From contig NZ_FOSQ01000012.1 in NCBI RefSeq assembly GCF_900114315.1, forward strand, positions 62,001-126,000: a DNA stretch of 64,000 bases, in the 5' to 3' direction. The notes under the pieces were generated by a model. It did not search any database, was not told where the DNA came from, and was given only the letters and a program-made list of their open reading frames with translations. The stretch is from Falsiroseomonas stagni DSM 19981. GTDB taxonomy: Bacteria > Pseudomonadota > Alphaproteobacteria > Acetobacterales > Acetobacteraceae. Both the position numbers and the translations under genes were made by a program. Of this stretch, positions 1 through 64,000 are shown one piece after another. The number at the start of each line of letters is the position of its first letter. Positions within the stretch are counted from its first letter, which is position 1.

Positions 1-1128
1 GTGCCAGACATCCGCGACGCGGTCGCGCAGCCCGCGCAGCAGCAGGCGCATGCGGTCCGGCTTCTCCTCCTCCGCCAGTTCGGGCGCGCGGAGCGCATCG
101 GCCACGGCCTCCCGGTTCTGGAGGATGACGATGACCAGCAGCAGGGAGACGATCAGCAGGGCGAGGCGCAGCACCGCGTCATAGGCCGCCCAGGGCATGC
201 CGAAGAGCAGGCCGCTTTCCGCGATGGCGTAGCCGGAGATCGCCACCACCATGATCCGCCGGACCCAGATGGTGACATAGGCAGCCGTCTCGTCGCTGCT
301 CGGCACCAGGCGGAGATGGGTGGAGTTGGGCGAGAAGAGGACGCGCGACATGGCCATCACGGCGCGCAGCGCCATGTAGCTGTTGTTCGCGGTCAGCAGC
401 ACCAGCTCCGTCGTCGGCAGGGGCCGCACGAAGCCGATCATGCCGTAGGAGATGATCGCGAAGGCGGCGACCGGCACCAGGTCCAGCAGGAAGCGGGCGA
501 GGACGAGGGGCACGCGGCGCACCCAGGTCCAGCGCGCATCGGCGGCCGGCGCCATGGCATCCAGCCGGTCGGACCAGCGGCGGAGCCCGCGCCGCGTCAG
601 CCATTCCGCCACCAGCCCGGCGCCGAACAGCAGGCCCAGCTTCCAGGCGGCATCGATCACCCGCGCCTGGGTCACCGGATCGCGCGCCATGCCGCCGAGC
701 CAGGTGAAGAGCGCGGGCAGGTCCGTCGCGGCCTGGACGGCGGCGACCATGCTTTCCGAGATGGATTGCAGGCGCTGCTGGGCGCCCATGAGCAGCTGCG
801 CGCCCAGCGTATTGGGGGCCAGCAAGGCGGGCTCCGCGGCCGCGGGCGCGGCTTCGGCCGGCGCCGGCGCCGCGGCGGCAGGGGCGGAGGCAGGGGCGGA
901 GGCAGGGGCGGCGGTGCCGTTGCGCTGGGCGGCGGCCAGTGCCTCCAGCGTCCGCATCAGCTCCGCCCGGCGGGCATCGTCGCGCAGCAGGCCCAGCAGG
1001 CGATCGAGTTCCGCCGGGCTGGTGGCCGCCGCCGGGGCAGCGGGCGCGGGGGCAGCCGGGACCTGCGCCAGCGCCGGCAGGGCGATGAGCAGGAGGAGGA
1101 GGGGGAAGGCACGGAGGAGGGCGCGCAT
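1..1128 (-). CDS. MscS-family mechanosensitive channel, N-terminal part (cut by window edge)
   Basis: The frame opens at an ATG at 1128 and runs without a stop through position 1, giving 376 codons and no C-terminus. It starts with a signal peptide (MRALLRAFPLLLLLIALPALA). An Ala/Pro-rich linker with repeated APAS units follows at about residues 65-95, then several hydrophobic segments, including stretches around FLLDLVPVAAFAIISYGMIG and AVLRLALLIVSLLLVIVILQ. This is the build of the long MscS/MscK-type channels, with a periplasmic N-terminus and extra membrane helices before the pore. The pore helix and the C-terminal cytoplasmic vestibule would lie outside the window, so the family call rests on the N-terminal half only. 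The opposite strand carries a long open frame here, but it lacks any protein-like composition. Confidence 0.72.
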   Translation of the reverse strand, partial: MRALLRAFPLLLLLIALPALAQVPAAPAPAAPAAATSPAELDRLLGLLRDDARRAELMRTLEALAAAQRNGTAAPASAPASAPAAAAPAPAEAAPAAAEPALLAPNTLGAQLLMGAQQRLQSISESMVAAVQAATDLPALFTWLGGMARDPVTQARVIDAAWKLGLLFGAGLVAEWLTRRGLRRWSDRLDAMAPAADARWTWVRRVPLVLARFLLDLVPVAAFAIISYGMIGFVRPLPTTELVLLTANNSYMALRAVMAMSRVLFSPNSTHLRLVPSSDETAAYVTIWVRRIMVVAISGYAIAESGLLFGMPWAAYDAVLRLALLIVSLLLVIVILQNREAVADALRAPELAEEEKPDRMRLLLRGLRDRVADVWH

Positions 1129-1223
1129 GGCGCAGGGGTACACCCTGCCGGGGGGGCCGCGGTCAACCCTCGGATGTATCACGCCGTGTCACCCCGCCCC
1201 CCGGACGCACGCCCAATCCGGCG

Positions 1224-1279
1224 GTCCAGGGTCCCCCTGGACCCTGGCGAGGGGGTCAAGGGGGAGCAGCGCTCCCCCT
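1224..1279. repeat. paired palindromic intergenic repeat (REP-like)
   Basis: Two adjacent perfect hairpins lie between the divergent channel and MFS genes. The first has 9-bp arms CCAGGGTCC/GGACCCTGG (1226-1234 and 1239-1247, loop CCCT). The second has 9-bp arms AGGGGGAGC/GCTCCCCCT (1259-1267 and 1271-1279). The first hairpin recurs with the same arms at 8564-8585, so this is a dispersed element rather than a one-off terminator. Confidence 0.7.
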
Positions 1280-1343
1280 CCTCCGCCACGCGGACGGCGC
1301 CCCCCATGTTGCGGTGCAGCGCCACACGGGGGAGGATGGGGGC

Positions 1344-2546
1344 GTGCCGGGCCCCTCCCCTTCCCTCTGGACCATCATGATCGCGCTGCTGGCGGCGCAT
1401 CTGGCGGGGATGGGGGCCTTCCTGACGGTGCCGGTGCTGGCGCCCGCCATGGCGGGGGAAACCGGGGTGCCGGCCAGCCTGGCGGGCTTCCATACCGCGC
1501 TGGTCTATCTCGGCGCCCTGTTCTCCGGCCCCTTCACCGGGCCGCTGATCCGCCGCTGGGGTGGCGTGCGGATGCTGCAGGTCTGCATGCTGGCCGTCGG
1601 GGTCGGCATCGCCATCGCGGCGCTGGGGCATCCGGTGGCGCTGGTGGTGTCCGCCCTGGTGGCCGGGCTGGGGCATGGGCCGCTGACGCCGGGGGGCAGC
1701 CACCTGATCGCCGCCCATACGCCGCCGCGCCGCCGCGCCCTGGTGTTCAGCCTGAAGCAGGCCGGGGTACCGCTGGGGGCGATGGTGGTGGCGGCGCTGG
1801 CGCCGGCCATCGCGCTGCTGGCGGGGTGGCGGGCCAGCATCCTCTGCATGGCTGCGATCGCCTTCGTGGTGGCGGTGGCGATCCAGCCGCTGCGGGCCGG
1901 GCTGGACCAGGGGCGGGAGGCGCCGGGCGATGGCGGCGCGGGATTCGGCGGGCTGCTGCGGGAATCCGCGGCCTCCGTCGCCATGCTGCGGCAGGACCGG
2001 GCGCTGGCGCGGCTGACGGCCATGTCCTGCGGCTATGGGGTGGCGCAGTTCTGCTTCTCCACCTTCTTCGTGGCCTACCAGGTGGCCTCGCTGGCCGTGC
2101 CGCTGGCCCAGGCGGGGCTGCACTTGGCGCTGGCGCAGGCGGCGGGGGTGGTCGGGCGCATCGGCTGGGCGCTGCTGGCGGATCGCTGGGGCGCGCGAAT
2201 CGTGCTGGTGGCCTGCGGGCTGGGGGCGGGGATCGCCGGGGGGGTGCTGGCCTTCGCCGATGCCGGCTGGCCGATCCTGGTGGTCACCCTGGCGGGCGTG
2301 GTGATGGGGGCGACGGCGATCGGCTGGAACGGGATCATGCTGGCGGAAGCCGCCCGCCTGGCACCCCAGGGCCAGGTGGGGGCCGCGACGTCCGCCCTGT
2401 CCTTCGCCTTCGCCATCACCATGCTGGTGGCGCCGCCGGCCTTCTCCCTGCTGATCGCCGGGACGGGGGGCTACCAGGCGGGCTTCCTGATGTGCGTGGC
2501 GGCGGTGCTGGCGGGCGCCTGGGCGATTTCGGGGGCGCGCCGCTAG
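1344..2546 (+). CDS. major facilitator superfamily transporter
   Basis: A 400-residue integral membrane protein with about twelve hydrophobic segments. It has an MFS motif A-like loop after helix 2 (GPLIRRWGGVRML) and an Arg-rich central loop (TPPRRRALVFSLKQAG), as expected for a 12-TM secondary transporter. The GTG at 1344 is preferred because GGGGGAGGA lies 8 bases upstream. A GTG at 1314 and an ATG at 1377 are in the same frame; the former has no ribosome site and the latter lies at the start of helix 1. Substrate is not readable from sequence; CynX/NNP-like small-anion transporters have this size. The gene stands alone, divergent from the channel gene. Confidence 0.85.
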   Translation: MPGPSPSLWTIMIALLAAHLAGMGAFLTVPVLAPAMAGETGVPASLAGFHTALVYLGALFSGPFTGPLIRRWGGVRMLQVCMLAVGVGIAIAALGHPVALVVSALVAGLGHGPLTPGGSHLIAAHTPPRRRALVFSLKQAGVPLGAMVVAALAPAIALLAGWRASILCMAAIAFVVAVAIQPLRAGLDQGREAPGDGGAGFGGLLRESAASVAMLRQDRALARLTAMSCGYGVAQFCFSTFFVAYQVASLAVPLAQAGLHLALAQAAGVVGRIGWALLADRWGARIVLVACGLGAGIAGGVLAFADAGWPILVVTLAGVVMGATAIGWNGIMLAEAARLAPQGQVGAATSALSFAFAITMLVAPPAFSLLIAGTGGYQAGFLMCVAAVLAGAWAISGARR

Positions 2547-2597
2547 CCGGCCCGATCGGCGGCTTGCCGTCCCGGCCATCCATGCCATGTTGCGGGC

Positions 2598-2792
2598 ATG
2601 GTCACGTTCCTGATGGTTCTCGTCGTCCTTTCCATGCTGGGCACCCTCGGCGTCATGTTCGCGGGGATGCTCGGGCTGGTCCGCAGTGACGAAGGCGGCG
2701 GCGCGCGGTCCAACAAGCTCATGCGGGCGCGCGTTGTCATGCAGGGCGTGACGCTTGTCCTGTTCCTGCTGCTGGTGCTCGTGAAGGCCTGA
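2598..2792 (+). CDS. twin transmembrane helix small protein
   Basis: A 64-residue protein of two hydrophobic helices (about residues 2-27 and 47-63) joined by a short polar loop with a DEGGGARSNKLMRAR stretch. Small twin-helix proteins of this size, remotely like HIG1-domain proteins, are common in alphaproteobacteria and often sit near electron-transfer genes. Here etfBA follow 136 bases downstream. A role in respiratory complex assembly is only suggested by the HIG1 resemblance. A hairpin with a T-run follows the stop codon, so it is probably transcribed apart from etfB. Confidence 0.75.
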   Translation: MVTFLMVLVVLSMLGTLGVMFAGMLGLVRSDEGGGARSNKLMRARVVMQGVTLVLFLLLVLVKA

Positions 2793-2832
2793 GCAGGTGC
2801 AGCATCGGGCCGGGCCGCCGCGCCTTGCCCGC

Positions 2833-2866
2833 CCGGACCCCGCGCCCTATGGTCCGGCCCGTTTTT
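2833..2866 (+). terminator. Rho-independent terminator after the twin-helix gene
   Basis: Seven-base perfect arms CCGGACC (2833-2839) and GGTCCGG (2851-2857) are followed by CCCG and five Ts (2862-2866). The site lies 40 bases after the stop codon and 60 bases before etfB. The stem is short and the loop is 11 bases, so strength is uncertain. Confidence 0.5.
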
Positions 2867-2928
2867 GCGGCAGCGATTAGCGCCCGGGGCAGCATCTGCG
2901 CCGGCGCCGACCAGGGATCCGGCAACCG

Positions 2929-3675
2929 ATGAAAATCCTCGTCCCCGTCAAGCGGGTGGTCGACTACAACGTGAAGGTCCGCGTGAAGGCGGATGGCACG
3001 GGGGTCGAGACGGCCAACGTGAAGATGTCCATGAACCCCTTCGACGAGATCGCGATCGAGGAAGCGGTCCGGCTGAAGGAGAAGGGGGTGGCGACGGAAA
3101 TCGTCGCCGTCTCCGTCGGCCCGACCGCGGCGCAGGAGCAGATCCGCACCGCGCTCGCCATGGGCGCCGACCGCGGCATCCTGGTGGAGGCCGAGGGAAC
3201 GGAGCCGCTGGCGGTCGCCAAGATCCTGAAGGCGCTGGTGGAGAAGGAAGGCCCGCAGCTGGTCATCCTCGGCAAGCAGGCCATCGATGACGACATGAAC
3301 GCCACCGGCCAGATGCTGGCGGCGCTGCTGGGCTGGGGCCAGGGCACCTTCGCCAGCAAGGTCGAGATCGCGGACGGCACCGCCCGCGTGACGCGCGAGG
3401 TCGATGGCGGGCTGGAGACGGTGGCGCTCACCATGCCGGCCATCGTCACCGCCGACCTGCGGCTGAACGAGCCGCGCTACGCGTCCCTGCCGAACATCAT
3501 GAAGGCCCGCAAGAAGCCGATCGAGACGATGAAGCCGGGTGACCTCGGCGTCGATGTCACGCCGCGGCTGACGGTGCTGAAGGTGGAGGAACCGCCGAAG
3601 CGCCAGGCGGGCAAGAAGGTCGGCAGCGTCGCCGAACTCGTGGACAAGCTGCGCAACGAAGCGAAGGTGATCTGA
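2929..3675 (+). CDS. etfB: electron transfer flavoprotein subunit beta
   Basis: A 248-residue protein beginning [19 protein letters not shown], the standard start of bacterial EtfB. It has the AMP-binding and adenine-loop region of the family ([20 protein letters not shown]) and the C-terminal [12 protein letters not shown] segment that docks on dehydrogenases. EtfAB accepts electrons from acyl-CoA and other flavin dehydrogenases and passes them to ETF-ubiquinone oxidoreductase. It is followed after 2 bases by etfA, so the subunits are made from one transcript. No strong ribosome site precedes the ATG (only AGGGATCC, about 13 bases upstream). Confidence 0.97.
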
Positions 3676-3677
3676 AG

Positions 3678-4598
3678 ATGGCCGTCCTGGTCCTTGCCGA
3701 TCGCGGCGAAACCGTCTCCCAGCCCACGCGCAGCGCCCTGGCGGCGGCGCAGAAGCTGGGCGGGGAGGTGCATGTGCTGGTGTTGGGCGCCGAGGGTGCG
3801 GCGGCCGCGGCGAAGCTGCCGGGGGTGGCCAAGGTGCTGGTCGCCGCCGGCGACAGCATGGCGCTGGCGGAGCCGGTGGCGGCGCTGCTGGTCAGCCTCG
3901 CGCCCGCCTATGACGCCCTGCTGGCCCCGGGCAGCGCGGCGGGCAAGAACGTGATGCCGCGGGTTGCCGCCCTGCTCGACGTGCAGATCATCAGCGATGT
4001 CGCGGGGGTGGAGGGGCCGGATACCTTCCGCCGCTTCATCTATGCCGGCAACGCGCTGGCCACGATCCGCACCAGCGATGCGAAGAAGGTGATGACGGTC
4101 CGCGCCGCGTCCTTCGACCCCATCCCGGCCGAGGGCGGCAGCGCCGCGATCGAGGATGCGGCCGCCGCGGCGAACCCCGGCGTCTCCACCTTCGTGGGCG
4201 CCGAGATCGTGAAGCAGGAACGCCCCGAACTGACGGCGGCGCGCGTCGTCGTCTCCGGCGGCCGGGCCATGGGGTCCTCCGACAGCTTCAAGATCCTGGA
4301 AGGCGTTGCGGATCGCCTGGGTGCGGCCATCGGTGCGTCGCGCGCCGCGGTCGATGCGGGCTATGCGCCGAACGACATGCAGGTCGGCCAGACCGGCAAG
4401 ATCGTGGCGCCGGAACTCTACATCGCCTTCGGCATCTCCGGCGCCATCCAGCACCTGGCGGGCATGAAGGACAGCAAGGTCATCGTGGCCGTCAACAAGG
4501 ATGAGGAAGCGCCGATCTTCCAGGTGGCCGATTACGGCCTGGTGGGCGACGTCTTCAAGATCATCCCGGAACTCGAAGCCGAGCTCGACCGGAAGTAA
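3678..4598 (+). CDS. etfA: electron transfer flavoprotein subunit alpha
   Basis: A 306-residue alpha subunit of the ETF heterodimer, which carries FAD. The N-terminal Rossmann-like half ([17 protein letters not shown]) is followed by the C-terminal FAD domain with the family signature [16 protein letters not shown] and [20 protein letters not shown]. The length is typical. It sits 2 bases after etfB and is closed by a terminator, making etfBA a two-gene unit. The next gene, a 3-hydroxyacyl-CoA dehydrogenase, belongs to the same fatty-acid/polyhydroxybutyrate chemistry but probably has its own transcript. Confidence 0.97.
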
Positions 4599-4616
4599 TC
4601 GAGCGCGGGAACACCG

Positions 4617-4656
4617 ACGCCGGCTGTGGCCCCGAACGGGCCGCGCCGGCGTTTTT
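4617..4656 (+). terminator. Rho-independent terminator after etfA
   Basis: Arms ACGCCGGC (4617-4624) and GCCGGCGT (4645-4652) are perfectly complementary and enclose a second stem (GGCCC/GGGCC). The distal arm runs straight into a T5 tract. It lies 18 bases after the etfA stop codon. Confidence 0.85.
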
Positions 4657-4676
4657 CATGTGAGGGGGAGTGAGCG

Positions 4677-5555
4677 ATGGCGACGATCCAGCGGCTGGGC
4701 ATCATCGGCGCGGGGCAGATGGGCAACGGCATCGCCCATGTCGCGGCGCAGGCGGGGGTCGAGGTGGTGATACTGGACGTGGCGGAGGCGGCACTCGCCA
4801 AGGCCATCGCCACCATCACGAAGAACATGGACCGCCAGGTGCAGAAGGGCACGCTGGCCGCCGCCGACAAGGATGCGTCGCTCGCGCGCATCGCCACCAC
4901 GACGGACTACGCCACCTTCGGCGATTGCGACCTGGTGATCGAGGCCGCGACGGAGCGGGAGGATCTGAAGCTCAAGATCTTCGCGACGCTGACGCCGCAT
5001 CTGCGCGCCGATGCGCTGGTCGCGTCCAACACCTCCTCCATCCCCATCACGCGGCTGGCGGCGGCGACGGACCGGCCCGGCCGCTTCGTCGGCATGCATT
5101 TCTTCAACCCCGTGCCGATGATGAAGCTGGTGGAGGTGATCCGCGGCCTGGCGACGGAGGATGCGACCGTGGCGGCCGTGGCCACGCTGGCGGAGCGGAT
5201 GGGCAAGACCGTTGCCTTCGCCGCGGACTACCCCGCCTTCATCGTCAACCGCATCCTGCTGCCGATGATCAACGAGGCCTGCGTGGCCCTGCAGGAAGGC
5301 GTGGGCGACATCGCCTCCATCGACACCGGCATGAAGCTCGGCTGCAACCACCCGATGGGGCCGCTGGAATTGGCGGATTTCATCGGCCTCGACACCTGCC
5401 TGGCGGTGATGGAGGTGCTGCATGCCGGCATGGGCGACAGCAAGTACCGGCCGAGCCCGCTGCTGCGGAAGTATGTCGAGGCCGGCTGGCTGGGGCGGAA
5501 ATCCGGCAAGGGGTTCTACGACTACAGCGTGACCCCGCCGAAGCCGACGCGCTGA
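4677..5555 (+). CDS. 3-hydroxybutyryl-CoA dehydrogenase
   Basis: A 292-residue 3-hydroxyacyl-CoA dehydrogenase. The N-terminal NAD-binding domain has GAGQMGNGIAHVAAQAG. The catalytic region carries the conserved N-T-S (ASNTSSIPIT) and HFFNPVPMMKLVE with the catalytic His and Glu. The C-terminal dimer domain ends with GRKSGKGFYDY. This is the single-function short form (Hbd/PaaH type) that oxidises (S)-3-hydroxybutyryl-CoA to acetoacetyl-CoA, not the fused FadB. A GAGGGGGAG ribosome site precedes the ATG. The stop codon overlaps the start of the next gene (TGATG). Confidence 0.95.
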   Translation: MATIQRLGIIGAGQMGNGIAHVAAQAGVEVVILDVAEAALAKAIATITKNMDRQVQKGTLAAADKDASLARIATTTDYATFGDCDLVIEAATEREDLKLKIFATLTPHLRADALVASNTSSIPITRLAAATDRPGRFVGMHFFNPVPMMKLVEVIRGLATEDATVAAVATLAERMGKTVAFAADYPAFIVNRILLPMINEACVALQEGVGDIASIDTGMKLGCNHPMGPLELADFIGLDTCLAVMEVLHAGMGDSKYRPSPLLRKYVEAGWLGRKSGKGFYDYSVTPPKPTR

Positions 5556-6613
5556 TGCGCATCACGGCCCTCTCCGCCGCCGCCGAGCATCTGAAGCCCG
5601 CCCGGGCCGCCGATGCCTATGCGGGGCGGGAGAGCCTGAGCTTCGTCCGGCTGCGCGTGCAGACCGACCAGGGGCTGTTCGGGGAAGGGCTGACCGGGCG
5701 CTTCCTGTCCGCCCAGGTCGTGGCGCTGCTGAACGGCGAAGTCGCGCAGGCCGTCACGGGGCAGGACCCGATGGCGCATGAGGCGCTGCGCGGGATGCTC
5801 CTGAAGCGGCTCAACCCGCGGGGCGCCACCGGGCCCTTCGTCGCGGCGCTGTCGGCGCTGGACCTGGCGCTGTGGGACATCAAGGGGAAGGCGCTGGGCC
5901 TGCCCGTGGCGCGGCTGATCGGCGGCGCGCGGGATTCCGTGCCGGCCTACGCCACGGCGGGGATGCCGGCCTTCACGGAAGCGGAACTGGTCGGCGCCTG
6001 CGAAGCCGCGCTGACCGAAGGCTTCGTGGGCGTGAAGCTGCTGGTGGGCACCGGGCGGCCGATCACGGAGGATGCGGCCCGCATCCGCGCGGTGCGGCGC
6101 GCCATCGGCGATGCGCCCCTGATGCTCGACGCCAATTGCGGCTTCACGGTCGCGGAGGCGAAGCGGCTGGCGGCCCTGGTGGCGGACTGCGACATCGCCT
6201 TCTTCGAGGAACCGGTCCGGGACAACGACATCGCCGCCCTCGTCGAACTGCGCCGGTCCACGCCGATCCCGCTCGCCTCCGGCCAGATGATGCAATCACC
6301 CTCCTGGTTCCGTGACGTGCTGGCAGCGGGTGCCCTCGATATCCTGCAGCCCAATGCCGCCTTCTGCGGCGGGATAACCTCCATGCTGCGGATCATGGCG
6401 ATGGCGGAAGCCCATGGCGTGCCCGTGACCGGCGCCGGCGGGTTCGAGGCCGCGAACCTCCCCGCCATGGCCGGCCATGCCCATGGCGGCATGCTGGAAG
6501 TCCACGGCGCCCATGCCGCGCTGCGCGACCGCTTCGCGCACCATCCCCATGCCGAGCGCGGGCGCATCCTGGTGGCGGAAACCCCCGGACTCGGCTTCGG
6601 ACTGAAGCCCTGA
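5555..6613 (+). CDS. mandelate racemase / muconate lactonizing enzyme family protein with altered active site
   Basis: A 352-residue enolase-superfamily protein with an N-terminal capping domain (about 1-125) and a TIM barrel. Metal ligands one and two are visible at Asp192 (LMLDANCG) and Glu218 (FFEEP). The third ligand, spaced 26 residues on exactly as in mandelate racemase, is Gln244 (ASGQMM) rather than Glu or Asp. The KxK pair of the second strand is reduced to Lys161-x-Leu163, and no His is seen where the racemase subgroup keeps its second base. The reaction cannot be assigned: it may be a divergent cycloisomerase, racemase or dehydratase. The start overlaps the stop of the dehydrogenase gene, indicating translational coupling. 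Confidence 0.85.
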   Translation: MRITALSAAAEHLKPARAADAYAGRESLSFVRLRVQTDQGLFGEGLTGRFLSAQVVALLNGEVAQAVTGQDPMAHEALRGMLLKRLNPRGATGPFVAALSALDLALWDIKGKALGLPVARLIGGARDSVPAYATAGMPAFTEAELVGACEAALTEGFVGVKLLVGTGRPITEDAARIRAVRRAIGDAPLMLDANCGFTVAEAKRLAALVADCDIAFFEEPVRDNDIAALVELRRSTPIPLASGQMMQSPSWFRDVLAAGALDILQPNAAFCGGITSMLRIMAMAEAHGVPVTGAGGFEAANLPAMAGHAHGGMLEVHGAHAALRDRFAHHPHAERGRILVAETPGLGFGLKP

Positions 6614-6705
6614 CCGCCCTGCCGGGGTTCCAGGGCCTGGCCGGCAAGCCGGGGGCACTCGCGACCTACGGGCTGCTGGCGCTGGACCTGGCGGCGCTGG
6701 GCTGG

Positions 6706-7365
6706 GTGATCCTGGAATCCTTCCTGCCCGCCAGCACCACGGTGCTGGCCATCGACATCGCCGTCGGGCTGGTGCTGGTCGCCGAGATGGCGATCCGGCT
6801 GCGCACCTCCCGCGCCGCGCGGCGGGAATTGCTGCACCCCGCGGGGATCGCGGACCTTCTCGCCGTCATCTCCTTCCTGCTGGCGCCCTTCTTCGCGGGC
6901 TGGGGGTTCCTGCGCAGCCTGCGCACGCTGCGGCTGCTGCGATCGGCCCGCCTGGTGCTGCACCTGCGCCAGGACATCCCGGCCTTCCGGCGCAACCAGG
7001 ACGCGGTGGTGGCCGCGGCCGACCTGCTGGTCTTCATCATCGTGATGACGGGCGTGGTCCACGCCACCCAGCACCGCAACAACCCCAACATCTCCGACTG
7101 GGCGGACGCGCTGTACTTCACCGTCACCGCCCTCACCACCACGGGGTTCGGCGACATCACCCTGCCCGGCACCTCTGGCCGCCTCATCACCGTTGTCATC
7201 ATGCTGGCGGGCGTCACGCTGTTCCTGCGCCTGGCGCAGGCGCTGTTCCGGCCGACCAAGGTTCGCTTCCGCTGCGAAGCCTGCGGCCTGATGCGCCACG
7301 ACCCAGACGCGGTGCACTGCAAGGCCTGCGGAGCCCTGCTCAACATCCGGGATGAGGGAGATTGA
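6706..7365 (+). CDS. voltage-gated-type potassium channel with C-terminal zinc ribbon
   Basis: The protein has an S4-like helix with Arg at every third position (RSLRTLRLLRSAR), an S5 helix, a pore loop with a K+ filter-like TTTGFGDI, and an S6 helix. A short cytoplasmic tail has two CxxC pairs (CEACG ... CKACG), which form a zinc ribbon. Six helices are expected for such channels. The first one (YGLLALDLAALGWVILESFL) begins upstream of this GTG, in an open frame that reaches back past 6610 without any ATG, GTG or TTG. The real start may be the CTG at 6610, which overlaps the previous stop codon (CTGA). Coordinates given here are the minimum; 6610 would give 251 residues. Confidence 0.8.
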   Translation: MILESFLPASTTVLAIDIAVGLVLVAEMAIRLRTSRAARRELLHPAGIADLLAVISFLLAPFFAGWGFLRSLRTLRLLRSARLVLHLRQDIPAFRRNQDAVVAAADLLVFIIVMTGVVHATQHRNNPNISDWADALYFTVTALTTTGFGDITLPGTSGRLITVVIMLAGVTLFLRLAQALFRPTKVRFRCEACGLMRHDPDAVHCKACGALLNIRDEGD

Positions 7366-7435
7366 AGGCGGCGCCCCTCGCCGCCATCCTCTCCTGATCC
7401 GCCCCGCAGAGGGCGCCACAGGGAGATACCGTCGA

Positions 7436-8389
7436 ATGCGCCTGACGCGCCGTAGCCTGCTCGCCACCCCCCTTCTCCTCCCCGTCTCCGCCCGCGCCCA
7501 GACGGGCTGGCAACCGACGCGGCCGATGCAGCTCATCGTCGGCTTCGCGCCGGGGGGCGGGACGGACATCATCGCCCGCACGATCGTCGAGGCCGTCGCG
7601 GCCACCTTCCCGGTGCCCCTCGTCGTCGTGAACCGGCCCGGCGCGGGCGGGGCCATCGCCGCCGAACAGGTGGCGCGCGCGGCACCGGATGGCCACACGC
7701 TGCTGATGGCCGGCGGGTCGGAAAGCACCTCCCTCCCGGCCCACCGGGACCTGCCCTACGATCCGAAGCGAGGCTTCTCCGCCGTCATCCGCCTGACCCG
7801 GAACGCCCACTTCATCTGCACCCGCGGGCGCGGGGGGAAATTCACCACCCTCGCCCAGGTGATCGAGGCGGCGAAGGCCAACCGCGGCGGGATCACCCAC
7901 GGATCCTCCGGCGTCGGCACGCTGTCGCACTCCATCTTCATCATGTTCGAACGCGCCACCGGCACGGAACTGCTCCACGTCCCCTACACCGGTGGCGGAC
8001 CGCAGCAGCAGGCGCTGCTGGCCGGGCAGATCGACCTGGCCGTGCAGGCCTCCGACGAACTCGGCGGGCTGGTGGCGTCGGGCGACATGCTGCCGCTGGC
8101 CGTCACCACCGCCGAACGCCACCCGGCCTACCCCAACGTGCCGACCATGCGCGAACTCGGCAGCGACCTGGTGGCGGAGAACATGAAAGGCTGGGTCGGC
8201 CCCGCCGGCATGACGGAAGACATGATCGGCTACCTGCACGACCGCTTCCGCCAGGGCATGTCCACCCCCGTCTGGCGCCGCTTCATGGAACGCGCCGGCG
8301 ACCCCGACGGCTACGCCAACGGGCCGACCTTCCAACGCGACATGGACACGCTGCTGGACGCGATCCGCGGGGCCATCCGGCGGGGGTGA
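7436..8389 (+). CDS. Bug/TctC-family tricarboxylate-type periplasmic binding protein
   Basis: A 317-residue solute-binding protein with a twin-Arg-like signal (MRLTRRSLLATPLLLPVSARAQ). It has the hallmark start of mature TctC proteins (RPMQLIVGFAPGGGTDIIAR), then RPGAGGAIAAEQVARAAPDG and the LHVPYTGGG loop. These proteins bind carboxylated metabolites for tripartite tricarboxylate transporters, but no tctA or tctB membrane gene is present here. The ATG at 7436 is chosen for its GGGAGA ribosome site and because it begins the signal peptide; an earlier in-frame ATG adds a non-signal extension overlapping the channel gene. Confidence 0.93.
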   Translation: MRLTRRSLLATPLLLPVSARAQTGWQPTRPMQLIVGFAPGGGTDIIARTIVEAVAATFPVPLVVVNRPGAGGAIAAEQVARAAPDGHTLLMAGGSESTSLPAHRDLPYDPKRGFSAVIRLTRNAHFICTRGRGGKFTTLAQVIEAAKANRGGITHGSSGVGTLSHSIFIMFERATGTELLHVPYTGGGPQQQALLAGQIDLAVQASDELGGLVASGDMLPLAVTTAERHPAYPNVPTMRELGSDLVAENMKGWVGPAGMTEDMIGYLHDRFRQGMSTPVWRRFMERAGDPDGYANGPTFQRDMDTLLDAIRGAIRRG

Positions 8390-8410
8390 GGCGCGGGCTG
8401 TCCAGGGGAA

Positions 8411-8628
8411 GAGGGCTCCGCCCCCTTCCCCGAACCCCTTCCCCCGCAAAGGGCCAGCGGGCCCTTTGAACCCATGAGATTGGCCGGTGATGGGAGGGGC
8501 GCCGCGCGACCGCGTGTTGCCGCGCGCGCGGAGCCCCTCCCATCACCGGCCAATAACCCCGCGGTCCAGGGTCCCGCTGGACCCTGGCGCGGGTGAGGTC
8601 CGGAGAGGGGCGCGCAGCCCCTCTCCGG
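8411..8628. repeat. cluster of perfect inverted repeats between convergent genes
   Basis: A 253-base gap between a TctC gene and a GntR gene that converge holds several hairpins in series. These are CAAAGGGCC/GGCCCTTTG (8447-8455 and 8460-8468); a 22-base perfect inverted repeat (8479-8500 and 8533-8554) around a GC-rich 32-base centre; CCAGGGTCC/GGACCCTGG (8564-8572 and 8577-8585), also found at 1226-1247; and CCGGAGAGGGGC/GCCCCTCTCCGG (8600-8611 and 8617-8628). It may serve as a bidirectional terminator, but the multi-part structure and the repeat copy elsewhere point to a dispersed palindromic element. Confidence 0.75.
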
Positions 8629-8642
8629 GAAAGCGCCACGCC

Positions 8643-9269
8643 CTACGGCGCCCCGGGGCTCAAATTGTGCTCCCGCATCACCTGCTGGAGGGCCGGCAGG
8701 TCGCGCGCGCGGACCAGGCGGATGATGGCGAAGTGGTGGTCGGCACCGCGGCGAAGCAAATCCATCGTGTTGCGGCGGCGGATCACGGCGGCGGGGACGC
8801 GGGCGCGGAGATCGAAGAGCAGGTCCACCATTTCGCGGTTCGGGCAGGGGGCGAGCATGGTGGTGTGGAAGGCGATATTCGCGGCTTCCTGATCCTCCAC
8901 CGTGCCGGCTTCGAGCGCCCTGGCGAAGGCTTCGGCGTGAAGCTGCATGGTGGCAAGGGCGGCGTCGTCCAGCCGGTCGATCACCAGCGCGGCGGCGGCC
9001 ACTTCCAGCACGGCGCGGGTTTCCATCACCTGGGCGACGCGGGCGGGGTCGAAATCCTCCACCTGGTAGCCGCGGCGGGCGATGTGGCGGACCAGGCGCT
9101 TTTCCACCAGGCGGTCCAGCGCCTGGCGGATATCGAGCCTCGTCGCGTTGTAGGCGGCTTCCAGGTCGATCTGCCGCAGCCAGGACCCGGCGCCGAGGCG
9201 ACCGAGATGGATGTCCGTTTCCAGCAGGCGGACGAGGTCACGCGTGCGGGCGGGGGCGGCGGCCTGCAT
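8643..9269 (-). CDS. GntR-family regulator, FCD type
   Basis: A 208-residue regulator with an N-terminal winged helix (LEAAYNATRLDIRQALDRLVEKRLV) and an all-helical FCD ligand domain. It is divergent from the hydantoinase/ABC operon starting at 9356 and is the natural candidate to control it. The ATG at 9269 has AGGAG 8 bases upstream; a GTG immediately before it is too close to that site. The recognition helix (NATRLDIRQAL) differs somewhat from the usual SRTPVREAL pattern. The ligand is probably related to the substrate of the hydantoinase operon (inference). Confidence 0.88.
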   Translation of the reverse strand: MQAAAPARTRDLVRLLETDIHLGRLGAGSWLRQIDLEAAYNATRLDIRQALDRLVEKRLVRHIARRGYQVEDFDPARVAQVMETRAVLEVAAAALVIDRLDDAALATMQLHAEAFARALEAGTVEDQEAANIAFHTTMLAPCPNREMVDLLFDLRARVPAAVIRRRNTMDLLRRGADHHFAIIRLVRARDLPALQQVMREHNLSPGAP

Positions 9270-9297
9270 CACGGTTTCTCCTGACGGGATTGGACGG

Positions 9298-9340
9298 TTG
9301 ACCCTATGGCGCCGATCATGGCATCAAAATTGGCGCCAAT
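9298..9340 (+). promoter_or_regulatory. candidate promoter and GntR operator region for the hyuA operon
   Basis: The 83-base divergent gap holds TTGACC (9298-9303) as a possible -35 box. A perfect 12-base palindrome ATTGGCGCCAAT lies at 9329-9340. A second GGCGCC with the same right flank (GGCGCCGAT, 9308-9316) sits 24 bases before the GGCGCC of the palindrome. Two similarly spaced sites astride a promoter are typical of a repressor. Confidence 0.45.
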
Positions 9341-9355
9341 CCAGAAGGACGCGGC

Positions 9356-11422
9356 ATGAGCCTTTCCCCCCGGCTTCGCATCGGCGTGGATTCCGGCGGC
9401 ACCTTCACGGATGTCTGCCTGTGGGATGGCGCGTCGGGGCGGCTGGCGGTCTGGAAGGTCAGCAGCACGCCGGGCGATCCCAGCGAGGGCATCGCGACAG
9501 GCATCGGCCAGGCGCTGGCGGAGGCCGGGCGGGCGGGGGCGGAGGTCGCCTATTTCGGCCATGGCACCACGGTCGCGACCAATGCGCTGATCGAGGGGCG
9601 GGGCGCGCGGACGGGGATGGTGACGACCCGGGGCTTTCGCGACGTGATCGAGATCCGCCGCCAGATGCGCCCGGCGCTCTATGACCTCCAGGCCCGGAAG
9701 CCGGAGCCGCCGGCGCCGCGCGACCTGCGGCTGGAGGTGTCGGAGCGGCTGCGCTTCGACGGCAGCGTCGAGACGGCGCTGGATGAGGACGAGGCGCGGG
9801 CAGCCGTGCGGCGGCTGCGGGATGCGGGGGTGGAGGCGGTCTCCATCTGCTTCCTCTTCGGCTACCTGGCGCCGGCGCACGAAGCCCTGGTGGCGCGGCT
9901 GGTCGGGGAGGAAATGCCGGGTGCCTTCGTCAGCACCTCCCACCAGGTGGCGCCGGAATTTCGCGAGTATGAGCGGTTCTCCACCACGACCGTGAATGCG
10001 GCGCTGGGGCCGGTGATGCGGGGCTATCTCGGGCGGCTCGCGCCGCGGCTGGCGGCGATGGGCGTGGCGGCCACGCCGCATCTGACGCAGAGCAATGGCG
10101 GGGTGATCTCGGCGGAGGCGGCGTCCCGCTTCCCGGTGCGGACGGTGCTGTCGGGGCCGGCGGCGGGGGTGACGGGGGCGCTGGCCATCGGGCGCGCGGC
10201 CGGGGTGCCGGGGATCATCACCTTCGACATGGGGGGCACCTCCTCCGACGTCGCGCTGATCGATGGCGGGCGGCCGCGCATGGCGGTGGATGTGGCGGTG
10301 CATGGCAATCCGCTGCGGGTGCCGATGCTGGATATCCACACCGTGGGCGCGGGCGGCGGCTCCATCGCGTTTGTCGATAGCGGCGGGCTGCTGAAGGTGG
10401 GGCCGCGCAGCGCGGGGGCCTTGCCGGGGCCGGTCTGCTACGGCCTGGGGAACGGGGAGCCGACGGTCACGGATGCGAACCTCGTGCTGGGCGTGCTGAA
10501 CCCCACGCATCTGCTGGGCGGGCGCATGGCGATCGATCGCGGGCGGGCGGAGGCGGCCATCACGCGGCTCGGCGCGCGGATCGGGCTGGATGCGATGCGG
10601 ACGGCGCAGGGCATCATCAGCGTCGTCACCGCCAATATGGCGAAGGCGATCCGCGTGATCTCCGTGGAGCGCGGCTATGATCCGCGCGACTACGTGCTGA
10701 TGGCCTTCGGCGGCGCAGGGCCGCTGCATGCGGCGCGGCTGGCGCGGGAGCTGGGCATGGCGCGGGTGCTGGTGCCTCGCAATCCGGGCATCCTGTGTGC
10801 CATGGGGCTGCTGCTGAGCGATCTGCGCACGCATCTCTCCGCCGGGCGAATGCTGCCGCTGTCGGCCGAGGGGCTGGCGGGGCTGCGGGAGGGCTTTGCC
10901 GGGTTGGAATCGCAGGCCGCGTCCTGGTTCGCCGATGAAGGGATTGCCGAGGCGGATCGCGCCACGGCGCGCGCCATCGACCTGCGCTATGAAGGCCAGG
11001 GGCATGAGCTGATGGTGGATTGCCCCGACGGCCCGTTGGACGATGCCGCGCTGGCCGAGGTGACGCGGCGCTTCGAGGCGGCGCACAAGCAGGTCTATGG
11101 CTATGCCTCCCCGGAGGAGCCGATCCGCGTGGTGACCCTGCGGCTGGAGGCGACGGGCCGCGTGCCGAAGGCCGATATCGCAGCGCACCCGCTGGCGACG
11201 ACGGATGCGGCGGAGAGCATCATCGGCACGCGTCAGGTCTGGCTGCCGGAAGCGGGCGCCGTGGTCCCCTGCCCGCTGCATGACCGCGCGCGGCTCGGCC
11301 CCGGGCATCGCGTGGCCGGGCCCGCGGTGATCGAACAGATGGACAGCACCACGCTCCTGCTGCCGGGGCAGATCGCGACCGTCGATCCCTGGCTGAACCT
11401 GATGGTGGAGGAAGCGGCGTGA
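9356..11422 (+). CDS. hyuA: hydantoinase/oxoprolinase subunit A (HyuA)
   Basis: A 688-residue HyuA-type protein. The N-terminus has the ASKHA phosphate loop (GVDSGGTFTDVCLW), and the centre has GPAAGVTGALAIGR, FDMGGTSSDVALIDGG and VGAGGGSIAFVD, all standard for this family. HyuA with HyuB forms ATP-dependent 5-oxoprolinase, N-methylhydantoinase or acetone-carboxylase-like enzymes that open or carboxylate cyclic amides and ketones. Subfamily assignment from sequence alone is unsafe. The ATG has AAGGA upstream. The gene overlaps hyuB by 4 bases and starts a nine-gene operon with a peptide-type ABC importer, suggesting that a cyclic amide is imported and opened here. Confidence 0.93.
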   Translation: MSLSPRLRIGVDSGGTFTDVCLWDGASGRLAVWKVSSTPGDPSEGIATGIGQALAEAGRAGAEVAYFGHGTTVATNALIEGRGARTGMVTTRGFRDVIEIRRQMRPALYDLQARKPEPPAPRDLRLEVSERLRFDGSVETALDEDEARAAVRRLRDAGVEAVSICFLFGYLAPAHEALVARLVGEEMPGAFVSTSHQVAPEFREYERFSTTTVNAALGPVMRGYLGRLAPRLAAMGVAATPHLTQSNGGVISAEAASRFPVRTVLSGPAAGVTGALAIGRAAGVPGIITFDMGGTSSDVALIDGGRPRMAVDVAVHGNPLRVPMLDIHTVGAGGGSIAFVDSGGLLKVGPRSAGALPGPVCYGLGNGEPTVTDANLVLGVLNPTHLLGGRMAIDRGRAEAAITRLGARIGLDAMRTAQGIISVVTANMAKAIRVISVERGYDPRDYVLMAFGGAGPLHAARLARELGMARVLVPRNPGILCAMGLLLSDLRTHLSAGRMLPLSAEGLAGLREGFAGLESQAASWFADEGIAEADRATARAIDLRYEGQGHELMVDCPDGPLDDAALAEVTRRFEAAHKQVYGYASPEEPIRVVTLRLEATGRVPKADIAAHPLATTDAAESIIGTRQVWLPEAGAVVPCPLHDRARLGPGHRVAGPAVIEQMDSTTLLLPGQIATVDPWLNLMVEEAA

Positions 11423-13053
11423 ACGCCCCCGTCGATCCCATCACGGTCGAGGTGATCGGCAGCGCGCTCTCCACCATCGTGGAGGAGATGGGCAAGGCCA
11501 TCATCCGCGCCGCCTATTCCGCCAACATCAAGGAACGCCGCGACTGCTCCGCCGCGCTGTTCGACACCGAAGGGCGCATCATCGCACAGGCGGAGCAGAT
11601 CCCGCTGCATCTGGGATCGCTGCTCGGCATCGCGGATCGCGTGCTGGGCAGCACGGATCTGGCCGCGATCCAGCCCGGCGACGTCTTCATCGGCAATGAC
11701 GCGCATACCGGCGGCGGCACCCACCTCAACGACATCGTCTTCCTGGAGCCGGTCTTCGTGCAGGCTGCGTTGGTCGCCTGGGTGGCGAACCTCGCGCATC
11801 ACTCGGATTTCGTCGATCGCGGCCACGCCCACATCTTCCAGGAAGGGCTGCGCATCCCGCCCATCCGCCTCTATCGCGCCGGCGTGTTGCAGCAGGATGT
11901 GCTGGACCTCGTGCTGCTGAACTGCCAGGTGCCGCGGGAGCGGGTGAATGATTTCCGCGCGCAGATGGCGGCGAACCGCCTCGGCGTGCAGCGCTACCAG
12001 GCGCTGGCCGCGCGCTACGGCGTGGCGGTGCTGCACCAGGCGACGCGCGACCTGCTGGACTATGCGGAGCGCAAGACCCGCGCCGGCATCGCCGCCATCC
12101 CCGACGGACGCTACGCCTTCCAGGCGCCCTTCGACACCAGCCTGTGGCCGGACCTGCTGCATCTGGCGGTCGCGATCGAGGTCGCCGGCGACGAGATCCG
12201 CTTCGACTTCGCGGGCAATCCGGCGCAGACGCGGTCGGGCCTCAACATGGTGTTCACCGCCTTGCAGGCGACGGTCTACTACGTCGTGAAGACGCTGCTG
12301 GACCAGGACACACCCGCCAATGCGGGTTTTCATCGGCCGATCCGGATCAGCGCGCCCGCGGGCTCCATCGTCAATGCGCTGCCGCCCGCTGCCGTCTACA
12401 GCCGACACGACGTGGCGCAGCGGCTGGTCGATATGTGCTTCGCGGCGCTGGCGGAGGCGATCCCGGATCGCGTGCCCGCGGCCTCCACCGGCGTGACGGT
12501 ACTGACGATGAGCGGCACGCATCCCCGCACCGGCCGCTACTACGTCTACAATGAAAGCATGGGCGGCGGCTTCGGCGCGCGGGCGGGGCAGGACGGGATG
12601 GATGGCGTCCACGTCCACACCACCAACTCCGCCAATATCCCGGTGGAGGCGCTGGAATCCGAACAGCCCGTGATGGTCGAGGCCTATGAGTTGGTCCGCG
12701 ACAGCGGCGGCCCCGGGCGTTTCCGCGGCGGCATGGGCATCCGGCGCCGCGTGCGCGCGGTGGGGCATGAGGCGACGGTCAACCTCGGCGGCCCCTGCAA
12801 CATCGTCCCGGCCTGGGGGCTGGAAGGCGGGCTGCCCGGCGGGCTGGCGCGCGTCGAACTCTCCGCGGGCGTCGCCGCGCTGAAGCGGCGGGACGGGTTG
12901 ATCCCGGATGGCGGGTCGGGCGCGGCCGTGACCTCCGGCGGCGGCGGCCGCGGCGATCCGCGCCTGCGGGATCGCGATGCGGTGCGGCGTGACTTGCGGG
13001 AGGACCGCATCAGCGCGGAAGCCGCGCGCAGCATCTACGGGCTGGAGGATTGA
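11419..13053 (+). CDS. hyuB: hydantoinase/oxoprolinase subunit B (HyuB)
   Basis: A 544-residue partner of HyuA. Family signatures seen are DPITVEVIGSALSTIVEEMG at the start, GDVFIGNDAHTGGGTHLNDI, HHSDFVDRG with metal-type His/Asp residues, and the C-terminal GGPGRFRGGMGIRR. The length matches the hydantoinase B family. The start overlaps hyuA by 4 bases (ATGA type) and the end overlaps the ABC permease gene, so subunit ratios are probably set by translational coupling. It shares the doubt over exact substrate with HyuA: 5-oxoproline, N-methylhydantoin or a relative. Confidence 0.93.
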   Translation: MNAPVDPITVEVIGSALSTIVEEMGKAIIRAAYSANIKERRDCSAALFDTEGRIIAQAEQIPLHLGSLLGIADRVLGSTDLAAIQPGDVFIGNDAHTGGGTHLNDIVFLEPVFVQAALVAWVANLAHHSDFVDRGHAHIFQEGLRIPPIRLYRAGVLQQDVLDLVLLNCQVPRERVNDFRAQMAANRLGVQRYQALAARYGVAVLHQATRDLLDYAERKTRAGIAAIPDGRYAFQAPFDTSLWPDLLHLAVAIEVAGDEIRFDFAGNPAQTRSGLNMVFTALQATVYYVVKTLLDQDTPANAGFHRPIRISAPAGSIVNALPPAAVYSRHDVAQRLVDMCFAALAEAIPDRVPAASTGVTVLTMSGTHPRTGRYYVYNESMGGGFGARAGQDGMDGVHVHTTNSANIPVEALESEQPVMVEAYELVRDSGGPGRFRGGMGIRRRVRAVGHEATVNLGGPCNIVPAWGLEGGLPGGLARVELSAGVAALKRRDGLIPDGGSGAAVTSGGGGRGDPRLRDRDAVRRDLREDRISAEAARSIYGLED

Positions 13054-13973
13054 TGGGGCGCTTCCTCCTCTCCCGCCTCGGTGACGGGATCGTGGCGATC
13101 TGGGGCGTGGTGACGATCGTCTTCGTCGTCTCCCGCCTGCTGGGCGATCCTGCGATCCTGCTGCTGCCCGTGGGCGCCACGGAGGAACAGCTCCAGGCGC
13201 TGCGCGCGGGGCTCGGGCTCGATCGGCCGATCTGGGAGCAGTACGTCACCTTCCTAGGCGGGGCGCTGCGTGGCGACTTCGGACAATCCTTCCAGTTCAT
13301 GCGCCCTGCCCTGTCCGTGGTGCTGGAACGGATGCCGGCGACGATGGCGCTGGCGGGATCGGCGCTGCTGGTGGGCGTGGTGCTCGGCTGTGTCGCGGGA
13401 TCGATGGCGGCGCTGTTCCGCGGCACCATCGTGGAAGGCGTGGTGATGCTGCTGGCGCTGCTGGGCCAGGCGACGCCGGTCTTCTGGCTAGGGCTGCTGC
13501 TGATCCTGCTCTTCGCCGTCGATCTCGGCCTGCTCCCGACCGGCGGCTATGACGGGCCGATGAGCCTGGTGCTGCCAGCGCTGACGCTCGGCACCTTCAC
13601 CACCGCCAGCATCGCGCGGCTGCTGCGATCCGGCATGCTGGATGTGATGAAGGACGACCATGTGCGCACGGCGCGTGCCAAGGGGCTGCTGCCGGGCACG
13701 GTGTTCCTGTGGCACATCGCGCGCAATTCGCTGATCCCCGTCGTCACCATGGTCGGGATCCTGGCCGGTGAGCTGCTCGGCGGATCGGTGGTGACGGAGA
13801 CGGTCTTCTCCTGGCCCGGGGTCGGGCGCCTGATCGTGCAGGCGATGGAGGCGAAGGATTTTCCCGTGGTGCAGGCGGGGGTGATGGTGATCGCCACCAT
13901 CTTCGTCGTCATCAACCTCTTCGTCGACCTGCTCTACGGGCTGCTCGACCCGCGCATCCGGGCACGGCGATGA
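13050..13973 (+). CDS. ABC transporter permease, dipeptide/oligopeptide type (DppB-like)
   Basis: A 307-residue permease with six hydrophobic segments. It has the DppB/OppB start (RLGDGIVAIWGVVTIVFVVS) and the cytoplasmic EAA loop (VRTARAKGLLPGTVFLWHIA) that contacts the ATPases. It ends LLYGLLDPRIRARR, as usual for this subunit. The overlap with hyuB and with the next permease (ATGA) puts it firmly in the hydantoinase operon, so the importer probably brings in the HyuAB substrate rather than ordinary peptides (inference). Confidence 0.93.
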   Translation: MMGRFLLSRLGDGIVAIWGVVTIVFVVSRLLGDPAILLLPVGATEEQLQALRAGLGLDRPIWEQYVTFLGGALRGDFGQSFQFMRPALSVVLERMPATMALAGSALLVGVVLGCVAGSMAALFRGTIVEGVVMLLALLGQATPVFWLGLLLILLFAVDLGLLPTGGYDGPMSLVLPALTLGTFTTASIARLLRSGMLDVMKDDHVRTARAKGLLPGTVFLWHIARNSLIPVVTMVGILAGELLGGSVVTETVFSWPGVGRLIVQAMEAKDFPVVQAGVMVIATIFVVINLFVDLLYGLLDPRIRARR

Positions 13974-14826
13974 GGGCGGTGTGGCAGGCGCTGACGCGCC
14001 GTTCCGGATGGCTGGGCCTGTTCGGCGCCACGCTGCTGGTCGTGCTGGTGCTGCTGGCGCTGTTCGGACCATGGCTGGACCTGCCCGACCCCACGCGGAC
14101 GAATCTCCGCGCGCGCATGGTGGGGCCGACCATCACCTGGTTCAGCCTGGGCGCGCATCCGCTGGGCACGGACCAGCTGGGGCGGGACATCCTGTCCCGC
14201 ATTGTGGCGGGCAGCCGCGTGACCTTGATGGTGGCGGGCGCGGCCGTGCTGCTGGGGGGCGTGCTGGGCACGCTGCTCGGCCTGATATCCGGCTATTTCG
14301 GCGGCTGGGTGGATCGCATCCTCATGCGGCTGGTGGATATCCAGCTCGCGCTGCCGCTGATGCTGCTGGCGCTGATGGTGGTGGCGGCGCTGGGGCCGAG
14401 CCTGCGGAACCTGATCGGCGTGCTCGCCCTGGTGTCCTGGGTCCGCTACGCGCGCATCGTGCGCGGCCAGGTGCTGGCGGTGCGGGAACGGGAATTCGTG
14501 CAGAGCGCGCGGGCCATCGGTGCCTCACATTCCCGCATCATCCTGCGCCACATCCTGCCGAATGTGCTGACGCCGGCGCTGGTGGTGGCGACGCTGGAAC
14601 TGGCGCGGGTGATCGTGCTGGAGGCGGGGCTTTCGTTCCTGGGCCTCGGCATCCAGCCACCCGATCCATCCTGGGGACGGATGCTGGCGGATGGGCGGAC
14701 CTACATCTCATCCGCCTGGTGGATCATCACCTTCCCGGGCCTGGCGCTGATGCTGACGGTGCTGGCGGTGAACCTGCTGGGCGACTGGCTGCGGGACTTC
14801 TTCGACCCGCGACTGGCGGTGCGGTG

Positions 14827-14827
<1 letters not shown>
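13970..14827 (+). CDS. ABC transporter permease, dipeptide/oligopeptide type (DppC-like)
   Basis: A 285-residue second permease with the DppC-type periplasmic segment containing HPLGTDQLGRDILSRIVAG. The EAA loop is EFVQSARAIGASHSRIILRH, and the protein ends GDWLRDFFDPRLAVR. It pairs with the preceding DppB-like subunit. The stop codon shares bases with the ATG of the following ATPase gene. Family assignment is firm; the transported compound is unknown. Confidence 0.93.
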
Positions 14828-15812
<985 letters not shown>

Positions 15813-15816
<4 letters not shown>

Positions 15817-16715
15817 CCGCACCGCTGCTCCGCGTCAAAGGTCTGCGCCGCCACTACGCCAGTGGCGGCGGGTTGTTCGGCCGCGCGCGCTACGTGACGC
15901 GCGCCGTCGATGATGTCTCCTTTGCCGTGATGCCCGGGGAGACGCTGGGCCTCGTCGGGGAGAGCGGCAGCGGTAAGAGCACGACAGGCCGCCTGGTGAT
16001 GGGGCTGGAGGAGCCGGATGCCGGCCGCGTCGTCTTCGACGGCACCGACCTGACATCGCTGTCTGCGTCACGACGCAAGCCGTTCCGCCAGCGCATGCAG
16101 ATCGTCTTCCAGGACCCCTATGCCGCGCTGAACCCGCGCATGCGCGTCGGCGACTTCGTGGAGGAACCGCTGCTGGTGCACGGGGTGGAGGCCGGTCCGG
16201 ATCGCGTCGCGGCGCTGTTCCGCACTGTCGGCCTCGATCCCGCCTTCATGCAGCGCTACCCGCATGAATTCAGCGGCGGCCAGCGCCAGCGCATCGGCAT
16301 CGCGCGCGCCATCGCGCTGCGGCCGCAATTCCTGGTGGCGGATGAACCCATCACGGCGCTCGATGTCTCGATCCAGGCGCAGATCGTGAACCTGTTCCAG
16401 GACCTCCAGGAAAGCATGGGCCTGGCGCTGCTGTTCATCGCGCATGACCTCTCGATGGTGCGCTATTTGTGTTCGCGCGTGGCGGTGATGCTGCGCGGAC
16501 GGATCGTGGAGATGGGGCCGACCGAGGCGGTGTTCGGGGATGCGCGGCATCCCTACACGAAGGCGCTGCTTTCCGCGGTGCCGATCCCGGATCCGGCACA
16601 GGAACGCGGCCGCCGGAGGCTGGCCTTCGATGCCGGCGGCTATGTCTTCCCGCCGGATGCTGCGCTGCGCGATACCGGCGATGGCCATTACGTCCTGATG
16701 GGAGAAGCGGCATGA
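15813..16715 (+). CDS. ABC transporter ATPase, DppF-like
   Basis: A 300-residue ATPase. Walker A is GESGSGKST, the signature is FSGGQRQRIGIA, Walker B is FLVADEPITALD and the H-loop is FIAHDLS. The DppF-type N-terminal segment before Walker A contains RARYVTRAVDDVSF. The signature differs from its partner (GGQRQR versus GGMRQR), the normal pattern for a heterodimeric ATPase. It starts 4 bases before the end of the DppD-like gene and overlaps the UroD-like gene after it. Confidence 0.94.
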
Positions 16716-17689
16716 CTCCGGCCGATCTGGTACGCGCCACCATCGCGGGGGAGAGCACGCCCCGCCCGGCCTTCTCCTTCTGGACGCATTTCCCGGGCAT
16801 CGACCTCGACCCCGATGCCATCGCGCGGGAGACGGTGGCCTTCACCCGCGCCACCGGCGCGGATTTCGTGAAATCCATGCCGAACGGCCTCTATGTCGTG
16901 GAGGATTGGGGCGTCCGCGCGGACTATTCGGAGATCGCGGCGGGCGGCGTCGCGAAGGTGACGGCGAGCCCGATCCAGGCGCCGGAGGATTGGACGCGCG
17001 TGAAGCGCCTGGACCCCACGGCCGGCGTGCTGGGGCGCGAATTGCGGCATCTGGGGCTGCTGGTGGCGGCGCTGGGGCCGGCGGTGCCGGTCCTCGCCAC
17101 CGTCTTCTCCCCCGTCACCATCGCCAAGAAGCTGATCGGCGGCAACGGCTTCGCGACCCATCTGCGCGATCATCCCGCGCTGGTGCAGGCGGCGATGGCG
17201 GAGATGGCGGAAACCACCGCCGCCTTCTCCCGCGCCGCCATCGCGCTGGGCTGCGCGGGCGTCTTCTTCGCGGTGCAGGACGCGACCAGCACGGTCGGCG
17301 CCGAGGCCTATCGCCGCGACTTCCTGGCGCATGACCTGGCGGCGCTGGAAGGCGCGAAGGCGGGCTGGTTCAACGCCGTGCACATGCATGGGGACGACAT
17401 CCTCTTCGACCTGCTCAGCGAACTCCCCGTGCCCGTGCTGAACTGGCATGTCGGGGAGACCGCGCCCTCCATCGCGCAATACCGCGCGGCGGGCGGGCGG
17501 AAGCCGATCCTGGGCGGGCTGCGCCGCACGCCGATCACCCAGGGCGACATGGCCGCGATCGAGGACGACCTGGCCGCGATCCGCGCCAGCGGGAATGGCG
17601 TGCTGATCTCGCCAGGCTGCGTCATCCGCCATCCCGTCGATACCGCGCTGCTGGCGCGGATCGGCGCGCGCATCCGGGGGGAGGCATGA
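16712..17689 (+). CDS. uroporphyrinogen decarboxylase (URO-D) family protein
   Basis: A 325-residue TIM-barrel protein of the URO-D superfamily, seen from its overall pattern: PRPAFSFWTHFPGIDLDP at the start, DFVKSMPNGLYVVEDWG, and a C-terminal barrel end with GGLRRTP and LISPGCVIRHPVDT. The family includes heme-pathway HemE and cobalamin-dependent methyltransferases (MtaA/CmuA type). Its position inside a hydantoinase/ABC operon argues against a heme role. A demethylation or decarboxylation step on an N-methylated or carboxylated ring product is possible but unproven. The ATG at 16712 overlaps the previous stop. Confidence 0.8.
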   Translation: MTPADLVRATIAGESTPRPAFSFWTHFPGIDLDPDAIARETVAFTRATGADFVKSMPNGLYVVEDWGVRADYSEIAAGGVAKVTASPIQAPEDWTRVKRLDPTAGVLGRELRHLGLLVAALGPAVPVLATVFSPVTIAKKLIGGNGFATHLRDHPALVQAAMAEMAETTAAFSRAAIALGCAGVFFAVQDATSTVGAEAYRRDFLAHDLAALEGAKAGWFNAVHMHGDDILFDLLSELPVPVLNWHVGETAPSIAQYRAAGGRKPILGGLRRTPITQGDMAAIEDDLAAIRASGNGVLISPGCVIRHPVDTALLARIGARIRGEA

Positions 17690-18534
17690 AGCGCGTCCCC
17701 ATCGCCGGCGCCGAGCTCCTCGTCGAGGATATCGGCGAGGCGAAGCGCGGCACCATCATCCTGGTGCATGGCGGCCGCGGCATCGGCGACCATGCGGGGG
17801 AGATGGCGGCCTACCGACCGCTCTCCGACGAATACCGCGTGATCGCCTATGACCAGCGCGGCTGCGGGCAATCATCCCTGACGCCGCCCTTCACCTTCGA
17901 CCGCCTGGCGGATGATCTGGAGGCGTTGCGCGCCACGCTGGTCGGCGCGCCCTGCATCATCCAGGGCGGCAGCTTCGGCGGCATGATCGCGCTGACCCAT
18001 GCGCTGCGCCACCCCGGCAGCGCCACGCACCTGATCCTCCGCGGCACGGCGCCGAGCCACCATCACGAGGCCGAGGCAATCGCCAACATCAAGGCGCGGC
18101 TGCACAAGGCGACCAGCGCGTCGGTCCGCATGGTGGAGAAGATGTTCTCCGACCAGGTAGTGGACGATATGGAACTGCGGCTGATCTGGGCGGCGCTGCA
18201 GCCGCTCTACTACGAGCGGTTCGATCCCGATGCCTCCCTGGAGCGCACGCGGACCATGTCCTTCCATGCGAAGACGCATAACGACCTCTTCGCGGAGAAG
18301 GATTACGACCTGCGCCCCCGGCTCCCGGAGATCGCCATTCCCACCCTGGTCGTGTGTGGCGCGGCGGACTGGATATGTCCGCCATCCCAGTCCAGGCTGA
18401 TCGCGGAAGCGGTGCCGAAGGCCGAGCTGTTCATGGTCGAGGGCGCCAATCATTCGGTGCATGTGGAGGCGCAGGACGCGGTGCTGGCACGCATCCGGCG
18501 CTTCCTTTCGGAACATGAGGAGAGGCAGGCATGA
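17686..18534 (+). CDS. alpha/beta hydrolase with intact catalytic triad
   Basis: A 282-residue alpha/beta-fold hydrolase of the proline iminopeptidase-like group. It has the oxyanion segment LVHGGRGIGDH, DQRGCGQSS, the nucleophile elbow GGSFGG and a late acid/base pair region (VVCGAADWICPP, then EGANHSVHVE with the catalytic His). It is thus a likely active enzyme, unlike the related domains at 50238-55142. In this operon it may cleave an amide or ester released by HyuAB or by the importer substrate. It overlaps its neighbours on both sides by 4 bases. Confidence 0.88.
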   Translation: MKRVPIAGAELLVEDIGEAKRGTIILVHGGRGIGDHAGEMAAYRPLSDEYRVIAYDQRGCGQSSLTPPFTFDRLADDLEALRATLVGAPCIIQGGSFGGMIALTHALRHPGSATHLILRGTAPSHHHEAEAIANIKARLHKATSASVRMVEKMFSDQVVDDMELRLIWAALQPLYYERFDPDASLERTRTMSFHAKTHNDLFAEKDYDLRPRLPEIAIPTLVVCGAADWICPPSQSRLIAEAVPKAELFMVEGANHSVHVEAQDAVLARIRRFLSEHEERQA

Positions 18535-20039
18535 CGGGCATCCCATTCGCGCGCCGCGCGGCGCTGGCGGCACTGCTGGCCACGGGCCTTGCGGGGCAGG
18601 CGCTGGCGCAGCCGCGCAACCTGACCATCGCGCTGTCCACCAATGTGAACACGCTGGATCCGCACAACACGACGACGATCGGCACCGATCTGTCCGTCAT
18701 CTCCCACATCCACATGGCGCTGCTGGTGCGCGGGCCGGACATGAAGCTGCAGCCGCAACTCGCCACCGAATGGCGCGCCGTGGACGATACCACGTGGCGC
18801 TTCACGCTGCGCAGCGGCGTCACCTTCTCGAACGGGGAGGCGCTGGACGCAGAGGCGGTGAAGTGGAACCTCGAGCGGGTGATGAACCCCGCCAATAATG
18901 CGCGGGTGCGGCCCTGGTTCGCGCTGGTGTCGGAGGTTTCCGTCATCTCGCCGACCGAGATCGAGGTGAAGACGCGCAGCCCCTATCCTGCGCTGGCCGA
19001 CCAGCTCTCCACCTTCTTCCTGCTCCCGCCGCGCTGGACGCAGTCGAACAACCCGGCCAATTCAGCGGTCGGCGCCGGGCCCTATGAGCTGCGGCAATTC
19101 ACCAGCGGCGACCGCGCCGTGCTCCAGGCCCGCGCGGGCTGGACGGGCGATCGCCCGGCCTTCGACACCGTGACCTTCCGCGTGATTCCGGAGGCCGGCG
19201 CCCGCATCGCCGCGCTGATGGCCGGCGAGGTCGACCTCATCACCGGCGTGCCGCCGAGCGAGATGCGGCGCATCGACCAGTCCGGCCGCGCGCGCAGCGG
19301 GCATGTCGATTCCATCCGCAGCGTCTTCGTGAAGTACAATCTGCTGACGCCACCCTTCCGCGACAGTCGTCCTCTGCGCCAGGCGCTGAACGCCGCCGTG
19401 GACCGGGAGGCGATCCGGGACGCGATCTGGAACGGCATCGGCAGCGTCTCCACCTGCCAGGTCCTGACCCCCGCCTATTTCGGCTACAATGAATCCCTCC
19501 GCGCGCCGACCTACGACCCCGCCCGCGCGCGGCGCCTGTTGCAGGAAGCGGGTGTGCGGCCGGGGCAGCTGACCATCGAGTTCGAGGTGCCGATCGGCCC
19601 CTATCTGCTCGCGCAGGAAATCACCCAGGCGGTGGCGGCGCAGCTGGAGGAAGTCGGTGTCCGCACGCGGATCGTCGAGATGGAGTTCGGCGCCTGGATG
19701 AACAAGTATCTCCGCGCGCCGACCATGGGGCAGATGGCCTATCTCTCGCAGGCCTGGCCGACGCTGGATGCGGATGGGCTGCTGGCGCTGTTCGAAAGCG
19801 GCAGCCCCTATGCCTACTGGAACGACGAGCCCTTCACCACGCTGCTGCGCCAGGCGCGGCAGACGACGGATGCGGCACGGCGGCGCGCGATCTATGCGCA
19901 GGCCACGCAGCGGATGTGCGAGGAATCGCCGGTGCTGTTCCTGTTCACCCAGCCCGTGACCTACGCCACCTCCAACCGCGTCACCTGGCGGGCACGGGGC
20001 GATGACTGGGTGCGGGCGGGCGACATCGCGCCACGCTGA
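18531..20039 (+). CDS. ABC transporter peptide/solute-binding protein (SBP family 5)
   Basis: A 502-residue periplasmic binding protein with a signal peptide (RRAALAALLATGLAGQALAQ). It has the family-5 core: NVNTLDPHNTTT near the mature start, LATEWRAVDDTTWRFTLRSG, and VGAGPYELRQF. Two Cys residues occur in STCQVL and RMCEES. It completes the dppBCDF-like importer as the last gene of the operon. SBP-5 proteins bind peptides, nickel, opines or glutathione; nothing here fixes the ligand, though the operon suggests a cyclic amide or its precursor. Confidence 0.93.
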   Translation: MTGIPFARRAALAALLATGLAGQALAQPRNLTIALSTNVNTLDPHNTTTIGTDLSVISHIHMALLVRGPDMKLQPQLATEWRAVDDTTWRFTLRSGVTFSNGEALDAEAVKWNLERVMNPANNARVRPWFALVSEVSVISPTEIEVKTRSPYPALADQLSTFFLLPPRWTQSNNPANSAVGAGPYELRQFTSGDRAVLQARAGWTGDRPAFDTVTFRVIPEAGARIAALMAGEVDLITGVPPSEMRRIDQSGRARSGHVDSIRSVFVKYNLLTPPFRDSRPLRQALNAAVDREAIRDAIWNGIGSVSTCQVLTPAYFGYNESLRAPTYDPARARRLLQEAGVRPGQLTIEFEVPIGPYLLAQEITQAVAAQLEEVGVRTRIVEMEFGAWMNKYLRAPTMGQMAYLSQAWPTLDADGLLALFESGSPYAYWNDEPFTTLLRQARQTTDAARRRAIYAQATQRMCEESPVLFLFTQPVTYATSNRVTWRARGDDWVRAGDIAPR

Positions 20040-20049
20040 TCCGGCGGGA

Positions 20050-20071
20050 CCGGTGCGCCATGGCGCGCCGG
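20050..20071. terminator. hairpin between convergent operons
   Basis: Arms CCGGTGCGCC (20050-20059) and GGCGCGCCGG (20062-20071) pair with a single G-U. The hairpin lies in the 47-base gap between the converging binding-protein genes. No T-run follows on either strand, so it may act bidirectionally and weakly, or with Rho. Confidence 0.4.
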
Positions 20072-20086
20072 CCCCGGCGGCGAAGG

Positions 20087-21064
20087 CTATTCCGGCTGGT
20101 AGTTCACGCTGCGGAGGAGCTCCGTGGCGCGGCTGATTTCGTTACGGATGAAGGCCTTGGTCTGGTCGATGCTCTCCGTCACCGGCTCCAGCACCTGGCT
20201 CGTGAGGCGCGAGACGATGGCGGGGTCGCGCATCGTCTCCTGCATCAGCGCGTTCACCCGGCCGCAGATCTCCTGCGACGTGCCCTTCGGCGCCCAGGAG
20301 GCATACCAGGACTGGAATTCGTAGCCGGGCAGCCCGGCCTCCGCCATCGTCGGCACGGTGGGCGCCAACGGGGAACGCTCGGCAGCGGCGATGCCGAGGG
20401 CACGGACGCGCCCATCGCCCGTCGCCGGCAGCAGCGCGAAGGACGGGTCGATGAGGAGCTGCGTGCTGCCGCCCATCAGATCCGTCAGCGCGGGCTGCGT
20501 GCCGCGATAGGCCACCATGTCGAGATTGGCGCCGGTGCGGCGGTTGAACTCGATGGTGGCGAGGTGCCCGGCGGAGCCGAGCGAGGAGATGGCGATGTTC
20601 CAGTCCCGCGGATTGGCCTTGGCCGCGGCGACGACCTCGGCGACCGTGCGCTGCGGGCGTGCACCGCTCATCACCATCACCAGCGGCGCGCGGGCGACGC
20701 GGGCCATCACTTCCAGGTCGCGCTCGGGGTCGAAATTGGCCCCGCGGAGGACCAGCGGCATGACCGCCGTGTTGAAGGCGGAGGCGAGGAGCGTGTAGCC
20801 ATCCGGCGCCGCGGACAGCACTTCGCGCGTGCCGACCAGGCCGGCGCCGCCGGTGCGGTTTTCCGCGATCGCGGTCGCGCCCAGCTTCTCCTGCAGCTTC
20901 TGCGCCAGCAGGCGGGCCAGCGCATCATTCGCCGCGCCGGGCGGCCAGGGGCACACCACGCGGATGGTGCGGCCATGCGGCCAGGCGGCCTGGGCATGGA
21001 CAACGGGGGCGGCGAGCAGGCCGAGGCCGCCGGCGGCGGACTGGATCAGGGTACGGCGAAGCAT
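20087..21064 (-). CDS. Bug/TctC-family periplasmic binding protein
   Basis: A 325-residue TctC-type protein with a signal peptide (MLRRTLIQSAAGGLGLLAAP ... HAQ). It has the RTIRVVCPWPPGAANDALAR first loop and RTGGAGLVGTREVLSAAPDG. The ATG at 21064 has GGAGGAAC upstream; an in-frame start further out lacks this and would hide the signal. It is the last gene of the acid-sugar operon that begins with the IclR gene at 26360, so its ligand is probably a sugar acid or related carboxylate (inference). No membrane partner is encoded nearby. Confidence 0.92.
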   Translation of the reverse strand: MLRRTLIQSAAGGLGLLAAPVVHAQAAWPHGRTIRVVCPWPPGAANDALARLLAQKLQEKLGATAIAENRTGGAGLVGTREVLSAAPDGYTLLASAFNTAVMPLVLRGANFDPERDLEVMARVARAPLVMVMSGARPQRTVAEVVAAAKANPRDWNIAISSLGSAGHLATIEFNRRTGANLDMVAYRGTQPALTDLMGGSTQLLIDPSFALLPATGDGRVRALGIAAAERSPLAPTVPTMAEAGLPGYEFQSWYASWAPKGTSQEICGRVNALMQETMRDPAIVSRLTSQVLEPVTESIDQTKAFIRNEISRATELLRSVNYQPE

Positions 21065-21089
21065 TGGTTTGTTCCTCCTTCTCGGGTTG

Positions 21090-22259
21090 TCAGCCACGCA
21101 CCCAGTCGAGTGGGACGTGGACGTATTTGATGGCCTGGCGCCAATAGGTGTAGGCGATGTGCAGCGACCCATCGGCGGCCTGGCGGAGCGAGGGGTAGCT
21201 GAACTCCCGGTTCAGCCTCTCCTTCGAATTGTTCGTCATGCAGAAGCCATCGCCGGTTTCGAGGTTGCGGCGATGCGGCCAGGTGAGGCCGCCATCGTCG
21301 CTCACCGCCAGGGTCATCGGCGCGCGCGGCGCGCCCCAGAAGGCGCTGCGGCCTTCCGTGGGCGGCGCCACCGGGGCCTCCATGTCGCCGATGTCGTCAT
21401 AAAGCGACACCCGGCGATCCGTCGCATTCTTCGCGCTGCTGTCGTTGAACAGGATGGCGATGCCGCCATCGGCCAGGCGGATCGCCTGGATGGAGGAGTT
21501 GTTGTTGGGCAGCGTCGTGGGCTGCGGCGCCGTCCATGTGCGGCCGCCATCCTGGGACGTGCTGCGGTACACCCAGTCGGCCCAGCGGCTGCGGTAGAAC
21601 GCCACCAGCGTGCCGTCCTGCATGTCCAGGATGCACATGTGGCAGGTGCCGGTGCTGTCGGGCACCGCGTGTTCCGTCCAGGTCCTGCCCTGATCGGCGG
21701 AGAGCATGACGGAGGAGGTGTCGAGGTCACCCGTCCAGGCGCCGGCGGGCGGCTTGGTGCAGCGCCAGATCGGCAGCAGCCAATTGCCTTCCGACGTCAC
21801 GATGATGGGCTGGCGGATGAAGGTGCCGAAGCCCGGCTGCTCCCCGATCATCGTCTCGATCGGGCCCCAGGTCGCGCCGCCATCCCGGCTGATGCGGCGG
21901 CGGATCATCGCCGTGTCCTGGTTGCCGCTGATCTGCGCGGTCCAGAGCAGCCAGAGCGAACCATCCGGCGCGGGGAAGAGCAGCGGGTTCTGTTCCGACC
22001 GCGTCGGGTCATCCGACAGTGTCTGTGTTTCGGACCACCGCGTGGCACCAGGCGCGAGGCGGGAGAAGCGGACCGAGATGTCCGGCACGCCTTCCTGGGT
22101 GCCGCCGAACCAGACGCAGCCGAGATCGCCGCCCGGCAATTCCATCAGGAAGGCGGCGTGGTTCTGCACGCAGGGCGTGGGGATGAAGCATTCCCTGCGC
22201 GCGGGATCGCCGGGGGCGGCGGCCAGAGTCTCGGGCTTGTCGATGATGCCGGTATCCAT
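21090..22259 (-). CDS. sialidase-like (BNR/Asp-box) six-bladed propeller protein, cytosolic
   Basis: A 389-residue protein with four Asp-box repeats (SRDGGATW, SADQGRTW, SQDGGRTW, SDDGGLTW), the mark of sialidase-type beta propellers. A FIP-type motif appears near the N-terminus (ECFIPTPC). There is no signal peptide, so it should stay in the cytoplasm. True sialidases need an Arg triad and a Tyr/Glu pair; several Arg residues are present but I cannot assign the triad by eye. It sits between an iron alcohol dehydrogenase and a TctC gene in a sugar-acid operon, so a hydrolase or lyase acting on a sugar-acid conjugate is more likely than sialic-acid release. Confidence 0.82.
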   Translation of the reverse strand: MDTGIIDKPETLAAAPGDPARRECFIPTPCVQNHAAFLMELPGGDLGCVWFGGTQEGVPDISVRFSRLAPGATRWSETQTLSDDPTRSEQNPLLFPAPDGSLWLLWTAQISGNQDTAMIRRRISRDGGATWGPIETMIGEQPGFGTFIRQPIIVTSEGNWLLPIWRCTKPPAGAWTGDLDTSSVMLSADQGRTWTEHAVPDSTGTCHMCILDMQDGTLVAFYRSRWADWVYRSTSQDGGRTWTAPQPTTLPNNNSSIQAIRLADGGIAILFNDSSAKNATDRRVSLYDDIGDMEAPVAPPTEGRSAFWGAPRAPMTLAVSDDGGLTWPHRRNLETGDGFCMTNNSKERLNREFSYPSLRQAADGSLHIAYTYWRQAIKYVHVPLDWVRG

Positions 22260-22271
22260 CGCGGCGGTTCC

Positions 22272-23402
22272 TCAGAAGGCGCGGCGGTAGATCGCGAGGA
22301 TCTCCGCCGCACTGATGTCGCGGGGGTTGTTGTCCAGCAGGCGGCGGATGGCGTGGGCCTCGGTCGCCATCGACTCCAGCGCGGATTCGGGCACGCCGAG
22401 CGCGGAGAGGCGCATCTCGATCCCGAGCCTGGCGCAGAAGGCATGGGTGGATTCCCGCACGACACCTTCATCGCTGCTGGCGGGCAGGCCGAGCGCCTGC
22501 AGCACCAGCGCCGTCTTCTCCGCCATCACCGGCGCGTTGAAGGCCAGGGTATGCGGGAAGACCAGCGCGCAGGCATGGCCATGGGCGATGTGCTGGCGCG
22601 TGCCGAGCGGATAGGCCACGGCATGGCCCGCCGTGGTGTTCACCGGGCCGAGGCAATAGCCGCCATAGAGCGAGGCGAGCATGAGGCCAGCGCGGGCTTC
22701 CTTGTCGCTGCCATCGGCGACGGCACGCGCGAGGTAGCGGCCGACGAGGCGGATGCCCTCCAGCGCATAGAGGTCGATCAGCGGATGCGCGCGCCTGCTG
22801 GTGAAAGCCTCCACGCAATGCGCCATGGCATCGACGCCGGTGGCGGCGGTGACGGCGGGCGGCACGCTCATCGTGAGTTCCGCATCCACCACGGCCAGGT
22901 CGGCCAGCATGTGGCGGCTCTGCACCGCCAGCTTCTGCTCCGTCGCGGGATCGGTGACGAGGGAGCGCGTGCCGGCCTCGCTGCCCGTGCCGGCCGTGGT
23001 CGGCACCTGCACGAGCTTCACCTGGCGGCCCTTCACCTTCTCCGGCCCCACCACCTCATGCAGCGTCTGCCCGCTGCCCGGCAGCACGGCGACGAGCTTG
23101 GCGAGGTCAAGCGCGCTGCCGCCGCCGAAGCCGACGACCAGTTGTGGCTTCACCTGCTCCGCCATGGCGAGGGCGGCGTCGAGGTTCGGCAGGTCCGGCT
23201 CCGGCTTCACATGGCCGAAGACCGTGACTTCACCGGGCAGGCCCAGCACATCGACACGCTTCGCGTTGAAGCCGCCGCTGATGACGAGGGTGCGGGTGAT
23301 GCCCTGCTCCCGCGCCCACTGCCCGACGATGCCGACGGTGCCGGCGCCGAATTCCAGCCGTGTCGGGCGCAGGATCTCGATGGGACGCAGAAGATCGGTC
23401 AT
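22272..23402 (-). CDS. iron-containing alcohol dehydrogenase / maleylacetate reductase family
   Basis: A 376-residue group III dehydrogenase. The N-terminal NAD(P) domain has VVGFGGGSALDLAK and VPTTAGTGSE. The C-terminal metal domain has the His-rich ligands (DAMAHCVEAF, AGHAVAYPLG, HIAHGHACALVFPH). The length and the PTTAGTGSE form resemble maleylacetate reductases and sugar-acid dehydrogenases. The ATG at 23402 overlaps the stop of the PdxA-like gene. Within this operon it probably oxidises or reduces a hydroxy-acid or aldehyde intermediate (inference). Confidence 0.92.
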   Translation of the reverse strand: MTDLLRPIEILRPTRLEFGAGTVGIVGQWAREQGITRTLVISGGFNAKRVDVLGLPGEVTVFGHVKPEPDLPNLDAALAMAEQVKPQLVVGFGGGSALDLAKLVAVLPGSGQTLHEVVGPEKVKGRQVKLVQVPTTAGTGSEAGTRSLVTDPATEQKLAVQSRHMLADLAVVDAELTMSVPPAVTAATGVDAMAHCVEAFTSRRAHPLIDLYALEGIRLVGRYLARAVADGSDKEARAGLMLASLYGGYCLGPVNTTAGHAVAYPLGTRQHIAHGHACALVFPHTLAFNAPVMAEKTALVLQALGLPASSDEGVVRESTHAFCARLGIEMRLSALGVPESALESMATEAHAIRRLLDNNPRDISAAEILAIYRRAF

Positions 23403-24418
23403 TGGGGCGCTCCGGCCGCGAGTTGCTCGGCGTATTCGATGGCCTCGATCAGGCTGGTCTCGCTGGCGATGCCTTTGCCCGCGATGTCGAAGGCGGTGCC
23501 GTGGTCGACGGAGGTGCGGATCACCGGCAGGCCGAGCGTGACGTTCACGCCGGACAGCGCCTCCCACTTCCCCGTCTTCGGATCGACGTTGAAGCCGAGC
23601 AGCTTGACGGGGATGTGGCCCTGGTCGTGATACATCGCGACCACCGCATCATACTGGCCGGCGCGCAGCTTCACGAAGACGGTGTCGCCGGGGATGGGGC
23701 CGAGAACGTCCATGCCATCGGCGACGGCCTTCGCGATGGTGGGTTCCGTCACGTCGATGTCCTGGCGGCCGAACAACCCGCCCTCCCCCGCATGCGGGTT
23801 CAGCGCGGCGACGGCGATGCGGGGCTTCTGGATGCCGAGGCGCTTCAGCGCGCCATGCGTCAGGTCCAGCACGCGGCGGATGCGCTCGGGCGTCGCGCGC
23901 GGGGCCACTTCCTCCAGCGCGCAATGCGTCGTCACATGGCTGACGCGCATATTGCCATGGGCCAGCAGCATCACGCTGCCCTTCACGCCGGTGAGTTCCG
24001 CCAGCATCTCCGTATGGCCGGCATAGTGGTAGCCGGCGTTGTTCAGCGCCTCCTTGTTCAGCGGCGCGGTGACGATGGCGCCGACGCGGCCTTCCATCGC
24101 CAGCTTCACGCCCTGTTCGATGGCGAGATAGGCGAAGCGCCCGGCCTCCGCCGCCACCTGGCCCTGGATGATCGGGGCCTGTTCCTCGCCCGCCTGCAGG
24201 AAGGCCAGCGCCGGCCAGTGGCCATCGGCGGGGACATGCGGGATGGGCGGCGCGCCGGCGGCGGCGCGGGCCTGTTCCAGCGCCGTGCCGTGGCCGATGA
24301 CAAGCAGCTTGAGGTCACCGGCGGCGATGCGCGGGGCCAGCGCCGTGCAGGCCTTGACGATGATCTCCGGCCCGATGCCGGCGGGGTCGCCCATGGTGAT
24401 GGCGAGGTGGCGACTCAT
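23399..24418 (-). CDS. PdxA2-like 4-phospho-acid-sugar dehydrogenase
   Basis: A 339-residue PdxA-family dehydrogenase with the signatures ITMGDPAGIGPEI, TAPLNKEALNNAGYHYAGHTE (metal/substrate His), ALNPHAGEGGLFG and YHDQGHIPVKLLGF. Family members oxidise 4-phosphohydroxy-threonine in vitamin B6 synthesis. PdxA2 paralogues beside DUF1537 kinases instead oxidise and decarboxylate 4-phospho-D-threonate or 4-phospho-D-erythronate to dihydroxyacetone phosphate. The neighbouring kinase makes the PdxA2 role much more likely. The start overlaps the kinase stop by 4 bases. Confidence 0.9.
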   Translation of the reverse strand: MSRHLAITMGDPAGIGPEIIVKACTALAPRIAAGDLKLLVIGHGTALEQARAAAGAPPIPHVPADGHWPALAFLQAGEEQAPIIQGQVAAEAGRFAYLAIEQGVKLAMEGRVGAIVTAPLNKEALNNAGYHYAGHTEMLAELTGVKGSVMLLAHGNMRVSHVTTHCALEEVAPRATPERIRRVLDLTHGALKRLGIQKPRIAVAALNPHAGEGGLFGRQDIDVTEPTIAKAVADGMDVLGPIPGDTVFVKLRAGQYDAVVAMYHDQGHIPVKLLGFNVDPKTGKWEALSGVNVTLGLPVIRTSVDHGTAFDIAGKGIASETSLIEAIEYAEQLAAGAPQ

Positions 24419-25497
24419 GCGGCTTCTGTTCCCGTCAGGATGCCGTTCGCCGCCAGCAGGTCGCGCCACAGCGCATCCCCGCCGAAGGCGCCGGATTTGG
24501 AGATGACCTCGACGCCGTCCCAGCGCCCGCCGAGCAGGCGGGACCGGGGCACGCCTGGGGCGAGCAGGCCGGTGGCTTCCAGCGCCGTCGCGCCCAGCGC
24601 CTCGCACAGCGCGCGCAGCGTCTCGCCCCCCGCCACGATCAGCGTGCCGGGACGCGGCAGCGCGGCCACCAGGCCGTGCAGCGCGGTGGCGATGTGGCGG
24701 GCGGCGGCGGCGCGGGGCGTGCCCTCAGGCAGGGTGAAGCCGGCCAGGGCGGCGCCCTCGGCCCGCATCAGGGCGGCCAGCCGCGCGGCGCTGTCGGCGC
24801 CCCCATCCGGCAGGCGCAGCGCCAGCGGCCCGCAGGCCGCCAATTGCCGCGCCGTGACGCCCTGGTCGGAGCCGAAAAGGCCCAGCACGGGGCCGCGCAG
24901 CATGGCGTCGCGCGTCGCGGGATGGCGTCTGGCCAGGGCGCCCGCCAGCCCGCCGCTGCCGCACCACAGCACCGGGCCTTCGGCGGCCAGGCCGCGGGCG
25001 ACGATGCGCGCCAGGTCGCCATCGCGCTCCGCATCGCAGACCAGGATCCCATCGGGCAGCGCCCCGCTTTCGGGCAGCGGCCGCGCCGAGAGCCCTTCCT
25101 GCGCCAGCAGGGCGGGCAGCGCGGCGCGCGCGGACCAGCCGCCGGGTGCCTCGGCGTATTGCGTGCCGGCCCGCGTGATGCGTCCCATGGCCGGGAAGGC
25201 GGGTGCCAGCACCACATGGCGAAAGCCGTCGCGGCAGGCCGCGAGTTCGGCGATGGGATGGCCGCGCAGCAGGCTGTCCAGCTTCTTGAAGGCGATGGTG
25301 GCGCCGGCGAGCATCGGCGCCGCGGCCCGCAAGGCCACCAGCGCGGCGCCGCGCGTCGCTTCCCGCGTGCCGGTGTCGAGGGCGAGGCTGCCCGCCGCAT
25401 CGCCATGCCAGGCCACGCGGACAGGACCGAAGAGGCCGGTGAACTCCGCCGCGCTGTCCAGCGCGCCGGTCAGGTCATCCGCCAGCAGGCGCAGCAT
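24415..25497 (-). CDS. four-carbon acid sugar kinase (DUF1537 family)
   Basis: A 360-residue kinase of the DUF1537 family. The N-terminal domain begins LLADDLTGALDSAAEF and contains KKLDSLLRGHPIAEL. The C-terminal nucleotide domain has VAGGETLRALCEAL and a final SKSGAFGG. Characterised members (DtnK, OtnK, DenK) phosphorylate D-threonate, L-threonate or D-erythronate. Which acid is used here cannot be read from the sequence. The protein is somewhat shorter than the usual 400-430 residues, mostly in the middle region. It overlaps both the IclR gene and pdxA2, consistent with consecutive steps. Confidence 0.9.
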   Translation of the reverse strand: MLRLLADDLTGALDSAAEFTGLFGPVRVAWHGDAAGSLALDTGTREATRGAALVALRAAAPMLAGATIAFKKLDSLLRGHPIAELAACRDGFRHVVLAPAFPAMGRITRAGTQYAEAPGGWSARAALPALLAQEGLSARPLPESGALPDGILVCDAERDGDLARIVARGLAAEGPVLWCGSGGLAGALARRHPATRDAMLRGPVLGLFGSDQGVTARQLAACGPLALRLPDGGADSAARLAALMRAEGAALAGFTLPEGTPRAAAARHIATALHGLVAALPRPGTLIVAGGETLRALCEALGATALEATGLLAPGVPRSRLLGGRWDGVEVISKSGAFGGDALWRDLLAANGILTGTEAA

Positions 25498-26360
25498 CAG
25501 CGGCCGCCCCGCGCGACGCCGATGGCGCCGAGGGAAAGGCGCACGCCCTCCCCCAGCTCGGCCGCGATGCGCAGCGCCTGGGGCACGGCATCGGCCACGA
25601 AATCCGCGATGGGCGCTCGGCCCGCGGCGATGGTCATGCTGATTCCGGCGATGGGCCGGCCGCGCCCGTCCAGCACCGGCGCGGCCACGGTGCGAAGGCC
25701 ATAGGCATTCTCCCCGTCGGAGACCGCATAGCCCTGGGCCCGCACCGCCGCGAGGCGCGCCAGCAGCGCATCGAGATCCGTGACCGTGCGTTCGGAGAGC
25801 ATGAGGCGCGGCACGGCGGCGAGGTGTTCATGCTGCTCCGCCACCGGCAGCCAGGCCAGCATCGCCTGGCCAAGCGCGGTGGCATAGGCGCCGATCCGCG
25901 TGCCCGCGCGTCGCACCAGGCCATGGCGTTCGAGGCCGGCTTCCACGCGGGCGAGATAGACGACCTCCCCCTGTTCCAGCACGCCGAGGGAAGCCGCATC
26001 GGCATGGGCGGGCACGACCTCCTTCAACAAGGGCGTGGCGTGGCCGGGAAGATCATCGGCCGACAGCGCGGCGAAGCCGAGTTCCAGGCATTTCAGCGTG
26101 AGCCGGAAGCGCCGCGTGTCCGGCACCGCGCGGAGATGGCCGAGATCGGCGAGCGTATGCACGAGGCGATAGGCGGTGCCGCGATCCAGCCCGCTGCGCG
26201 ACGCGACTTCCGCCAGAGTCTGCTCCGGATGGTCCGCGGTGAAGCTGCGCAGCACGGCGAAGACCTTGGCGACGGACTGCACCTGGTTCTTCGGGTTGTC
26301 CATGGCGCGCGCGGAGGCGCTGCGCATCGAGGCCCCGTTGCTGTCCTGCGCAAGGCTCAT
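25497..26360 (-). CDS. IclR-family transcriptional regulator
   Basis: A 287-residue regulator with an N-terminal winged helix (LAEVASRSGLDRGTAYRLVHTL) and a C-terminal IclR effector domain (RIGAYATALGQAMLAWLP, and AGISMTIAAGR near the end). It is the first gene of the operon, overlapping the acid-sugar kinase start by one base, so it should control its own operon, probably with a sugar acid as effector. A perfect palindrome 34 bases upstream is the likely operator. Later in-frame Met codons (MRSASARAMDN) leave the exact start open. Confidence 0.92.
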   Translation of the reverse strand: MSLAQDSNGASMRSASARAMDNPKNQVQSVAKVFAVLRSFTADHPEQTLAEVASRSGLDRGTAYRLVHTLADLGHLRAVPDTRRFRLTLKCLELGFAALSADDLPGHATPLLKEVVPAHADAASLGVLEQGEVVYLARVEAGLERHGLVRRAGTRIGAYATALGQAMLAWLPVAEQHEHLAAVPRLMLSERTVTDLDALLARLAAVRAQGYAVSDGENAYGLRTVAAPVLDGRGRPIAGISMTIAAGRAPIADFVADAVPQALRIAAELGEGVRLSLGAIGVARGGR

Positions 26361-26393
26361 GCCCGGCGACGTCCCTTCCCCTTGATTATCGGA

Positions 26394-26413
26394 TTCCGAA
26401 CTTTTGTTCGGAA
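26394..26413. promoter_or_regulatory. candidate IclR operator (perfect palindrome)
   Basis: TTCCGAAC-TTTT-GTTCGGAA is a perfect 8-base inverted repeat around a 4-base centre. It lies 34-53 bases before the IclR start codon at 26360. Length and position suit an autoregulatory IclR site; the half-site GTTCG recurs before the second IclR gene. Confidence 0.6.
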
Positions 26414-26464
26414 CTGATGCTTAGGGGTACTCCCGGCGGCTTCGGGCCGTCAAGCGGAAGCCTG

Positions 26465-27142
26465 CTACAGGGAGGCGCCGCCGCAGATCATGATCTGCTG
26501 GCCGGTGATGGCCGCGGCCTCCGGCCCCAGCAGGAAGGCGGCCAGCGCGGCCACTTCCTCGGGCCGGATGAAGCGGCCGATCGGCGGCGCCTTGGGCTGC
26601 ATGGAGGCCCGGGCGGGATCGCGCAGCATCGGCGTATCCGTGACCCCGGGCGCCACGACATTCACCGTGATGCCGCGCGGCGCCAGTTCCGCGGCGAAGG
26701 AACGCGCGAGGCCGACCAGCGCGGCCTTGGTCGCGGCGTAGTAGGCGCGGCCCGGCGCGCCGCCGGAGGTGCGGCTGCCGATGAAGACGACGCGGCCACC
26801 CGCTTCCATCCGCGGGATCAGCGCATCGGCAAGCCGCGCGGCGACATCGACATGCAGGCGCCAGAGCTGGTCCCCGGTCTGCGGCTGCATGGCGCCCAGC
26901 GCCTCCGCCCGCATCAGGCCGGCGGCGTGGACAAGGGCCTGCGGCGCCAGCCCATCCAGCACTGGCAGCAGCGCATCGGGGTCCAGCAGGTCGACCGCGC
27001 GATGCGTGTAGCCCGCGCCCGCCCAGTCCGGCGCCTTGCGGCTGAGGCCGGTGACCTGCCAGCCATCGGCGAGGAGGCGCTGCGCGATGGCGGCGCCGAT
27101 GCCGGAGGAGGCGCCGGTGACGACGGCGTGACGAGGGGACAT
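26465..27142 (-). CDS. short-chain dehydrogenase/reductase
   Basis: A 225-residue classical SDR. It has the nucleotide motif TGASSGIGAAIA, a Ser-containing strand (VVFIGSRTSGG), the catalytic YYAATK, and PGVTDTPML after it. The C-terminus ITGQQIMICGGASL is typical of the 3-oxoacyl-ACP reductase/acetoin-reductase group. It lies 5 bases after an enoyl-CoA hydratase gene and shares its transcript, suggesting reduction or oxidation of a CoA-linked hydroxy intermediate. The ATG at 27142 is preferred; no clear ribosome site separates it from alternatives. Confidence 0.9.
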   Translation of the reverse strand: MSPRHAVVTGASSGIGAAIAQRLLADGWQVTGLSRKAPDWAGAGYTHRAVDLLDPDALLPVLDGLAPQALVHAAGLMRAEALGAMQPQTGDQLWRLHVDVAARLADALIPRMEAGGRVVFIGSRTSGGAPGRAYYAATKAALVGLARSFAAELAPRGITVNVVAPGVTDTPMLRDPARASMQPKAPPIGRFIRPEEVAALAAFLLGPEAAAITGQQIMICGGASL

Positions 27143-27147
27143 GGCGA

Positions 27148-27924
27148 TCACCGCGCCTTGTTCAGGAATTCGCCCATCACGCGCTGCGGCTCCCCGGCAT
27201 CGAAGGCCTGGCGATGGAGCAGGCGCGCCGCCTCCATCGTCTCGTCGAAACCGGCCTGGGTGGCGGCGCAGAAGCGCTGCTTGTTGAGCTTGAAGGCGAG
27301 CGGCGGCTTGGCGGCGAGTTCCGCGGCGATGGAAAGCGCCTTCGGCAGCACCTCCTCCGGCGCCACCAGGTGATGCAGGATGCCGAGGCGGTGGCATTCC
27401 TCCGCGCTCGCCAGCCGGCCGGTCAGCACCATCTCGATGGCGCGGGACAGGCCCAGCATCTCCCGCATGATCCAGAAGCCGGTGGCGCTGACCATGCCGG
27501 AATTGATCTCCGGCTGGCCCATGCGCGACCCCGCATGGCCGATGCGGATGTCGCCGAGCAGCGCGGTCTGGAAGGCGGAGCCGGCGGCGAGGCCGTTCAG
27601 CGCCATGATCATCGGCTTCTCGAAGCGCCGCAGCGCGCCATAGAGGCGGCGCCATTCCTCGATCCATTCCTCCGCGCGGGCGCCATCGAAGGTCCGGCCC
27701 TCATTCAGGTCCTGCCCCGCGCAGAAGGCGCGCGTGCCGCTGCCCGTCAGCACGACGGCGCGGATGGCCGGGTCCGTGTTCGCGCCGTTGATGAGGGCGA
27801 CGAGCCGCGCGCGCATCGGCGCGTTCCAGGCATTCAGCCGATCCGGCCGGTTGAGGGTGATGAGGAGGATGCCGTCGCGATTCTCCGCAAGGACCTGGCC
27901 CACGGCCTCGGCGTCGATGGTCAT
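27148..27924 (-). CDS. enoyl-CoA hydratase/isomerase family protein
   Basis: A 258-residue crotonase-fold protein. The oxyanion-hole segments are seen in RAFCAGQDLNEG and LNGLAAGSAFQTALLGDIRI. The two catalytic Glu residues of classical hydratases would fall in the GSAFQTAL and GQPEINSGM regions: the second site keeps Glu, while the first position reads Phe/Gln. It may therefore be an isomerase, hydrolase or other crotonase rather than a hydratase. The MTIDAEAV start at 27924 is chosen over an upstream in-frame one rich in Arg. It is divergent from a CoA ligase gene that could supply its substrate. Confidence 0.88.
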   Translation of the reverse strand: MTIDAEAVGQVLAENRDGILLITLNRPDRLNAWNAPMRARLVALINGANTDPAIRAVVLTGSGTRAFCAGQDLNEGRTFDGARAEEWIEEWRRLYGALRRFEKPMIMALNGLAAGSAFQTALLGDIRIGHAGSRMGQPEINSGMVSATGFWIMREMLGLSRAIEMVLTGRLASAEECHRLGILHHLVAPEEVLPKALSIAAELAAKPPLAFKLNKQRFCAATQAGFDETMEAARLLHRQAFDAGEPQRVMGEFLNKAR

Positions 27925-27972
27925 GCTGCGTCTCCCCGCGTCGCGCCGGATGCTTCCACCCGCGCGCATGCA

Positions 27973-28002
27973 GCGTCAAGCGCGGGGGGCGTCGATTGAC
28001 GC
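27973..28002. promoter_or_regulatory. divergent promoter region with mirrored TTGAC boxes
   Basis: GCGTCAA (27973-27979) and TTGACGC (27996-28002) form a 7-base inverted repeat with a 16-base centre. They lie between the enoyl-CoA hydratase (minus) and CoA ligase (plus) genes. Each arm reads TTGAC on its own strand, so the repeat could supply two -35 boxes or a regulator site. Confidence 0.35.
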
Positions 28003-28043
28003 GGCGCCGGACGCGCGGGAGCATCGCGGCGGGAGGGCCGCGC

Positions 28044-29516
28044 ATGCAGCAGGGCGTGCCGCCGCCGGGCGGGTTTCTCGAGTTTTTCCGTGCCATCGCG
28101 GCGACGGAACCGGCGCGGGTCTTCGCGATCGTCGATGGGGCGACGCTGGATTTCGGCACGCTGGATGCGCGGAGCGATGCGATGGCGCAGGCGCTGCGGG
28201 GCCTCGGCGCGGCGCGCGGCGACCGCGTGGCGGTGATGCTGCCGAATGGCGCGGGGGCGCTGGCGCTGGTCTTCGCGCTGGCCAAGGCCGGGCTGGTCTG
28301 GGTGCCGCTGAACACCGCGCTGGTCGGCGATTCCCTCCGCTACATCCTGGGCCACGCGAAGCCGTGCATCCTGGTGGCGGAGGAGGCTCTGCCGGGCGCG
28401 GTGCCGCTGGCGGCGCTGGAGGGCGGGGCGGCGGCGCGGTTCGAGGAAACGCTGCCCGACCCCGCCGATGACTTCGCCATCGGCTACACCAGCGGCACCA
28501 CCGGCCCGCCCAAGGGCGTGCGCGTGTCCCACCGCATGTTGCGCCTGGCGGGAGAGGGCGTGCTGCTGGTGGCGGATGCACGCGATGGCGACGTGATGTT
28601 CATGTGGGAACCGCTGTACCATATCGGCGGCGCGCAGATGGTGGTGGTGCCGCTGCTGAAACGCGCCGTACTGCACCTGGTGCCGCGCTTCTCCGCCAGC
28701 CGCTTCTGGGATGAGGTCATCGCCGCGGGGGCCACGCATCTCCACTACCTCGGCGGCATCCTGCAGATCCTGCTGAAGCAGCAGCCGAGTGCGAAGGAAC
28801 GCGCCCATGGCGTGCGCGTCGCCTGGGGCGGGGGCGCGCCCGCCGAGATCTGGGATGCGGTGCGGGACCGCTTCGGCGTCGAGCTCCGTGAATGCTACGG
28901 GATGACGGAGGCCAGCAGCTTCAGCACCGCCAACCGCAACGGCACCCATGGCGCCGTTGGCACGGCCATGCCGTGGTTCGAGGTGACGCTGCGCGGCCCC
29001 GATGGCGGGCCGGTGCCACAGGGCGAGCGCGGCGAGATCATCGTCAGCGCGCGCGATCCGCTGGCGCTGACGCAGGGCTACCTCGACAACCCGGAGGCGA
29101 CGGCGAAAGCGCTGCGAGGCGGTGCGCTGCACACCGGCGATTCCGGGTCCTTCGATACTGAAGAAAATCTGTTCTTCCATGGCCGCATGTCCGACAGCGC
29201 GCGGGTGCGCGGCGAGAATGTCGGCGCCTGGGAGGTGGAGAGCGTCGCGGCGCAGCATCCCGATATCGCGGATTGCGCCATGATCGGCGTGGCGGCCGAG
29301 GTCGGGGAGCAGGAGATCAAGCTGTTCGTCCAGCCCAAGCCTGGCGTGTCGCTGGACGCGGCGGCGGTTTCCGCCTGGCTGGATACGCGCCTCGCCCGCC
29401 ACCAGCGGCCGCGCTACATCGCCGTGGTGGAGGGTTTCGAGCGCACGCCGAGCCAGCGCATCATGAAGCACCGGCTGTCGCGCGGCACCGACGATGCGTG
29501 GGACCGGATGGCCTAG
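28044..29516 (+). CDS. acyl-CoA synthetase (AMP-forming), carnitine/crotonobetaine ligase-like
   Basis: A 490-residue adenylate-forming ligase. It has the P-loop YTSGTTGPPKGVRVSH, the ECYGMTEAS adenine motif, HTGDSGSFD with the ribose-binding Asp, and the C-terminal lysine in TPSQRIMKHRL. It makes an acyl-adenylate and then an acyl-CoA; substrate is open. GGGAGG stands 7 bases before the ATG at 28044. It is divergent from the enoyl-CoA hydratase/SDR pair, which may use its product. It ends inside a CTAG palindrome shared with the stop codon of the converging M19-like gene. Confidence 0.92.
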   Translation: MQQGVPPPGGFLEFFRAIAATEPARVFAIVDGATLDFGTLDARSDAMAQALRGLGAARGDRVAVMLPNGAGALALVFALAKAGLVWVPLNTALVGDSLRYILGHAKPCILVAEEALPGAVPLAALEGGAAARFEETLPDPADDFAIGYTSGTTGPPKGVRVSHRMLRLAGEGVLLVADARDGDVMFMWEPLYHIGGAQMVVVPLLKRAVLHLVPRFSASRFWDEVIAAGATHLHYLGGILQILLKQQPSAKERAHGVRVAWGGGAPAEIWDAVRDRFGVELRECYGMTEASSFSTANRNGTHGAVGTAMPWFEVTLRGPDGGPVPQGERGEIIVSARDPLALTQGYLDNPEATAKALRGGALHTGDSGSFDTEENLFFHGRMSDSARVRGENVGAWEVESVAAQHPDIADCAMIGVAAEVGEQEIKLFVQPKPGVSLDAAAVSAWLDTRLARHQRPRYIAVVEGFERTPSQRIMKHRLSRGTDDAWDRMA

Positions 29517-30535
29517 CCGCCCCAGACGCGCCCGAGCAGCCGCAGCCAATTGCCGCCGAGCAGCTTGAGGATGAGGTCGTCACCCCAGCCGCGCCGGACC
29601 ATGGCGGCGGTGATGTGCGGCATCTCATGGATGCGCTGGATACCGCGGGGCTTGTTGATCTTCGCGGTCGCGAATTCCGTCAGGTTGCGGGCCATTCCCT
29701 TGTCCCGGCTGGCGTAGTTCTGGTACGGGCCGGGCCGCGGATGGTCCAGGCTGAAATCGGCGCCGAGGCCGACGTGATCCTCGCCGACCAGCGCGATCAC
29801 ATGCGCCATCGCGTCGATATAGTCCTCCACCGTCGCGTCATTGCCGGCGCGCAGCCCCGGCGCGAAGAGGCTGATGCCGATGATGCCGCCGGCTTCCGCG
29901 CAGGCTTTCAGCAGCGCATCCATCTTGTTGCGCGGCACGTCATGCAGGGCGCGCGGCAGGACATGGCTGATGGCGCAGGGCTGCCTGGACCAGGCGATCG
30001 CGTCGAAGCTCGTCCTCTCCCCGACATGCGAGAGGTCGCAGAGCACGCCGACGCGGTTCATCTCATGCACCACCTCGCGCCCGAAGCCCGTCAGGCCGGA
30101 ATCGGTCAACTCCAGGTAGCCGGCGCCCGAATAGTTCTGCGTATTGTAGGTCAGCTGCATGATGCCGACGCCGAGATCCTTGAAGATCCCGATATCCTGC
30201 AGCCGGTCCTCGATGGGGGAGGTGTTCTGCCAGCCGATGCTGATCCCCGTCCGCCCTTCCCGCTTGGCGGCATGGATATCGGCAACCGTCCTGACGGGCC
30301 GCAGAAGGTCCGCATTCTCCGCCAGCATCCGCCGCCAGTCGCTGATGTTGTCGAGGCCGCCGCGCAGATCCTCCCACAGCACGGAAGCGGCGTTCACGGC
30401 GGTGACGCCGCCGGCCTTCATCTCCTCGAAGATGGTGCGGGACCAGTTGCAGGTGGACAGGCCATCGAAGACGACCGCGCGCGCATGCAGCGCGGCGGCG
30501 CGTTCCATGATGGCGGGGTCCTCATGCGCCAGCAT
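29513..30535 (-). CDS. peptidase M19 (membrane dipeptidase)-like protein lacking several metal ligands
   Basis: A 340-residue TIM-barrel protein of the renal-dipeptidase family. Two family His ligands are recognisable, in CDLSHVG and AISHVLPRALHD, and the C-terminal GGNWLRLLGRVW is typical. The usual N-terminal HxD (DGHND) reads DGLSTCNW, and the bridging Glu region reads ISIGWQNT, so three of five zinc ligands appear missing. It may be a one-metal or non-peptidase enzyme, or a binding protein. No signal peptide or lipobox is seen. It ends an operon after the flavoprotein and DsbA-like genes. Confidence 0.82.
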   Translation of the reverse strand: MLAHEDPAIMERAAALHARAVVFDGLSTCNWSRTIFEEMKAGGVTAVNAASVLWEDLRGGLDNISDWRRMLAENADLLRPVRTVADIHAAKREGRTGISIGWQNTSPIEDRLQDIGIFKDLGVGIMQLTYNTQNYSGAGYLELTDSGLTGFGREVVHEMNRVGVLCDLSHVGERTSFDAIAWSRQPCAISHVLPRALHDVPRNKMDALLKACAEAGGIIGISLFAPGLRAGNDATVEDYIDAMAHVIALVGEDHVGLGADFSLDHPRPGPYQNYASRDKGMARNLTEFATAKINKPRGIQRIHEMPHITAAMVRRGWGDDLILKLLGGNWLRLLGRVWGG

Positions 30536-31137
30536 CACGCGGCCTTCGCCAAAGCGCGATCGACGAAATCCAGACGATCCTGGCCCCAGAACAGCTCGTC
30601 ATTCACGACATAGGTGGGCGTGCCGAAGATGCCGCGCTGCTCGGCTTCCGCCAGGTTGCCGTGCCAGGTCTCGATGTGGCGCGGCAAGGCGGGATCACGG
30701 ACGAGCGCGGCGCCTTCCTCCCCCACCGTGGCGCGGGCCAGGTCGCGCAACGTCCCGACATCCGCGATGTCGCGATCCTCGGCCCAGAGCGCGCGCTGCA
30801 CGGCGAAGCTGAAGGCGGCCGCGTCGAGCGCGGCTTCCTGCACCGCGATCACGGCCTGGGCCGCGGTCTCGATCGTCCGGCAGGGGTAGAAGCGCGGCGT
30901 CAGGTTCAGCGGCATGCCGAGATGCCCGCGCCAGCGCGCCAGTTCCAGCCCGTGGTAGTCCTGCCGCGGCTGGGCGCGGGTGCGCAGCGGGATGCCGCCA
31001 TTGGCCTCGATCACGCGGATGGGCCGCAGCACGATCCGCGCGCCATGCTTGCGCGCGATGGACCAGAGTTGCGGCGTGCCGAGATAGGCCCAGGGGGAGG
31101 AGATGCCGTAGAAGACCAGGATCTCAGGCTGCGGCAT
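30535..31137 (-). CDS. DsbA-family / 2-hydroxychromene-2-carboxylate isomerase-like protein
   Basis: A 200-residue thioredoxin-fold protein of the GST-kappa/HCCA isomerase group. It starts with EILVFYGISSPWAYLGTPQ (Ser in place of the CxxC motif), has an all-helical insertion, and the cis-Pro segment GIFGTPTYVVNDELFWGQDRL. These enzymes isomerise glutathione-linked aromatic or alkene acids. The ATG at 31137 is preferred because GGAGAG lies 9 bases upstream; a GTG at 31146 is too near that site. It overlaps the end of the flavoprotein gene, and its stop overlaps the M19-like start. Confidence 0.88.
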   Translation of the reverse strand: MPQPEILVFYGISSPWAYLGTPQLWSIARKHGARIVLRPIRVIEANGGIPLRTRAQPRQDYHGLELARWRGHLGMPLNLTPRFYPCRTIETAAQAVIAVQEAALDAAAFSFAVQRALWAEDRDIADVGTLRDLARATVGEEGAALVRDPALPRHIETWHGNLAEAEQRGIFGTPTYVVNDELFWGQDRLDFVDRALAKAA

Positions 31138-32584
31138 CGCTGTCACTCTCCAGGGGTCCGGTCCAGGGCGTCCATTCGTCGCCCTGCAATTCGGCGGTAT
31201 CGTAGCGGTCGAACTGGTCGCGGATCAGGGCGCGATCCTCGACGAAGAGGCTGCGGGCCATCGCCTCCGCCAGGCGGCGCGCGCCTTCGCTGACCGAGGG
31301 GATGCCGCTGGTCAGCTTGCCGTGCGACAGCACCGCGGGGAAGGTGAAGCAGGCGATGCGCGACAGGCCGGGACAGGCACCGGGATGGCGTTCCTGGAAC
31401 TCGAATCCCGGGCCGAGGTCGGGGTGCTGCGCCAGCGCCTCGTCGCGTTCCTCCGGCGGGGGCGTGTAGCTGTCCGCCCAGCGGCGGATATGCGGCGCGA
31501 TGGCCTGCAATTCCGGCCGCGTCTCCGGCGCGATGGCGAAGCCGGTGGCGAGGATGAGGAAATCCAGCCGCAGCACGCCGCGTGGCGTCTCCACCCGCAG
31601 CGCGCCGCGATCCTCCCGCGCCGACAGGATCGGGCAGCCGAAGAGGAAGCGCGCATTGGGGAAGGCGGAGACGCGCAGCACGGATTGGCGCGGCGCGGGC
31701 AGTTGCGCGTCATTGGCCAGGCGGAAGAAGCGCCATTTGTCCGCCATGGGCAGGCCCATGAAGCCATGCGCCATGCCCTTGCTGCCGATGCCCGTGAACT
31801 TGTCGATGCGCGGCATCTCGGCACGGCGGATCAGCATGTCCACGGACGCCGCGCCGGCTTCCAGCGCCACCGCGGCGTTGTCCATGGCGGAAGCGCCGGC
31901 ACCGACCACGCCGACGCACTTGCCGGCGAGGGAGGCGATCTCGATCGCCTCCGCCGAGTGGGCCCAGAAGCGGCGCGGCAGGTCGCGCAGCACCGCGGGC
32001 ACGGCGGGGCCGCCGAGGCCGTCGATCCCGGTGGCCAGCACCACGCGGCGCGCATGGATCACGCCCGTATTGGTCGCGATGCGGACAGGGCCATCGGGCA
32101 GCGGCTCAATCGCCGTGACCTCGATCCCGTTGCGGACGGGCAGCGCCAGCACGCGGCGATACCAGACCATGTAGTCCATCCACATCGGGCGCGGGATGCG
32201 GAACATCGCGGCCCAGGCGGCCTCCCCCCACTGCGCCTCGAACCAGGCGCGGAAGGTGAGCGAGGGGATGCCGAGCGCGGGGCCCGCGACCTCCTTCGCC
32301 GTGCGCAGCGTGCGCATGCGCGCCGTCGTCACCCAGGGGCCCTCGGTGCCGGCCTCCGCGCGGTCCAGAACCGCCAGGCGCGTGATGCCCAGGAAGCGCA
32401 GCGCCGCGGCGGCGCAGAGGCCGGAGAGGCCGCCCCCGATCACGGCGACGTCGAGCAACTCCCCGCCCTCGAAGCGCGTCTCCGGCACCCAGGCCCTGGG
32501 CGGCAGGTTGAGCAGCGCCAATTCGCGCGCAAGGCGCGCTTCCAGCGCGGGCAGGCCTTCGGGCGTGGCGGCGGATTGCTGCAT
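31124..32584 (-). CDS. flavoprotein monooxygenase-like NAD(P)/FAD protein
   Basis: A 486-residue protein with two dinucleotide folds: an FAD fold (VAVIGGGLSGLCAAAAL, about residues 45-61) and an NADP fold (VGVVGAGASAMDNAAVAL, about 220). It also has the late ILATGF motif of class B flavin monooxygenases. The canonical FxGxxxHxxxW stretch is replaced by a FWAHSAE region just before the second fold. Oxidation of a carbonyl or amine is plausible; the substrate is unknown. The ATG at 32584 (MQQSAATPEG) is chosen over an upstream Arg/Pro-rich extension. It leads a three-gene operon. Confidence 0.87.
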   Translation of the reverse strand: MQQSAATPEGLPALEARLARELALLNLPPRAWVPETRFEGGELLDVAVIGGGLSGLCAAAALRFLGITRLAVLDRAEAGTEGPWVTTARMRTLRTAKEVAGPALGIPSLTFRAWFEAQWGEAAWAAMFRIPRPMWMDYMVWYRRVLALPVRNGIEVTAIEPLPDGPVRIATNTGVIHARRVVLATGIDGLGGPAVPAVLRDLPRRFWAHSAEAIEIASLAGKCVGVVGAGASAMDNAAVALEAGAASVDMLIRRAEMPRIDKFTGIGSKGMAHGFMGLPMADKWRFFRLANDAQLPAPRQSVLRVSAFPNARFLFGCPILSAREDRGALRVETPRGVLRLDFLILATGFAIAPETRPELQAIAPHIRRWADSYTPPPEERDEALAQHPDLGPGFEFQERHPGACPGLSRIACFTFPAVLSHGKLTSGIPSVSEGARRLAEAMARSLFVEDRALIRDQFDRYDTAELQGDEWTPWTGPLESDSDAAA

Positions 32585-32715
32585 CGCGGCGAAGCCTAGG
32601 ACCGCGGGGCGCGGGGCCACAACCCTGTGGCGGTCCGGCACCGGATGTCGGATGCTTCATCTTCGGGATTGCGCCGTCGCCGGAAGCCCCGCAGATTGTG
32701 CGTCAGGCGCATTGT

Positions 32716-32732
32716 TGTTCGCAATACGAACA
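32716..32732. promoter_or_regulatory. candidate IclR-type operator before the gcvPA operon
   Basis: TGTTCG-CAATA-CGAACA is a perfect 6-base inverted repeat 18 bases before the GTG at 32750. Thirteen of its bases, TGTTCGCA-n3-CGAAC, are identical to a site at 38773-38788 before the IclR gene that closes this operon. Confidence 0.65.
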
Positions 32733-32749
32733 GGCGTCGGGGGGGCTTG

Positions 32750-33841
32750 GTGCGGCGGCTGGGCGTCATCGTGAATCCCATCGCGGGCATGGGCGGGCGC
32801 GTCGGGCTGAAGGGCACCGACGGGCCGGCCGTGCTGGCCCGCGCGCGGGCGCTGGGGGCGGAGCCGGTCTCGGGCCTGCGCGCGGCACGGGCGCTGGCCG
32901 AGTTGCAGGGGGTGGCGGTGCTGGCGGCGCCGGGCGCGATGGGCGCGGAAGCCTGCGCGGCGGCCGGGCTGGCCTGCGAGACGCTGGACGGCGTGACGAT
33001 GGATGCCGCCGGCACGCGGGACGCGGCGCGGGCCATGGCGGCGGCCGGTGTGGCGTTGATCCTCTTCGCCGGCGGCGACGGCACGGCGCGGGACGTCACG
33101 GGCGTGGTCGGCACGGCGGTTCCGGTGCTCGGCATCCCGACGGGCGTAAAGATGCAATCCGCCGTCTTCGCGACCAGCCCCGCCGCCGCCGGGCGGCTCG
33201 CCGCGCGCGTCATGGCAGGCGAAGCGCGGTTCCGGGAGGCAGAGGTCATGGACCTCGATGAGGAGGCGCTGCGCCAGGGCCGCGTCAGCCCCCGCCTGCA
33301 TGGCGTGGCGCTGGTGCCGGAGGAACGCGTGCTGATGCAGGCGGGGAAGGCCGGCGCGGTGGTGACGGATGAGGCCGCGCTGGAAGCGCTGGCCCGGCGC
33401 ATCGCCGGCGAGATGGGGCGCGGGCGCCTCTACATCCTGGGCTGCGGCACGACCATGCGCCGCGTGAAGCGCGCCATCGGCTTCGACGGCACGCTGATGG
33501 GCGTGGATGTCGCGCTGGATGGAAGGCTGCTGGCGGCCGATGTGAGCGAGGCGCAGCTGCTGCGGCTGACGGAGACGACGCCGGCGACCGTGATCCTCGG
33601 CGTCTCCGGCGGCCAGGGCTTCCTGCTCGGCCGCGGCAACCAGCAGGTCAGTGCCGCGGTGCTGCGGCAGGTCGGGCGGGCGAACCTGGTGGTGGTGGCG
33701 GGGGCGATGAAGCTCGCCGCCCTCGATCCCGCCTGCCTGCATGTGGATACCGGCGATGCGGCGATGGATGCGGAACTCACGGGCTACATCGCGGTGCGCA
33801 CCGCGCCGGACCGCAGCGCCATGATCCGGATCGCCGCCTGA
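32750..33841 (+). CDS. ATP-NAD kinase family protein (AcoX-like)
   Basis: A 363-residue protein starting LGVIVNPIAGMGGRVGLKG with the nucleotide motif FAGGDGTARDV, the diagnostic GGDGT loop of the NAD kinase/diacylglycerol kinase fold. The PVLGIPTGVKMQSAVFA segment and the length match the AcoX/COG3199 branch, whose members sit in acetoin and other catabolic operons with no settled function. A second Gly-rich site (GVSGGQGFLLGRGNQQ) lies near the C-terminus. The GTG at 32750 fits the family start; an earlier in-frame ATG would add an Arg-rich stretch overlapping the operator. It heads the GcvPA/GcvPB operon. Confidence 0.87.
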   Translation: MRRLGVIVNPIAGMGGRVGLKGTDGPAVLARARALGAEPVSGLRAARALAELQGVAVLAAPGAMGAEACAAAGLACETLDGVTMDAAGTRDAARAMAAAGVALILFAGGDGTARDVTGVVGTAVPVLGIPTGVKMQSAVFATSPAAAGRLAARVMAGEARFREAEVMDLDEEALRQGRVSPRLHGVALVPEERVLMQAGKAGAVVTDEAALEALARRIAGEMGRGRLYILGCGTTMRRVKRAIGFDGTLMGVDVALDGRLLAADVSEAQLLRLTETTPATVILGVSGGQGFLLGRGNQQVSAAVLRQVGRANLVVVAGAMKLAALDPACLHVDTGDAAMDAELTGYIAVRTAPDRSAMIRIAA

Positions 33842-33870
33842 AGGAGATGAGGGACGTGACAGGAGAGAGC

Positions 33871-35265
33871 ATGACGGCGCATCCCTGGATGGCCAATTCG
33901 GTGCCCGCGATCAAGGAGGCGATGCTGCGGGAAACCGGCGCACCCTCCATCGAGGCGCTGTTCGAGCAGATCCCCGAGGCGCATCGCACGCAGCACGCCT
34001 TCAACCTGCCGCCGGCGCTGCGGTCGGAGGTCGAGCTGCGGCGGCACATGCTGCAGCTGCTGGCGAAGAACAGATCCTGTGAGGAGAACCTCTCCTTCCT
34101 CGGCGCCGGCATCTGGCAGCATCACGTCCCGGCCATCGTGGATGAGGTGGCGGGGCGGAGCGAGTTCCTGACCTCGGTCTGGGGCACCGCCATGTCGGAC
34201 CACGGCCGCAACCAGGCCTGGTTCGAATTCTGCTCCCAGCTCGGCGAGCTGGTGGCCTGCGATTTCGTCGGCCTGCCCGTCTATTCCTGGGGCTGCGCCG
34301 CGGGCAACGCCATCCGCCTGGCGTCGCGGCTGAACGGGCGGCGGCGCGTGCTGGTACCCGCCTGGATGGACCCGGAGCGCCTGGCGGTGATCCGCCAGTA
34401 TTGCGAGCCGGAAGGCATGGCGTCCCACATCGCGGTGGTGACGGTGGCGCAGGATGCCACGACGGGGCTGCTGGACCTGGCCGACCTCCGCGCGAAGATC
34501 AGCGAGGGTGTCACGGCGGTCTATTTCGAGAATCCCTCCTTCCTCGGCCTGATCGAGACGCAGGGCGAGGCCATCGCGCATCTGGCGCACCAGGCGGGGG
34601 CGCAGGTGATCGTCGGCGTCGATCCGATCAGCCTCGGCGTGCTGGCGCCGCCACCGGACTACGGCGCGGACATCGTCGTCGGCACGACGCAGACGCTGGG
34701 CGCGCATATGAGCGCGGGCGGCGGTGCGGGCGGCTTCATCGCATCGCGCGACGAGGAGCGCTATGCTCGCGAATACCCAACGCTGAACATCTCCATCACC
34801 ACGACGCGCAATCCCAGCGAGCACGGCTTCGCGCTGAGCCTGGCGCATCAGTCGAGCTACGGGATGCGGGAACAGGGCAAGGACTGGACCGGCAATTCCG
34901 TCTACCTCACCGCCATCGCCAATGCCGTCTACATGTCCCTGATGGGCCCGGAGGGTTTCCGGGAGTTGGGCGAGTTGGTGCTGGCACGGTCCCATGCGGC
35001 GGCGAGGCGGATCGCGGCGGTGCCGGGCGTTGCGGTGCGCTGGACGGGCGGGTTCTTCCGGGAGTTCGTCGTGGATTTCTCGGGCACCGGCCAGACGGTC
35101 GCGGCGGTGAACAAGGCGCTGCTGGCGCGCGGCATCTTCGGCGGCAAGGACCTGTCCGCCGACATCCCGGCGCTGGGGCAGAGCGCGCTCTATGCCGTGA
35201 CGGAGATCCACTCGCCGGAGGACATCGAAAGACTGGCACTGGCACTCGAGGAAATCGTGCGATGA
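33871..35265 (+). CDS. gcvPA: glycine decarboxylase P-protein subunit 1 (GcvPA-like)
   Basis: A 464-residue GcvPA-type protein. It has PAIKEAMLRETGAPSIEALFEQIP at the start, LSFLGAGIWQHHVPAIVDE, a YSWGCAAGNAIRLASR cofactor-side segment and a C-terminal GIFGGKDLSADIP. In two-subunit P-proteins this subunit shapes the active site that subunit 2, with the PLP lysine, completes. The complex decarboxylates glycine and hands aminomethyl to lipoyl-GcvH. AGGAGAG just before the ATG at 33871 favours that start; a GTG at 33856 with AAGGAG upstream is the alternative. No gcvT or gcvH is encoded in the window, so the substrate may not be glycine. Confidence 0.88.
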   Translation: MTAHPWMANSVPAIKEAMLRETGAPSIEALFEQIPEAHRTQHAFNLPPALRSEVELRRHMLQLLAKNRSCEENLSFLGAGIWQHHVPAIVDEVAGRSEFLTSVWGTAMSDHGRNQAWFEFCSQLGELVACDFVGLPVYSWGCAAGNAIRLASRLNGRRRVLVPAWMDPERLAVIRQYCEPEGMASHIAVVTVAQDATTGLLDLADLRAKISEGVTAVYFENPSFLGLIETQGEAIAHLAHQAGAQVIVGVDPISLGVLAPPPDYGADIVVGTTQTLGAHMSAGGGAGGFIASRDEERYAREYPTLNISITTTRNPSEHGFALSLAHQSSYGMREQGKDWTGNSVYLTAIANAVYMSLMGPEGFRELGELVLARSHAAARRIAAVPGVAVRWTGGFFREFVVDFSGTGQTVAAVNKALLARGIFGGKDLSADIPALGQSALYAVTEIHSPEDIERLALALEEIVR

Positions 35266-36812
35266 GCGGGACGCCGAAGCTGATCCACCAGGCCCGGTGG
35301 AACGAGCCCGTCGTGATGGAGATGGGTGTGAAGGGGCGGCGGGGCATCGTCTTCCCCAGGCCGGAGACCGATGCAGCCGCGCTGGTGCCGGCGGGGATGC
35401 GCAGACGCCAGGCCCCTGCCCTGCCGGAGATGACGGAACACGACGTGCTGCGCCACTACCTGCATCTCTCGCAGCAGGTGCTCGGCATGATGGGCGTGAG
35501 CCTCTTCGGCACCTGCACCATGAAATACAACCCGCGGGTCAGCGAAGCGCTCGGCCTGCGGCCGCAGATGGCGGAGATCCACCCGCTGCAGGATGACAGC
35601 ACCATCCAGGGCCTGCTGGAGATCGTGCACCGCTTCGACCTGATCCTGCGGGAGCTTTCCGGCATGGACCAGTTCGTCTTCCAGGCCGCCGGCGGGGCGG
35701 ATGCCGCCTATACCCATACCTGCGTGACGCGCGGCTATTTCGCGGCGAAGGGGGAGCTGGAGCAGCGGAACGAGATCATCACCTCCATCCAGGCGCATCC
35801 CTGCAACCCCGCCACCGCCGCGACCGCGGGGTTCAAGGTGGTGACGCTGATGCTGGAGGAGAATGGCTATCCGAGCATCGAGGCGCTGAAGGCCGCGCTG
35901 TCCAACCGCACCGCGGCGCTGATGATCAACAACCCCGACGATATGGGCGTCTACAACCCGCAGATCGTCGAATGGACGAAGCTCGTGAAGCAGGCGGGCG
36001 GCCTTGCCTTCTACGACCACGCCAACTTCAACGGCGTGATGGGCCGCATCCGCGCCCGCGAACTCGGCTTCGATGCCTGCATGTTCATGCTGCACAAGAC
36101 CTTCGGCGGGCCGAAGGGCGGCGGCGGGCCGGCGGTGGGTGCCTATGGCTGCTCCGCCGAACTGGCTCCCTTCCTGCCCAAGCCGATCGTGGTGAAGGAT
36201 GAGGCGACGGGCCTGTACCGCATGGACCATGACCGGCCGGATTCCGTCGGCAAGGTGCGGGAGTTCCTGGGCAATCTGCACATCGTCATGCGCGCCTATG
36301 TCTGGGCGCGGGCGATGGGGGGCGACGGCATCAAGGAAGCCGCCGATCTTGCCGTGCTGGCCAACAACTACATGGAGAAGAAGCTCCTCGCGATCCCCGG
36401 CGTCGCGCGGTCCAATCCGGAAGCGAAGACCTGGCGGATGGAGATGACGCGCTACGGGCTGGGGCCGCTGAAGGAGGAAACCGGCCTCGGCGTTGTCGAA
36501 GTCGGCAACCGCATGACCGACTACGGGATCGACGCGCCCTGGCTGTCGCATGAGCCCTGGGTTGTGCCGGAACCCTTCACGCCGGAAGCGGGCGAGCTGT
36601 GGTCGAAGGAGGATATCGACCTCTGGTGCGACGTGCTGGCCAAGGTGTGCGACGAAGCGCGCAGCGATCCGGAGATGGTGCGCACCGCACCCCACAACGC
36701 GCCGATCGGCCGCGTGGATGGCGAGGCGCCGGAAGACCCCGCGCGCTGGGCCACCACCTGGCGCGCCTGGCAGCGCAAGCGGGCGGCCCTGGCCCAGCAG
36801 GCGGCGGAGTGA
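35262..36812 (+). CDS. gcvPB: glycine decarboxylase P-protein subunit 2 (GcvPB-like)
   Basis: A 516-residue PLP protein of the GcvPB family. It shows SLFGTCTMKYNPRV, a QAAGGADAAYTHTC segment, IQAHPCNPATAATAGF, the Asp-His pair FYDHANFNGVMG, and the PLP lysine at residue 279 in LHKTFGGPKGGGGPAVGAYG. In ordinary P-proteins the second segment ends in SGAQGEY or AGAHGEL; here Gln/His is replaced around GGADAAY, which could alter substrate choice. The start overlaps the gcvPA stop (ATGA). The GTG start of the FAD oxidase gene overlaps its own stop. Confidence 0.9.
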   Translation: MSGTPKLIHQARWNEPVVMEMGVKGRRGIVFPRPETDAAALVPAGMRRRQAPALPEMTEHDVLRHYLHLSQQVLGMMGVSLFGTCTMKYNPRVSEALGLRPQMAEIHPLQDDSTIQGLLEIVHRFDLILRELSGMDQFVFQAAGGADAAYTHTCVTRGYFAAKGELEQRNEIITSIQAHPCNPATAATAGFKVVTLMLEENGYPSIEALKAALSNRTAALMINNPDDMGVYNPQIVEWTKLVKQAGGLAFYDHANFNGVMGRIRARELGFDACMFMLHKTFGGPKGGGGPAVGAYGCSAELAPFLPKPIVVKDEATGLYRMDHDRPDSVGKVREFLGNLHIVMRAYVWARAMGGDGIKEAADLAVLANNYMEKKLLAIPGVARSNPEAKTWRMEMTRYGLGPLKEETGLGVVEVGNRMTDYGIDAPWLSHEPWVVPEPFTPEAGELWSKEDIDLWCDVLAKVCDEARSDPEMVRTAPHNAPIGRVDGEAPEDPARWATTWRAWQRKRAALAQQAAE

Positions 36813-37960
36813 TCCAGCAGGCCGATGTCGCCATCATCGGTGGCGGCATCGTCGGCCTCTGCCTGGCCCGCAACCTCGCCATCGCGGGGCGCGACGTGCT
36901 GCTGCTGGATGACGGGCGCCATGGCGGCACCAACGCCAATGCCGGCAGCCTGCATGTGCAGATGCAGAGCCGCTTCCTGCGGATGTATCCGGAGCTGGTG
37001 CCGAACCTGGAAGCGTCGCTGCCGCTGTATCCGGCGGCGGCGCGGCGCTGGTCCTCGCTGGCCGAGGAACTCGGCGCGGATGTGGAGCTGCGGCAATCCG
37101 GCGGGCTGATGGTCTGCGAGGATGCCACCAGCTACGAATTTCTCGCGCGGAAATGCGCGCGGGAGGAGGAACTGGGCCTGCGGGTGGAGATGCTGGATCG
37201 CGCGGCGGTCCGCCGCATCGCGCCCTATCTCGGCGATGCGGTCGTTGGCGCGGAGCTCTGCCATGACGAGGGCAAGCTGAACCCGCTGCTGGCCAATCGG
37301 GCGCTGTGGGATGACCTCCGCCAGCGTGGTGTCCCGCATCGGCTGAAGGTCTGGGTGGAACGGATCCAGCGCGACGGCGCCGCTATGGCACTGACGCTGT
37401 CGGATGGCAGCGCCCTGCGCGCCGGGACGGTGGTGCTGGCCGCAGGCGCGGGAACGGGCAGGCTGGCGGCGCAGCTTGGCGCGCATGTCCCGACCGTCGC
37501 CGAGCCCCTGCACATGAACATCACCGAAGCCGCCGCGCCGCTAGTGAAGCACCTGGTGCAGCATGCGGAGCGCATGATCACGCTGAAGCAGCTGGCGAGC
37601 GGCCAGGTGGTGATCGGCGGCGGATGGCCCGCGCGATTCGCGGGGCCGGATCAGGCGCCCACCGTGCGGATGGAGTCGCTGGTGGGCAACCTCACCCTCG
37701 CGCAGCATATCGTGCCCAGCGTGCGCGACCTGCGGCTGCTGCGCACATGGGCCGGCGTGAACACGACGACGGATGGGCAATGCGTGCTGGGGCCGCTGGC
37801 CGCAGCGCCGCGCGTGCATGTCGCGGTGCCGGGCGATGCCGGCTACACGCTCGGCCCGCTGGTGGCCGACATGGCAGCCGCCATCCTGCTCGGGCGCGAT
37901 CCGGGCTTTGACGTCGCGCGCTTCACGCCCGACCGCTTCAGTCCCGCAGCGAGCGGTTGA
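36809..37960 (+). CDS. FAD-dependent amino-acid/amine oxidase (DadA/glycine oxidase-like)
   Basis: A 383-residue DAO-fold flavoprotein. The N-terminal FAD motif is DVAIIGGGIVGLCLARNLA, with the ribose-binding acid in VLLLDDG. The late segment VAVPGDAGYTLGPLVADMAAA is the usual FAD-closing motif. Such enzymes oxidise C-N bonds of glycine, sarcosine, D-amino acids or betaine derivatives. It starts with GTG overlapping the gcvPB stop by 3 bases, so it should act on the substrate or product of the GcvPAB pair, for example by giving an imine or a demethylated amino acid (inference). Its end overlaps the converging IclR gene by 23 bases. Confidence 0.9.
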   Translation: MIQQADVAIIGGGIVGLCLARNLAIAGRDVLLLDDGRHGGTNANAGSLHVQMQSRFLRMYPELVPNLEASLPLYPAAARRWSSLAEELGADVELRQSGGLMVCEDATSYEFLARKCAREEELGLRVEMLDRAAVRRIAPYLGDAVVGAELCHDEGKLNPLLANRALWDDLRQRGVPHRLKVWVERIQRDGAAMALTLSDGSALRAGTVVLAAGAGTGRLAAQLGAHVPTVAEPLHMNITEAAAPLVKHLVQHAERMITLKQLASGQVVIGGGWPARFAGPDQAPTVRMESLVGNLTLAQHIVPSVRDLRLLRTWAGVNTTTDGQCVLGPLAAAPRVHVAVPGDAGYTLGPLVADMAAAILLGRDPGFDVARFTPDRFSPAASG

Positions 37961-38762
37961 TGCGGTCCGCGGCCTCCAGCAATTCAGGCAGGAAGCGGCT
38001 GTGAAGCACCTCGGCCGTGACGCGCGACGACGGGCCGCAGACATTCAGCGCCGCCAGCACCGCACCGCCTGGGGCGCGCAGGGGCACGGAGACGGATCGG
38101 AGCCCGACCTCCAGCTCCTCATCGACAATGGAGAATCCGTTGCGGCGCACATCCTCGATGATTGCGCGCAGCTTCGACTTCGAGGTCACGGTATTCGGCG
38201 TATGCGCCACGGGCTTCATCGCTGCCAGCGCCTGGCCGAGCGCCTGGTCGCCAAGCCCCGCGAGCAGCACGCGACCCACCGAGGTCGCATAGGCCGGCAG
38301 GCGGCGACCGACCGCGATGCCGACCGCGACGACACGACCGGGCGAGGGCGCATGCGCGACATACAGCGCATCCTCCCCATCCAGCACGGCGGCGAAGGCG
38401 GCCTCCCCCAGCCGCATGGACAGATCCGCCATGATGGGCCGCGCGATGTCCCAGAGGCCCAGCGACGCCACGGCGGAATGGCCGAGTTCGAGGAGCTTGG
38501 CCGTGGGACGGAAACGCCCCCCCTCCTGCTCCATGTAGCCGGCATGGGTGAAGGTCAGCAGGAAGCGACGCGCGGTGGCGCGGCTGAGGCCCGTGCGCTC
38601 CGCCACCTGGGACAGCGTCTGTCGCGGGCTCTGCCGGTCGAAGCTGCGCAGCACGTCGAGCGCACGCAACACGGATTGCACGATCTCCCGATCCTCCCGC
38701 GGGGGCGCTTCGGGCGCGTGCAGGTCGCGCGGCATCGCATCATCCATCGTGGTCGTGCCCAT
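37938..38762 (-). CDS. IclR-family transcriptional regulator
   Basis: A 274-residue regulator with a winged helix (LSQVAERTGLSRATARRFLLTF) and an IclR effector domain (LPAYATSVGRVLLAGLGD, with AALNVCGPSSRV near the end). It lies between two operons: the gcvPAB/FAD oxidase genes converge on it, while the sugar-type ABC operon diverges from it. A palindrome just before its start matches one before the gcvPAB operon, suggesting control of both sides. Two in-frame starts exist (MGTTTMDD and MDDAMPRD); the outer ATG is taken. Confidence 0.92.
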   Translation of the reverse strand: MGTTTMDDAMPRDLHAPEAPPREDREIVQSVLRALDVLRSFDRQSPRQTLSQVAERTGLSRATARRFLLTFTHAGYMEQEGGRFRPTAKLLELGHSAVASLGLWDIARPIMADLSMRLGEAAFAAVLDGEDALYVAHAPSPGRVVAVGIAVGRRLPAYATSVGRVLLAGLGDQALGQALAAMKPVAHTPNTVTSKSKLRAIIEDVRRNGFSIVDEELEVGLRSVSVPLRAPGGAVLAALNVCGPSSRVTAEVLHSRFLPELLEAADRINRSLRD

Positions 38763-38772
38763 CAGGTCAGGC

Positions 38773-38815
38773 TGTTCGCAGGGCGAACTTAGGTCGCGTG
38801 AATCCGCGCGGTCAA
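38773..38815 (-). promoter_or_regulatory. candidate IclR operator overlapping the iclR promoter
   Basis: The site TGTTCGCA-n3-CGAAC (38773-38788) has GTTCG/CGAAC arms around 5 bases. On the minus strand TAAGTT (38786-38791) and TTGACC (38810-38815), 18 bases apart, make a plausible promoter for the IclR gene. The operator then covers the -10 box, as expected for autorepression. A TTGACG at 38893-38898 may serve the divergent ABC operon. Confidence 0.55.
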
Positions 38816-38936
38816 CGGCCGAAATTCGTGGAAAGCCCCTTGCGGCTTCGTCATGTCGTGTTTCACACTGCGGGCACGCGTTCGCTGTGCGGTTGACGCC
38901 GGCGGGTGACAGAAGCAGGGAAGGAAGGGAAGAGAC

Positions 38937-40268
38937 ATGACCGAGACCACCCGCAGCGGCCTCTCTCGCCGCAGCCTGGGCACCGCGCTGGGCGCAGGCG
39001 CCGTGGCACTCGCCGCACCTGGCGGCGCGAGAGCGCAGACGCCGACGACGCTTCGCTGGTGGTCGCCCCAGACCGCGCCGGCGCAGCGCGAGGCCTACAA
39101 CTTCCAGATCCGCACCTTCGAGGAAGCGAACCCCGGCGTGCGCGTGGTGTTCGAGGCCACCTCGGACGAAGGCTATCCCGCGCAGATGGCGGCCGCCTTC
39201 GCCTCCGGCCAGGTGCCCTCCGTCGTCACGCATCTCCCGCATTTCGCGGTCGCGACCTACTGGCAGAACGGCCTGCTGGAGCCCTTCAACGACGTGATCA
39301 ACATGATCGGCACGTCGAATTTCTATGAGGGTGCGAACCGCATCTATGAGATCACGCCCGGCCAGTTCGCCGGCACCGGCATCGGCAATTCCGCCGCCAA
39401 CATGATGTGGCTGCGCCGTGATCTCATGCAGCGCGCCAACATCGCGGAGGCGCCCCGCACCTGGGACCAGCTGCGCGATGCCTGCCGGCGGATGCAGGGC
39501 GGCGGCGTCTTCGGCGCGCCGCTACCCTATGCCCGCAATTCCATGACCAGCCTGATCTTCATCTGCTTCGTCCATGGCGCCGGCGGCAGCATCTTCACGC
39601 CGGACCTCCAGGTGAATGTCGACAATGACGCGTTCCGCAACGCGCTTGAATTCTACAAGTCGATGCGCGAGCTCTGCCCGCCCGGTGCCACCAACTATTC
39701 CTGGGGCGAGAGCCTGACGGCCTTCGTGGCAGGCGCGACCGCGACGGGCATCTATACCGGCCGCGTGCTGGCGAATGTCGCCGCGCAGAACCCGCGCATC
39801 GCGGATAGCGTCACCTGCGCGCGCTACCCGACGATCTCGACCAATGTCGCCCCCTGGACCTTCAACGACTTCCCTTCAGTCATGATCCCGAAGGTCGCGC
39901 CGAACATGGCGCTGGCAAAGCGCTTCGCGGCACATCTGTTCCGCGCCGATGGCTATATCCGCCAGCTGCACGCGGCGCCGGGCCATGTGCTGCCGGTGCT
40001 GAAGACCATCAGCGCCATGCCGCAATACCAGGAGAATGCGCTGATCCAGAAGTATCGCGCCGAAGTCGACCTGATGAGCGAGAGCGCGGCGGCGGGCCAC
40101 AACCTCGGCTGGGAATCGACGCGGCATCGGCCGAACACCGCTGCCGGGCGCATCATCGCGAGCCACGTCCTGGCCGAGGCCGTGCAGCGCTACGTCATCA
40201 ACAACGAACCGATGGCGGCCGTCGTCTCCACCACGGCGCAGCGCCTCGAAGCGCTGATGCGCGGCTGA
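38937..40268 (+). CDS. ABC sugar-type solute-binding protein (SBP family 1)
   Basis: A 443-residue binding protein with a twin-arginine-style signal (LSRRSLGTALGAGAVALAAP ... ARAQ). It has a family-1 core: TLRWWSPQTAPAQREAYNF, EANPGVRVVFEATSDEGYPAQM, and FNDFPSVMIPKVAPNMALAK. Family-1 proteins bind mono- and oligosaccharides, glycerol-phosphate or polyols. A GGAAGGGAAGAG ribosome site precedes the ATG. It opens a large operon with its own permeases, ATPase, a DHDPS-family lyase and dehydrogenases, so a sugar acid or sugar derivative is the likely cargo. Confidence 0.93.
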   Translation: MTETTRSGLSRRSLGTALGAGAVALAAPGGARAQTPTTLRWWSPQTAPAQREAYNFQIRTFEEANPGVRVVFEATSDEGYPAQMAAAFASGQVPSVVTHLPHFAVATYWQNGLLEPFNDVINMIGTSNFYEGANRIYEITPGQFAGTGIGNSAANMMWLRRDLMQRANIAEAPRTWDQLRDACRRMQGGGVFGAPLPYARNSMTSLIFICFVHGAGGSIFTPDLQVNVDNDAFRNALEFYKSMRELCPPGATNYSWGESLTAFVAGATATGIYTGRVLANVAAQNPRIADSVTCARYPTISTNVAPWTFNDFPSVMIPKVAPNMALAKRFAAHLFRADGYIRQLHAAPGHVLPVLKTISAMPQYQENALIQKYRAEVDLMSESAAAGHNLGWESTRHRPNTAAGRIIASHVLAEAVQRYVINNEPMAAVVSTTAQRLEALMRG

Positions 40269-40277
40269 CGCATCGGC

Positions 40278-41192
40278 ATGGGGTCCGGGGCTGGCGGGCC
40301 GGCGAGGGGCAATCCCCTCGACCGGCGGGACGCGATGCTGGGGGTGATGCTGATCGCCCCCTGCGTGCTGATCTTCTGCGCCGTCATCGTCTATCCGCTG
40401 GTCTCCGCCGTCTATCTGAGCCTGTTCAACATCTTCACGCCAACGCTCAAGGGCAATTTCGTCGGCTTCCAGAATTACGCCGACCTCTTCGCGGGCGAGG
40501 AGTTCTGGCGCTCCCTCTTCAACACGCTGGTCTGGACCGTCTGCACGCTGTTCCTGCAGGTGGTGCTGGGTGTCGCGGCGGCACTGATGCTGCACCAGGC
40601 CATCGTCTTCCGGGCGCTCGCGCGCAGCCTGATCCTGTTCCCCTATTTCGTCTCCACCGTGGTGGCCGTGCTCGTCTGGCGCTGGCTGTTCAACGACCTC
40701 TACGGCATCCTGAACCACCTGATGATGTGGTCGGGCCTGTTGCAGATGCCGCTGGATTGGCTGGGATCGATGCCGAACGCGATGGTCAGCATCGTGCTGG
40801 TCGGCGCGTGGAAGTACTTCCCCTTCGTCGTCATCGCCATCCTGGCGCGCCTCCAGACCATCCCCGACCAACTCTATGAGGCCGCGACCATCGATGGCGC
40901 CGGCGCCTGGGCGCGCTTCACGGATGTGACACTGCCGCAGTTGAAGGATGTGCTGATGGTGGTGGTGCTGCTGCGCGCCATCTGGGACTTCAAGGAATTC
41001 GACCTGATCTACCTGATGACAGGTGGCGGGCCGCTGATCTCGACGCAGACGCTGCCGCTGATGGTCTACAAGGAAGCCTTCGGCCTGGATGCGATGGGCC
41101 GCGCCACCGCGGTCGCCGTCGCGATGATGGCGGTGATGCTGGTCTTCATGGTGCTGTACCTGCGCCGCATGGGGAAGGAGGAAGCGCGATGA
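40278..41192 (+). CDS. ABC sugar transporter permease (UgpA/MalF-like)
   Basis: A 304-residue permease with six hydrophobic segments. It starts with a short basic cytoplasmic tail and AMLGVMLIAPCVLIFCAVIV. The EAA loop reads IPDQLYEAATIDGAGAWARF, ideal for carbohydrate importers. It follows the binding protein after 9 bases and overlaps the second permease by 4 bases. Confidence 0.93.
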   Translation: MGSGAGGPARGNPLDRRDAMLGVMLIAPCVLIFCAVIVYPLVSAVYLSLFNIFTPTLKGNFVGFQNYADLFAGEEFWRSLFNTLVWTVCTLFLQVVLGVAAALMLHQAIVFRALARSLILFPYFVSTVVAVLVWRWLFNDLYGILNHLMMWSGLLQMPLDWLGSMPNAMVSIVLVGAWKYFPFVVIAILARLQTIPDQLYEAATIDGAGAWARFTDVTLPQLKDVLMVVVLLRAIWDFKEFDLIYLMTGGGPLISTQTLPLMVYKEAFGLDAMGRATAVAVAMMAVMLVFMVLYLRRMGKEEAR

Positions 41193-42007
41193 AGCGCATC
41201 GCCTTCAACCTGATGGCCTGGACCATCGTGCTGGTCACGGCCTTCCCGCTCATCTGGATGGTCATCACCTCGGTCAAGCCGCAATTCGAGCTGTTCCGCA
41301 TCCCGCCGACCTTCTGGCCGGAGGAAATCACCTTCGAACACTACCGGCGCCTGTTGTGGGAGACGCCGTTCCTGCTGTTCATGCGGAATTCGCTGATCCT
41401 GTCCTTCTCCACCACGGTGCTGGTGGTGGGCGTCGCGACGCTGGGGGCGCACAGCCTGGTGCGCTTCCGCTATCCGGGGCGGGAGAGGCTGGCGCAGCTG
41501 GTGCTCTTCACCTACCTGCTGCCCTCCGTCGTGCTGATCCTGCCGCTATACCTGATGATGGTGTGGCTCGGCGTGGCGAATTCGCTGCTCAGCCTGGTGA
41601 TCGCCTATACCAGCTTCGCCCTGCCCTATGCGCTGTGGCTGCTGCGCAGCTTCATGCAGGGGATTCCGGATGACCTGGAATCGGCCGCGCTGGTCGATGG
41701 CGCGACGCGGATGGAGGCGTTCTTCGACGTGATCCTGCCCCAGGCGCTGCCGGGGATCATCTCGACCTCCCTGTTCACCTTCATCCTGTCCTGGAATGAA
41801 TATCTCTATGCGCTGGTGCTGGTGAACACGGACAGCGCGCGGCCCCTGACGACGGGCGTGATGAGCATGCTCGTATCCTCCTTCAACATCGAATGGTCGC
41901 TGCTGATGGCGGCCTCCGTCATGATGAGTGTCCCCTTGATCATCATCTTCGCCGTCCTGCAGAAATACCTGACCCGTGGCTTCGGCGCCGGCGGGGTGAA
42001 GGGATGA
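41189..42007 (+). CDS. ABC sugar transporter permease (UgpE/MalG-like)
   Basis: A 272-residue second permease with the MalG-type opening (VLVTAFPLIWMVITSVKPQF), the EAA loop IPDDLESAALVDGATRMEAF and the usual end (YLTRGFGAGGVKG). It pairs with the preceding UgpA/MalF-like protein. Its stop overlaps the ATPase gene (ATGA), so the importer subunits are translationally coupled. Confidence 0.93.
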   Translation: MKRIAFNLMAWTIVLVTAFPLIWMVITSVKPQFELFRIPPTFWPEEITFEHYRRLLWETPFLLFMRNSLILSFSTTVLVVGVATLGAHSLVRFRYPGRERLAQLVLFTYLLPSVVLILPLYLMMVWLGVANSLLSLVIAYTSFALPYALWLLRSFMQGIPDDLESAALVDGATRMEAFFDVILPQALPGIISTSLFTFILSWNEYLYALVLVNTDSARPLTTGVMSMLVSSFNIEWSLLMAASVMMSVPLIIIFAVLQKYLTRGFGAGGVKG

Positions 42008-43083
42008 GCGCGGCGGAAGTCACCTTCACCCGCGTCCGCAAGGCCTTCGGCGATGCCGTGGCGGTGAAGGGGCTGGACCTGTCGATCAGGCCGGGGGAGT
42101 TCGTCTCGCTGCTCGGGCCCTCGGGCTGCGGCAAGACGACGACGCTGCGGATGCTGGCGGGGCTGGAATTCCCGACGAGCGGCGAGATCTCCATCGGCGG
42201 GCGCGTCGTGAATGATGTCGCACCGGGCAAGCGGGACATCGCGATGGTGTTCCAATCCTATGCGCTCTACCCGCACATGACGGTGGGCGAGAACATCGCC
42301 TATCCCCTGAAGAAGCAGGGCATGGCGAAGGCGGAGCGTGCCACGCATGTCGCCCGCATCGCCGCCATGCTGAAGCTGGAGGCACTGCTGGACCGCAAGC
42401 CCAGGCAGCTCTCCGGCGGGCAGCAGCAGCGCGTGGCGCTGGGGCGCGCGCTGGTGCGCAGCCCCAAGGTCTTCCTGCTGGATGAGCCGCTGTCGAACCT
42501 CGACGCCAAGCTCCGCGCCCATATGCGGGCGGAACTGATCGAGTTGCACCGCACGCTGGGCCGCACCTTCGTCTACGTCACGCATGACCAGCTGGAAGCG
42601 ATGACGATGTCGGATCGCATCGCGGTGATGGAGGGCGGGGAACTGCGGCAATTCGCCCCGCCGCGGGAGGTCTATGACCGTCCCGCCAACCTCTTCGTCG
42701 CGGGCTTCATCGGCACGCCACCGATGAACACGCTGCCCGGCAGCTTCGCCGACGGCGTCTATACCCATCCCGCCATTACCGTCCGCTTCGCCGTGACGGG
42801 CGCGGGGTCGAAGGTGGTCCTGGGCGTACGGCCGGAGGATGTGCTGATCGGCCAAGGCCCCTACCGCGCCACCGTCCGTGTGGTTGAGCCGACGGGGCAC
42901 GAGACCATCGTGATGCTGGATGCCGGCGGATCGCCGCTGACGGCCCGGACGCCGGCCGAATCCACGCTGAACCCTGGCGATGTCGTGTCCTTCGCGCTAC
43001 GCGCCGAACGCCTGCATCTGTTCGATGCCACAAGCGAGGCGCGCCTGGATGCGCGCGCCATGTCCGTTGAGGAGAGTGTCTGA
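42004..43083 (+). CDS. ABC sugar transporter ATPase (UgpC/MalK-like)
   Basis: A 359-residue ATPase. Walker A is GPSGCGKTT, the Q-loop is FQSYALYPHM, the signature is LSGGQQQRVALGRAL, Walker B is VFLLDEPLSNLD and the switch is VTHDQ. A C-terminal OB-fold/TOBE domain follows (KVVLGVRPEDVLIG), characteristic of MalK/UgpC subunits. One ATPase serves both permeases as a homodimer. The ATG at 42004 overlaps the permease stop; the stop shares a base with the next ATG. Confidence 0.94.
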   Translation: MSAAEVTFTRVRKAFGDAVAVKGLDLSIRPGEFVSLLGPSGCGKTTTLRMLAGLEFPTSGEISIGGRVVNDVAPGKRDIAMVFQSYALYPHMTVGENIAYPLKKQGMAKAERATHVARIAAMLKLEALLDRKPRQLSGGQQQRVALGRALVRSPKVFLLDEPLSNLDAKLRAHMRAELIELHRTLGRTFVYVTHDQLEAMTMSDRIAVMEGGELRQFAPPREVYDRPANLFVAGFIGTPPMNTLPGSFADGVYTHPAITVRFAVTGAGSKVVLGVRPEDVLIGQGPYRATVRVVEPTGHETIVMLDAGGSPLTARTPAESTLNPGDVVSFALRAERLHLFDATSEARLDARAMSVEESV

Positions 43084-43982
43084 TGAACCGCGATGACGTC
43101 GCCTGGTCGGGCCCCATGCCGGCGCTGACGACGCCCTTCGATGCGGCGGGGCGCGTGGACAATGCGGGCTTCCGCGCCAATGTCACGCGCATGCTGGATG
43201 CCGGCGCCACCGGCATCGTCGCCTGCGGCTGCACCGGCGAATTCTGGGCGCTGGCGATGGAGGAACGGAAGGCGCTGTATGCCGAGGCCGTGGCCGCCAC
43301 GGCGGGCCGCGGGACCGTCATCGTCGGCACGGGCTGCGTGGGTGAGGCCGATACCATCGCGCTCGCGAAGCACGCGAAGCAGGTCGGCGCCGATGCGGTG
43401 CTGGTGCTGCCACCCTATTTCGTGAAGCTGACGGATGACGAGATCTTCTCGCATTACAAGGCGGTCTCCGACGCGATCGACCTGCCGATGGTGGTCTACA
43501 ACATCCCCGGCAATGCGGTGAACGCGATCTCCCCGGCGCTGGCGGACCGCCTGGCCGATCTGGAGAAGGTCGTCGCCATCAAGGAATCCTCCGGCGACTG
43601 GAACAACTTCTACAGCACCATGCTGGCGGTGAAGGACCGGCTTCGGGTGTTCTGCGGCCCCTCCTCCGTCTTCGGCGTGCCGGCCGTGGCGCTGGGTGCC
43701 GATGGCACGGTCGATTGCTTCCCGAATGTCTGGACCGGATGCCTCGACCTCTACTACGCCGCGCGCGACGGGCGCAGCGATGCCGCGGATCTGCAGGAGA
43801 CGGGGCGCAAGCTCACGGACCTCTTCACCAGCGGTGGCCGCACGCTCTACCCCGCCACCAAGGCGGCGATGGACATGATGGGCTTCGCCGGGGGCGGCAC
43901 GCCGCGGCCGCCGCTGCGCGCGCTGGCTGGCGCACCGCTCGAAGGCCTGCGCACAGGTCTCAAGGATATGGGGCTGCTCTGA
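43083..43982 (+). CDS. dihydrodipicolinate synthase-family aldolase/dehydratase
   Basis: A 299-residue TIM barrel of the DapA/NAL family. The Schiff-base lysine is Lys167 (VVAIKESSGD) and the general Tyr is Tyr139 (MVVYNIPGN). The usual GTTGE substrate loop reads GCTGEFWAL. It lacks lysine-pathway context; within a sugar ABC operon such enzymes are typically keto-deoxy-sugar-acid aldolases or dehydratases, so it may cleave or dehydrate the imported sugar acid. It starts on the last base of the ATPase stop codon. Confidence 0.92.
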   Translation: MNRDDVAWSGPMPALTTPFDAAGRVDNAGFRANVTRMLDAGATGIVACGCTGEFWALAMEERKALYAEAVAATAGRGTVIVGTGCVGEADTIALAKHAKQVGADAVLVLPPYFVKLTDDEIFSHYKAVSDAIDLPMVVYNIPGNAVNAISPALADRLADLEKVVAIKESSGDWNNFYSTMLAVKDRLRVFCGPSSVFGVPAVALGADGTVDCFPNVWTGCLDLYYAARDGRSDAADLQETGRKLTDLFTSGGRTLYPATKAAMDMMGFAGGGTPRPPLRALAGAPLEGLRTGLKDMGLL

Positions 43983-43983
43983 C

Positions 43984-44766
43984 ATGGACCTCGGCATCAG
44001 GGGGCGCCACGCGATCGTCTGCGGTGGCAGCAGGGGATTGGGCGAGGCCTGCGCGCGGTCGCTGGCGCAGGAGGGTGCGAACCTCACCATCGTCGCGCGC
44101 GGCCAGGAAGCGCTGGATGAGGCAGCGGAAGCGCTGCGGCGCGACACGGGCGTCACCGTGCAGACGGTGGCGGTGGATGTGAACACGCCGGAAGGTCGGG
44201 ACGCGATCCTGGCCGCCTGCCCGGCGCCGGATATCCTGGTCTGCAATCCCGGCGTCCGCCAGGTGCCCGGCGATTTCCGGGGCTGGGAGCGCGACGAATG
44301 GCTGCGCTGGTGGGATGTGCATTTCTACTCCTCGATGGAGCTGATCCGCCGCGTGACGCCGGGCATGTGCGATCGCAAGTTCGGCCGCGTGGTCAGCATC
44401 TCCGTCAGCTTCATCAAGTTCCCGCAGGTGGGCTTCGCGCATTCGCATGCCGCGCGCGTGGCGCTGTCCGGCGCCATCGGGTCCATCGCGCGGGAATTGC
44501 TGCCGCACAACGTGACGGTGAACACGGTGTGCCCGGGGCTCTTCGACACGGATGCGCTGCGCACCAACCTGCATGGCCATGCGGCGCGGCGCGGGACGAC
44601 CTATGAAGCCATGGTCGAGGACCGCATCAATGGCTGCCCCGCCGGCCGCTTCGCGCATCCCTCGGAATGCGGCGACCTGGTCGCCTATCTCTGCAGCGCC
44701 CAGGCAGGCTTCATGTCGGCGCAGAACATCGTCAATGATGGCGGCGTCTATCAGGGCCTGTTCTGA
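43984..44766 (+). CDS. SDR-family protein without the YxxxK catalytic pair
   Basis: A 260-residue SDR-fold protein. The nucleotide loop is intact though unusual (GGSRGLGEACA), and a Ser-bearing strand is present (VVSISVSFI). Where Tyr-x-x-x-Lys should stand, it reads Ser154-His-Ala-Ala-Arg158, followed by the normal helix (VALSGAIGSIARELL) and PGLFDTDAL. A known SDR branch has SN/SxxAR here, so it may be a divergent enzyme or a partner subunit of the next SDR. It lies 1 base after the DHDPS-like gene. Confidence 0.85.
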   Translation: MDLGIRGRHAIVCGGSRGLGEACARSLAQEGANLTIVARGQEALDEAAEALRRDTGVTVQTVAVDVNTPEGRDAILAACPAPDILVCNPGVRQVPGDFRGWERDEWLRWWDVHFYSSMELIRRVTPGMCDRKFGRVVSISVSFIKFPQVGFAHSHAARVALSGAIGSIARELLPHNVTVNTVCPGLFDTDALRTNLHGHAARRGTTYEAMVEDRINGCPAGRFAHPSECGDLVAYLCSAQAGFMSAQNIVNDGGVYQGLF

Positions 44767-44768
44767 CC

Positions 44769-45494
44769 ATGCGTGACGCGGAACTGATCCCCGCCACGGG
44801 CCGCGTCATCGCCATCTCCGGGGCCTCGCGCGGCCTCGGCGCCGCCATCGCGCGCAAGCTGCATGGGGAGGGCTATACGCTGGCCCTCGGCGTGCGCGAT
44901 CCCGCTGCGGCGCGCGCGCGGCTCGGCTTCACGGAACGCGCCAGTTTTCACGCCTATGACGCGATGAAGCCCGCGACGGCGGAGGCGTGGATCGAGGCCG
45001 CGGCCGCGACGCATGGGCGCCTCGATGGCCTCATCAACAATGCCGGCATCCTGCGCCGCGTGACCTGGGACGAGGGCGGCGAGGAAGAGCTCGACGAGCT
45101 CTGGACCGTCAACGTCAAGTCTCCCTTCCGCGCCACGAAGCGCGCTTTGCCGCATCTGCGCGCGGCGGGGCATGGGCGCGTGGTCAACATCGCCTCCACC
45201 GATGGCAAGCGCATCCGCGATGCCTCCGTCTCCATCGGCTATGCCATGAGCAAGCACGCGCTGGTGGCGCTCAGCCAGGCGACGAAGCTGGCGGGGTGGG
45301 AGGAAGGGGTGCGCGTCACGGCGCTGTGCCCCGGCGCCATCGATACGGAATTGCTGGCCGGCCTGCCTGGGATTTCCGCCAACCGCCTGTCACCGGCCAC
45401 GATCGCGGAGATCGTCTCGCTGCTGCTGCGGCTGCCGGATACCGCGACCATCGCCGAACTCATCGTCAACACCCGATCCGAACACAGCCTCTAG
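44769..45494 (+). CDS. short-chain dehydrogenase/reductase
   Basis: A 241-residue classical SDR with all catalytic parts: ISGASRGLGAAIA, NNAGI, the catalytic Ser in VVNIASTDGK, and YAMSKHALVAL. It ends with a short tail (LIVNTRSEHSL). It follows the unusual SDR after 2 bases; one of the pair is competent while the other lacks YxxxK, so a heteromeric enzyme is conceivable. Likely role: oxidation of a sugar-acid hydroxyl in the pathway fed by the ABC importer. Confidence 0.92.
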   Translation: MRDAELIPATGRVIAISGASRGLGAAIARKLHGEGYTLALGVRDPAAARARLGFTERASFHAYDAMKPATAEAWIEAAAATHGRLDGLINNAGILRRVTWDEGGEEELDELWTVNVKSPFRATKRALPHLRAAGHGRVVNIASTDGKRIRDASVSIGYAMSKHALVALSQATKLAGWEEGVRVTALCPGAIDTELLAGLPGISANRLSPATIAEIVSLLLRLPDTATIAELIVNTRSEHSL

Positions 45495-45505
45495 AGGAGC
45501 CCACC

Positions 45506-46342
45506 ATGGCCGATCTTCGCGTTGCCGCCTCGACCTTTCCCTTCCTCTATTCGCATGACGGGCTGGGCGCGCTGAAGCACCTGCACGCGCAGGGCTATCG
45601 CGCCTTCGAGATGATGATCTTCCCGCCGCATTGCTGGCCCTCCGAACTCACGCCCGCGAAGCGGCGCGACTACAAGGCCTGGCTCGGCGATAGCGGTTCC
45701 GCCATCACGTCCTTCTGCTATCCGCTGCTCGACAACAACCCGAACAGCGTCTGCGCGAAGATGCGGCGCTATACGCTGGACAGGTATCGCGAAGCCATCG
45801 ACCTGGCCGCGGATTGGGGCTGCCCCTATGTCTGCGCCATCCCCGGCCCCGTGAACTCCCTGATCGATCCGCCCGTGCCCTGGATGCGCGCCTGGTTCAT
45901 CGAGGGCATGCGCGAACTCGTGGATTTCGCGAAGGGTTCCGGCGTCGAGATCATCCTGGAGAATGTCCCCTTCACCTTCCTGCCCAAGGCCGCCGACATG
46001 CTGGCGGTGGCGGAGGAGATCGGGCCGGAAGTCGGGATCAATTTCGACGTCTGCAACAGCGCCTACATCAAGGAAGACGTCCCCGCCGCGATCCGGCTGC
46101 TCGGCAAGCGGATCAAGAACGTCCACATCTCCGACAGCGGCTATGCCGTGTTCAAGCATGAACGGCTCGGCACCGGCATCGTGGAACCGGCAGCGGCGGC
46201 GGCGGCGCTGGAGGAGATCGGCTACCAGGGCCTGACGGTGCTGGAGATCATCACCGATGCGCTGACGCCGGGCGCCGATCCGGATGGCGATATCCGCGTG
46301 AGCCACGACATCCTGGCTAAATCGGGCTGGGCGGCGCGCTGA
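45506..46342 (+). CDS. sugar phosphate isomerase/epimerase (AP endonuclease-2 TIM barrel)
   Basis: A 278-residue xylose-isomerase-like TIM barrel. Metal-type acidic and His residues are seen in IILENVP (Glu), INFDVCNS (Asp) and KNVHISD (His), with a final TVLEII (Glu), the common four-ligand pattern of the IolE/Hyi/epimerase group. GAGGAG lies before the ATG at 45506, 11 bases after the SDR. It closes the operon, supporting an isomerisation or epimerisation step in sugar-acid catabolism. Confidence 0.9.
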   Translation: MADLRVAASTFPFLYSHDGLGALKHLHAQGYRAFEMMIFPPHCWPSELTPAKRRDYKAWLGDSGSAITSFCYPLLDNNPNSVCAKMRRYTLDRYREAIDLAADWGCPYVCAIPGPVNSLIDPPVPWMRAWFIEGMRELVDFAKGSGVEIILENVPFTFLPKAADMLAVAEEIGPEVGINFDVCNSAYIKEDVPAAIRLLGKRIKNVHISDSGYAVFKHERLGTGIVEPAAAAAALEEIGYQGLTVLEIITDALTPGADPDGDIRVSHDILAKSGWAAR

Positions 46343-46345
46343 AAC

Positions 46346-46369
46346 GGGGCGGCGCTTCGGCGCCCCCCC
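46346..46369 (+). terminator. hairpin after the sugar operon
   Basis: GGGGCGGCGC-TTCG-GCGCCCCCCC forms a GC stem with one mismatch closed by a TTCG tetraloop, starting 4 bases after the stop codon. No T-run follows, so termination may be partial. Confidence 0.5.
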
Positions 46370-46382
46370 CTTCCCTCGGGAC

Positions 46383-46393
46383 TTGGATACATC
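46383..46393. promoter_or_regulatory. possible GntR half-site motif (GGATACA)
   Basis: TTGGATACATC lies 60 bases before the isochorismatase-like gene. Related strings TTGGGATACAAG (49438-49449) and TGGCATACATG (49494-49504) flank the divergent start of the amidohydrolase and GntR genes. The match is short. Confidence 0.25.
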
Positions 46394-46452
46394 TTGTGTG
46401 TCTGCAACCGATGATCTAGCGTCCGGGGCGAGGAACAACCGGACTGAGTCGC

Positions 46453-47145
46453 ATGAAGCCCTGGGATGGAATCATCTCCGAGGAAGAACAACGCGCCTAT
46501 GGCGCCGCCGGGTTCGGGCGGCGCTCGGGCCTGGGACGCCGCCCCGCGCTGCTGATCATCGATGTGCAGTACCGTACCGTCGGCACCAAGCCCATGCCCT
46601 TCTGGGACGCGATCAAGGAATATCCCACGAGTTGCGGCGAGGTCGGCTGGGCCGCCGTCGCGCGCATCCAGGCACTGCTGGCGCTGTTCCGGGAGAAGGG
46701 ATGGCCCGTCCTCTACCCCCACGTCTCGCCGAAGGAGAGCTTCGACACGGGGCGCCTGGCGGCCAAGGTACCGGCGCTGATGACGGTGCCCCGGGACAGC
46801 TACGGCTTCGTCGCGGAAGTGGCGCCGCGCGACGGCGACATCCTGCTGCCGAAGAAGCATCCCAGCGCCTTCTTCGGCACCCCGCTGGCGAGCTACCTGG
46901 TCGATCTCGGCGTCGATACGCTGGTGGTGACGGGCTGCACGACAAGCGGCTGCGTGCGCGGCTCCGTCGTCGATGCCTTCGCCTATAACTGGCGTGTCGT
47001 CGTGCCGCAGGACGCGGTCTATGACCGCAGCGCGACGTCCCACGCCGTCAACCTCTTCGACATGGCCGCGAAGTATGCGGATGTGATGACGACAGAGGAG
47101 GCTGTCGCGGCCCTCGGCCAACTGGCGCCGCGGGACGACGCGTGA
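46453..47145 (+). CDS. isochorismatase-family cysteine hydrolase (N-carbamoyl amidase-like)
   Basis: A 230-residue hydrolase with the triad parts in place: Asp in ALLIIDVQYRT, Lys in LLPKKHPSAF, and Cys in TGCTTSGCVRGSVVDAF. The long N-terminus and the CTTSGCVR form resemble N-carbamoylsarcosine amidohydrolase and related N-carbamoyl-amino-acid amidases. It overlaps the dihydropyrimidinase gene, a natural partner since ring opening of a hydantoin or dihydropyrimidine yields an N-carbamoyl product. That pairing is the main support for the substrate class. Confidence 0.9.
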   Translation: MKPWDGIISEEEQRAYGAAGFGRRSGLGRRPALLIIDVQYRTVGTKPMPFWDAIKEYPTSCGEVGWAAVARIQALLALFREKGWPVLYPHVSPKESFDTGRLAAKVPALMTVPRDSYGFVAEVAPRDGDILLPKKHPSAFFGTPLASYLVDLGVDTLVVTGCTTSGCVRGSVVDAFAYNWRVVVPQDAVYDRSATSHAVNLFDMAAKYADVMTTEEAVAALGQLAPRDDA

Positions 47146-48530
47146 TGCGCTACGACCTGCTGCTGCGCGGCGGCAGCGCCGTGCTGCCGGGCCTCGGCCC
47201 CACCACCTGCGAAATCGCGGTGAAGGATGGGCGCATCGCAGCCATCCTCGCTCGTGGCGCTGCGGCGGAAGCGGCGGAGGTCTGGAACGTCTCCGGCCTG
47301 GTCGTGATGCCGGGCGCCATCGACGTGCATCTGCATCTCGGCCATGGCAAGGACATCAGCCGGCCGCGCGTGCCGGGCGATGCGGCGCAGGAAAGCGCGG
47401 CGGCCGCCGCCGGCGGCATCACCTGTTTCATCCCCTACCTCATGGCAACCGATCCCTTCGAGGATTTCTGGGACGAGGTCATCGCCGTCACGGAGGCGGG
47501 ATCGCGCATCGATTTCGGCTACCACCCCATCATCTCGACCGAGGCGCAGCTTGCGGGGCTGAAGCGCTATGTCGAGGAGTTCGGCGCGCCCAGCTTCAAG
47601 ATCTTCATGAACAACCGCGGCGGCGAGGGCAAGCGCCTCGGCCTGCCGGATATCGATGACGGCTTCCTGCTGCGGCTTTGCGAGACGGTCGCCGCGCATG
47701 GCGGGATGGTCTGCCCGCATCCCGAGACGATCGAACTCGCCTGGGTGCGCCGCAAGCAGATCATGGCGCAGGACCCCGAGGGCCAGGGCGGGCTCGCGAG
47801 CTGGAACGCATCCCGCCCCCCCTTCGTGGAGGCCGATGCCGTGCAGCGCGCGGCGCTGGTGGCGAAGGAAGCCGGCGCACCGCTCTATATCGTCCACACC
47901 TCCTCCGCCGAGGCGCTGGAGGCCGCGAAGCGGGGCCGCCAGGCCGGCGGCAAGGTCTGGGTGGAGACCTGCCCGCACTACCTCACCCATGACGTGACCT
48001 GGGAGGGCGGCGTGACGGGCAAGATCAACCCGCCGCTGCGCGAGGAAGCGGACCGGGAGGCGCTGTGGCGCGGGCTGTTCGATGGCAGCATCGATACCGT
48101 CGCCACCGACCATGTGCATCGCGACCTCTCGGGCAAGGAGGGCGGCATCTGGGCGGCCTCCCCGGGCTGCCCGGGGATGGAGACGATGCTGCCCGTGCTG
48201 CTCAGCGAAGGTCACATGAAGCGCGGGCTGAGCCTGGCGCGCATCGTGGAACTGGTTGCGACCAATCCGGCGAAGGCGATGGGCCTGCATCGCAAGGGCG
48301 CGATCGCGCCGGGCATGGATGCGGATTTCGCCATCGTCGATCCCGGCCGGCGCTGGACCGTCACGCGCGATGGCGTGCTCTCCTCCGCCGGCTATTCGAT
48401 CTATGAGGGCTGGACCCTGACGGGCCAGGTCGTCCACACCATCGTCCGGGGCCGCGCCGTCATGCGCGATGGCGCGCTGGACGACACGGCCGTGGGCAGC
48501 GGGCGCTACGTGCCGCGCTCACTCGTCTGA
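47145..48530 (+). CDS. dihydropyrimidinase / D-hydantoinase-family amidohydrolase
   Basis: A 461-residue cyclic amidohydrolase. Zinc ligands are visible: HLHLGH near residue 63, the carboxylated Lys in PSFKIFMN, His in CPHPETIE and IVHTSSAEAL, and Asp in VATDHVH. These place it with dihydropyrimidinases, hydantoinases and allantoinases, which open cyclic ureides to N-carbamoyl acids. The ATG at 47145 shares a base with the previous stop. Its end overlaps the converging amidohydrolase gene by 12 bases. With the isochorismatase-like amidase it makes a two-step ureide module. Confidence 0.92.
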   Translation: MRYDLLLRGGSAVLPGLGPTTCEIAVKDGRIAAILARGAAAEAAEVWNVSGLVVMPGAIDVHLHLGHGKDISRPRVPGDAAQESAAAAAGGITCFIPYLMATDPFEDFWDEVIAVTEAGSRIDFGYHPIISTEAQLAGLKRYVEEFGAPSFKIFMNNRGGEGKRLGLPDIDDGFLLRLCETVAAHGGMVCPHPETIELAWVRRKQIMAQDPEGQGGLASWNASRPPFVEADAVQRAALVAKEAGAPLYIVHTSSAEALEAAKRGRQAGGKVWVETCPHYLTHDVTWEGGVTGKINPPLREEADREALWRGLFDGSIDTVATDHVHRDLSGKEGGIWAASPGCPGMETMLPVLLSEGHMKRGLSLARIVELVATNPAKAMGLHRKGAIAPGMDADFAIVDPGRRWTVTRDGVLSSAGYSIYEGWTLTGQVVHTIVRGRAVMRDGALDDTAVGSGRYVPRSLV

Positions 48531-49400
48531 GAGAGGCATCTTCAACCCGTAGAGCCTGATCGCGTTGTCGCGGAGCACCTTGCGCTTCGCGACCTCGCGC
48601 AGGCCCAGCGCCTCGAACTCCACGCGCGCGCGCTCCAGGTCGATCACCGGATAGTCGGTGCCGAAGATCACCTTGTCCTGGCCGAAGCTGTTCATGTAGC
48701 GCACGAACTTCTCGTCCCAGTGCTTCGGCGCATAGGCGTCCGTGCCGATATAGACGTTGGGATGCTTGTAGGCGACAGCGATCATCTCCTCCGTCCACGG
48801 CCAGCCGATGTGGATGCCGACGAGCTTCAACTCCGGGAAGTCGCAGGCGATGGTGTCGAGCGTGATGGGGCGGCCGACGCTCTTCAGCGGACGCTCCTCG
48901 GAGTAGCGGAGGCAGTGGCCGATCTGCATCTGGATCGGGATGCCGAGTTCGCAGCACTTCGCATAGATCGGGTAGTAGCGCGCATGGTCGGGCGCCATCT
49001 CGAACCAATGGGGATAGAGATGCGCCCCGATGAAGCCGAGTTCCTTCACCGCATATTTCAGCTCGCGCAGTCCACGCATGCCTTCGGTCGGATCGACGCC
49101 GGCGAGGGCACTGAAACGCGTGGGATAACGGCGCACCATCTCCGCGACCTTCTCATACGGCACGCGACGATTGATGGTGTTGAGCGCGCTGCCGGCCTTG
49201 ATGGCGAGGAGGAAGCAATGCTCCACGCCGGCGCGGTCCATCTTCTCGATGAAGGCTTCCGGCGTCAGGCCCTTGATGCGGGATTCCTCGGCGCCGATCT
49301 TGCCGCGGATGAAGCTCTCCTGCCATCCCTTCCGCTCCAGCTCCGGATCGGCGAATTCGTAGTTGGTGACGGCATCGATGGCGGCGATGGAATAGGCCAT
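48519..49400 (-). CDS. amidohydrolase-2 family protein lacking the N-terminal HxH
   Basis: A 293-residue TIM barrel of the ACMSD/amidohydrolase-2 type. Conserved segments are GAHLYPHWF, IQMQIGHCLRY, LVGIHIGWPWTEE and VIFGTDYPV (the late Asp). The N-terminal metal motif, normally DxHxH, reads AIDAVTNYEF, so the first two metal ligands are missing. A paralogue with the same change lies at 56659-57558; both share DAYAPKHW. It could be a decarboxylase or hydrolase with altered metal site. It is divergent from the GntR gene and the ATG at 49400 is the first after an open upstream frame. Confidence 0.87.
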   Translation of the reverse strand: MAYSIAAIDAVTNYEFADPELERKGWQESFIRGKIGAEESRIKGLTPEAFIEKMDRAGVEHCFLLAIKAGSALNTINRRVPYEKVAEMVRRYPTRFSALAGVDPTEGMRGLRELKYAVKELGFIGAHLYPHWFEMAPDHARYYPIYAKCCELGIPIQMQIGHCLRYSEERPLKSVGRPITLDTIACDFPELKLVGIHIGWPWTEEMIAVAYKHPNVYIGTDAYAPKHWDEKFVRYMNSFGQDKVIFGTDYPVIDLERARVEFEALGLREVAKRKVLRDNAIRLYGLKMPLSDE

Positions 49401-49541
49401 GCGGGCATCCCTTCCTGGCGTGGGTTCTGGGATGGTATTGGGATACAAGTGCGCCCGACAAGGCCAGGCCGTGATTTGCAGGCGATCCTTATCTGGCATA
49501 CATGTTGGTCGGCTATCTCGGGCACGGATGACGGACGCAGC

Positions 49542-50237
49542 ATGACACGGGGCAAGGGCGCTGGCGGAGAGGCACCGCGCAGCCTGCGCGAACAGGCCTA
49601 TGACGCCATCAAGCAGGGCATCCTGGACAGCCGCTACGCCCCCGGCGCGCTGCTGAGCGAGAACCAGCTGGCCGATGAACTGGCCATCAGCCGCACCCCG
49701 ATCCGGGAGGCGCTGCGGGAACTGGCCGGCGGCGGCCTGGTGCGCATCCTGCCCCAGCGCGGCATCATCGTCTCCGAACTCTCGGTGCAGGACATCGTGG
49801 AAGTCTATCAGTTGCGGGAGCAGCTGGAGGGCTTCGCCGTGCGCGTGGCGGCGGAACGCATGGGCCCCGCGGATGCGGAAGCGCTGCGGGCGGATCATCG
49901 GGAAGCGGTGTCCCACATGCAGGCGGGACGGCTGCGGGCGGCCTATGATTTCTCCGTGCTGATGCACAGCCGGATCATCGGGCTGGCGGGCAATTCGCGG
50001 CTGTCCCAATTCATGGGACAGCTCGGCGACCAGGTGCATCGCTTCGGCCTGCTGACCTTGCGGCATGGGCGCGTGGAGCGCGCGCTGCTGGAACACGGGC
50101 ACATCATCGATGCCCTCGTCGCCGGCAGGGCGGAGGAGGCGGAGCAGCTGATGCGCCTGCACCTGCGGGCGGATCGCGACGTGGCGCTGCGTGTCGTGCT
50201 GCCCGCCGGCGTGATGCAGCCCGAAGCCGCTTCCTGA
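49542..50237 (+). CDS. GntR-family regulator, FCD type
   Basis: A 231-residue regulator with a standard winged helix (LADELAISRTPIREALRELAGGG) and an FCD domain (HSRIIGLAGNSRL with ligand-type His, and HGHIIDALVAGRAEEAE). It sits alone on the plus strand inside an island of minus-strand genes and is divergent from the amidohydrolase. Its stop codon (50235-50237) directly abuts the stop of the converging hydrolase gene. It is the best candidate regulator for the whole island. Confidence 0.92.
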   Translation: MTRGKGAGGEAPRSLREQAYDAIKQGILDSRYAPGALLSENQLADELAISRTPIREALRELAGGGLVRILPQRGIIVSELSVQDIVEVYQLREQLEGFAVRVAAERMGPADAEALRADHREAVSHMQAGRLRAAYDFSVLMHSRIIGLAGNSRLSQFMGQLGDQVHRFGLLTLRHGRVERALLEHGHIIDALVAGRAEEAEQLMRLHLRADRDVALRVVLPAGVMQPEAAS

Positions 50238-51065
50238 TCAGCCGCGCTCGTAGAAGGCCTGGAAGGCGGCAATCGTCTCCGCGAAAGCCGTGGGGTTCCC
50301 GGTACCCTTCGTGACCAGCGGCTCCGCCTGCGGCATCAGTGAGCGCACGCGGTCGAAATACTCGAACAGCATGTCGCTGCGCGCGCAGGCCAGCAGCGTC
50401 GGCACCCCCACCAGCCTGAGGCGCGGTTCCTTGTCGTAGCCGATCGCGGCGTTGTAGCTGAGGTGATAGGTGCGGGCGGATTTCAGCACCTCCACCACCT
50501 TGTCGTGCAACTCCTCCGCCGATGGCAGGCCGAGCGGCCGGCGATGCGCGGCATCGCGCTTGTACCAGGGCCAGAACAGATAGGCGTCGCGCACGAAGTT
50601 CCAGATCCAGGACAGCTGCGATCCGTTCTGGTCCAGCGTCACGCCCGGCGCGTAATGCACCAGCATGTCGGCGCGCTCCTCCGGCGCGTAGAGCGAGACG
50701 CCATCCAGCACCAGGCGCCGCACGCGATGCGGCGCGGCGATGGCGATCTCCAACGCGATATTGGCGCCGGTATGGCTGCCATAGAGGTCGAAGCGGTCCA
50801 GTCCGAGCGCATCCAGCGCGCGCAGATGCGCATCGGCGAAATAGGCGATGGTGGTGTCCTTCGTGCCGGGCACGCAGGAATCGCCATTGCCGAGCGTGTC
50901 GCAGGCGATCACGCGCCGGTGCTGGCCGAAGGCGCCGATCAGCGGTTCCAGCAGCTTCGCCGATCCCGGCGAGGCATGCATCATCACCAGTGGAACGCCA
51001 CCCGTTCCCGCGGTGCGGAAATGCACCTGACCCTCGGCGATCTCGGTGAAGCCGCGGCGGATCAT
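50238..51065 (-). CDS. alpha/beta-hydrolase-fold protein with His in the nucleophile elbow
   Basis: A 275-residue alpha/beta hydrolase. The N-terminal strands (LVMMHASPGSAKLLEPL) and ACDTLGNGDS are normal, but the GxSxG elbow reads GSHTG, with His98 in the nucleophile position. The C-terminal catalytic His is also missing (KGTGNPTAFAETI). A shared cap motif GSQLSWIWNFVRD...FWPW links it to both halves of the 53484-55142 protein. It may be a non-hydrolytic member. It overlaps the TctC gene by 4 bases. Confidence 0.85.
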   Translation of the reverse strand: MIRRGFTEIAEGQVHFRTAGTGGVPLVMMHASPGSAKLLEPLIGAFGQHRRVIACDTLGNGDSCVPGTKDTTIAYFADAHLRALDALGLDRFDLYGSHTGANIALEIAIAAPHRVRRLVLDGVSLYAPEERADMLVHYAPGVTLDQNGSQLSWIWNFVRDAYLFWPWYKRDAAHRRPLGLPSAEELHDKVVEVLKSARTYHLSYNAAIGYDKEPRLRLVGVPTLLACARSDMLFEYFDRVRSLMPQAEPLVTKGTGNPTAFAETIAAFQAFYERG

Positions 51066-52033
51066 TCGGCGCGCAGCCCCGTGGCGCGCTGCAGCTCCTG
51101 CATGCGCTGGAGGTCGCCCGCGATCTTCTGGGCGAATTGCGCGGGGCTCGTGCCCTCGATCTCCAGCCCGGCCTCGATGAGGCGCGCGCTGACATCGGGG
51201 GCGCGCACAGCGGCCACGAATTCCGTGTGCAGGCGGTCGATGATGGGCTGAGGCGTGCCGGCCGGCATGTGGACGCCGTACCAGGAATTCATCTCCAGGC
51301 CCGGATAGGTTTCCGCCAGGGCCGGCACGTTGGGCAGGCGGCTGCTGCGGCCGAGCGTGGTGACGGCGAGCGGGCGGAGCATCCCCGACTGGATATGGCC
51401 CATCACCGCGCCGATGTTCCAGAAGCCCATATCGATGCGGCCCGCGAGCATGTCAGTGATGGGCTGCGTTGAACCCGTGTAGGGCACGTGCAGAAGGTTG
51501 ATGCCGGCGGCGCGCATGAACATCTCGCCAGCGAGATGCGTGGTGCTGGCCGGGCCGATGGAGCCGAAGTTCAGGCCAGGGTTGGACGCCCGCGCGACAT
51601 TCACGAGTTCGGCGACCGTGTTCGCCGCGATGCCGGGCCGCACGACGAAGACAAGGCCGGAGGAGACGAGTTGCGTGACCGGGATGAAGTCCCTGATGGG
51701 GTCATAGGGCACGGACCGGAAGGCGGGCGTGATGGCGTTGGGACCGGCCTGGGAGAAGAGCACGGTGTAGCCATCCGGCGCCGCGCGCGCGACGGAGGCG
51801 ACGGCCAGCGTGCCGCCCGCGCCCGGGCGCGTTTCCAGCACCACGGGCTGGCCGAGGGCCGCGGCCACCTTCTCGATGATCGGGCGCCCGATCAGGTCCG
51901 CAGGACCGCCGGGCGGCCAGGGGCTGATGAAGCGGATGGGGCGGTTCGGCCAGGCGCCCTGCGCCAAAGCGGGCGCCGCGGTGGTGGCGATGCTGGCGCC
52001 GAGCAGCAGGCGGCGCGTGATGGCCTGGGTCAT
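51062..52033 (-). CDS. Bug/TctC-family periplasmic binding protein
   Basis: A 323-residue TctC protein with a signal peptide (RRLLLGASIATTAAPALAQ). It has RPIRFISPWPPGGPADLIGR, RPGAGGTLAVASVARAAPDG and LHVPYTGSTQPITDMLAG. It lies in the minus-strand island between a hydrolase-fold gene and a CoA ligase, overlapping both by 4 bases. The window holds no tctA/tctB pair. Its presence beside an ABC importer in the same island suggests two related ligands or a sensing role (inference). Confidence 0.92.
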   Translation of the reverse strand: MTQAITRRLLLGASIATTAAPALAQGAWPNRPIRFISPWPPGGPADLIGRPIIEKVAAALGQPVVLETRPGAGGTLAVASVARAAPDGYTVLFSQAGPNAITPAFRSVPYDPIRDFIPVTQLVSSGLVFVVRPGIAANTVAELVNVARASNPGLNFGSIGPASTTHLAGEMFMRAAGINLLHVPYTGSTQPITDMLAGRIDMGFWNIGAVMGHIQSGMLRPLAVTTLGRSSRLPNVPALAETYPGLEMNSWYGVHMPAGTPQPIIDRLHTEFVAAVRAPDVSARLIEAGLEIEGTSPAQFAQKIAGDLQRMQELQRATGLRAE

Positions 52034-53484
52034 GATCGGGCTCCTGGATTCAGCAGTTTCAACAGTTCCGCCTTCACCACCTTGCCGCCGGCATTGCGCG
52101 GCAACTCGGGCAGGCGATGGATGATCGTGGGCACCTTGTAGGGGGCGAGGTTCGCACGGCAGTGGGCGCGCAGCGCATCGTCGGTGACGATGGCTTCGGC
52201 GACGATGAAGGCGGCAACCTCCTCCCCCAGCTCGCGCGACGGCGCGCCGGTGACGGCGGCGTCGGCGATGCCTGGCAGCTCGCGCAGCACACGCTCGATA
52301 TCCTGCGGGTAGATGTTCACGCCGCCGCGGATGATCATGTCCTTGGCGCGGCCGTGCAGATAGAGAAAGCCTTCCTCGTCGAGCCGCGCCAGGTCGCCCG
52401 GATAGAACCAGCCATCGCGGAAGGCGTCGCCATCCTCCGCGCGCCAGTAGCCGCGGGCTGAGGCGGGGCTGCGGTAGCGCAGGCGGCCGATCGTGCCGGG
52501 AGGTTGCGGCGCGTGGTGCTCATCCACGATCTCGACCTCCACCCGGAAGCCGGGGCGGCCGACGCTGTCGGGATGGCGGTCGCAGTCGTCGGGCGTGAGG
52601 ATGGAAACGCCGCCGCCCTCGGTCGAGGAATAGAACTCGAAGAGATTGGGCGTGAGTTGCGTGCGGATGGCGATGCGTTCTTCCGGATGCAGCGCGGAGC
52701 CGGAGGAGATGAGGATGCGCAGCGTCGGGAAGGCCAGCGTCGCCGGCTTCTCCTCCAGCAGGCGGCGGATCATGGTCGGCACGAGGAACAGCACCGTGCC
52801 GCCGATCTCCGCCAGATGCGCGGACAGCGCGCCGACCTTGGTGCGTGGTGACAGCACCGAAATCGTAGCCCCGGCGAAGAGCATCGCCAGGTTGAAGGCG
52901 CGGCCGCCGCCGAAATAGAGCGGCGTGACGGAGACATAAACGTCCTGCGCGTTCAGCCCCATGTTCAGCCAATAGACCATGAAGCGCGCCTCGAACTGCC
53001 GATGCGTCGCGCGCGGGCCCTTGGGCAGGCCGGTGGTGCCGGAGGACAGCGACAGCACCAGCGGGCTGTCATCGGTGATGACGGCGTCGTGCCAGGGCAT
53101 GTCGGAGGGCGTGATCCAGCCGGGCGAAAGGCCGTACCAGCCCGTGGCGGGCAGCGCCGGATCATCCGGCTCCAGCAAGACGATGTCGGGCTCGAAGGAT
53201 GCGGCGAAGCGGCGCTTCTCCTCCGTCTGCCAGCGGCAATCCATGGGCAGGATCACGGCGCCGAGCCGCGCCAGCGCGATCATCGCGATGACGTGTTCCG
53301 CATGGTCGGCCAGGCCGAGGCCCACCAGCATCTCCCGCCGCACGCCCAGCGCGTGCAGTGCGTGGCAGGCACCGTCGATCAGCCGGTCCAGCGTCGCGTA
53401 GTCGATGCGGCGGTCGCCATCGATGATGGCGGTCTTGTCCGGCCGCGTGCGCCGATGCAGCCGGAAGACGGCGTCGAAGGGCAT
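52030..53484 (-). CDS. AMP-dependent acyl-CoA synthetase/ligase
   Basis: A 484-residue adenylate-forming ligase. The P-loop reads LSSGTTGLPKGPRATH, the adenine motif FEFYSSTEGGG, and the hinge and ribose region WFYPGDLARLDEEGFLYLHGR. The catalytic lysine is in PRNAGGKVVKAEL. It probably activates a carboxylic acid made by the island for further CoA-linked breakdown. The ATG at 53484 shares a base with the stop of the tandem hydrolase gene. Confidence 0.92.
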   Translation of the reverse strand: MPFDAVFRLHRRTRPDKTAIIDGDRRIDYATLDRLIDGACHALHALGVRREMLVGLGLADHAEHVIAMIALARLGAVILPMDCRWQTEEKRRFAASFEPDIVLLEPDDPALPATGWYGLSPGWITPSDMPWHDAVITDDSPLVLSLSSGTTGLPKGPRATHRQFEARFMVYWLNMGLNAQDVYVSVTPLYFGGGRAFNLAMLFAGATISVLSPRTKVGALSAHLAEIGGTVLFLVPTMIRRLLEEKPATLAFPTLRILISSGSALHPEERIAIRTQLTPNLFEFYSSTEGGGVSILTPDDCDRHPDSVGRPGFRVEVEIVDEHHAPQPPGTIGRLRYRSPASARGYWRAEDGDAFRDGWFYPGDLARLDEEGFLYLHGRAKDMIIRGGVNIYPQDIERVLRELPGIADAAVTGAPSRELGEEVAAFIVAEAIVTDDALRAHCRANLAPYKVPTIIHRLPELPRNAGGKVVKAELLKLLNPGARS

Positions 53485-55142
53485 CAGTCGCGCATTGCCG
53501 CGCGGATGGCGGCGACGCGGTCGGCCAGCGTATCGCCGTGCCGGTGGATGGCGGCATCGGGGCGCATCGCGGCGGCGGCCGGCAGGCATTGCGCGAAGAG
53601 GTCGGATTCAGCCGAGAGCAGCGCGACGCGATGCGGCAGCGCGGCCAGGCGTTCCAGCAGCGGCCAGGCGATGGCAGCGCGCCAGGCGGGGGCGAAGCTG
53701 CGCGGGTTCTTGGCCTGCTCGCGGATCTCCACCTGCAGCCGCTCCGGCTCCAGCCGCGGTTCCGCCTTCCGCGCATTCACCAGGCGCCGGTCCCACCACG
53801 GGAACCACAGCCCCATGTCGCGGCGCATGTGCCACATCTTCAGCAGGTGCGATCCATCCCAGCTTGGCGTCACATCCGGCGCCCAGCGATCCGCCCATTC
53901 CGCGCGCAGCCGCGCGGGCAGCGCGATGGGCGCGTCGAGCAGCACGGACAGCGCACGATCGGGCCGCGCGGCCGCGGCGGCGACCACGGTGGCGGCGCCG
54001 CTGTTGTGGCCGAGCAGATGCGCCTGCTTGACGCCCAGCGCATCGCAGACCTGCCAGAGCGTCGTCGCCCAGGCTTCCGGCGACTGCACCGCGCCCGCAT
54101 CACTCTCCCCATGGCCCAGCGGATCGAAGCTGATCGCGGGGATGTCGAGGGCGCGGAGCAAATCCTCATACAGGGCCGAGGATCCCGGTACATGCGGCGC
54201 GATCACCAGCGGGGGCGCCGCATGGATGTCGCCCATCACGCGCACCAGCACCTGGTCATCGCCGATGGTCAGGTAGTTCGTCGTGCTGCGGCCCGCGATC
54301 GGCGTCGCCATGGGCGGCGCGGGCGGTTCGGCGCGGGACGGATGACGCAGCAGGATCTGGCGTTCCACCGCGGCGGCGGCGAGGGGATCGCGCGGCATCT
54401 CCTCCTGCCACGCCTCGGCGGGATATTGCGCCATGGTGCGGTGCTGGCTGTCGCCGGGGCGGTTGCCGAAGCAGACGGGCACGCGGAGTTCCGGCAGCAC
54501 CTCAAGCCCCCGATGCCGGAAGGCGGCGCTGTAGCCGATGCGGTAGCCATCCCCGGCTTCCAGCAATTCCAGCACGCCGCGATGGTTGAATTCCGTGTCG
54601 GGCGCGTCGGTGTCGGCGCGGAAGGCGAGGGTCTGGTTGTGCCAGGGCCAGAACACATGCTGGTCGCGGTAGCGGTACCAGAGCCAGACCAGGTGGCTGC
54701 CGTCCCAGGACGGCACGATGGGCAGCAGGTATTTCGTCAGCCTTTCCTGCGCCGCCTTCACGGAGAAGACGGGAAATCCGTCCGTCAGCGCCATGGAACA
54801 GCGATCGGGATGGCGCCGCGCGTATTCGACAGCGATGGAGGCGCCGGTGTGGCGGCCATAGGTGGCGGCCTGCTCCACGCCCATCACGCTCAAGGCCTCG
54901 GCGAGGCCATCGGCGAAATCCTCGATCTCCGGCTGGTCGAGCGGCAGCAGGTCGGAAAGGCCGAAGCCGGGCGTATCGAAGGCGAAGGCGGTGAAGGCGC
55001 CGGCGAAGACCTCCTGCGGTTCGCGCAGCACCTTGGCGGAACAGGGGGAGGCGTGCAGCAGGCAGACCGCGGGGCCGGCGCCGGCACGGGTGTAGTGCAC
55101 GCGCCTGTTGCCGACGCTGACGAAATGCTTCGTGACCTTCAT
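53484..55142 (-). CDS. fused tandem alpha/beta-hydrolase protein with non-canonical nucleophiles
   Basis: A 552-residue protein built of two alpha/beta-hydrolase domains (about 1-277 and 278-552). Domain 1 starts KHFVSVGNRRVHYTRAGAGP and has the elbow GRHTG with His98 at the nucleophile position, exactly as in the 50238-51065 protein. Domain 2 begins at Met278 and reads GHNSG, with Asn380 there. Both carry the shared cap motif SWDGSHL...W...R...F(W)PW. Domain 2 plus Met278 is 275 residues, the length of the single-domain relative, as if two genes had fused. No ribosome site precedes Met278, so separate translation is unlikely. Confidence 0.85.
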   Translation of the reverse strand: MKVTKHFVSVGNRRVHYTRAGAGPAVCLLHASPCSAKVLREPQEVFAGAFTAFAFDTPGFGLSDLLPLDQPEIEDFADGLAEALSVMGVEQAATYGRHTGASIAVEYARRHPDRCSMALTDGFPVFSVKAAQERLTKYLLPIVPSWDGSHLVWLWYRYRDQHVFWPWHNQTLAFRADTDAPDTEFNHRGVLELLEAGDGYRIGYSAAFRHRGLEVLPELRVPVCFGNRPGDSQHRTMAQYPAEAWQEEMPRDPLAAAAVERQILLRHPSRAEPPAPPMATPIAGRSTTNYLTIGDDQVLVRVMGDIHAAPPLVIAPHVPGSSALYEDLLRALDIPAISFDPLGHGESDAGAVQSPEAWATTLWQVCDALGVKQAHLLGHNSGAATVVAAAAARPDRALSVLLDAPIALPARLRAEWADRWAPDVTPSWDGSHLLKMWHMRRDMGLWFPWWDRRLVNARKAEPRLEPERLQVEIREQAKNPRSFAPAWRAAIAWPLLERLAALPHRVALLSAESDLFAQCLPAAAAMRPDAAIHRHGDTLADRVAAIRAAMRD

Positions 55143-56662
55143 GGCCTGTCGCCCCCCTGCAGCGCACCTGGATTCATGCGGCCCTCCGGATCGAGCATCG
55201 CCTTCACCTGGCGCAGCAGTGCCGCGCCTTCCGGCAGCATCCGGTCCGCCAGCGCGTAGTAGCGGCCGATCTGCGCATGCACCGCGCCATGCGCATCCAT
55301 CACGGCGCCCAACGCCTTGCGCGCATCGCGGATCACGTCGCGCGCGGCTGCATTGGCCGGGAAGGCGCCGAAGCGGGCGCGGTTCTTCTCCGTCAGGTGC
55401 TTCATGTGCAGCGGGTCCAGCGCATCGCGCCAGTAGAACATCGGCTCGATCGTCACATAGGCGCCGAGCGAGGAGATGATGTGGCTGACGCTGATGCCGT
55501 GCTCGGCCAGCGGCAGCGTCGCCAGGCGGGTTTCCAGGGCGTGCAGGCAGGCCCGGGCGGTGCCGAGGGGCAGCATGCCGTGCACGGGCACCCAGCGCTC
55601 CCCCTCCGGCCCCACGAAGCCGCGGATGGAATAGGGGCGGGCGCGCAGCGCGCGGGGGATGGCGGCCTCCGTCTCCCGCCCGCCGGCGGCCTGGGCGATG
55701 GCGCGCGCGGCGGTGATGCCGGCCTCGGCGGCGGGGGAAGACACGCCCTCGGCGGTCAGGTGCAGCGTCCAGGCGGGGTCGGCAAGCTTCGCGCGCGCCA
55801 GGCCCGCGACATCGCGCATGGCCTGCATGACGGAACCCGCCCGGGCGGCGACGGCGGCGGCGGTGCGCAGCGCCTCCCCGGCCTCGACCTTCGTGGCGGA
55901 TTTCCCGCGCACGGGGTCCATGGCCAGCGCGCGGGCGACCAAGCCCTTCTGCGCGATCGCCACCAGCGCGCCCATCATCGCGCCGCCATCCTCGAAGGCG
56001 AAGGAGGCGAAGGCGGCTTCGCGTTCCGGCGCCAGGCGCAGCGCGATTTCCGTCTTCACGCCGAAGGCGCCGCAATCGCCCAGGAACAGGCCCGTGAGGT
56101 CGGGCCCCATGTTGCGCCAGAAGCGCGGCTCGCCCCGCATCGCCAGCGCGCCGGTGCGCGCCACGCTGCCATCGGCCAGCACGACGGACAGGCCGATGAT
56201 GCCGTCCATGCTGCCCGGTAAATTCTGCGCGGCGACGCCGCCGACCGTGCTGGCCGCGCCGGAGATGGGTGAGGCCTGGGCGGAGCGCAGGCCATGCGGC
56301 GCCAGCGCCTCCGCCAGCGCCTGCCAAGTGGTGCCCGCGCCCACGATGGCGGTGAGGTTGGCGGCATCGATGCGGATGGCATCGAGGCGCGTCGTATCCA
56401 CCACCACGGCGGGCAGCGTGGGCACGACGCCGGCGGTGTAGGAAAGCCCCGCGCCGCGCGGCACCACCGGCGCGCCGTGCTGCGCGACGAGGCGCAGCGC
56501 GGCGGCACATTCCGCCGTGCTGCCCGGCCGGATCACCAGCAGCGCGGGCGCGGCGCCGGGCCATTCGAACAGGTCGGCCGCGGCCAGCGCGCGGGCGGCC
56601 TCATCGGTCGCGACATGCGCCTCGCCCAGCAGGCCGCGCAGCGATGCCGCGAGGTCGCTCAT
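55139..56662 (-). CDS. FAD-binding oxidase/dehydrogenase (VAO/GlcD family)
   Basis: A 507-residue flavoprotein of the VAO type. The FAD domain (FAD_binding_4) shows PVVPRGAGLSYTAG, TAIVGAGTTWQALAEAL and ISGAASTVGGVAAQN. The C-terminal half matches FAD-oxidase C, ending QVKAMLDPEGRMNPGAL. Members oxidise 2-hydroxy acids, aryl alcohols or lactate-like compounds. The ATG at 56662 overlaps the amidohydrolase stop by 4 bases. Its role is probably oxidation of a hydroxy acid arising in this island (inference). Confidence 0.9.
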   Translation of the reverse strand: MSDLAASLRGLLGEAHVATDEAARALAAADLFEWPGAAPALLVIRPGSTAECAAALRLVAQHGAPVVPRGAGLSYTAGVVPTLPAVVVDTTRLDAIRIDAANLTAIVGAGTTWQALAEALAPHGLRSAQASPISGAASTVGGVAAQNLPGSMDGIIGLSVVLADGSVARTGALAMRGEPRFWRNMGPDLTGLFLGDCGAFGVKTEIALRLAPEREAAFASFAFEDGGAMMGALVAIAQKGLVARALAMDPVRGKSATKVEAGEALRTAAAVAARAGSVMQAMRDVAGLARAKLADPAWTLHLTAEGVSSPAAEAGITAARAIAQAAGGRETEAAIPRALRARPYSIRGFVGPEGERWVPVHGMLPLGTARACLHALETRLATLPLAEHGISVSHIISSLGAYVTIEPMFYWRDALDPLHMKHLTEKNRARFGAFPANAAARDVIRDARKALGAVMDAHGAVHAQIGRYYALADRMLPEGAALLRQVKAMLDPEGRMNPGALQGGDRP

Positions 56663-57558
56663 GCCGGCTTGTCGGTCAGCTTGAAGATGTTGATCGCGTT
56701 GTTGCGCAGGATCTTCTTCAGCGGGTCGGGACGGAAGTTGAGGTCGTGCATCTCGTTCATCGCACGCTCCGGGTCGATCACCGCCCAATCCGTGCCGAAC
56801 AGGAATTTGTCCTGGCCATAGGTGTTGGCGTAGTGCACGGCCTGCTGCGGCCAGTGCTTCGGCGCATAGGCATCGCCGGCCATGTAGACGTTCGGATGCT
56901 TGGTGCAGCAGGAGATCATCTCATCCGTCCAGGGATAGCCGAGATGGATGCCGATGATGGTGAGTTCGGGGAAATGGATCGCGACCTTGTCGAGCGTCAT
57001 CGGCCGGCCGACGGTCGGCAGGCGGCGGTCCTGTTGGTAGACCAGGCAATGGCCGACCTGCATCATGATCGGCACTTCGAGTTCCGCACAGCGGGCGTAG
57101 TAGGGGTAGTAGATCGCGCTGTCCGGCGCCTCCCCGAACCAATGCGGATAAAGGTGCCCGCCGACGAAGCCGTATTCCTTGATGGCGACGTCGAGTTCCT
57201 TCAGCCCCTTGATGCCGCGCGTGGGATCGATGCCCGCCAGGCCGCTGAACCGGTCCGGATACTTCGCGCAGATGTCGCGCACCCATTCATAGGGAATCTC
57301 GATGGAGCCCTTCACGCGCAGATCACCGCAGCGCACGGCGATCAGGAAGGAACGCTCGATCCCCGCGGCATCCATCTTGCGCAGGTAGTCCTCGATCGAG
57401 ACGCCGCGGCGATCCTCCGCCTTGGTGCGGACCTGTTCGCGGAAGCGGCCATCGGTGGGGATGCGGCCTTCGGCGAAGGCTTCGGGGGTGAAGACATTCA
57501 CCACGATGTCGATGGCGCCATAGCCCGTGCGGGTGGCGGCGGGGTTGAAGACGGTCAT
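56659..57558 (-). CDS. amidohydrolase-2 family protein lacking the N-terminal HxH (paralogue)
   Basis: A 299-residue paralogue of the protein at 48519-49400. It keeps GGHLYPHWF, MMQVGHCLVY, IIGIHLGYPWTDE, DAYAPKHW and FLFGTDWAV. The start again lacks HxH (AIDIVVNVFTPEAF). The shared loss argues for a distinct subfamily rather than random decay. It lies next to the FAD oxidase and the ABC ATPase genes in a run of 4-base overlaps. It may act on a related substrate, or the two may form a heteromer. Confidence 0.87.
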   Translation of the reverse strand: MTVFNPAATRTGYGAIDIVVNVFTPEAFAEGRIPTDGRFREQVRTKAEDRRGVSIEDYLRKMDAAGIERSFLIAVRCGDLRVKGSIEIPYEWVRDICAKYPDRFSGLAGIDPTRGIKGLKELDVAIKEYGFVGGHLYPHWFGEAPDSAIYYPYYARCAELEVPIMMQVGHCLVYQQDRRLPTVGRPMTLDKVAIHFPELTIIGIHLGYPWTDEMISCCTKHPNVYMAGDAYAPKHWPQQAVHYANTYGQDKFLFGTDWAVIDPERAMNEMHDLNFRPDPLKKILRNNAINIFKLTDKPA

Positions 57559-58523
57559 GCGCGTTCCTCGACAGGATCAAGAATATTGGTGCCATCGGCG
57601 ATGCGGAGGCAGGAAGCCGAGTGCCCCCCATCCAGGATCACCGGGGATGGCGGGGCGCTGGTGCAGGCGGGCAGCACCAGCGGGCAGCGGCCGGCGAAGA
57701 AGCAGCCGGGTGGCAGGTTGATGGGCGAGGGTATCTCCCCCACCACCTCATGCCGCCGCAGTTTCACGGCGGGGTCGGGCGGCAGGTGGGCCGACAGCAG
57801 CGTCTGCGTGTAGGGATGCGCAGGCGTGTCGAACAACCGCCCCGCCGGCCCCTGTTCCGCGATGCGGCCGAGATAGAGCACGATGACGCGGTGGGAGACG
57901 AGGCGCACCGTTTCCAGATCGTGGCTGATGAACAGCATCGCGATCCCCGTCTCCCGCTGCAACTCATCCAGCAATTGCAGGATGCCGGCGCGGACGGAGA
58001 GGTCGAGCGAGGAGGTCGGTTCATCCAGCACCACCAGCTTCGGCCGGTTGGCGATGGCGCGGGCGATGGAGACGCGCTGCAACTGCCCGCCCGACAATTC
58101 ATGCGGGTAGCGCTGCAGGGACGCCACGGGCAGGCGCACGCGGTCGGCCAGGCGGCGTGCCTCCGCGATGCGCGCGGCGCCATCCAGCGTGGTGTGCAGC
58201 GCCAGCGGTTCCTCCAACAGGCGGCCGATGGTCATGCGGGGATTCAGCGATCCCCAGGGGTCCTGGAAGACGATCTGCAACCGCGCCCGCAGCGGCCGCA
58301 GCGCGGCGGGCGACAGGCGGGTGATGTCCTCGCCCTCGAACATGATCGTGCCGCCGGTGGGCGCGAGCAACCGCGTCACCAGCAATCCGATCGTCGATTT
58401 GCCGGAGCCGGATTCGCCCACCAGGCCCAGCGTCTCCCCCGCCGCGATGGAGAAGGACACGCCATTGACCGCATTCACCCCCCCGGGGAAGCGATGCACG
58501 AGGTTCTGGACATCGAGGATCAT
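57555..58523 (-). CDS. ABC transporter ATPase, DppF/OppF-like
   Basis: A 322-residue ATPase. Walker A is GESGSGKST, the Q-loop is FQDPWGSLNP, the signature is LSGGQLQRVSIARA, Walker B is LVVLDEPTSSLD and the switch is FISHDLE. A C-terminal Cys-containing extension (FFAGRCPLVLPAC) is the mark of oligopeptide-type ATPases and may hold an iron-sulfur cluster. It pairs with the following DppD-like ATPase, overlapping it by 4 bases. Confidence 0.94.
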   Translation of the reverse strand: MILDVQNLVHRFPGGVNAVNGVSFSIAAGETLGLVGESGSGKSTIGLLVTRLLAPTGGTIMFEGEDITRLSPAALRPLRARLQIVFQDPWGSLNPRMTIGRLLEEPLALHTTLDGAARIAEARRLADRVRLPVASLQRYPHELSGGQLQRVSIARAIANRPKLVVLDEPTSSLDLSVRAGILQLLDELQRETGIAMLFISHDLETVRLVSHRVIVLYLGRIAEQGPAGRLFDTPAHPYTQTLLSAHLPPDPAVKLRRHEVVGEIPSPINLPPGCFFAGRCPLVLPACTSAPPSPVILDGGHSASCLRIADGTNILDPVEERA

Positions 58524-59497
58524 GCGGCCCGCTCCGCGTAGTGGCAGGCGGCGCCATGCGAATCATCCAGCGCCACGCGCGGCGGGGGCGCCAGGCAGGC
58601 GGTGGTCGCGCGCGGGCAGCGGTCCCGATAGAGGCAGCCATCGGGCAAGGCGTAGAGGTCGGGCGGCGTGCCGCCGGTGACGGTGTAGCCGATCCGCGCG
58701 ATGCGGCCCGGCGTGCTGGCGATCAGCGCCTGGGTGTAGGGATGGGCGGGACGCGCGAAGACCTCCGCGACAGGTCCATCCTCCACGATGCGGCCGGCGA
58801 ACATCACCGCCACGCGCTGGCAGTAATGCGCCACCACGCCGAGGTCATGCGTGATGACGAGGGCGCCGAGATTCCGCGCCAGCACCAGGTCCCGCAGCGT
58901 GTCCAGCACCTGCGCCTGCACCGTGACATCGAGGCCCGTGGTCGGTTCATCCGCGATCACCAGCGCGGGTTCGTTGATCAGCGCCATCGCGATCAGCACG
59001 CGCTGCGCCATGCCGCCGGACAGCTCATGCGGCCAGGCCTGCATCCGGCGCTTGGGATCGGGGATGCGCACGGCGGCAAGCATCGCCTCCGCCCTCTCCC
59101 GCGCCGCCGCACCGCTCGCCGTGCCATGCACGCGCTGCATCCGCACCAGTTGGTCGCCGACACGCTTCAGGGGATCGAGCGAGGTGAGCGGCGACTGCAC
59201 CACCATCGCCATCCGCCTCCCCCGGATTTTCTCCAATTGGCGGTCGGACATGGCGAGGATATCGCCGCCTTCGAAGCGGATGCCGCCCTGCGGGATGCGG
59301 GCGGGGGCGCGCAGCAGACCCATGGCGGCCAGCGCAGTCAGCGACTTGCCGGCGCCGGTCTCACCGACCAGGCCGACAATCTCCCCGGCATCGACGGTGA
59401 AGGAGACGCCGTTCAGCGCCCGCGCGACACGCACGCGGTTGTCGAGGCCGCGCGCAGCGAACTCCACATGCAGGTCCTGGACGTCGAGCAGCCTCAT
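58520..59497 (-). CDS. ABC transporter ATPase, DppD/OppD-like
   Basis: A 325-residue ATPase. Walker A is GETGAGKSL, the signature is LSGGMAQRVLIAMAL, Walker B is ALVIADEPTTGLD and the switch is ITHDLG. It has a C-terminal CLYRDRCPRATTACL Cys motif like its partner. The ATG at 59497 overlaps the permease stop by 4 bases. The signature's GMAQR in place of GMRQR is a modest variation. Confidence 0.94.
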   Translation of the reverse strand: MRLLDVQDLHVEFAARGLDNRVRVARALNGVSFTVDAGEIVGLVGETGAGKSLTALAAMGLLRAPARIPQGGIRFEGGDILAMSDRQLEKIRGRRMAMVVQSPLTSLDPLKRVGDQLVRMQRVHGTASGAAARERAEAMLAAVRIPDPKRRMQAWPHELSGGMAQRVLIAMALINEPALVIADEPTTGLDVTVQAQVLDTLRDLVLARNLGALVITHDLGVVAHYCQRVAVMFAGRIVEDGPVAEVFARPAHPYTQALIASTPGRIARIGYTVTGGTPPDLYALPDGCLYRDRCPRATTACLAPPPRVALDDSHGAACHYAERAA

Positions 59498-60354
59498 TTG
59501 CCCGTGGCCCGGCGCTTGGGGTCGAGAAGGTCGGACAATCCATCGCCCGTCAGGTTCAGGCCGAGCACCAGGGCGATCAGCGCCAGCCCCGGGAAGAGCG
59601 CGACCCACCATTCGCCGGAGATCACATATTCCGCGCCCTGCCGGATCATCGCGCCCCATTCGGGCGCCGGCGCCTGCACGCCGATGCCGATGAAGGCGAG
59701 CGTCGCCGAAATCCGCACCGCCCAGGCCATGCGCAGCGGCAATTGCGCGGTGGCGCCGAGGATGGCGTTGGGCAGGATATGCACCAGCAGCACGCGCCAT
59801 TCCGGATTGCCCGCGGCGACGGCGGCGCGCACGAAGGTGGCGTTGCGCAGCGCCAGCACCTCCGCCCGCACGATGCGGGCGAAGATCGGACTGTCCAGGA
59901 AGCCCACCACCAGGATGACATTGAGGAACCCCTGGCCGGTGGCGGCGACGATGGCCAGCGCCAGGATGATGGTGGGGAAGGCGCGCAGCACGTCCAGCAC
60001 GCGCAGCAGCACCTCATCCACCCATCCCCCGCGCCAGCCCGCGATGAGGCCGAGCGGGATGCCGACCACCGCCATGATGGCGCCGGCGGGCAGCGCGATG
60101 CCGAAGGCGTAGCGCGCGCCGTGGATGACGCGGGACAGCACATCCATGCCGTTGCCATCGGTGCCGAGGATGAAGGCGCCGGTGCCGGGCGGGCGCAGCG
60201 TGTCATAGGGATGCGACAGCGTGGGCGGCAGCGGCGCGATCACATCGGCGAAGGCCGCGAGGAAGGCGAAGACCATGATCACGCCGAAGCCGACCGCGAA
60301 GGTCGGGCTGCGGCGCGCGGTGCCGATGACGCGGTCGAGCGTGGTGGTGCTCAT
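59494..60354 (-). CDS. ABC transporter permease, DppC-like
   Basis: A 286-residue permease with the DppC periplasmic segment (FILGTDGNGMDVLSRVIHGA), the EAA loop TFVRAAVAAGNPEWRVLLVH and the end GDGLSDLLDPKRRATGK. It has six hydrophobic segments. The ATG overlaps the DppB-like stop, and its own stop overlaps the ATPase start. Confidence 0.93.
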   Translation of the reverse strand: MSTTTLDRVIGTARRSPTFAVGFGVIMVFAFLAAFADVIAPLPPTLSHPYDTLRPPGTGAFILGTDGNGMDVLSRVIHGARYAFGIALPAGAIMAVVGIPLGLIAGWRGGWVDEVLLRVLDVLRAFPTIILALAIVAATGQGFLNVILVVGFLDSPIFARIVRAEVLALRNATFVRAAVAAGNPEWRVLLVHILPNAILGATAQLPLRMAWAVRISATLAFIGIGVQAPAPEWGAMIRQGAEYVISGEWWVALFPGLALIALVLGLNLTGDGLSDLLDPKRRATGK

Positions 60355-61376
60355 GACCGCGCCCGCGGCTCCAGCAGCATCACCGTCAGATCCACCAGCG
60401 CGAAGATGATGACGGAGGCGATGGCGAGCGTCAGCACATAGCCCTGCACCGCCGCGAAATCGCCAAGCAGGATGGCGTTCAGCCCCCAATGGCCGAGCCC
60501 GCCCCAGGAGAAGACGAATTCGATCAGGCTCGCCGCCGCCAGCAGGGAGGTGAATTCGGAACCGACGAAGGTGATGACCGGGACGAGGGCGGCGCGCAGC
60601 GCGATGCGACGGATGACGCGGCGCGGGAAGCCGCAGGCACGGGCGTAGCGGATGTAGTCGCTGCCCATCACCTCGATCGCGATGGCGCGGGTGTGCTTGA
60701 CGATGGGCGCGGTGGCGACGATGGCGAAGCAGCCGACGGGCAGCACCAGTTGCGAGGCCGCCGACCAGGCGGCCTCTACGTTCCCGGCCAGGATGCTGTC
60801 GATCAGGACGGAGCCCGTCACCACGGGCGGCGGCGTCACCATCATGGAGACGCGCCCCATCGGCGCCGGCGCCCAGCCCAGCAGGTAGAAGAAGATGAAA
60901 ATCGCCATCAGGCCGAGCCAGTAGGTCGGCAGGGAGAAGCCGAACAGCGATCCGAAGCGCGACGCCTGGTCGAACCACCCGTTCGGGCGTTCGGCGGCAT
61001 GAAGGCCGAGCGGCACGCCGACCAGCGCGCCGATGCCGACCGCCAGCGTCACCAGTTCCAGCGTGGCGGGCAGCAGGGTCGCAATCTCATGCGTCACCTT
61101 CGCATTGCCCTGCCAGGACATGCCCAGATCGCCCTGCACCAGGCGGCCGAGATAGGCCCAGAACTGCGTCAGCAAGGGCTGGTCCAGCATGAGCTCCGCG
61201 CGGATGCGCGCCAGCATCGGCGCATCCGCCATCGGCCCCGCCAGCATCGCCACCGGATCCTGGTCCCCGATGCGGACCAGCATGAAGGTGAGGAACAGGA
61301 TGCCGAGCAGGACCGGCACCGCGACCAGCAGGCGCCGCAGCAGGAAGCGCCCGATGGTCGGCAACGCCAGGCTCAC
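60351..61376 (-). CDS. ABC transporter permease, DppB-like
   Basis: A 341-residue permease starting with LLRRLLVAVPVLLGILFLTF. It has a WLGLMAIFIFFYLLGWAP segment and an EAA loop YIRYARACGFPRRVIRRIAL. It is slightly longer than the 13050 homologue because of a periplasmic insertion. It is followed by the DppC-like gene with overlap and preceded by the binding-protein gene (4-base overlap), giving a complete importer. Confidence 0.93.
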   Translation of the reverse strand: MSLALPTIGRFLLRRLLVAVPVLLGILFLTFMLVRIGDQDPVAMLAGPMADAPMLARIRAELMLDQPLLTQFWAYLGRLVQGDLGMSWQGNAKVTHEIATLLPATLELVTLAVGIGALVGVPLGLHAAERPNGWFDQASRFGSLFGFSLPTYWLGLMAIFIFFYLLGWAPAPMGRVSMMVTPPPVVTGSVLIDSILAGNVEAAWSAASQLVLPVGCFAIVATAPIVKHTRAIAIEVMGSDYIRYARACGFPRRVIRRIALRAALVPVITFVGSEFTSLLAAASLIEFVFSWGGLGHWGLNAILLGDFAAVQGYVLTLAIASVIIFALVDLTVMLLEPRARS

Positions 61377-62944
61377 CGGCGGCAGGCCAGGTCCTTCCAG
61401 ACCAGGCGGTTATGCGGACGCCACATGAAGCCTTCCATGCAGGTGGCGAAGACCTCATGCGTGCCGGGCAGGAAGGTCTCGACGAAGGTGGCGCTTTCCG
61501 CCTGGCTGCGCTGCGCGCGCGCGACGAGGTCGAGCCACTTCGCGTCATCACGCTCGATGACCGAGGCATCGATCAGCCCATCGAGTTCCGCGTTGTTGTT
61601 GCCGTTCACGTTGGAGCCACCGCGGGAATGGGCGGTGAGGAACATGTTGTAGGAGGGATCGGGCACGAAGGATGACGTCAGATGCGTCATGAAGGGCAGC
61701 GACCAGACATTGACCGCGCGGCGCGCGGTGATCTCGGTCGCGGGGATGCGGCGCGGCGTCACGCGGATGCCGGCGCGGGCCAGGCTCGCCTGCATCTGCA
61801 ACGCGAGAGGCTCCTCCCACCACCAGTTGGTGCTGTATTCCAGCGTGATGTCGAGGCCGTTGGGATGCCCCGCTTCCGCCAGCAGGGCGCGGGCGCGGTC
61901 GTAATCGGTCTCATAAGTATAGGCATCGATGGCGCCGGGGATCGGCGGGTTCAGCATGGAACGGCTGCGCGTGCCGATGCCGAGGAACACGGCCTCCCCG
62001 ATCGCGCGGTAGTCGGTGGCGTAGGCCACGGCCTGGCGGACGCGCACATCGGTGAAGGGCGCGATGCGCGGGTTCATGCGGACGGTGGCGCTGCCCGGCG
62101 CGGCCACGCTTTCGACGCGCACGTTGCGATCGCGGCGGAGATCCGCGATCTGCTGCAGGGGAAGCTGTTCGGCATATTGCACCTGGCCGGTGCGGACCAG
62201 CGCCACGCGCGTCGCCGGCGACGGCACTTCCCGCCACACGATGCGGCTGTAGAAGGGGCGCTCGAACTGGTAGCCGCGGTTCAGGACGAAGACCGCCTGC
62301 TGGCCGGCCGTCACGCTTTCCACGTGATAGGGGCCGAAGCCCGCGGTGTTGGAACCCAGCCAGCGCGCGGCGAAGGGGTCTTCCGGCGTCGCATGGCGCT
62401 TCGCCTCCGTGCTGTCGAACAGCGCCGGGATGTGCAGCGTCAGCACGCTGAGGAAGATGCGGTTCGCTTCCTTCAGGCGGAAGCGGACCTCGAAGCGGGA
62501 GATCTCCTCCACACTCTCGATCAGCGCGACGTTGCGGATGAAGAGGCCCGTGCGGCGCTGGGCGTTCGACTTCTCGAAGGTCCAGACGACATCGGCGGCG
62601 GTGAGCTCATTCCCGAAATGGCTGCGCATGCCGGGACGGATGCGGAAGACGTATTCCTTCCCATCCTCCGACACCGTCCAGGATTCCGCGAGATGCGACT
62701 CCACCCGGCCGGGATCGACCTCCGTCCGGCCATTCGCGCCGGGGCGCGTGGCGAAGCGGGTCAGGCCCTCATAGACATTGACCGAGGCCTCGATCTGGCC
62801 GGGCACCCAGATATCCGGGTCGAAGCCGCGGGGGGTGGAGACCATTGCCATGACCATGGTGCGGTCCTGCGCCGTGGCGGGCATGACGCCCAGCAGCGCG
62901 GCAAGCGCGGCGGTGGCGACCAGCAGGCGGCGGGGACTTGGCAT
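61373..62944 (-). CDS. ABC transporter solute-binding protein (SBP family 5)
   Basis: A 523-residue periplasmic binding protein with a signal peptide (RRLLVATAALAALLGVMPATAQ). It has the family-5 pattern: RGFDPDIWVPGQ near the mature start, LAESWTVSEDGKEYVFRIRPG, FGPYHVESVTAG and YATDYRAIGEAVF. The ATG at 62944 begins the signal peptide; an in-frame TTG at 62977 lacks a ribosome site. It is the first gene of the ABC part of the island and likely defines what the pathway degrades, but the ligand cannot be read off. Confidence 0.92.
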   Translation of the reverse strand: MPSPRRLLVATAALAALLGVMPATAQDRTMVMAMVSTPRGFDPDIWVPGQIEASVNVYEGLTRFATRPGANGRTEVDPGRVESHLAESWTVSEDGKEYVFRIRPGMRSHFGNELTAADVVWTFEKSNAQRRTGLFIRNVALIESVEEISRFEVRFRLKEANRIFLSVLTLHIPALFDSTEAKRHATPEDPFAARWLGSNTAGFGPYHVESVTAGQQAVFVLNRGYQFERPFYSRIVWREVPSPATRVALVRTGQVQYAEQLPLQQIADLRRDRNVRVESVAAPGSATVRMNPRIAPFTDVRVRQAVAYATDYRAIGEAVFLGIGTRSRSMLNPPIPGAIDAYTYETDYDRARALLAEAGHPNGLDITLEYSTNWWWEEPLALQMQASLARAGIRVTPRRIPATEITARRAVNVWSLPFMTHLTSSFVPDPSYNMFLTAHSRGGSNVNGNNNAELDGLIDASVIERDDAKWLDLVARAQRSQAESATFVETFLPGTHEVFATCMEGFMWRPHNRLVWKDLACRR

Positions 62945-62964
62945 GGGTGTTCTCGCCCGTCTCG

Positions 62965-62978
62965 GTTGTTCGGACAAC
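62965..62978. promoter_or_regulatory. short palindrome before the island ABC operon
   Basis: GTTGT-TCGG-ACAAC lies 21-34 bases upstream of the binding-protein start. It shares TTGTTCGGA with the palindrome before the IclR gene at 26360. It may be an operator or chance. Confidence 0.3.
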
Positions 62979-63010
62979 GCTAACGTCCAGCTTGCATCCC
63001 AGTCAACGGT

Positions 63011-63850
63011 TCAGTAGCGCTCCGGCCGGGGCCAGGGCTTCGCCATCAGCGGCGCGAGGTCCGGCGGCAGCACGGGCTTGTGGTCCGGCTGCCAGGTGAA
63101 GGGCTGGTCCGGGTCCTCCCAATCCGTGGTCTGCGGGCCGCCAACGCTGCGGAACAGCAGCAGCGTGCCGGTGGGGGACCCGTAGGGTGCGTGCTTGAAG
63201 AAGGGCGGCCGCCAGCAATAGGCGCCGGACTGCATGGTGCCGAGGTCCCCCGCCAGTTCGCCCGAGATCAGGAAGAACTCCTGCACCACGGGGTGGCGTT
63301 CGCTGCGCTCCCCCTGGCGGAAGGCGATGGTCGCCGTCAGGTAGGTGATCTCCCCCGTGTCGGGGTCCGTGCGCAGGCGGCGCATGCGGGCGGTGCTGGC
63401 CATGGATTGCAGGCCCATGGCCGCGAAGTCGCCATCCCAGATGTTGTCCGCGGCGGCCAGGCGGCGCACCAGGCGGCGTTCGTCGAAGGCACGGCCTTGC
63501 CCGCCCTGGGTCGCAACAGGCGTGGCGGAGAAGAAGGTGAGCACCGCCGCACCGTTCGCCGAGGAGAAGCCGCTGCGCGGCATGTCCTTCGGCAGGTGCG
63601 CGTAGGTGTGTTCGCCGTATTCGACGCCATCGATGGCGATGCCGCCATCCAGCACCCAGAATTCCTCATCCGCCGCCAGCCATTCGGGGTCACGGCTGTA
63701 CCCCGCGGGGTAGCGGATGATGCAGGAGACGGCGCCGGTGGCGTCATCGCGTGAGAGAATCTTCGCATCCGCGCCATCGCGCGCCGCGATCGCATCGTGC
63801 TGCCACGGCAGCGCCTGCGCCTGGATCCATTCGATATGAGGACGTGCCAT
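63011..63850 (-). CDS. bicupin protein (DUF4437-like)
   Basis: A 279-residue protein with two cupin-like halves: EEFWVLDGGIAIDGVEYGEHTYAHLP (about 60-90) and HPVVQEFFLISGELAGDLGTM through CWRPPFFKHAPYG (about 190-225). The second half keeps His and Glu candidates for a metal site (HPVVQEFF, FKHAPYG). The pattern resembles DUF4437/ChrR-like cupins. The function is unknown; it may be a dioxygenase, isomerase or sensor for the neighbouring catabolic island. The ATG at 63850 is used; an earlier in-frame one is Arg-rich. Confidence 0.75.
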   Translation of the reverse strand: MARPHIEWIQAQALPWQHDAIAARDGADAKILSRDDATGAVSCIIRYPAGYSRDPEWLAADEEFWVLDGGIAIDGVEYGEHTYAHLPKDMPRSGFSSANGAAVLTFFSATPVATQGGQGRAFDERRLVRRLAAADNIWDGDFAAMGLQSMASTARMRRLRTDPDTGEITYLTATIAFRQGERSERHPVVQEFFLISGELAGDLGTMQSGAYCWRPPFFKHAPYGSPTGTLLLFRSVGGPQTTDWEDPDQPFTWQPDHKPVLPPDLAPLMAKPWPRPERY

Positions 63851-63880
63851 GCGCCGCATCGCGCACCCGCGCACCGTCCC

Positions 63881-63902
63881 TGTCAAGGCGCGTGGATTGA
63901 CA
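63881..63902. promoter_or_regulatory. mirrored TTGACA boxes between divergent genes
   Basis: TGTCAA (63881-63886) and TTGACA (63897-63902) form a perfect 6-base inverted repeat with a 10-base centre, between the bicupin gene (minus) and a gene beginning at 63934 (plus). Each arm reads as an ideal -35 hexamer outward. Confidence 0.4.
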
Positions 63903-63933
63903 GCGCGCGCGCGCGGCCCCGATCCTTCGCCCC

Positions 63934-64000
63934 ATGCCCGATTTCACGCGACGCGGCGCCGCGCGCCACATGCTCATCTCCGACGGCATCCGTGCCTCCG
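63934..64000 (+). CDS. start of an unidentified gene (cut by window edge)
   Basis: An ATG at 63934 opens 22 codons up to the edge (MPDFTRRGAARHMLISDGIR...), divergent from the bicupin gene and 32 bases after a TTGACA box. The fragment is too short to identify. It could also be non-coding. Confidence 0.35.
   Translation, partial: MPDFTRRGAARHMLISDGIRAS

Follow-up and report, generated by a model that had tools for sequence, protein, structure and literature searches.

Histidine at the nucleophile elbow of α/β-hydrolase-fold proteins encoded in a coupled gene run of Falsiroseomonas stagni

Gene content and kinship of the three domains

We analysed a window of 64,000 nucleotides from Falsiroseomonas stagni DSM 19981 (contig NZ_FOSQ01000012.1, positions 62,001 to 126,000), in which two genes, ABH1 and ABH2, encode α/β-hydrolase-fold proteins with unusual nucleophile elbows. 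The features of the locus, in window coordinates, are as follows.

48519..49400, minus strand: AH2a, Amidohydro_2 protein with IDAVTN at the expected HxH site; outside the run from ABH1 to AH2b
49542..50237, plus strand: putative GntR-type regulator (label read from the sequence), convergent with ABH1
50238..51065, minus strand: ABH1, single-domain α/β-hydrolase-fold protein (Abhydrolase_1), 275 aa, elbow GSHTG; codons of His98 at 50772-50774, Asp121 at 50703-50705 and Asp231 at 50373-50375
51062..52033, minus strand: TctC-type periplasmic binding protein; shares ATGA with ABH1 on one side and with the ligase on the other
52030..53484, minus strand: AMP-dependent acid (CoA) ligase; a TGATG overlap couples it to ABH2
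53484..55142, minus strand: ABH2, whole two-domain protein, 552 aa
54327..55142, minus strand: ABH2 domain 1, residues 1-272 of 552, elbow GRHTG; His98 codon at 54849-54851
53484..54302, minus strand: ABH2 domain 2, residues 281-552, elbow GHNSG; Asn380 codon at 54003-54005
55139..56662, minus strand: FAD_binding_4 (GlcD-like) oxidase/dehydrogenase; ATGA overlap with ABH2
56659..57558, minus strand: AH2b, Amidohydro_2 protein with IDIVVN at the expected HxH site
57555..62977, minus strand: oligopeptide-type ABC uptake system of two ATPases, two permeases and an SBP_bac_5-like binding protein (labels read from the sequence)

The ORFs of ABH1 and ABH2 are intact, and start/stop overlaps join ABH1, TctC, ligase, ABH2, FAD oxidase and AH2b into a translationally coupled run, as expected from the first-pass annotation, which had placed ABH1 and ABH2 in one operon. 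The ABC uptake system lies upstream in the same run as AH2b, the base-by-base check covering only its junction with that gene. Genes for an amidohydrolase-1 and an isochorismatase are present on the opposite strand.

The elbows read YGSHTG in ABH1, YGRHTG in ABH2 domain 1 and LGHNSG in domain 2, so that the His98, His98 and Asn380 first annotated at these places were all recovered. A shared cap motif, from which the three domains had been taken for relatives, is present in each (GSQLSWIWNFVRDAYLFWPW, GSHLVWLWYRYRDQHVFWPW and GSHLLKMWHMRRDMGLWFPW). When ABH1 was searched against its own genome, domain 1 (E 2.5e-31) and domain 2 (E 7.4e-19) both scored better than the best Ser-elbow protein (E 3.7e-12); judged by their sequences, we therefore conclude that the three domains are kin beyond chance. 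Another paralogue in this genome has the elbow GAHLG, with Leu after the His. The proposed head-to-tail fusion is real: the two-domain architecture recurs in 120/120 relatives among the matches listed (523-577 aa), and ABH2 matched 515 database proteins at E<=1e-10 within the set of candidates that was scored.

AlphaFold models of ABH1 and of the 552-residue ABH2 are confident α/β-hydrolase folds. In them His98 occupies the elbow, preceded by strand 92-97 and followed by helix 99-110, and Asp121 ends strand 115-121. The eight-stranded fold with a cap and the Abhydrolase_1 profile place the proteins in the superfamily. The nearest solved folds are 2xua (3-oxoadipate enol-lactonase), 1a8s/1zoi (haloperoxidase-type esterases), 4lxg/4lyd (C-C hydrolase DxnB2) and 3r3u (fluoroacetate dehalogenase), at 14-23% sequence identity; this structure search, with its many tied rows, reports the general fold and does not distinguish chemistries. 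Sequence searches found no close solved relative, and no named NCBIfam family came near its cut-off (best scores 54 bits vs 390 for ABH1 and 73.3 vs 307 for ABH2).

Active-site residues and their conservation

Sequence alignment to solved structures places His98 on the nucleophile itself, namely the Ser of GVSMG (8v16/6eb3) and the Asp of GHDRG (3qyj). His98 is kept in 121/121 aligned ABH1 sequences and in 121/121 aligned ABH2 sequences. It also occurs in 79/80 genome loci (the exception, L071, has Gln), a count to be read knowing that one of the two search patterns already contains the His. The elbow of domain 2 is variable (n=121: Asn 103, Gln 10, Gly 5, Ala 2, Lys 1).

The absence of a late His, first remarked on for the single-domain protein, was borne out: the corresponding column in ABH1 is Asn257, and His stands there in 1/121 relatives. 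The first-pass annotation had left out that domain 1 likewise has no conserved late His (the commonest His in the segment, column 254, reaches 15/121) and that a near-invariant Asp ends β6. The elbow His, Asp121 at the end of β6 and Asp231 after β7 occur together in 121/121 ABH1 relatives. In domain 1 the same H/D/D combination is found in 112/121, with H/N/D in eight and H/A/D in one, and the Asp231 position is unchanged in 121/121 of both sets. The end of β6 runs parallel to the elbow (PMC7034887).

Two further groups set this pattern in relief. A GYHTG family (relatives of L077:5785-6624) groups with ABH1/ABH2, apart from the Ser/Asp-elbow controls, and shares with them the elbow His and the β7 Asp, but it differs in keeping the late His (elbow and late His 120/120) and in having no β6 Asp (0/120). 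The Ser/Asp-elbow controls have the late His in 11/11 and a β6 Asp or Glu in 0/11; the protein at 17686-18534, which had been offered as an ordinary contrast, is indeed a Ser/Asp/His protein. A late-place His alongside the β6 Asp was seen in one ABH1 relative of 121 and in one domain 1 among the tree rows. On these alignments, the telling pattern is the lost Ser coupled to the absence of the late His and the presence of the β6 Asp. We propose a candidate His-elbow H-D-D group, defined by elbow His, β6 Asp and β7 Asp without late His, with ABH1 and ABH2 domain 1 as members; domain 2, with its elbow Asn, falls outside this type.

The first-pass annotation had also argued for selected function over decay. 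dN/dS against three close orthologues was 0.07-0.17, similar to the adjacent ligase and oxidase. NG86 estimates rose to 0.15-0.29 for ABH1 at 71-74% identity, 0.18-0.65 for the ABH2 domains at 41-84% identity, and about 0.7-1.1 between 28-35% identical paralogues, where counts are saturated. Together with the invariance of His98, the values against the close orthologues uphold that argument, and the function of ABH1 and ABH2 is under purifying selection. Domain 2 is probably a secondary, supporting domain, partly or wholly non-catalytic.

Neighbouring genes and distribution

Among 36 loci at at least 57% identity, a cut picked after seeing the data, catabolic neighbours were frequent: TctC at 28, ligase at 25, amidohydrolase at 24 and acyl-CoA dehydrogenase at 24. 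Metal-dependent Amidohydro_2 proteins carry an N-terminal HxH metal motif. AH2a and AH2b have D-x-x-x-N in its place (Asp in 35/35 and Asn in 34/35 rows), with His197 kept in 35/35 and Asp249 in 34/35.

The search proposed in the first-pass annotation showed that GxHTG genes do sit beside amidohydrolase-2 genes, but a strict partnership did not emerge. In the order sample, a His-elbow protein and an FAD oxidase lay within about 17 kb of the AH2b type at 6/6 places (G000, G088, G118, G143, G189 and G233). For the AH2a type, a His-elbow protein was found in the stretch examined at 2/14 places (the window and G287) and was absent from it at 12/14; G181, G224 and G289 encode such a protein at another site of the genome, and in G197 the two genes are on separate short contigs. 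The pairing is an association and not a strict rule.

The two-domain gene was detected in 6/299 genomes of the order sample and, in a phylum sample of 398 genomes, in its own genome only (both at E<=1e-60), counts that do not support a wide spread. Database relatives of the two-domain protein are also named from Burkholderiales.

Possible chemistry of the elbow histidine

Canonical hydrolases of this fold combine Ser, Cys or Asp at the elbow, a catalytic His on the loop after β8 and an acid after β7 (or β6). The acid is present here; the elbow nucleophile is missing from ABH1 and from both ABH2 domains, and the late His from ABH1 and domain 1. The solved Abhydrolase_1 relatives thus differ from ABH1 and domain 1, which have the elbow His and β6 Asp and no conserved late His. 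The Asp nucleophile of haloalkane and fluoroacetate dehalogenases is likewise absent, which makes the database name 'Haloacetate dehalogenase H-1' of one relative doubtful. We know of no hydroxynitrile lyase with an elbow His. These enzymes provide a precedent for lyase chemistry on the fold, and PMC3444685 lists them as triad enzymes. The HOD/QDO dioxygenases resemble the arrangement proposed below, a His-Asp general base without a nucleophile: HOD needs no more than its His-Asp pair as base and can do without the elbow Ser, and its acid comes 25 residues after the elbow (S101-D126; PMC10548524), against 23 in ABH1 (His98-Asp121). The difference is that HOD has Ser (or Ala) as its elbow residue and carries its His on the β8 loop (PMC10548524), a placement that neither ABH1 nor domain 1 shows.

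The most likely reading, put forward tentatively and with a little less than even confidence, gives the elbow His of ABH1 and domain 1 the part of general base in a non-hydrolytic step of an acid-catabolism operon, with domain 2 in support. The first-pass annotation had likewise suggested non-hydrolytic chemistry (lyase, cofactor-free oxygenase-like or carrier), which stays conjectural. ABH1 and domain 1 would be cofactor-free enzymes whose catalytic His sits on the nucleophile elbow and not on the β8 loop. His98, positioned and polarised by Asp121, Asp231 or both, would take a proton from a substrate bearing a carboxylate or CoA and so bring about C-C cleavage, elimination or isomerisation with no acyl-enzyme. 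In the surrounding route, the ABC or TctC system may serve for uptake, the AMP ligase for acid activation and the FAD oxidase or acyl-CoA dehydrogenase for flavin oxidation, alongside the amidohydrolase-2 protein without HxH. We favour this reading because His98 is invariant, because of the H/D/D signature and its contrast with the GYHTG family and the controls, the positions in the models and the HOD precedent, and because the genes are under purifying selection in a coupled catabolic operon with catabolic neighbours. Against it, the elbow His may fall short of direct reach to Asp231; the β6 Asp is not indispensable in domain 1, given the Asn and Ala variants; a late-place His does, rarely, coexist with the β6 Asp; and the amidohydrolase often has no His-elbow protein nearby.

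We weighed this reading against several others. The domains might be non-catalytic binders of a pathway intermediate or partner (carrier, chaperone or sensor) whose conserved residues form a pocket; the elbows without Ser, Cys or Asp, the variable elbow of domain 2 and the triad-less families known in the fold (PMC11878206) are consistent with this. We nevertheless judge it unlikely, if worth serious thought, as the elbow His of ABH1 and domain 1 is invariant, its partners change in concert, and binding pockets seldom require exact triad positions, an argument that fails for domain 2. His98 could instead be a nucleophile, attacking an ester, thioester or phosphoanhydride to give an acyl- or phospho-imidazole in a hydrolase or transferase. 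Its alignment with the nucleophile of solved relatives fits, and the second His of the GYHTG family could act as base, but ABH1 and domain 1 have no second conserved His at the usual place for water activation, and we found no nucleophilic His in this fold in the literature searched, partly by title; we consider this quite improbable.

Slightly more doubtful still is a cofactor-free oxygenase of the HOD kind, in which a His/Asp pair deprotonates a (hetero)aromatic substrate and O2 reacts at the oxyanion hole. The similar acid spacing speaks for it, and the opposite-strand amidohydrolase-1 and isochorismatase would suit a nitrogen ring; yet the His is on the β8 loop in HOD and on the elbow here, and the ligase, acyl-CoA dehydrogenase and TctC equally suit an aliphatic or CoA-linked acid. 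An ordinary hydrolase with a displaced nucleophile, for example Thr99 or Cys227 in ABH1, would account for the invariance of both residues in 121/121 ABH1 relatives, but the GAHLG paralogue has Leu at the Thr position and Cys227 is replaced in remoter relatives and in domain 1, so we give this explanation even less weight. Decay, pseudogenes or sequencing error, to which missing textbook catalytic residues might point, were rejected, with a vanishingly small probability left to decaying copies, on account of the intact ORFs, conservation in many species and low dN/dS.

The family may represent a new catalytic architecture of the fold, a proposal we advance with more reserve than the base reading itself. 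The His would have moved from the β8 loop to the elbow, the old His been lost and the β6 Asp become its partner, with the GYHTG family as a possible intermediate; the enzyme would be a base-catalysed lyase or isomerase sharing a pathway with an HxH-less amidohydrolase-fold enzyme, and the tandem protein a pseudo-heterodimer of one active and one retired domain.

The α/β-hydrolase fold is among the best studied enzyme folds. A 2024 survey puts the Ser invariably at the elbow, naming Asp, Cys and Ser-less variants, and takes the His from the post-β8 loop; its section 2.7 names no elbow His (PMC11878206); nor did we find a His-elbow case in the open-access literature searched, largely by title. 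ABH1 and ABH2 are members of a large bacterial group, conserved and seemingly undescribed, that departs from both statements, and its GYHTG sister, which resembles an intermediate, makes active-site relocation directly testable. Our results suggest that the names 'pimeloyl-ACP methyl ester carboxylesterase' and 'haloacetate dehalogenase', where given to such genes, are wrong. ABH1 and ABH2 probably carry out a reaction different from that of ordinary hydrolases, in the breakdown of small acids, and they point to a catabolic route of Roseomonas-like and Burkholderiales bacteria that is still uncharacterised.

Conservation of the elbow His

The reading frames of ABH1 (a 275-aa single-domain alpha/beta-hydrolase-fold protein, 50238–51065, reverse strand) and ABH2 (552 aa, two domains, 53484–55142, reverse strand) are open and undamaged, and their elbows (GSHTG in ABH1, GRHTG and GHNSG in ABH2 domains 1 and 2) and the cap motif common to the three domains are as described in the first-pass annotation. 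The nearest loci found, with ABH1 94–95% identical, belong to Roseomonas ponticola, Falsiroseomonas algicola and one Acetobacteraceae MAG. Searching the window's own genome (6.38 Mb) with ABH1 returned 17 matches, four of them with a His or Asn elbow (ABH1, a contig 16 paralogue and both ABH2 domains; E ≤ 7.4e-19). The remaining 13 had E-values of 3.7e-12 or weaker, and the 12 elbows read among them (the contig 38 match was left out) hold Ser in 10 and Asp in 2. The contig 16 paralogue (about 1462–2300; elbow GAHLG, ~40% identity to ABH1), the genome's fourth His-elbow domain, has TctC and FAD_binding_2 genes next to it.

Each protein was aligned with the 120 relatives listed for it, out of 1510 in the database for ABH1 and 515 for ABH2. 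Both the elbow His98 and Asp231, located after beta7, are invariant in the two alignments (121/121 each). Asp121, at the end of beta6, is invariant in the ABH1 alignment (121/121), and the beta6 position of ABH2 domain 1 is Asp in 112, Asn in 8 and Ala in 1 of 121 sequences. The column of the late His, the catalytic His after beta8 (Asn257 in ABH1), holds His in 1/121 ABH1 relatives and neighbouring columns in at most 9/121; the highest His column of the late segment reaches 15/121 in ABH2 domain 1 and 18/121 in domain 2. The domain 2 elbow is more variable (Asn 103, Gln 10, Gly 5, Ala 2, Lys 1; n = 121). Since the 120 listed ABH2 relatives all measure 523–577 aa, the two-domain fusion is conserved.

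dN/dS was estimated by NG86 against loci L009, L010 and L020, remoter pairs giving higher, increasingly saturated values. It was 0.087–0.098 for ABH1, 0.073–0.107 and 0.135–0.169 for ABH2 domains 1 and 2, 0.139–0.170 for the AMP ligase, 0.145–0.146 for the FAD oxidase, and 0.028–0.043 and 0.032–0.055 for the amidohydrolases AH2a and AH2b. Given the conserved residues, the conserved fusion and the low dN/dS, decay of ABH1 and ABH2 is unworkable as an explanation.

Among the best 80 of 182 confirmed genome loci, a sample biased because one of two search patterns includes the His, 79 carry a His elbow and one carries Gln; the elbow/beta6/beta7 combination is H/D/D in 75, H/E/D in 2, H/N/D in 1 and H/D/gap in 1. 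The Gln case (L071:1822-2664, GQQTG) has no Asp at the beta7 place.

Active-site architectures and their history

The signature was read at the elbow, beta6 end, after beta7 and late His over 56 tree rows. All 11 Ser/Asp-elbow rows carry the late His and none a beta6 acid. A beta6 Asp is found in 29 of the 36 His-elbow rows, 27 of which have no His anywhere in the late segment; two (L038 and P0148 domain 1) carry both beta6 Asp and late His, so the rule is imperfect. Of the seven His-elbow rows without beta6 Asp, four keep the late His, L099:11836 has a His three columns beyond, P0206 domain 1 (beta6 Asn) has none, and the end of one was not aligned. A separate search with a GYHTG protein found 1068 relatives (E ≤ 1e-10); each of the 120 listed carries the elbow His, the beta7 Asp and the late His, and the beta6 residue is Ile (97), Val (22) or Asn (1). 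The tree-row signatures and GYHTG counts thus show two architectures among His-elbow proteins, His with late His (GYHTG) and His with beta6 Asp (GSHTG, GRHTG). GYHTG proteins with both His residues occur at L077:5785-6624, L083:3101-3997, L087:7093-7944 and L099:6701-7528, and one lies near a GSHTG protein in 7 of the best 80 of 182 loci.

In the 56-row tree, a branch (100/98) parts 45 His/Asn/Gln/Ala-elbow rows from the 11 Ser/Asp rows. This suggests, and does not prove, a common origin; branching inside the tree is uncertain (92/70), its root serves drawing only, and sampling started from these proteins. The His label needs three changes, two forced by starred branches, which may represent a single gain, later lost by domain 2 (Asn/Gln) and by two Ala rows, or alternatively two or more gains.

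Operon and amidohydrolase neighbours

ATGA or TGATG overlaps join ABH1, TctC, the AMP ligase, ABH2, the FAD oxidase, AH2b and the first ABC ATPase. A divergent run lies nearby:

45509–48530, forward strand: xylose-isomerase-like TIM barrel, isochorismatase-family hydrolase and Amidohydro_1 (hydantoinase-like) genes

Of the best 80 of 182 loci, 11 have a homologue of the second gene, and 8 one of the third, close to the ABH1 relative. With a 57% identity cut, picked after the data were seen and applied to many short contigs, TctC is present at 28 of the 36 loci at or above it and at 1 of the 44 below, AMP ligase at 25 and 4, amidohydrolase-2 at 24 and 2, and acyl-CoA dehydrogenase at 24 and 5. 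A ~215-aa protein with no Pfam match (L073:8837-9484) immediately follows ABH1 relatives and belongs to a cluster present in 7/80 loci.

Across 299 genomes drawn from the order, ABH1 was found in 9 (E ≤ 1e-40), the amidohydrolase in 15 (E ≤ 1e-50) and both in 8 (Fisher p 3.9e-11, kinship ignored). ABH2 was found in 6 of the 299 (E ≤ 1e-60), with an AH2b-type amidohydrolase and FAD oxidase nearby in 5; the ABH2-bearing genome G248 gave no amidohydrolase match. A peptide-type ABC transporter adjoins ABH2 in all five other ABH2 loci fetched. A few tblastn queries, with the sensitivity that these allow, found no alpha/beta hydrolase in the surveyed stretch at 12 of 14 AH2a-type places, which counts against strict pairing with the amidohydrolase.

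AH2a (48519–49400) and AH2b (56659–57558) belong to Pfam Amidohydro_2, whose metal motif is HxH. At that place both read D-x-x-x-N (Asp in 35/35 aligned rows, Asn in 34/35), and His197 and Asp249 are retained in the 35-row alignment. Among relatives with a solved structure, the uncharacterised BB4693 comes closest (3irs; E 8.1e-28). With HxH replaced in these proteins and the elbow Ser replaced in ABH1 and ABH2, one operon unites two superfamilies, each without its textbook catalytic residues and each conserving something else.

Proposed chemistry

Elbow options named in PMC11878206 (section 2.7) are Ser, Asp, Cys or no Ser, with the catalytic His supplied by the beta8-alphaF loop. For HOD, PMC10548524 describes a His-Asp pair acting as general base and a dispensable Ser at the elbow. 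The beta6 end runs parallel to the elbow, according to PMC7034887, and Asp121 would therefore be well placed as a partner of the elbow His. A lyase or isomerase step seems likelier than hydrolysis via an acyl-enzyme, because no second conserved base occupies the usual place to activate water. Judging from its uptake, ligase and flavin genes, the operon would act on an organic acid, perhaps as a CoA thioester, and the Amidohydro_1 and isochorismatase genes on the opposite strand hint at a nitrogen-containing precursor. Among the open-access papers listed by the literature searches, no elbow-His case came up. We file ABH1 and ABH2 as a new active-site variant within the known alpha/beta-hydrolase fold.
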